A DNA stretch of 20,712 bases from a virus. A program made the translations under genes and the position numbers. The stretch covers positions 1-20,712 of IMG/VR virus record IMGVR_UViG_3300002231_000790. One strand, given 5' to 3'. The stretch's first letter is position 1, and every line of letters begins with the position of its first letter. The notes under the pieces were generated by a model that ran no database searches, was not told the origin of the DNA, and worked only from the letters and a program-made list of their open reading frames with translations. This document shows positions 1 through 20,712 of the stretch, in pieces.

Positions 1-1167
1 TACTCCATGTAAAACAGTTAATGTACCCGGTGTTGCAGCCCGTATTAACGCTTTAGATACATCAGTAACACCTTGTAACTCAACGCCAGTTAAAGACCCC
101 CCAGTAGAAGTAAATAAATCCTCTGCATTATCATTCGCATTTATTAATACTGTATCCAAGCGCTGAGCAACAGTGGCCTCTACCACAACACCCTGTGGGA
201 GACTCATGGGATCTTCGTTATATAGTCCTGGATATATTTTAATATGGTATGGGTCCAACGAAGATGCACCGTCCGCAATAGCTGCATCAATAGCACTTTT
301 AATAGATGTGTAATCCCCTCCACTAGGAGAAACTCTAAATGATTTTTCTGGGTTAGTTAAACGTGGGTCGGAATCTGTAACATAAGGATTCAATGGGCCC
401 GGGGAACCATTAGTGCCTGAAGAAGCAAAAAAGTAGTCAGCCGTAAAAGCATTTAAACCATCCACAGAAACAGCGATTTGTCCTGTAGAAGTATGAGATG
501 TTACTACACTACCTATATTCTGAATTTCCCCAGTAAATGGGTCTGTCTCAGGTGGAGGCCTAAGTAAAGAACCACTAACACCTAAAACTAATTGGTCGGT
601 TACATCCCAAGACGAAGTATTTACCCCCTCTAATAGCCCAACTACCACCACCTCTCCATTAGAATTATTATCAATTTGAGAAGAGGTAACACCAAGAGCC
701 GGTCTCTTTGAAACAGTGTCCTTATCTGCAAGCTGTACAAGTACCCTACTTTCTACTATACTATAACCAACAGGAGCTACTAACATACCTTTTACTATAG
801 AAGAGCCAGTCTCATTACGAACTGCCATAACAACATTACCAGCCCCCAAACTATCAAGAAGGGACTTGTCAGAAGAAGACATTAACCCCGCTATAGATGG
901 GGTGGCTATAGATATAGAATCGTCACCAGAAGATAAATGACTACTAGCATGAAATGGAACAATTTCCCCACCACCAATAGCTTGCCATGTTACTGGACTA
1001 TGGTTTACCAACATCCATATAGAATCTTCATCAACCTGCCTAGAGAACTTACCTACATCAGTAACTATCATACCAGAAGCAGTAGTCCTAGCAGTATCAT
1101 CCGCATATTCCCACGCATAGGGTATATGGATGCCGTCTGTTACACCTAAATTTCTATGTAACGCCAT
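1..1167 (-). CDS. Tail fibre/tailspike protein with beta-helix start, 3' end outside window
   Basis: The frame is open from ATG at 1167 to the window edge (389 codons seen), so the C-terminus is missing. GGAGGG lies five bases upstream, and the ATG follows the preceding gene's TAA directly (TAAATG). Three parts can be read. Residues about 65-107 hold a fibre linker (HASSHLSSGDDSI, then SIAGLMSSSDKSLLDSL). Residues about 108-240 form a beta-rich domain of the kind found in phage fibres (NETGSSIVKGMLV, PALGVTSSQI, VVVVGLLEGVNTSSWD). From about 276 a right-handed beta-helix seems to begin (FRVSPSGGDYTSIKSAIDAA, IKIYPGLYNE), as at the start of pectate-lyase-like tailspikes. Inference: receptor binding or depolymerising tailspike, last in the fibre array. 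Catalytic residues would be in the missing part. An inactive beta-helix fibre is the alternative. Confidence 0.8.
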   Translation of the reverse strand, partial: MALHRNLGVTDGIHIPYAWEYADDTARTTASGMIVTDVGKFSRQVDEDSIWMLVNHSPVTWQAIGGGEIVPFHASSHLSSGDDSISIATPSIAGLMSSSDKSLLDSLGAGNVVMAVRNETGSSIVKGMLVAPVGYSIVESRVLVQLADKDTVSKRPALGVTSSQIDNNSNGEVVVVGLLEGVNTSSWDVTDQLVLGVSGSLLRPPPETDPFTGEIQNIGSVVTSHTSTGQIAVSVDGLNAFTADYFFASSGTNGSPGPLNPYVTDSDPRLTNPEKSFRVSPSGGDYTSIKSAIDAAIADGASSLDPYHIKIYPGLYNEDPMSLPQGVVVEATVAQRLDTVLINANDNAEDLFTSTGGSLTGVELQGVTDVSKALIRAATPGTLTVLHGV

Positions 1168-1671
1168 TTATGCCCTCCGAACCGCAATATCATCATTATC
1201 ATAAACAATGCCACCCGCATTATCCCATACAATATTGTCTATATCAAAGCCACCAGATAAAAATTCTGACGCCTGTACTTTTTTCTTTTTACCGCCATCC
1301 GAAGCATCCTCTACTAAAATTACATCTGAACTGCCCACTCCTACTTTTGGACTAAATGTACCAAAATCATTAGGGCTTCTGGATAATTGCGGCTCATTAT
1401 CTACATTGCCTAGACCAACTTCTTGTTTTCCTAAATTATGAGGGTTTCCAGAAACAGTAGTTGAATGTGAAAGGTTTGCCTGCACAACTGAATCTAAAGG
1501 TATATCTTCATGTACAGCATAAGTACGAATAACAGTACCTGAAACTGTACCTACTTTCTGTTTAAGTCTGTCCTCTGTTGTATTATACCAAAAGCCCCCC
1601 TCTGGTATATCACCAATAGAAGGGTCCGATGTATACTCGTCAAAAAGAAGATAATCTATAACATGTGGCAT
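1168..1671 (-). CDS. Small fibre-associated protein with WYNTTE N-terminal module
   Basis: This is a 167-residue protein starting at ATG 1671, a few bases after the stop of the large repeat fibre. It abuts the tailspike gene downstream, with its TAA touching the next ATG. The N-terminus (LLFDEYTSDP, then GGFWYNTTEDRLKQK at about 26-40) matches the start of the 281-residue fibre protein in this window (VFDELTGDP, then GQLWYNTTEKRYKIY). A fibre repeat follows (NPHNLGKQEVGLGNVDNEPQ, about 77-96); GLGNVDN is a recurrent phage-fibre motif. The C-terminal 50 residues (DNIVWDNAGGIVYDNDD) are unlike anything I recognise. Inferred role: adaptor or short fibre subunit of the adsorption apparatus. No enzyme motif is visible. 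Confidence 0.7.
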   Translation of the reverse strand: MPHVIDYLLFDEYTSDPSIGDIPEGGFWYNTTEDRLKQKVGTVSGTVIRTYAVHEDIPLDSVVQANLSHSTTVSGNPHNLGKQEVGLGNVDNEPQLSRSPNDFGTFSPKVGVGSSDVILVEDASDGGKKKKVQASEFLSGGFDIDNIVWDNAGGIVYDNDDIAVRRA

Positions 1672-1677
1672 TCATTC

Positions 1678-4032
1678 CTACTTATGATACTCAACTACAG
1701 CCTGTCTAACAATTTCAGTTACATCACACGGAACAAACTTATTATCCTTTGAACTATAAATAAGCACATCCCCATCTTGTATTTCTGATGTATCGATAAA
1801 TACACCATTCAATTTATTCGCATTCCACTCCGGCTTTTCACACCCAAGTTGTCCTGGTGTAACGTTGTGTGGGTTCGACCTTTGATTTATATGTTTATCA
1901 ATATCAGCATGGTTATTTTTACCAGACCCAGACAACTTATCATGTACTATTGTATCTTCATTTAAGGAAAGTGTTATAACAGAATTTCTCTCATCTTCCT
2001 TTAACACTATCTTATTACTAACAGACAATAGCTTTTTAAACTCAAGAACTGCGTCTTTTTTACGTTTAAATACCCCCACACCGCGTGCACCAACATTCAT
2101 TGCATCGTTTGACTCAGCTTCAGAAGCGGCCTCATTGGAGGGAACCCATCGAGCAGCGCGTGCATCCCACTTTAACACCTGGCCATCTCCAGGTCGTTGT
2201 GTTGAAATTTCCCTACCAAGTAGCTTATTTGCATTCCACTGTGAAACGGTATTTCCTACCTGTTCTGGTGTAACCTTATGTGGGTTTCCAGTAGAGTCTA
2301 AATGGGAATCTATTTCGGTATGTTTTCTATGACCACGGTTCTTTATATTATTATGGTCTAGATTATGTTCATTGACATCAACCCAAATAGTCTCGTGGTT
2401 GTCTTCATCATCAGTAGATAAAGAAACAAGAGCACTTTTTGTTGCAGAAATAGTTCTAAACAACAAACAACTATCTTGCTTACCTACCGCTAACGGATGG
2501 CCATACCCCACATTAGCGGACTGGTTAACCTCACCAACCATACTCTCGTGGTCATATACAAACGACTGCCTATCTTCAGACCATCTTAATATTTGCTTAT
2601 CTAACGGTCCTCTTTCCGGTAAACTTAAATTATTAAGTTTACCAGCATTCCAAATAGGTTCATCATACTGAACATCTTCAGGACAAATCTTATGAGGATT
2701 TGACGCATTAAAGTGTTCATTTAAATCGCTCCTTCTAACCAAGGTCACTGGTATCTGTCCCTCATTCAAATCGCCTTTTGAATTAAGAGTAGCAATACCA
2801 TTGGGAGCCCCTGCCAAGTCGACTGGAATAGCACCTACCTGCTCTGCCACAACATTGTGGGGGTTAGTGTGGTTATTCGTATGTTCTCTCAACCTACTCT
2901 CTGTCACGACCGCTGAGGACAAAAATGTATCGGGTATAAACCCCCCTTCAGTCAGAAGCGGAACACCCCCTGGTTTATTCACACAGTCTACCGACAAAGC
3001 TCCTACCTGCTCAGCTAAAACCCCATGTGGGTTGTCGGAACGACCTGAATGATTTTCAATATCATCTACTCGTGCCAAATACCCAGGCACATGACGTTCC
3101 TTTAATAATCCCTGTTCGTCTAGAGAGGCTACTCCTCCGCGGGCACCGACCCTACCAACAGACACAGCGCCGATTTGCTGTGGGTTTATTCTGTGCGGGT
3201 TGGAGTTATTTGACTCATGTTTATCAATCCTGTCTTCTCTTACTACATTTGAAGCTAAAACATGGTCTGGTACAAACCCGCTTTTATTTAACGGGGCTAC
3301 CCCATCAGGTACGCCAACCGAACGAGCAGAAACAGCCCCGACAGATGTTGAATTCAACTTATGTGGATTACCATTGTCACTTATATGACCCTGTAACTCT
3401 GCGTCCTTTGCAACAGACGTGGATAAAAACCCATCATCAACCCTGCCATCAAGGCCAAGAGGCACTACCCCACCAGGCCTCCCTTTTTCATGGGATGGAA
3501 CCGCCCCAATATGTTTAGCAGTTACCTTATGAGGATTACCAATTAAATTACTATGATCCTTTAAAGAACCTGTTCTTACTAAATCTTTTGGTAGTTGGTC
3601 GTGTGGTATACGTCCACCACCGTCCAACGCAGGAATACCATCTGGCACACCCAACAAAGATTCAGATAATGCACCTATTTGTTTAGCGTTTACTTCATGT
3701 GGATTATTTGTCGCATTCCTATGGTCAGCCAAATCACTATACCTAGCAATAGACTGAGGAATAACGACTTCCACAACCTTGCCATCTTTATCTAAGCCTG
3801 CAACTCCATGTGGCTTATCCTTGTCTGAATCCGACACAGCCCCAACCTGTTTAGCTTGAGCACTGTGTGGGTTCAGATTTGAAGATACATGGTCATCAAT
3901 AGTAGAATGGTTGTTTTTCCCAACCCCGCCTAAACGTTGATGAATAATCTTAGTTTCATCAATATCTACACCTATTGTACCATCTGCTTCTCGTACAATA
4001 ACTACCTTGTCCGATAATGCTTTAATACTCAT
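1678..4032 (-). CDS. Large tail fibre protein built of 56-residue NPH repeats
   Basis: This 784-residue protein starts at ATG 4032 behind TTAGGAG. The NPH motif occurs at residues 54, 110, 166, 222, 278, 334, 390, 445, 583 and 720; the first seven are spaced exactly 56 residues apart. Each unit reads roughly NPHxVxAxQVGAxS, then GxPxGVxxLxxxGxIP, then a VVRxxDLxxH element. NPHxVTxxQVG repeats are well known from trimeric tail-fibre shafts. Residues about 646-690 hold a second fibre module (NVGARGVGVFKRKKDAVLEF) shared with the 238-residue protein in this window. WNANKL segments at about 599 and 736 flank it. Expected role: elongated trimeric fibre shaft. The very C-terminus (EIVRQAVVEYHK) has no recognisable receptor-binding fold, so the tip may be supplied by a neighbouring gene. 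Confidence 0.85.
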   Translation of the reverse strand: MSIKALSDKVVIVREADGTIGVDIDETKIIHQRLGGVGKNNHSTIDDHVSSNLNPHSAQAKQVGAVSDSDKDKPHGVAGLDKDGKVVEVVIPQSIARYSDLADHRNATNNPHEVNAKQIGALSESLLGVPDGIPALDGGGRIPHDQLPKDLVRTGSLKDHSNLIGNPHKVTAKHIGAVPSHEKGRPGGVVPLGLDGRVDDGFLSTSVAKDAELQGHISDNGNPHKLNSTSVGAVSARSVGVPDGVAPLNKSGFVPDHVLASNVVREDRIDKHESNNSNPHRINPQQIGAVSVGRVGARGGVASLDEQGLLKERHVPGYLARVDDIENHSGRSDNPHGVLAEQVGALSVDCVNKPGGVPLLTEGGFIPDTFLSSAVVTESRLREHTNNHTNPHNVVAEQVGAIPVDLAGAPNGIATLNSKGDLNEGQIPVTLVRRSDLNEHFNASNPHKICPEDVQYDEPIWNAGKLNNLSLPERGPLDKQILRWSEDRQSFVYDHESMVGEVNQSANVGYGHPLAVGKQDSCLLFRTISATKSALVSLSTDDEDNHETIWVDVNEHNLDHNNIKNRGHRKHTEIDSHLDSTGNPHKVTPEQVGNTVSQWNANKLLGREISTQRPGDGQVLKWDARAARWVPSNEAASEAESNDAMNVGARGVGVFKRKKDAVLEFKKLLSVSNKIVLKEDERNSVITLSLNEDTIVHDKLSGSGKNNHADIDKHINQRSNPHNVTPGQLGCEKPEWNANKLNGVFIDTSEIQDGDVLIYSSKDNKFVPCDVTEIVRQAVVEYHK
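2698..3873 (-). repeat. Coding tandem repeat, seven periods of about 168 bases in the fibre gene
   Basis: Counted on the protein, seven consecutive units begin at residues 54, 110, 166, 222, 278, 334 and 390, each exactly 56 residues (168 bases) long. An eighth NPH follows at 445. Conserved positions are NPH, Q-V/I-GA, G-x-P-x-G-V and a hydrophobic/His element before the next NPH. The units have diverged strongly at the DNA level, so this is an old protein repeat rather than a recent DNA tandem array. Confidence 0.85.
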
Positions 4033-4051
4033 AAAAGCTCCTAACTAAATA

Positions 4052-4477
4052 TTATTCGCCGTGAGGCATAGTCATCCATAAAACACTGGTTAATTTATTT
4101 ATATTGTTAGCGCCAATATTAATATCGAAACCAGAAACAGTCTGATTTTCTACAATAGGAGCAAAATTAGAATTACTAGTTGTAACAGCAGATAAAGAAA
4201 TCGAATAATTAGTATCTGGATAAGACGAAGCGAAAGTAACCGTTGCCTTTTTTGGATTACCACTAAATGCAGCCTTCAACTCAACACCAGCCTTAGCACT
4301 TGCCCCTGGACCCGAACCCCCAGCATCTGTATACGTCCAATTGCCGGTACCCGCTACATACTCCAGATGCTGACCATCCGTAGGACCAGAACCAGAAATG
4401 GTGATACCACCAATATTCTCGTCAGCATAGTCCTTATTAGTAACATCTGTACCGACTGTAGGGGCACCTACACCCAC
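4052..4477 (-). CDS. C-terminal fibre fragment with lectin-like domain
   Basis: This is an open frame of 141 residues whose only start is GTG 4477, without a proper Shine-Dalgarno. The first residues (GVGAPTVGTDVTNKDYADEN) are normally internal to a phage fibre, the linker after a DGNKI element, so this looks like the detached C-terminal half of the fibre gene ending at 4523, which is in the same frame. Residues about 63-141 (GVELKAAFSGNPKKATVTF, NYSISLSAV, GFDINIGANNINKLTSVLW) are a small beta-sandwich resembling the H-type-lectin-like domains on phage fibre tips. They are a clear paralogue of the C-terminus of the 238-residue protein encoded at 5381-6097. Likely role: receptor-binding tip. 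Whether it is translated alone is doubtful. Confidence 0.6.
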   Translation of the reverse strand: MGVGAPTVGTDVTNKDYADENIGGITISGSGPTDGQHLEYVAGTGNWTYTDAGGSGPGASAKAGVELKAAFSGNPKKATVTFASSYPDTNYSISLSAVTTSNSNFAPIVENQTVSGFDINIGANNINKLTSVLWMTMPHGE

Positions 4478-4522
4478 GAATACTTATTACCATCCACTAT
4501 CGATAGTACCACGAAAGAAGTA

Positions 4523-5368
4523 CTATACTGTTGACGAGACTTGCTCCAGGCCAACCTGATGTGGATTAATTAAATCGTCTCTATGCGCAGTATTTGCTGC
4601 TACATCAACATTGGCCGAAACACGAGGCTCTGTATAATATAGATTACCAGAACCTTCACTTAGGTCATCGGTATCTTTAGTAGCCAACCAAGAAGAAGCC
4701 CTAGCATCAGTGTGGTATTGAGAGTGGTCATCAGCAGAAAGGTTCTGTAAAGAACCATGGCTAAGAACACTACCCATATCTACCCAACCAGTACCACTGG
4801 ATGGGAAGGTATAATTAGACCCTTCATCTTCTACATGAGTAGTATAACCCTCATTAGGTAATATGTACGTCCACTGAGAACCGTCCCATTCAGCAATCTC
4901 GCCTACATGGCTTGACCAATCGCCTGTACCGGAAGACGGAACAATATATCTATCCCCCTCACTTGGTGAAATAGAAGTTGGGTCCTCTTCTACCTGAGTA
5001 ATAACCGATTCCTGCCAATCTAAACCATTAATATTGTTAGTTACATGCTGCTTAACGTCGCCCCAAGAAGCAACGTCACCATCTTCTGTTGCAGTACCAA
5101 GATTGGTAATCTTATTTCCATCCATATTAATAGAACCGGAAATAGTATCACCAGCCTGACGAGCAGCCTCTAAACTAACTGCATGTGGGTTAGCTATATT
5201 AACAATATGTGCATCTAGCTCAGCTTTATCGTTTAACTGCTGAGTACCACCATCACGATAAATCTTATATCTTTTTTCGGTAGTATTATACCAAAGCTGG
5301 CCTTCTTCAGGACTGCCTGGGTCCCCGGTCAGCTCATCGAAGACAATACCTTGAATGTAGAATGACAT
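4523..5368 (-). CDS. Tail fibre protein with DUF2793-like region, probably truncated
   Basis: This is a 281-residue protein from ATG 5368, with AAGGAGG eight bases upstream. Order of modules: WYNTTE adaptor (residues about 9-35); NPHAVSLEAAR and SGSINMDGNKITNLGTAT (60-93), a standard fibre unit; a DUF2793-like segment (GLDWQESVI at 115-123, EGDRYIVP, then HVGEIAEWDGSQWTYILP near 154-171); and a fibre linker (HGSLQNLSADDHSQYHTD, DDLSEGSGNLYYTEPRV). It ends abruptly at NPHQVGLEQVSSTV, just where a second SGxIDxDGNKI unit would be expected. Remnants of such a unit lie out of frame in the 45 bases beyond the TAG, before the lectin-like fragment. I infer an originally continuous fibre of about 439 residues. 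Confidence 0.75.
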   Translation of the reverse strand: MSFYIQGIVFDELTGDPGSPEEGQLWYNTTEKRYKIYRDGGTQQLNDKAELDAHIVNIANPHAVSLEAARQAGDTISGSINMDGNKITNLGTATEDGDVASWGDVKQHVTNNINGLDWQESVITQVEEDPTSISPSEGDRYIVPSSGTGDWSSHVGEIAEWDGSQWTYILPNEGYTTHVEDEGSNYTFPSSGTGWVDMGSVLSHGSLQNLSADDHSQYHTDARASSWLATKDTDDLSEGSGNLYYTEPRVSANVDVAANTAHRDDLINPHQVGLEQVSSTV

Positions 5369-5380
5369 TTACTGCCCTCC

Positions 5381-6097
5381 TTAGAGTTCGATTGTCTGCC
5401 AATCTACCTCTATCAATTTGTTGATATTATTACTGCCAGTATTTATTACAAATCCTGACGACGTCTTGTCTTCGATAGACACTGAGTAGTGTGCTTTACC
5501 AGACGTCACTGGCGTAGCTGTAACAGAATAGTTTGTGCCTGAGTAGGATGTTGCAAACACCACTGAGGCTGTTTTAGGATTTCCACTAAATACAGCTTTA
5601 AGTTCTATGCCCCTTTTTATAGAAGAACTAGTTGAAGAAGACTGGTCCTCATATACCCAAGTTGAAGACCACGAATCCCAACGCATAATTTGTTCATCGG
5701 CAGGAACCCCGGACGAAACCATATTACCTTGAATACTGGAAGCATTCCACTCTGGTAAATCATTTCTTACATCTATATTTACCTGGCTACCAGCAATATA
5801 GTCCTCCACACTTACAAGATTACTGCCGGAAGCGATCGTTTTAAATTCTAAATCTACACCGACTTTCTGCTCAAAAACACCGACTCCGCTAACACCCACG
5901 TTAGAGGCGGTATTTACTTCCCCGGTGCCACCAGCTGCACCTACAAGAGAGCCGTCACCATCATAGGTTGGTATGCCGTCCTTTATTCTTAAAGAACCAG
6001 ATACGCTAACCCAAAAATAGTAATCCCCTAGTGTAAGAAGGCATGTTTCATCCCATCCGGAATTAAAACACACAGCAGAACTGCGATATACAGCCAC
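5381..6097 (-). CDS. Fibre protein with GVGVF module and lectin-like C-terminus
   Basis: This is a 238-residue protein starting at GTG 6097, chosen because AAGGAGGGG sits just upstream and no ATG competes. A short beta-rich head is followed by TGEVNTASNVGVSGVGVFEQKVGVDLEFKTI-type sequence (about residues 58-90), a recurring module of phage long fibres also present in the 784-residue protein. A linker (LPEWNASSI, ADEQIMRWDSWSSTWVYE) leads to a C-terminal domain of about 80 residues (GIELKAVFSGNPKTASVVF, TNYSVTATPV, GFVINTGSNNINKLIEVDW). That domain is nearly the same as in the 141-residue fragment at 4052-4477. H-type-lectin-like fibre tips have this length and pattern. Likely role: receptor binding. 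The specificity cannot be told. Confidence 0.75.
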   Translation of the reverse strand: MAVYRSSAVCFNSGWDETCLLTLGDYYFWVSVSGSLRIKDGIPTYDGDGSLVGAAGGTGEVNTASNVGVSGVGVFEQKVGVDLEFKTIASGSNLVSVEDYIAGSQVNIDVRNDLPEWNASSIQGNMVSSGVPADEQIMRWDSWSSTWVYEDQSSSTSSSIKRGIELKAVFSGNPKTASVVFATSYSGTNYSVTATPVTSGKAHYSVSIEDKTSSGFVINTGSNNINKLIEVDWQTIEL

Positions 6098-6108
6098 GTT
6101 ACCCCTCC

Positions 6109-7017
6109 TTAATCAGTTTTAACCAGATAGATCTTCCATGAAGCGTCGTTAGCACCACTTGTATCAACAACAACTTTAACTCTACCATACCTGGCCGGTA
6201 TTGGGGTATCGGCTAGAACATAATCGCTAAGTGTAAATTCCTCCCTGCATTGAAAAACTATTGGTTCATACTGCGCTACTGTATCAGTAACATCACACAT
6301 AGCGGATATTTCCACAGAACATGTAACTGTCCCAGAACCGCTATTAAGTATGAATTGTATACCAAAATATTTATATTCACGTAAATCAAACGGATAATAA
6401 TAAGTGTTATCAACGCCATTAGTTACATCAACTAATTTTGTGCATGAATCATCATCATCTAAACTAATCTCCCCACCAATACCAAAGTTATGAAGGGGGT
6501 TTTGTATAGTAATAGAATCTAATAAAATATCACTAAGTGTATTAGTAGACGAATCAAAAACAACAGACAGTGCCATGTAATTGACATCATACCAATTTAT
6601 ACCTTCCCCTATCTGAGAAGAATCAGTACACTTGAATGCTATCTCGTTCCACCCACTCTCTAATGTATCAACACTTTCTGTCCATTTAAAGTGATTGGAA
6701 CTATCAGTACCTAGTAAAAAATCAACCGAACTTACATCTGCTACAGATGAAAGATATACCCATAAATAGATATACCCTGTTCTAGAAAACATATCTAAAT
6801 CAAGCTCACCAGTAGCAGAGGGATTTCTAGAAATAGTGGCCATTGTTGCACCACTAATCTTATCAAAAGATATGGAATTCTTACCAGTTACATGACTACT
6901 GCCCAAAGATACATCACCAGCCGCCGACGAAGAAGACCAATACTCGTACGTTTTGCCGTCCTCCAATGCCACTTCATAGCGTATAGAGTTCTCAAACCGA
7001 GATTTATCTGTGGACAT
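6109..7017 (-). CDS. Virion adsorption protein, carbohydrate-binding-like beta-sandwich
   Basis: This is a 302-residue protein from ATG 7017; the upstream GGTGAT is a weak ribosome site. It has no signal peptide or membrane segment, is poor in Lys/Arg, and is rich in Ser, Thr, Asp and aromatics. Residues about 50-172 read as a jelly-roll (GYIYLWVYLSSVADVSSVDF, then SGWNEIAFKC, WYDVNYMALSVVF, LSDILLDSITI), the pattern of carbohydrate-binding-module-like or laminin-G-like domains. A second beta domain follows (YYYPFDLREYKYFGIQFIL, GTVTCSVEISA, RYGRVKVVVD). It is the first of the fibre-type genes after the head module. Inferred role: base or shaft of the adsorption structure that binds glycans or the next fibre. 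I do not recognise a named family. Confidence 0.6.
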   Translation of the reverse strand: MSTDKSRFENSIRYEVALEDGKTYEYWSSSSAAGDVSLGSSHVTGKNSISFDKISGATMATISRNPSATGELDLDMFSRTGYIYLWVYLSSVADVSSVDFLLGTDSSNHFKWTESVDTLESGWNEIAFKCTDSSQIGEGINWYDVNYMALSVVFDSSTNTLSDILLDSITIQNPLHNFGIGGEISLDDDDSCTKLVDVTNGVDNTYYYPFDLREYKYFGIQFILNSGSGTVTCSVEISAMCDVTDTVAQYEPIVFQCREEFTLSDYVLADTPIPARYGRVKVVVDTSGANDASWKIYLVKTD

Positions 7018-7029
7018 ACTATATCACCG

Positions 7030-7374
7030 CTACACTACACGCGGCATTGGTTTTTGAACCGGGGTTACCTTCCCAACCTTCCTGCGTTCGAAATCTATAG
7101 CCCAGTTACCTTCGCCCAAACCCATGCCTGTGATTATTCCTTGTTTAGCGTTTGCTAAGTTCCTATCCGCAGTGTTGCAGACATGAGTCAAATGACCCAC
7201 CACCTGCATCAACCGTCCAAGCTCATTCCTAGCATTTTCCAACTCTACAGCATGAACCTGAACCCTTTCCAAGTCTTCATAGTATTCTTCTGGAATATCT
7301 ATAAAGCTATCCTCTTCCACAGGTACGTGTTGGCCTTTAACACCAACCCTGTCGTGCACAACAAAATTACTCAT
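7030..7374 (-). CDS. Small structural protein with central helix, unknown function
   Basis: This is a 114-residue protein starting at ATG 7374, with AAAGGAG seven bases upstream. An acidic N-terminal stretch (VPVEEDSFIDIPEEYYEDLE) leads into a likely helix or coiled coil at about 32-80 (RVQVHAVELENARNELGRLM and onward). A Gly-rich turn (GMGLGEGNW) and a basic Pro-containing tail follow. It lies between a membrane protein gene and the fibre genes with short spacing, so co-expression with virion genes is expected. No family recognised; it could be a minor virion protein or a chaperone for fibre assembly. Confidence 0.6.
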   Translation of the reverse strand: MSNFVVHDRVGVKGQHVPVEEDSFIDIPEEYYEDLERVQVHAVELENARNELGRLMQVVGHLTHVCNTADRNLANAKQGIITGMGLGEGNWAIDFERRKVGKVTPVQKPMPRVV

Positions 7375-7384
7375 GGCAACTCCT

Positions 7385-7720
7385 TTACTTCAAATACTCT
7401 TTAGTAAAGTACCTGTCTGAAATATCGTGTAAATGATTAGAAAGTCTATGGCAGGCCACTAAGAACAAAAAGGCATCAAGAAAAACGACACCTAAAAATG
7501 AGGGTGTAAAAACTATGAACACCAACAATGTAAGAAACATCGCGGTCCAAACGGAGCTGCAGTACGGACACTCTATAGCCCTACTAAAAAACTGTAATAC
7601 AGAGTTCGTCCTATTGCTCAGAAAAGACCGGAATGGCCCAAAGAACACAGACTTTGACAACAACTCAGCCAGACCTTCATTGACTACTATACTTACTAAT
7701 AAAATAAGAAAGTACGACAT
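7385..7720 (-). CDS. DUF1360-like membrane protein
   Basis: This is a 111-residue protein from ATG 7720. The N-terminus is a membrane segment (SYFLILLVSIVV, residues 2-13) and there are further hydrophobic segments at about 59-73 and 75-90. The central motif CPYCSSVW (51-58) and the ending CHRLSNHLHD (90-99) match the layout of DUF1360 proteins, short bacterial and phage membrane proteins with a CPxCxxxW motif and unknown function. The paired cysteines could bind metal or form a disulfide. It is unusual to find an integral membrane protein between capsid and fibre genes. It could act at the host membrane during assembly or adsorption, but nothing in the sequence proves that. A holin is less likely because no endolysin is nearby. 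Confidence 0.65.
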   Translation of the reverse strand: MSYFLILLVSIVVNEGLAELLSKSVFFGPFRSFLSNRTNSVLQFFSRAIECPYCSSVWTAMFLTLLVFIVFTPSFLGVVFLDAFLFLVACHRLSNHLHDISDRYFTKEYLK

Positions 7721-7731
7721 GTCAATACCTA

Positions 7732-8190
7732 TTACGAAAGTTCTGTCATACGTTCCCTGATAAGTCTAACAAGAGTTTCCTTACCGGGGCGATTCTTACA
7801 TAGAGTGTGGGCTCTTCGTAATTTATGTATGCTCATAACTTCCTGCAGGACCAACTTCGGTTTATCCTTTATCTTTAAATCTGCAATTTGTCGCGCAGTA
7901 AGGTTAGTAGGGTGAATTCGTTGCGGTTTCACTGCTACTGGTTTTTCTTCTTCGACTACAGAGGTGTCAACATCCTGCTTAACATCCTCAACAACAATAT
8001 CAAAACCACTTCCCTTTGGTATCTTTGTTTTTTCTAGCCACTCAAGAAAATCTAAATCAAAATCACCACCATAAGACACAGAGTATTGGTCATATAACTT
8101 ATCCAGAGGTACTTTCATCCCTGGAGAAACACTCTGCTTAAAAATATGCTTACCGCGACCAAGGTTGTTAACAACATAACCCTTAATCAT
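7732..8190 (-). CDS. Conserved-looking phage structural-operon protein, unknown function
   Basis: This is a 152-residue protein from ATG 8190, with GGAGGTG close upstream. It is the first gene after the capsid gene and its hairpin. The N-terminal part (about 1-55: MIKGYVVNNLGRGKHIFKQ, then YGGDFDLDFLEWLE) looks like a small folded domain. An acidic linker at 66-84 separates it from a basic helical C-terminal domain (about 92-150: HPTNLTARQIADLKIKD, IHKLRRAHTLCKNRPGKETL). The position fits a head-completion or capsid-associated protein, but I see no diagnostic motif. Its TAA is followed at once by TAG, a double stop. Confidence 0.6.
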   Translation of the reverse strand: MIKGYVVNNLGRGKHIFKQSVSPGMKVPLDKLYDQYSVSYGGDFDLDFLEWLEKTKIPKGSGFDIVVEDVKQDVDTSVVEEEKPVAVKPQRIHPTNLTARQIADLKIKDKPKLVLQEVMSIHKLRRAHTLCKNRPGKETLVRLIRERMTELS

Positions 8191-8220
8191 TAAAACACCT
8201 CCAATAAAAATAAATAAACT

Positions 8221-8275
8221 GCGCTACAGCGCCTTGTAACTAAGTAAGCCGGGAATTACCCCGGCTTACTTAGTT
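8221..8275. terminator. Hairpins after the major capsid gene, terminator or 3'-end stabiliser
   Basis: AACTAAGTAAGCCGGG at 8238-8253 pairs perfectly over 16 bases with 8260-8275, leaving a six-base loop. It sits eight bases past the capsid stop codon. The T-run directly next to the stem (GTTGTTTTTAT) is on the plus strand, so as a simple intrinsic terminator it faces rightward. On the minus (gene) strand a second small hairpin, GCGC-TGTA-GCGC at 8221-8232, is followed by a T-rich stretch (AGTTTATTTATTTTTATT). Together they may end or attenuate minus transcription after the capsid gene, or protect its mRNA 3' end. Confidence 0.7.
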
Positions 8276-8282
8276 GTTGTTT

Positions 8283-9356
8283 TTATAGGCTACGGTCGAT
8301 GACGCCCATACCAAGCATTCTAGAGTCAAGGCATGCGAAGCCAACAATTTCCCAGCCGTAGAAGCCTTGCTTCTGTCGCCTGTGAAGAGTTGGGTCATCG
8401 TATACTTCGAACTCCTGCTTGATAGGCATAACCAACGAATCGTTGGCTGTCATATCAAAGCCCCAAATCTGGGTTTCACCAGCAGTTGTAACCTGACCGT
8501 CAGCATCTACAACATTAGGATTATCAAGGTGATAATCATTGTAGTCTCCGGCGCCGTCGGCTAAGAAAGTGCCGTACAACGAGGTCGAACCGTTAATGTT
8601 GAACTTACCTGGACCACCAAGATGTCGCATCTCATGCAACTGGATATTCCAGATTGCGCCCATACCAGCCGCCTGGAAAATCTCACGACGGGTAACAGGG
8701 TCGATGTCTGTCTCAGTCCACTCACGGATATCAGCAGCATCCTCAGGAGCTACCCAAAGATCCGTTAGTGTGCGACCGACGCGTTTATAGCCGACGATCA
8801 TCTGATTGATAAGCTCTTTAGACAAGTATCCAGCACCAGTAGATGCTGCTGCAACCTCATACACAGGTGCGTTCCTAGCAGGAAGCAACCCTGTTGCAGC
8901 GAAGTTAGTACAACCAGCAGGCACAATTACGCGCCACGCACTCTCTTCCTCATACTCAGCAATAGCGCCAGCAGCCTTACGGGCTGCACGAGCGGCGATG
9001 TCCACACGAGACTCACGAGCATACTGAAGCTTCCAGTCTGCAGAAGTATCAATGGTGAAAGTGGGGACGTATACGTCCTCACCAACGCCTTCAATAAAGT
9101 TCTGGGCTACATAGCCAAGTCCCGGTAGGACCCATACTGGCAGTTCAAAGTCGTCAGCCACAGGGTACACAGCCTGTGCGCCTGGCTCAAGTACCTCTAC
9201 TGCGAACAAGTCGCGAGCAGAAGACTGATACTTAATCTCTTGCAGGATTGGGGTTTTAATTGCAGCACAAAATTCTTTATATGCTACTTGGCCTTCAGGG
9301 GTCTCCATCGCAGCCGTGGTTCTAAATAGCTCTTTAAGTTCCCTTAGAGTATCCAT
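8283..9356 (-). CDS. Major capsid protein, HK97-fold type
   Basis: This is a 357-residue protein from ATG 9356 behind a very strong TAAGGAGGT. It follows the scaffold and decoration genes in the usual order. An N-terminal helix (residues 1-34) precedes the E-loop/A-domain region. WVAPEDAADIREW at about 201-213 and the C-terminal segment (DSLVMPIKQEFEVYDD, then GFYGWEIVGFACLDSRMLGM) are typical of HK97-like capsid proteins of myoviruses. The role is to form the icosahedral shell after scaffold-driven assembly and protease maturation. No obvious cleavage site is visible at the N-terminus. The base composition is richer in G+C than the fibre genes, as is common for the most highly expressed phage gene. 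The family call is by pattern, not alignment. Confidence 0.88.
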   Translation of the reverse strand: MDTLRELKELFRTTAAMETPEGQVAYKEFCAAIKTPILQEIKYQSSARDLFAVEVLEPGAQAVYPVADDFELPVWVLPGLGYVAQNFIEGVGEDVYVPTFTIDTSADWKLQYARESRVDIAARAARKAAGAIAEYEEESAWRVIVPAGCTNFAATGLLPARNAPVYEVAAASTGAGYLSKELINQMIVGYKRVGRTLTDLWVAPEDAADIREWTETDIDPVTRREIFQAAGMGAIWNIQLHEMRHLGGPGKFNINGSTSLYGTFLADGAGDYNDYHLDNPNVVDADGQVTTAGETQIWGFDMTANDSLVMPIKQEFEVYDDPTLHRRQKQGFYGWEIVGFACLDSRMLGMGVIDRSL

Positions 9357-9366
9357 AGCTACCTCC

Positions 9367-9858
9367 TTAGACCAAGGCCCTGATCATTAACATTGCACCA
9401 GCGGCGGTCTGCGTAGCAGTCAAGCTATTCATTGCCACTGCTGCAGCTGCTGCTGCAGAATCGGCATTGGTATCAGATAGCTTTCCGTCGTCATCTGGGT
9501 ACAATAGGGTTCCGGCATCGATACCATCGCTACCTTCGTCTACATACTGGTCAGTCTCATAAACAGCCCCAGGTCCACACGCGACACCAACAGGGTCACC
9601 GACAAAAGCGTCGGAAGACCCAAGGTCTCCACGTAGCATGAAACCAGCGGGGAAATCTGTGTAAGGATCCTTCACCTTCTGCATGAGCCACCCAATTGGT
9701 AACTGGGCTGCTACACTTGCATCAGCGATGGTGTCGACTTCTCGATCACCAGTGACCCTAACGAGACGTCCAGCAGGAATAGGGCGGTCTTCCGTTGGAG
9801 AAGCCGCAAATTTAAAGAACTGAACTTCCTGTGCAGGATGTCTGAGAACGAACGCCAT
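9367..9858 (-). CDS. Putative capsid decoration/stabilisation protein
   Basis: This is a 163-residue protein starting at ATG 9858, preferred over an in-frame upstream ATG at 9900 because AGGAGG lies about six bases before 9858 and inside the longer reading. It lies directly before the capsid gene and after the scaffold, the usual place for a decoration protein or head stabiliser. Sequence: PIPAGRLVRVTGDREV, then PIGWLMQKV and GVACGPGAVYETDQYV, a beta-rich pattern typical of small head-decoration barrels. It ends in an Ala/Thr-rich hydrophobic tail with six alanines in a row. Inferred role: binds the mature shell surface and strengthens it. Confidence 0.65.
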   Translation of the reverse strand: MAFVLRHPAQEVQFFKFAASPTEDRPIPAGRLVRVTGDREVDTIADASVAAQLPIGWLMQKVKDPYTDFPAGFMLRGDLGSSDAFVGDPVGVACGPGAVYETDQYVDEGSDGIDAGTLLYPDDDGKLSDTNADSAAAAAAVAMNSLTATQTAAGAMLMIRALV

Positions 9859-9871
9859 GTTTATCCTCCTA

Positions 9872-10624
9872 TTATTGATTATCCTTGGACGCTTCGCCAC
9901 GACGTTCCCTTAGATAACTAGCAAGACCAGGACCAAAGTTGGCCCACTTACTATCGTTATCTGAGGTCTCAGCGTTTGGCAATGTGGCCGAAGCTGTTTC
10001 TAAAGCACCTTTTACATCGACTGGCGGGGTTTGAACGTCATCGTCCTCCTCATCTCCAGTCGCACTAGCATTTTCCTTTAGGTCGTCATTGTCTGCACCA
10101 GCCTCAGGAGCAGCCGGCTCCTCTGGTTTGTAAGACGCAGCAATTTCGTCCCTGAAGGCTACCATATCATCTTTATAAGCCGCGAAATCTTCGTCGGACA
10201 TCTCACGGACAAGCAGCGCCTGTTTATCACGGGCTTCACCTGCGCGGGCAATTTTCAACCCGTCTAAATCGGCCATTCTGTCGTCCGTAAGTTTGTCCTT
10301 CGCCATGGTTTCAAGAGTAGACTCAGCCGTCTCAACACGAGCAAGAAGGACTTCCTTCTCTGCATTAAGACTTACGACCTCGTCCTTTTTCGCAGCCAGC
10401 TCTGTCACAAGCTCATTTTTCGAAGCTTCGAGGGCCTCAATGGCCTCGGAATCAGAAGATACACGGACCTCCAGCTCAGCTACCTTATCTGCCATATCAC
10501 TGACAGATTTCTTAGCTTCGTTCAAAGCCTCTTCGACATCGACTTGAAGACCGGCTAAGGCCTTCTTGTCTAGGATGTCTTCAACGAGCTTGACAACGTC
10601 GTCTCTGACTTTGTCGATATCCAT
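9872..10624 (-). CDS. Capsid scaffold (prohead core) protein
   Basis: This is a 250-residue, highly charged protein with almost no aromatics in its first 150 residues, starting at ATG 10624 behind AGGAGG. Residues about 28-120 are a long predicted coiled coil (heptad-like VAELEVRV, IEALEASKNELVTELAAKKD). A very acidic, Ala/Pro-rich linker follows (about 163-200, with GDEEDDDV), then a C-terminal segment ending KWANFGPGLASYLRERRGEA, a plausible capsid-binding helix. Composition, length and position before the capsid gene match scaffold or core proteins of large tailed phages. It would form the prohead core and be cut by the protease encoded just upstream. The stop overlaps the region before the decoration gene. 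Confidence 0.8.
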   Translation of the reverse strand: MDIDKVRDDVVKLVEDILDKKALAGLQVDVEEALNEAKKSVSDMADKVAELEVRVSSDSEAIEALEASKNELVTELAAKKDEVVSLNAEKEVLLARVETAESTLETMAKDKLTDDRMADLDGLKIARAGEARDKQALLVREMSDEDFAAYKDDMVAFRDEIAASYKPEEPAAPEAGADNDDLKENASATGDEEDDDVQTPPVDVKGALETASATLPNAETSDNDSKWANFGPGLASYLRERRGEASKDNQ

Positions 10625-10672
10625 TTATTAACCTCCTAAATTAGCCATAGGTCTGAACACACCTAGACGTCA

Positions 10673-10984
10673 TTAGACTGACAAGTTGAATGCAACATAG
10701 TAAAACTTTGCACTGTTATCACCCTTAAACGTAACTGTTCCATCCCCAAGCTCGATAGCAATTGGGGCAGTTCCAGCAGAACTATCATTGTAGTTTGCTG
10801 TAACAACAGTGTCGGGCTTAAACTGAGTGCCTGTTACAGTCAACAAGCCACCCCCAGTTAACGTCCCTGAAGATGCGACCATAAAATAACGGCTAGCCCC
10901 GCTACGCTTGTCTAGAGGAATCTGCCTACCTTGATCATCTACGTATAGCCTCCTCTTCTTGGGAATGCCTTCATATCTAACCAT
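10673..10984 (-). CDS. Small beta-rich head-module protein, unknown function
   Basis: This is a 103-residue protein. The start is taken at ATG 10984 because GGAGGAGG lies just before it; a longer reading from 11005 would run through that ribosome site. It overlaps the last eight bases of the preceding gene (stop TAG at 10977-10979). A short basic N-terminus (VRYEGIPKKRRLYVDDQGR) is followed by a Gly/Thr-rich beta region (VASSGTLTGGGLLTVTGT, ELGDGTVTFKGD) like a small barrel. It could be a minor decoration or head-fibre anchor. I do not recognise a family. Confidence 0.6.
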   Translation of the reverse strand: MVRYEGIPKKRRLYVDDQGRQIPLDKRSGASRYFMVASSGTLTGGGLLTVTGTQFKPDTVVTANYNDSSAGTAPIAIELGDGTVTFKGDNSAKFYYVAFNLSV

Positions 10985-11489
10985 TATTATCCTCCTCCGG
11001 TTCATTATCGGAAAGAAGCGGTTCTACAGTTTTCGCAAAAAGCTCTTCGCACTTCTCCCAAATAGACAATTCAATTTGGTTGAAACTTGATTTTGATGTT
11101 TTTATTACTGCTCTATGTTTCTCTAAATGCGATGCAGCTCTTTTCCTTAAAGTAGAAGTATCTTCTGTCCCCAATACACTTTTTATTTCATTTACTCGGG
11201 CTAAAGCGTTCCTATAATGCGACAAATCCACGGATGAATTTTCGGTGGCAGACTTAACGCCTTTGGTATGGTGCGGTAAATGCCTTGCACCTTTGTCCTT
11301 TCCATCGCTGTAACCCTTTTCTACGACTGCAAAAGCAGCATTAGGTAAACCATTTATATACTTTCGACTCCACTTTGCGGAATATTCTTTTTTTAAAACA
11401 TCTATCAATAACGAGTTAGCAAATTCTACTGTTTCTAATAAACCTTTAATTAATACAAAAATAACCTTTCTGTCACCCCTATTTGACAT
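10977..11489 (-). CDS. Prohead-module protein with RHLPHH / DLSHYRNALARV motif
   Basis: This is a 170-residue protein from ATG 11489, overlapping the end of the protease gene by 11 bases, so translation is likely coupled. Residues 48-126 carry a recurrent phage motif: LPNAAFAVVEKG, then RHLPHH (69-74), VDLSHYRNALARVNEI (87-102) and a final RKRAASHLEKH. This segment is usually seen as a C-terminal or linker part of prohead-protease or related structural polyproteins. Here it stands as its own gene next to the protease. Its biochemical role is not known to me. It may be a core protein processed during head maturation. The acidic tail (NEPEEDNNG) is short. Confidence 0.6.
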   Translation of the reverse strand: MSNRGDRKVIFVLIKGLLETVEFANSLLIDVLKKEYSAKWSRKYINGLPNAAFAVVEKGYSDGKDKGARHLPHHTKGVKSATENSSVDLSHYRNALARVNEIKSVLGTEDTSTLRKRAASHLEKHRAVIKTSKSSFNQIELSIWEKCEELFAKTVEPLLSDNEPEEDNNG

Positions 11490-13197
11490 TGGTCACCAAC
11501 TTAGTTTCCTCCAAAATATCATTTAATGAGGAAAGAGCTTTAGTAACTCCCACTGATTTTCTATTTTCTTGTAGCTTTTCGAAATAATTTGAAACAACGT
11601 CCTTGGTAGTTCTATCTAACACAAGCCTTAAACACTCAGGATGTACTGCTACCCCACCTGGTGTAGTACAAGCTGAATCAAATAAAGCACACCAATTCTC
11701 ATGTACAATTGTATCGTCCTGTGTAATAACACCACCAGAACCACCCCCCGTAGGAGCTGGGAGTGAATCTACTTGCTGTGCGATACCTGGAGTTTTATCT
11801 GGGTTTGCAGGCTCACCAGAACCACCAGTACCAGCCTTACCATAAACATATCTCTTAAAACTTACGCATGATTCGGGGGTAGATTGCGGACGACCATCCA
11901 CCCAACCTGTACCAGCTGCATCTTTTTTTACTTTATCACCCATAGAACTTTCCATCTTTAGTATATCAGAAGGCGTAACGGTCTTAAGCTTAGTACCGTC
12001 TTCAAGCTCTACGACATGGTAATGAACACCACCAAATGTGGTCTCCCCAATATTCTCCCCCTTCTTAAGTTTTACCTTATCAGAATCATAGTCATACTTT
12101 TCATTTACATCTACACCGAAAAGCTCATGAGCATGCGCCTTTACAGGGCCACTTGACTCAATTGCTGAATAACCACCGCCTTTCTTTTCAACATATACCT
12201 TATGTGTATGACCATCTTCAGAAGAAATTTTACCATTTTTTTGGTCGAAAGGATGACGATGAGCGCCATCACTTACAAAGTACAAATAGACATCGTCAGG
12301 CAAGGTTTCTGGCCAAACCACATGCGTATGTGTGCCGTCCAAAAAAGTCTCTGCCTTATCAACCTGAACTTCGTGTCTATGAGATCCGCCGTAAGAAGCA
12401 CTAATATAAGCTTGGTCCTTCTCAACACCTTCCAAGCTGTTAATAACAATAGATTCTTTTTCTTGCTTAGCTTTCATGTAACTATCAACCTTTGTTAAAT
12501 CCAAGATATAATTATCATTTTGGTTGGCTGCTGTCTCTAAAATAACAGATTCTGGATTAGCTGGATTTTCCACCAAGCCACAACCAGAGAAAAGCATACC
12601 GCGAAGAACACGCCCTACACGATGCTTACCTTTCTTTTCAGCGCCCTCTATAACAGTTACTACGTTGTTAATAACATCTACCAAACCCAAAGAACGTGCC
12701 TCTAATTTTGGAATAATGATGTTATCTACAATAATATCAAAGTCTCTATAGAAACACTCCATAGACACTTTATATTTCCCCTCGCCAACCTCCTCGGCTA
12801 ACTCAGGGAAACGTGCTTTATATAAACGCATTGCTGCGACAATGTCCATTGGCACACTATCTATATCATTACCAACTGTCTCATACAATTCGTGTGGGTC
12901 AAAGACAGAACCGTCTTTATTTGCAAACACACTAGAATACATATGACCAACAATTTTTTCCTGGTCATGCTCGATATCTAAAGGCTTTTCAGCAATAGTA
13001 TTTCTAGACTTATAAAGCTCGGACGGTAAGAAATATGCCGAATTAAGATTATACCCAGACGATACAAAAACAGCTGTAATATACTGTAAATCCGGCTGTC
13101 TACTTTCCGGAGCTGGTATCCCCAGTGCATTAGAAATCTCAAGCGAGGGTGCCCCAGTTTGAACATTTGCGTATAGTCTCATTTTATTAGTGGACAT
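11479..13197 (-). CDS. Prohead maturation protease with HxH-rich insertion
   Basis: This is a 572-residue protein from ATG 13197, overlapping the portal's last codons. The first 220 residues look like a herpesvirus-type prohead protease. LDIEHDQEKIVGHM at 73-86 would supply the catalytic His (H77), KVSMECF at 143-149 the nucleophile Ser (S145), and FSGCGLVENPANPES (203-217) is the usual end of that domain. Residues 273-394 then carry six H-x-H motifs, each preceded by a Gly/Asp turn. A Gly/Pro-rich linker and a C-terminal helical part containing C503, C510 and C522 follow. It is more than twice the length of common prohead proteases. The expected role is cleavage of scaffold and itself during head maturation; the His-rich part may bind metal. 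The catalytic assignment is by motif only. Confidence 0.72.
   Translation of the reverse strand: MSTNKMRLYANVQTGAPSLEISNALGIPAPESRQPDLQYITAVFVSSGYNLNSAYFLPSELYKSRNTIAEKPLDIEHDQEKIVGHMYSSVFANKDGSVFDPHELYETVGNDIDSVPMDIVAAMRLYKARFPELAEEVGEGKYKVSMECFYRDFDIIVDNIIIPKLEARSLGLVDVINNVVTVIEGAEKKGKHRVGRVLRGMLFSGCGLVENPANPESVILETAANQNDNYILDLTKVDSYMKAKQEKESIVINSLEGVEKDQAYISASYGGSHRHEVQVDKAETFLDGTHTHVVWPETLPDDVYLYFVSDGAHRHPFDQKNGKISSEDGHTHKVYVEKKGGGYSAIESSGPVKAHAHELFGVDVNEKYDYDSDKVKLKKGENIGETTFGGVHYHVVELEDGTKLKTVTPSDILKMESSMGDKVKKDAAGTGWVDGRPQSTPESCVSFKRYVYGKAGTGGSGEPANPDKTPGIAQQVDSLPAPTGGGSGGVITQDDTIVHENWCALFDSACTTPGGVAVHPECLRLVLDRTTKDVVSNYFEKLQENRKSVGVTKALSSLNDILEETKLVTNVK
12010..12396 (-). repeat. Coding region of six H-x-H motifs in the protease gene
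   Basis: Within residues 268-396 the pairs H273/H275, H290/H292, H313/H315, H330/H332, H355/H357 and H392/H394 occur at intervals of 15-37 residues. Most have the form G-x-H-x-H followed by hydrophobics (GSHRHEV, GTHTHVV, GAHRHPF, GHTHKVY, GVHYHVV). The DNA is not repetitive; this is a degenerate protein repeat, probably successive beta-hairpins. Confidence 0.75.
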
Positions 13198-13199
13198 TA

Positions 13200-14426
13200 C
13201 TATTCCTCACTATCCTCTGAAATCTTTTTAAGAGTTATATTTCTAGCAACGTGTGTTAGCTCTGCTAATTCATCTATACTCATCTCTTGTAGCAAAGTCT
13301 CTAATGATGCCTCATCGACGGGACTCTGTTTATCTGCCTTTGGTTTTTTTGGCTTGCTTGAAGGACTAGGCTTCTTAGCAGGCTGTCCTGGTGGCCTACC
13401 TTCTGATGGTGTACCTTTTGGAGTCTTTTGCGTCTCCTGTACACCGCTACCACCAGACGACTGTTGGTATGGTGACCCAAGAACACCAAGAGTACCATCC
13501 TGAACCAATTTACTTTCAAACTCCATCTCAGAAAGCATGGTCTCAAAATCAAACCCAAGCATCTCGTGCCCAGTCCTGTAAGAAATAATTCGTCTATCAA
13601 TCATGCCCTGAATAACGTTCATCATAAGAATCTCGTCTTTCAGAACCATATTATCAAATCTTACTTTTGGGTACCTATCAAACCCCATTGCTTCCGCAAC
13701 ATCTCTATACTCAGCATATATCCAACGAGATACCTGCTTACGAGCGTAATAGATTTCCTCTCTTAGGGCTTTTACAGCCAAATCAGCTGCTGGTTTACTA
13801 GGGCTACCTACACCATCAATTAGTGCACGGATAACACCAAAAGCACCGGTAATATCATCATTTACCTGACGATATTTATCCTGCCCAAGAATATCACCTA
13901 CATCACTAGGTTCGATTCTCTGTACCTTTAAAGTATGGTCCCATACTACATTAAACGCTTTAGAGGGGGTATCAAAAAGCTCAGCCACAGCTTCAAGTTG
14001 CTCTTGCCCTTTAACTGGAAATTCATCATTTCCAATAGTAATAGCAAGGACAAAATTAGTAATTCCATCTAGTGTGGAATAATCAGCTTCTCTAAGAGCA
14101 CGCTTATATTCCATACTCTCGAATGCACGAATGCCTCGCGGGAACGGATATGACTCATAGGGCTGCCTACGATAATCAACCGCTCCTACCAGGTATGGGT
14201 TTAGCGGCAGGTCTTCACCTGCTTGCGCTGCCTTCTTAAATTCTGATGGAAGTCCTTTAAGAATTATCTTCTGATAATCAGTTAAATCTGACTGGGGAGT
14301 CTCCAAAAGGTCCTTGACGCCTTTAAGCGCTTCCGCTTTAAGTATAATAATTTGTTGGTCCATAAGTAAAGAACTTTTATCAACTTCTATCTGGGTGGGG
14401 TTAAGAATAGTGTATTTTATAGGCAA
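13200..14426 (-). CDS. Portal protein, C-terminal part (separate frame)
   Basis: The frame codes for 408 residues if a TTG at 14426 is taken as start. There is no ATG, only AAGGA four bases before. It is in the +1 frame relative to the 234-residue gene ending at 14443, and that frame is open upstream through the A-run, giving KKYRWSKDSLPIKYTILNP across the join. The start PIKYTILNPTQIEV is the middle of a portal (the iPxxYxxLNP element), not an N-terminus. Later parts fit the portal wing, stem and clip: LKVQRIEPSD (about 165), a Gly-rich loop before AADLAVKALREEIYYARKQV, then the helical VLKDEILMMNVIQGMIDRR. The C-terminal 80 residues are Pro/Lys/Ser-rich low complexity. Portals form the dodecameric DNA channel and packaging-motor dock. 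Confidence 0.8.
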   Translation of the reverse strand: MPIKYTILNPTQIEVDKSSLLMDQQIIILKAEALKGVKDLLETPQSDLTDYQKIILKGLPSEFKKAAQAGEDLPLNPYLVGAVDYRRQPYESYPFPRGIRAFESMEYKRALREADYSTLDGITNFVLAITIGNDEFPVKGQEQLEAVAELFDTPSKAFNVVWDHTLKVQRIEPSDVGDILGQDKYRQVNDDITGAFGVIRALIDGVGSPSKPAADLAVKALREEIYYARKQVSRWIYAEYRDVAEAMGFDRYPKVRFDNMVLKDEILMMNVIQGMIDRRIISYRTGHEMLGFDFETMLSEMEFESKLVQDGTLGVLGSPYQQSSGGSGVQETQKTPKGTPSEGRPPGQPAKKPSPSSKPKKPKADKQSPVDEASLETLLQEMSIDELAELTHVARNITLKKISEDSEE

Positions 14427-14442
14427 TGAATCCTTGGACCAC

Positions 14443-15147
14443 CTATATTTTTTTGCTAGCTCTCTCTTTTTCCAGTTGGGCTGCTCTTTCCTTGTGTTGT
14501 TTCAGAAATTCTGATGCAACGTCTTCTTTTACTTTCTTAATTTTCTGACCAGGAATCGGAGAAACATAATTAATTTTAGGCTCATACTTACTTACCACTT
14601 TATATGTTCTAACAAACCCGCTTCTAAAAAACTCAAAGAAAACCTGTTCTGTGGTTACATCAAATCCAGTATCCACAACCCAATTATCAAAGAAGTTTTT
14701 AATGTTAGGATCGTCAATATCATTGCGCAATCCCTTCGAAGCAAAATTTGTCATCAAGTCTATAGCAGAACCATATACGTCCTGTGACTTATAGTACTCC
14801 ATTGCTCTCTTATAAAGTTCTTGTGGTTTGGCAGTAGTAACAGAAGGCTTTTTTGTTAGGTCTAAATAATCACCACCGAGGGGGTCCCTTCTAATACTGG
14901 ATGCAGTCTCCATCCTAGTCCTTCTTAACTTGTGAGCATCTTCTCTATCTATCGCCGGTAACGACTTATATGTTGGAGTTTCAGTATTCATCATGGATAG
15001 GGCCGTATCTAAATGGTCCTCGTGGCCACTTACAAGTATAGACATACTACCGTCCTCATTATCAATGATATCATGTATATTGACATTTCGGAACTTGGCG
15101 TCAAGTCTATTCTTAATCTGTGTTAAATCTAGATTGGTTTTATCCAT
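14443..15147 (-). CDS. Portal protein, N-terminal part (ends at frameshift)
   Basis: This is a 234-residue frame from ATG 15147, immediately after the large terminase stop. The part at about 105-185 (PQELYKRAMEYYKSQDVYG, AIDLMTNFASKGL, FDVTTEQVFFEFFRSGFVR) is the typical N-terminal wing of portal proteins of large tailed phages. After a charged linker (KEDVASEFLKQHKERAAQ) it ends SKKI at TAG 14443, right behind seven A (minus strand; plus coordinates 14448-14454). If one A is dropped, it continues without a stop into the C-terminal part and yields a single portal of about 648 residues, a size normal for the family. So this is half a portal. Confidence 0.8.
   Translation of the reverse strand: MDKTNLDLTQIKNRLDAKFRNVNIHDIIDNEDGSMSILVSGHEDHLDTALSMMNTETPTYKSLPAIDREDAHKLRRTRMETASSIRRDPLGGDYLDLTKKPSVTTAKPQELYKRAMEYYKSQDVYGSAIDLMTNFASKGLRNDIDDPNIKNFFDNWVVDTGFDVTTEQVFFEFFRSGFVRTYKVVSKYEPKINYVSPIPGQKIKKVKEDVASEFLKQHKERAAQLEKERASKKI
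14448..14454 (-). other. A7 homopolymer at the portal frame change
   Basis: On the minus strand the codons read AGC AAA AAA ATA TAG. The downstream half needs a +1 shift (one base skipped or two added). A -1 slip on AAAAAAA gives only about a dozen extra codons before TAA, so a classical -1 frameshift would not rebuild the portal. Loss of one A, or polymerase slippage on the run, would. Confidence 0.75.
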
Positions 15148-15149
15148 GT

Positions 15150-16832
15150 TTATCGCCTACCAGGTACTCTCAGTGCATTACTAATAACAGGAGGAGCAGA
15201 ATGTACTCTATCCACTGGTATTACCAACCCACCTTGATTAACATAGTATGTCTCCTCTTCACGAGCAACGACTGTATCATACAGTCCCTTTGCTGCTAAA
15301 ACAAATGCGGAATATAAGTCCTTTTTTCTTTTACCTTTGCCGGAAGCGGGTATATCGAAATGGACAAGCCCACTCTTAGTTTGGGTTGATGTTATCAGCA
15401 TCATCTGATTCATCATTTCTTTGATATCACCAAAGATATGCTCTTTATCTTCGTTTCCATCTGTTGGCTGCAAGGGGAACCTTAATAGGTCCTGCTCTAA
15501 CAAATTCAATGCAGCAAAGACTGATTCAGCATTTGTTCTTGGGCTAGGGTCCTGCATTCTTAAAATGCGTTGTCCCTTTAATTTCTTGTGGTCATCATCA
15601 TCCATATCTAAAATCAAATGGCCTTTAGAGAACTGTTCACTGGATAAAATATCCTTTATTGCTACACCACCACCACCAGCACCAGCATCCATCATAACTA
15701 AAGTAGCATCAAACTTATTACAGAAATCATATATAATCTGTGACATTTTAGGAAATGTCTCACCCGTAACCTGAAATGCATGTACTACAAATGAAGGATT
15801 GCCCACTTCTATAACTACTACAGCAAAAGCATCTGAAGAACGGGCAGGGTCAACACCTATGATATACTTTTTACCAAGCTCACCTTTAATCCTAACTGGG
15901 CAGGCTCTGGTTTTACACGACTCAAGCAAAGAGGCTTTAAAAACACCATCACTATCAGATTCCCAAATACCCCTATACTCCAAATTGAATTCAATCCTAC
16001 TCATAGTAGTTTTTGCTTCATTAATATTGTTAGAGTCTAAGAAACCCTCTGCCATGTCTTCATACGATACAGAACACAGACCATATTTGTCTGAACCCTT
16101 ATCTATTTCTTCTTGGTACTTCTGTATCCTTCTGTAAACATGATTAAATTGGTAATAAGCAGAAGTAACACCAACAATCTTATTGGTCTGCATACCATCT
16201 CTTTCGTATTCGTACTCATCCAGTGTTAAAATACCGTCTTCTAACTTATCTTTTAACATCTGCAAGCGCCTGACATTTTCCATAGGAGATGTCGTAGTAG
16301 CACCCATAGGACGAATAACCATCTCAAAAATATCTTCTGGTACTTGTGCAAACTCATCCACCAGGATGAAGTGACCACGAAGACCACGAATCCTAGAACC
16401 ATCACCTAATGGATACGCTTCGATAGAAGAACCAGTCTTATCACCTGTACCACGAATATTAAGATAACACCTATCAGAACCCACGATAGGTTTCTTTTGA
16501 CAGGCCTCACGAAGTAACGGACTTTCTGTGTGCCTTTTTTTCAATTCCTCGAAAACCATTTTACTCTGCCTGAAAGAAGGACTCATTATAAGAACCCTCT
16601 TACCAGGATACAACAAACCGTATAATGCACTAACTACTGAAAGAAGGAAGGACTTACCACAACCACGACCTGCTGTCACGATTGTATATGGTCTGAACCA
16701 CATCTCTTCAAGGATAATCTTCTGAGGGGTATCTAAATCTAGACCTAATAAATCTTCAGCCGCGAATACAGGGTGGTCCCTGTAAAACCCAATCATATCT
16801 ATGGCTTTGTCAGAAAATTGCCTCTTTCGCAT
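15150..16832 (-). CDS. terL: Terminase large subunit (packaging ATPase and nuclease)
   Basis: This is a 560-residue protein from ATG 16832. Q37 in TPQKIIL acts as an adenine-binding element. Walker A is GRGCGKS at 55-61 and Walker B is FILVDEF at 155-161 with D159/E160. A coupling motif VTSAY lies at 222-226. The RuvC-like nuclease follows: GVDPARSSDAF at 326-336 (D328), VMMDAG at 379-384 (D382) and KKDLYSAF at 503-510 (D505). All key residues are present, so both the DNA-translocating ATPase and the headful or site-specific cutting nuclease should work. Length is typical. It lies between the small subunit candidate and the portal, the standard order. The acidic stretch DMDDDDHKK (409-417) is a possible local insertion. 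Confidence 0.95.
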   Translation of the reverse strand: MRKRQFSDKAIDMIGFYRDHPVFAAEDLLGLDLDTPQKIILEEMWFRPYTIVTAGRGCGKSFLLSVVSALYGLLYPGKRVLIMSPSFRQSKMVFEELKKRHTESPLLREACQKKPIVGSDRCYLNIRGTGDKTGSSIEAYPLGDGSRIRGLRGHFILVDEFAQVPEDIFEMVIRPMGATTTSPMENVRRLQMLKDKLEDGILTLDEYEYERDGMQTNKIVGVTSAYYQFNHVYRRIQKYQEEIDKGSDKYGLCSVSYEDMAEGFLDSNNINEAKTTMSRIEFNLEYRGIWESDSDGVFKASLLESCKTRACPVRIKGELGKKYIIGVDPARSSDAFAVVVIEVGNPSFVVHAFQVTGETFPKMSQIIYDFCNKFDATLVMMDAGAGGGGVAIKDILSSEQFSKGHLILDMDDDDHKKLKGQRILRMQDPSPRTNAESVFAALNLLEQDLLRFPLQPTDGNEDKEHIFGDIKEMMNQMMLITSTQTKSGLVHFDIPASGKGKRKKDLYSAFVLAAKGLYDTVVAREEETYYVNQGGLVIPVDRVHSAPPVISNALRVPGRR

Positions 16833-16838
16833 ACTGAA

Positions 16839-17594
16839 CTACTTCTTGGACTTTAACCGCTCAAACTCCTTCTTTTCTTCTGCCAAAGACTGTAGCCTGT
16901 CCTCGAACTCGGATTTCTGTTGAGCATCATGTGCATATACTAAGTCCACTATACTAAAGTTCTGTTTATTTTTTGGGTCAATTCTATCAGACCTTCTGGC
17001 TGCAAGGTTACCTTTAACCTTTTCGGAATGCTTCCTAAACTTCTCAATAGTTGCAGCGGCATCCATTAACAGATTCGGGTCAGAAGCAGTAATAGCCAGC
17101 AACCGATACTCTAGTACCCTGTTGACAGCTAAACTTACAACATCTTCTATATCAGACGAACTTAACTCATCTAAATCAAAATCAGATAAAAATGAATTTA
17201 GAACAGTATAGAAAGTTTTTTCTTCTTCCACATCTTTCATTACCCTTCTATCAGGTAAGAAAGATGCTATTTGTTCTTGTGGGTAATTTTCCGGCAGCTT
17301 AATGAAATCAAATGGATTTACATCTGCACGTTTCTTTGGAAACTTAAGCGCCTTTACCACCTCTTTTTTTGCCTTCGTAGGCTTGTCCTTTCGATATTGA
17401 AGGAGATTTGCACGACTTTTAGGATTACTACGAGCTTTAGGGCTCTTATGTTTCTCCTTAGCTAAATCTTCTTCTGTTGGTAAGGGAGCAGTTTTCCACT
17501 CCTTATCAGCTATCTCACCTATTAACTCAGGACCAAGTTTTTCCTCAGCTGTCTCGACATCAACAACTATATCTTTATCCTTCTTCTTAGACAT
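16839..17594 (-). CDS. Putative terminase small subunit
   Basis: This is a 251-residue protein from ATG 17594, sharing one base with the preceding gene's stop (TAATG), which suggests translational coupling to the NusG-like gene. A basic N-terminal third contains SPKARSNPKSRANLLQYRKD (51-70), a form seen near the N-terminus of several small terminases. A helical core follows (about 125-200, LNSFLSDFDLDEL, DVVSLAVNRVLEYRLLAI, AAATIEKFRKHSEKVKG), and a charged coiled-coil tail (224-251). The call rests mainly on position directly upstream of terL, plus composition. Role: recognises phage DNA and stimulates the large subunit. No classic helix-turn-helix is obvious by eye. Confidence 0.6.
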   Translation of the reverse strand: MSKKKDKDIVVDVETAEEKLGPELIGEIADKEWKTAPLPTEEDLAKEKHKSPKARSNPKSRANLLQYRKDKPTKAKKEVVKALKFPKKRADVNPFDFIKLPENYPQEQIASFLPDRRVMKDVEEEKTFYTVLNSFLSDFDLDELSSSDIEDVVSLAVNRVLEYRLLAITASDPNLLMDAAATIEKFRKHSEKVKGNLAARRSDRIDPKNKQNFSIVDLVYAHDAQQKSEFEDRLQSLAEEKKEFERLKSKK

Positions 17595-18079
17595 TATTTC
17601 TCAACTATTTCAAGATCTTCAGAGGAAAGTGTGTAATCTATACTTCTATCGAACATATTTACTTTAATGGTAACCTTATTACCACTTATAGAATTAACTG
17701 TACCCTTACATTTTTGAAAGGGGCCACTAATAACCTCCACCCTATCACCAACCTCTACTTGTTTATTAAGAACGTTCCACTCTTCTTTCTTCTTCATTTC
17801 TTCCACAGAAGACTGTGGGCAAACACCAACATAATTAGTTACAAATGGATTAGAACGAATCTTGTAATAAAGTTTATTGTCATCATCGCTGTAACGAAGA
17901 AACAAATAACCAGAGTATAATGGAACCCTGCGCTTGTGCAGTCGCTCTCCAATCCTACACTCTTTCAATACTGTTGGGAAGAACACTTCCTCCATTTCAG
18001 GAACCTCTGTCTCAAGAAAATACTCAATGGAGTCGAATTTATTCTGCTTTATTACCCAAATGTGCCAACAAGAAGACAT
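17594..18079 (-). CDS. NusG-family transcription elongation/antitermination factor
   Basis: This is a 161-residue protein from ATG 18079 with AAGGA nine bases upstream. Residues 1-88 are an NGN domain (CWHIWVIKQN at the start, VFFPTVLKE at 32-40, PLYSGYLFLRY at 53-63 equivalent to the PLFPGYLF element of NusG). Residues 107-135 are a KOW motif (QVEVGDRVEVISGPFQKCKG), and a small beta barrel completes the protein. Length and layout match bacterial NusG/RfaH. NusG proteins bind the RNA polymerase clamp and control pausing and termination; specialised paralogues (RfaH, LoaP) work on single long operons. This gene lies near the head of a long late operon and probably lets phage polymerase complexes read through it. 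No leader or signal peptide. Confidence 0.9.
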   Translation of the reverse strand: MSSCWHIWVIKQNKFDSIEYFLETEVPEMEEVFFPTVLKECRIGERLHKRRVPLYSGYLFLRYSDDDNKLYYKIRSNPFVTNYVGVCPQSSVEEMKKKEEWNVLNKQVEVGDRVEVISGPFQKCKGTVNSISGNKVTIKVNMFDRSIDYTLSSEDLEIVEK

Positions 18080-18090
18080 AATGTAAATCC

Positions 18091-18345
18091 TTATTTTTTG
18101 TCTTTCACTCTATTAAGATGCTTACACGGTCCACATATAACTACAACAGTATCCTCGGTTACATGCAGGTCCCTCCCACAATTATCACAAATCAACAAAA
18201 CATTAGTTGGTTTGTGTTTAGTGGGCCTAGAAAACTCAAATGGGAGGTTCTTATGCGTGTCCGCAAAACGACTCTCCTTGTGAATGCGCTCGTTATACTT
18301 ACGAGAGCCTTTATCCATTTTATTTGCACCTTCGCGCGCTGACAT
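18091..18345 (-). CDS. Small zinc-ribbon protein
   Basis: This is an 84-residue protein from ATG 18345, with AGGAGAGG six bases upstream. The basic N-terminal half (GSRKYNERIHKESRFADTH) is probably flexible. The C-terminal half has CDNCG at 53-57 and CGPC at 71-74, a four-cysteine zinc ribbon with a short beta insert between the knuckles, then HLNRVKDKK. It could bind nucleic acid or a protein. Its position 12 bases before the NusG-like gene makes a transcription or RNA-polymerase-associated role attractive, but that is inference from context only. Confidence 0.7.
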   Translation of the reverse strand: MSAREGANKMDKGSRKYNERIHKESRFADTHKNLPFEFSRPTKHKPTNVLLICDNCGRDLHVTEDTVVVICGPCKHLNRVKDKK

Positions 18346-18357
18346 TTAAAACCTCTC

Positions 18358-18561
18358 CTATAAATCAGAAAGAATAGTGCTAGGACTAGATGGAGGCCTG
18401 ACTACAATTGGATTATCTCCAGACGACCTATCATACCCCTCCTTAAAAACAGGCACGCGTGAATGACGAGCCGCAACTACTTCTGGATGCGGAATATCCA
18501 ATTCTCTTACGTTTTCAGGTAATGGATAAAGCCTTCTAGGTTTACGGATAATCTCAGTCAT
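18358..18561 (-). CDS. Hypothetical 67-residue protein
   Basis: This starts at ATG 18561, one base after the kinase stop, with GGAG inside the kinase 3' end as ribosome site. The sequence is Pro- and Arg-rich (KPRRLYPLPENVRELDIPHP, then VVRPPSSPSTILSDL) with no hydrophobic core, so it is likely disordered or a peptide that binds another protein. No family recognised. The close packing in the operon and the ribosome site support it being real. Confidence 0.55.
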   Translation of the reverse strand: MTEIIRKPRRLYPLPENVRELDIPHPEVVAARHSRVPVFKEGYDRSSGDNPIVVRPPSSPSTILSDL

Positions 18562-18562
18562 T

Positions 18563-19222
18563 TTATCTTAGCTCCAGTTTGACTAACATTTTGTCAACCG
18601 TGTTGTACAAGACATTTAAAGTCTTGCCATCATTTTTAAGCTTGTAAGACCAAGTATCCCAGTTGTCCAAGGCTGTTTCGGAAGGGTGGTCTGAATTCAA
18701 CACCACTCCGTGCAGTGCCCTAAGTTCTTCTGGTCTATCAATTCTAACAAGACACCCACCGTGTTCTAGCACACCAGCCGCCTCATTTTGAAATCTAACA
18801 TCAGTAATAATAATGTTTTCATCCGCGTTAGCAGAACGAAATACCACCTCATAATGATAGTCAGAAACGTAAAACCGCATAACTTCAGTGCCAACAAACT
18901 GCAGGATATCTCTAGGCTTTAATAGCTTAACACCTAACAGTGTAGAATAATCTTTTGATTCTAAGGCTACGTCATGCGTTTTACGCATCCATCTTATTAA
19001 ATCTTCTAAGATTGGCTTTGTTATTTCAGCCGGTGTACCTAGATTTGTGCTCTTTCCTTGTTGTGTAAGTACCTGGTCATATGTAAGACCAAAGACTTCA
19101 ACACATGCTGTTTTTAAATTAGACGCAAATCCTATCTTTCTATCAAAGTTGTAATTGTCTAATAAATAATCTGCTACGCTATCTTTCCCTGCCAACGCTT
19201 TACCGGCTAAACCTAAAATCAT
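18563..19222 (-). CDS. Deoxynucleoside monophosphate kinase (T4 gp1-like)
   Basis: This is a 219-residue protein from ATG 19222. The P-loop is at 4-14 (GLAGKALAGKD, the GxxxxGKD form used by this family). LKPRDILQFVGTEVMRF at 101-117 matches the PREiLQxxGTExxR motif, IITDVRFQNEA at 138-148 is the family signature, and SDHPSETALD at 177-186 is the lid/substrate element. Phage dNMP kinases phosphorylate dGMP, dTMP and modified dCMP to diphosphates for replication. Presence of the gene implies a phage that manages its own nucleotide pool. It lies two bases after the preceding gene. An adenylate-kinase-like NTPase of other specificity is possible but less likely. Confidence 0.85.
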   Translation of the reverse strand: MILGLAGKALAGKDSVADYLLDNYNFDRKIGFASNLKTACVEVFGLTYDQVLTQQGKSTNLGTPAEITKPILEDLIRWMRKTHDVALESKDYSTLLGVKLLKPRDILQFVGTEVMRFYVSDYHYEVVFRSANADENIIITDVRFQNEAAGVLEHGGCLVRIDRPEELRALHGVVLNSDHPSETALDNWDTWSYKLKNDGKTLNVLYNTVDKMLVKLELR

Positions 19223-19223
19223 G

Positions 19224-19481
19224 TTACTTCATCCTGTCAAGGTGGTCAAGAGTTTTAGAAAACTGTCTACTAGATTTCAACACATCAAGAAAATCACCGT
19301 CGCCCCTTGTGCCATCTGAATCGTTTCCTCTGTCTACCGGAGTAAAACGCACCATCATTTCTTGACACGGTAAATTACCAGCAATTCTCGAAATGCATGT
19401 TTTATAAAAGATTTCATCGCAAAAACAGACTTCGTCATCGTCCGAAATATGAACAACTTTATTTATAACTTTAGACCTCAC
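19224..19481 (-). CDS. Hypothetical protein, first gene of the long operon
   Basis: This has 85 residues from GTG 19481, chosen because AGGAGG lies nine bases upstream (19491-19496); an in-frame GTG at 19514 would put that site inside the gene. The sequence contains three cysteines near the N-terminus (VCFCDEIFYKTC), an acidic patch (SDDDEV) and a Ser/Lys-rich helical tail (LKSSRQFSKTLDHLDRMK). No family recognised. It is the promoter-proximal gene after about 580 non-coding bases and runs straight into the dNMP kinase gene. Confidence 0.55.
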   Translation of the reverse strand: MRSKVINKVVHISDDDEVCFCDEIFYKTCISRIAGNLPCQEMMVRFTPVDRGNDSDGTRGDGDFLDVLKSSRQFSKTLDHLDRMK

Positions 19482-19502
19482 GTCAAACTTCCTCCTAGGA
19501 CA

Positions 19503-19531
19503 AAAATAATACACTAGGATAGATTTGTAAA
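19503..19531 (-). promoter_or_regulatory. Weak sigma70-like promoter candidate
   Basis: On the minus strand TTTACA (19526-19531) is followed after 17 bases by TATTTT (19503-19508); an overlapping TATTAT would have only 14 bases spacing. Transcription from it would begin close to the AGGAGG of the 85-residue gene, leaving almost no leader. In such AT-rich DNA a match of this quality may be chance. Confidence 0.25.
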
Positions 19532-19693
19532 CCTTGTTGATTAAAAATCTTTTTTGGGAAACAGCTCTACAAAAGTTGCAAACAATTCCCTCCCAATACT
19601 TTTTGAGTCATTTTATGGTACCGGAAAGAATCTACCCCTTATACTATATCTACCCCATAGACTAGGTCTAGGGACTGCGCGTGTATTTAAGAA

Positions 19694-19709
19694 ATCTTAT
19701 ATATAAGAT
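19694..19709. repeat. Perfect 16-base palindrome
   Basis: ATCTTATATATAAGAT equals its own reverse complement over all 16 bases. It may be an operator-like site or a melting element in the non-coding region. Confidence 0.7.
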
Positions 19710-19780
19710 ATCTTAGTTAGAGAAATAAGAAGATTATTATTCTTATTAGAGAACCCTACTAATAGAGATTATGACTCTTG

Positions 19781-19809
19781 GTAGAGTATTTTCAAAGAAA
19801 ATACTCTAC
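19781..19809. repeat. Perfect 13-base-pair hairpin with 3-base loop
   Basis: GTAGAGTATTTTC (19781-19793) pairs with GAAAATACTCTAC (19797-19809) around AAA. No T-run follows on either strand, so it is not an intrinsic terminator. On the minus strand it would be a stable stem in any leader of the long operon. Confidence 0.8.
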
Positions 19810-19915
19810 GTGATATTCTTAATCTTATCTTTTAAGATATTCTTTTATCTATACCCTAGTCTATGCTATAGTCTATACCATAATCCTAGCCATTTTGGAA
19901 GTGAGAAATCTCTGT

Positions 19916-19958
19916 ACCCCATAAAACGCGCTCATTCGCGCTGTGTGGGGTTTTTAAT
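19916..19958 (+). terminator. Plus-facing terminator-like hairpin
   Basis: ACCCCA (19916-19921) pairs with TGGGGT (19946-19951), enclosing an inner GCGC/GCGC stem around TCATTC. TTTTTAATTA follows on the plus strand. No plus-strand gene ends here, so it would stop an unannotated rightward transcript or be the A-tract side of a bidirectional terminator. Confidence 0.6.
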
Positions 19959-20021
19959 TATTGGGTACCTGTGGTACTAGAAAGCAATCTAATTGCCTCA
20001 GTGCCCCCTGTACGCTCTTGT

Positions 20022-20055
20022 GCCACCCCATTTACACGGGGTGGCGGGGATTTTG
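20022..20055 (+). terminator. Plus-facing terminator-like hairpin after the 58-residue gene
   Basis: GCCACCCC (20022-20029) pairs perfectly with GGGGTGGC (20038-20045) over an eight-base loop. GGGGATTTTGTTG follows on the plus strand. It starts 16 bases past the stop of the minus-strand gene, where a terminator would be expected, but on that strand the stem is followed by ACAAGAGCG, not a T-run. Confidence 0.6.
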
Positions 20056-20061
20056 TTGAAA

Positions 20062-20238
20062 TTAGTGATTACGACCGTTAGAATCACTTACAGGACCCGA
20101 AGTACGGACCTTGGTAGAGAATTTACCAATACCCTTGCCCTCTCCAGCGGGGTTGCCGTGAGCGAGAGCAGTCTTCTTACCTTGTGAAGTAATGTTGGTC
20201 TTAACACCGTGTTTCATTACAATGAAAGATGTTGCCAT
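20062..20238 (-). CDS. Hypothetical 58-residue basic protein
   Basis: The start is taken at ATG 20238 because AAGGAGG lies eight bases upstream (20247-20253); the longer reading from 20298 would overlap the preceding gene and run through that site. The protein is small, basic and Gly/Lys-rich (MKHGVKTNITSQGKKTALAH, then GKGIGKFSTKVRTSGP) with a hydrophilic end. No family recognised. The strong ribosome site, the palindromes upstream and the hairpin downstream suggest a separately regulated, perhaps highly expressed gene. A nucleic-acid-binding role is possible from charge alone. Confidence 0.6.
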   Translation of the reverse strand: MATSFIVMKHGVKTNITSQGKKTALAHGNPAGEGKGIGKFSTKVRTSGPVSDSNGRNH

Positions 20239-20258
20239 TTGGATTTCCTCCTTAGTAT

Positions 20259-20290
20259 GGTGATCACCCAGCCTACAGTCTATAATAGAC
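20259..20290. promoter_or_regulatory. Two palindromes before the 58-residue gene, operator-like
   Basis: GGTGATCACC (20259-20268) is a perfect 10-base palindrome. GTCTATAATAGAC (20278-20290) is a perfect palindrome around a central A. The GTCTAT half-site recurs near 19859 and 19871. They fill the short gap between two genes, just upstream of a strong ribosome site. No convincing -35/-10 pair is visible. Confidence 0.35.
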
Positions 20291-20710
20291 TTAGGCACTA
20301 AGAGACGCGGTAAAACAAACGTCTTTTATTTTTTTCACTAATACACTTCTTAGTTCTTCGTATTGTTTTATCGATGTCAATACAGTTCGTGTATCAACAT
20401 CTGCCTCAACATCATTTGTGATATGTAGTTTATTTGCCCCTAATAGCAAATCTTTTAAAACTTCTATTTTTCTTGACAACCCATCTACATAAGAAATTAC
20501 ATCAGAAATTGATTCGGTTTTTGAAACCATTGTAGACTCATAGCGTTTCTGTATGAGTCTTTCAAGTTCATAGAATTGATCTATAAGAGAATCTATGTCA
20601 GTTAGTATTTCAGAAAGTGCGACCTGGTCTTGCAGGTTGTTGTTTATCGAATTTGTTCTGTCTTTTATAACTTCTTCGATAGCTTTCTTTTTTTCTAAAG
20701 CCTCTAACAA
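20291..20710 (-). CDS. DIP1984-like coiled-coil protein, probably 5'-truncated by window edge
   Basis: 139 residues are visible; the only start at the edge is a TTG at 20710, two bases from the window end, so the true start may lie outside. The opening LEALEKKKAIEEVIKDR, the middle (LTDIDSLIDQFYELERLIQK), the LSRKIEVLKDLLLGANK helix and the end (YEELRSVLVKKIKDV, then ASL) follow the order of helices in the DIP1984 family, small proteins of unknown function found in bacteria and phages. The match is by layout and a few hydrophobic positions, so it is tentative. It is all-helical with no enzyme motif. Confidence 0.55.
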   Translation of the reverse strand: MLEALEKKKAIEEVIKDRTNSINNNLQDQVALSEILTDIDSLIDQFYELERLIQKRYESTMVSKTESISDVISYVDGLSRKIEVLKDLLLGANKLHITNDVEADVDTRTVLTSIKQYEELRSVLVKKIKDVCFTASLSA

Positions 20711-20712
20711 AT

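Follow-up and report, generated by a model that had tools for sequence, protein, structure and literature searches.

A terminase-linked NusG paralogue paired with a zinc-ribbon protein as a candidate elongation factor for a phage late operon

An NGN-KOW gene in the packaging region of a phage record

The window analysed here, a stretch of 20,712 nucleotides from a 33,242-bp viral record (G000), carries on its minus strand an intact open reading frame whose 161-aa product, the phage NusG, has the arrangement of an NGN domain followed by a KOW domain that marks the NusG/Spt5 superfamily. Both domains score above their Pfam cut-offs (NusG PF02357, residues 4-89, 26.7 bits against 22.2; KOW2_Spt5, residues 111-144, 33.1 bits against 28.9), which bears out the original prediction of a complete NGN plus KOW protein. 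An AlphaFold2 model (pLDDT 80.6) shows an NGN and a beta-barrel KOW, and its top PDB matches are NusG, archaeal Spt5 and RfaH. Additionally, the protein matches PHROG 6386, labelled "transcription antiterminator", with 48 bits. None of the NCBIfam cut-offs is reached: the scores are 43.2 bits for NusG (TIGR00922; cut-off 135.7), 41.0 for LoaP (NF033641, the second-best profile; cut-off 125), 35.8 for UpxY (NF033644; cut-off 100) and 31.2 for RfaH (cut-off 144.5), so that the phage NusG is about equidistant from all four.

The sense strand reads, in order, small ORF, deoxynucleoside monophosphate (dNMP) kinase, small ORF, zinc ribbon, NusG, TerS-like protein, TerL, portal, capsid and tail (Table 1). 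The first of these ORFs probably has its true start at an internal GTG that follows AGGAGG. The TerS-like protein, for which family profile searches gave no significant match, takes its putative name from its conservation and its place before TerL. In the window the portal is divided between two ORFs (13200-14426 and 14443-15147), where the close relative G001 has a single 648-aa ORF; the split is a frameshift, biological or from assembly. A zinc-ribbon ORF stands directly upstream of nusG, or overlaps it, in 10 of 10 phages. It shares a conserved N-terminal motif, KYRxxIHxxS...NLPFxFSKP, between the window (18091-18345) and L040, L041, L042, L054, L059 and L119, and it has no match to any known family. 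Comparison with Spt4, by sequence and by fold, gave no match for this protein.

Table 1. Features of the window (positions on the 20,712-nt stretch)
Feature	Position	Strand	Remarks
Putative late operon	1..19514	-	nucleotide kinase, NusG, terminase, portal, capsid and tail genes
Strong hairpin between major capsid gene and next gene	8236..8277	-	fold z -7.9
Terminase large subunit TerL	15150..16832	-	
TerS-like protein	16839..17594	-	start codon overlaps nusG stop (TAATG)
Phage NusG paralogue	17594..18079	-	NGN 4-89, KOW about 105-160; 161 aa
Zinc-ribbon protein	18091..18345	-	CxxC...CxxC, 84 aa; 11 nt upstream of nusG
Small conserved ORF	18358..18561	-	67 aa; same unit as nusG, upstream of it
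Deoxynucleoside monophosphate kinase	18563..19222	-	phrog_139, 122.7 bits
Conserved small ORF, first gene of putative late operon	19224..19514	-	
Promoter-like site P2	19503..19531	-	TTTACA-N17-TATTTT; 93% identity to sister phage
AT-rich, palindrome-rich non-coding core	19682..19842	.	upstream of P2; 13-bp perfect hairpin inside

The same-strand gene run seen in the original prediction does reach the left edge of the window, where an ORF is still open at 1-1167; its supposed beginning at nusG does not stand, since the whole 33,242-bp record is coded on the minus strand. A 145-kb relative (G003) is likewise coded nearly all on one strand. Strand therefore does not mark the operon, the head of which is marked by the non-coding gap 19515-20061 and the promoter-like site at 19531-19503. 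Counted from this gap nusG is the fifth gene, inside the putative late operon rather than at its head, and it is the second gene before terL, not the fourth. The record is a fragment, and the late transcript is visible only in part. Elsewhere in the record, the stretch G000:19000-33242 (L004) holds genes that we named by reading the sequences, without family searches, as a cold-shock protein, a methionine aminopeptidase, an M42 peptidase, a trypsin-like protease and a DnaX-like clamp loader; most of them are common to the relatives.

Carriers, descent and diagnostic residues

Searches for relatives returned nine related viral contigs with the capsid protein as query and 63 with a TerL alignment. 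Within one TerL subclade, all contigs that cover the region have nusG at the same place, with an identity to the window's protein of 96% in G001, 78% in G002, 56% in G003 (= G004 = L053) and 31-36% in G006, G007, G008, L054 and L059. L119, a contig binned in an Altiarchaeales MAG, encodes a NusG of 29% identity and keeps the order zinc ribbon, NusG, TerS. These three genes occur together in ten distinct phages, which include every relative spanning the region. When 26 records were searched whole, an NGN domain was found in both members of the nusG-bearing TerL clade and in none of the 24 records (up to 234 kb) from the sister TerL clade, a distribution that is suggestive of absence, given that individual records may be fragments.

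Several of these contigs have features of separate interest. Near the terminase genes there are likely mobile insertions: a zinc-finger/HNH-like ORF that separates TerS from TerL in G003 (L037, 24-1310), an ORF resembling a nuclease-associated motif that separates NusG from TerS in L119 (1909-2397), and very long TerL ORFs, possibly with inteins, in members of the sister clade (L097-L110). A DNA-level search of known phages gave no match, and neither did a search of 395 genomes of one phylum (E 1e-15), run without a positive control. The closest BLAST matches in records labelled as phage were rejected as phage NusGs, because several turned out to be bacterial contigs with a ribosomal operon (secE-nusG-rplK) or host sequence inside a phage record; MT837033, MT837544 and MW495066 carry such operons and look like mislabelled or contaminated bacterial contigs.

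The gene is under strong constraint. Between G000 and G001, dN/dS is 0.026 for nusG, 0.027 for the capsid gene and 0.046 for terL, whereas the kinase (0.147) and one other gene of the virion operon (0.317) have higher values; purifying selection on nusG thus equals that on the capsid. A maximum-likelihood tree built from 29 sequences places the phage NusGs on one branch and the housekeeping NusGs on another, each with 99/99 support. The phage NusGs also join RfaH in this tree, possibly through a long-branch effect, and we do not rely on that grouping.

In the scheme proposed by Wang et al., specialised paralogues lose the Rho-contact loop I164-F165-G166 first, then gain affinity for RNA polymerase (RfaH F56), while recognition of ops and autoinhibition arise last (PMC7593976). 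In our alignment, the Rho-contact loop reads [I/V/M]FG in all 21 housekeeping NusGs and is altered in all ten phages (MFD, MFD, LFD, LFG, RSG, RAD, SLG, AQN, VSN and ILG); the combination of an I164-F165-G166 loop with an FGRxTPVEL motif, typical of housekeeping proteins, is not found in the phage proteins. The position of RfaH F56, associated with tight RNA polymerase binding, is Phe in 10/10 phages and in only 2/21 housekeeping NusGs, and the clamp-helix patch, in which L54, Y55, Y58 and F60 are invariant, is among the best conserved parts of the protein. By contrast, features of the last steps are lacking: the ops-contact position R73 differs in all ten phages (Pro), the F130 position is Val in all ten, I93 is matched by Ile in one phage protein only, and the KOW is modelled as a beta-barrel rather than in the alpha-helical state of autoinhibited RfaH. 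As judged from these residues, the first two steps of the scheme look taken and the last two not. The loss of Rho contact appears less certain in the G000-G003 subclade than in the G006-L059 subclade, because the former keeps F165 of the loop and R167, so that some contact with Rho or S10 could persist there. The branch outside housekeeping NusG, the fixed place before terS-terL, the altered loop and the F56-type residue together answer the phylogenetic check attached to the original prediction, in favour of a specialised protein over a recently captured one.

Upstream region, promoters and hairpins

Sites matching P2 occur at the same place in G001, G007, G008, L054 and L059, and the last four share the consensus TTTAC[A/T]-N17-TAT[T/A]AT; the sigma-70-like promoters sit in intergenic sense positions. 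The recurrence of P2-type sites argues for a bacterial host polymerase of the sigma-70 type. An archaeal host, as the bin of L119 could imply, seems improbable, since both the sigma-70-type promoters and a lipoprotein resembling lytic transglycosylases point to bacteria; the remaining bins are Geobacteraceae and WOR-3.

The non-coding core of about 160 nt upstream of P2 is 90-97% identical between G000 and G001 in nearly all 40-nt steps, whereas its flanks are 50-65% identical, and the structured part (19680-19829) folds with a z of -4.8 relative to shuffles. It may be a leader RNA, an operator or a replication origin. The upstream region of G007, G008 and L059 has, in this order, an intrinsic terminator followed by a promoter-like site, then a GC-rich hairpin with GGGGGACGATRA, and finally P2. 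A long leader is missing from G003/G004 and L054, which nevertheless keep nusG. A covariance model of the hairpin, made from three leaders, had no match in the window's leader or in G003, and Rfam had none in the records searched. The GGGGGACGATRA motif by itself was rejected as evidence, as it also stands just before the terL starts of L060, L065, L066 and L108 and there resembles a ribosome-binding site. The UNCG hairpin recognised by LoaP is absent from the window's leader and from 7/8 upstream regions, and no ops element of the RfaH type was found, the best match in any leader being 8 of 13 bases. From these comparisons, the structured element appears to be conserved within subclades and not to be a common partner of nusG. 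The original prediction had borrowed from LoaP the idea of a hairpin leader and had proposed a survey of relatives for its co-occurrence with nusG. The comparison does not support this idea: the structured block precedes the likely promoter, it varies from one subclade to another, and two relatives that bear nusG lack it.

A strict scan for intrinsic terminators (stem of at least 7 pairs, at least 4 G-C pairs and a T-rich tail) found no strong one on the sense strand of the window or of 21 kb of G003. The three phages with GC-hairpin leaders (G007, G008 and L059) have one strong terminator each, directly before the leader; beyond these, the scan gave only weak candidates. The strong hairpin noted earlier after the capsid gene is real, but the sense-strand sequence behind it is ACAAGG, without a U-tract, and it is therefore not an intrinsic terminator for the putative late operon; stabilising or processing the transcript is its more likely function. 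Hairpins at this place recur in most relatives (L017-L025, L113 and L114), with stem sequences that differ and pairing that is kept. The lack of strong intrinsic terminators in the operon leaves a LoaP-type factor with little to read through, and it is more economical to assume an RfaH-like role, in which the protein would protect against Rho and pausing.

A candidate role in late transcription and its alternatives

NusG is the only universally conserved family of transcription factors, and to our knowledge the phage antiterminators lambda N and Q, Xp10 p7 and HK022 put RNA are unrelated to it. Late transcription regulators of the RinA/ArpU type are encoded directly upstream of terS and are DNA-binding initiation factors; the phage NusG has the same pre-terS position and a putative late-gene role, but belongs to an elongation-factor family. 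Like proteobacterial RfaH, it has the F56-type residue within a PL[F/Y]xxYxF patch, a shorter NGN without the NusG insertion and an altered Rho loop; it differs from RfaH in profile score, in the F130 and R73 positions, in its KOW (an alpha-hairpin in RfaH), in the lack of an ops element and in being encoded in cis in the phage operon. LoaP, which serves antibiotic operons in Bacillota, resembles it in combining NGN and KOW, in adjoining a long operon and in a profile score close to that of NusG, and is set apart by its cut-off, its UNCG hairpin and the terminators it reads through. It is a recognised pattern that long operons encode NusG paralogues within them, and those of plasmid tra operons, TaA and UpxY are, like the phage NusG, encoded in cis in their presumed long target operon (PMC7593976, PMC7819879). 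The phage protein is distinguished from these by the virion operon in which it lies, its separate sequence clade and its zinc-ribbon partner. Other phage-encoded NGN-KOW proteins, namely g104 of Synechococcus phage S-CRM01, the NusGs of LR745206 and LR756502 (635/642 kb) and PHROG 6386, provide a further comparison: they keep the housekeeping FGR motif and fall elsewhere in the tree, and no terminase gene was noticed in the stretches inspected.

The fold, the conservation, the selection, the fixed place, the altered Rho loop, the F56-type residue, the lack of strong terminators and the bacterial-type promoters favour a phage-specific NusG, and we think it probable, if far from settled, that this protein acts on host RNA polymerase as a processivity and anti-Rho factor dedicated to the late operon. 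Searches of six phage records for an RNA polymerase beta subunit and for sigma-70 region 4 found neither, although the controls gave matches. The NGN would bind the bacterial polymerase of the host and the protein would stay on it along the long operon that encodes it, suppressing pausing and keeping host NusG off, so that the virion transcript would be shielded from Rho, and the KOW may tether a ribosome. Action would be limited to the late operon, with recruitment possibly achieved simply by synthesis from the operon served; the comparison revealed no recruitment element that all relatives share. As nusG lies inside its presumed target, the first NusG must be made without NusG.

Several other readings have to be weighed against this proposal. 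The absence of any sign of RfaH-type autoinhibition (Val at the F130 position, beta-barrel KOW model), together with the F56-type residue, means that the protein could bind any elongation complex, and it might displace host NusG on all polymerases and so alter host transcription or Rho silencing in general. We consider such a takeover unlikely, as nusG is fixed in the late and packaging unit and not in an early block, although the late operon would benefit too and the two roles are not exclusive. It is somewhat more doubtful that the protein works as LoaP does, binding a hairpin in the leader RNA and letting RNA polymerase read through intrinsic terminators. The conserved structured block before the operon in G000 and G001, the order of elements in G007, G008 and L059 and the rank of the LoaP profile agree with that mechanism; against it, the score is far under the cut-off, the hairpin model misses the window's leader, relatives keep nusG without a long leader, UNCG hairpins are nearly absent, the block lies upstream of P2 and strong intrinsic terminators are lacking in the operon. 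To a similarly small degree we entertain that the zinc ribbon and the phage NusG might form a paired, Spt4/5-like two-part elongation factor on bacterial RNA polymerase, possibly loaded at the structured upstream element.

The fixed order of zinc ribbon, NusG and TerS, and the overlap of nusG with the TerS start codon, would also fit a non-transcriptional part for the NGN-KOW protein in DNA packaging, together with its two neighbours. This we regard as very unlikely, because the polymerase-binding patch is among the best conserved parts of the protein and the sister clade packages DNA with a related TerL, no NusG having been found there. Finally, an ordinary host nusG that was captured recently and has not specialised would explain the shared domain architecture, and phage collections do hold housekeeping nusG. 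We give it almost no credence: the tree and the context already refute it, with a separate 99/99 branch, a NusG profile score far below its cut-off, no secE or rplK neighbours, purifying selection and conservation across the lineage.

A search of an open-access collection, with few subscription journals in it, found no paper on a phage-encoded NusG and no functional study, which is weak evidence of novelty. Phage NusGs are already present in databases, under the PHROG 6386 label and as an annotated nusG in cyanophage S-CRM01. The kind is known, and what is new is the terminase-linked, zinc-ribbon-paired lineage.

If the proposed role is true, viruses use the universally conserved NusG family for the processivity of late-gene transcription. 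The phage nusG would be a cis-encoded system with a clear test, the effects of Rho and of pausing on the late operon, and could help to explain how a NusG paralogue that lacks autoinhibition stays on its target. Its constant zinc-ribbon partner raises the question of whether phages that infect bacteria have an Spt4-like helper.
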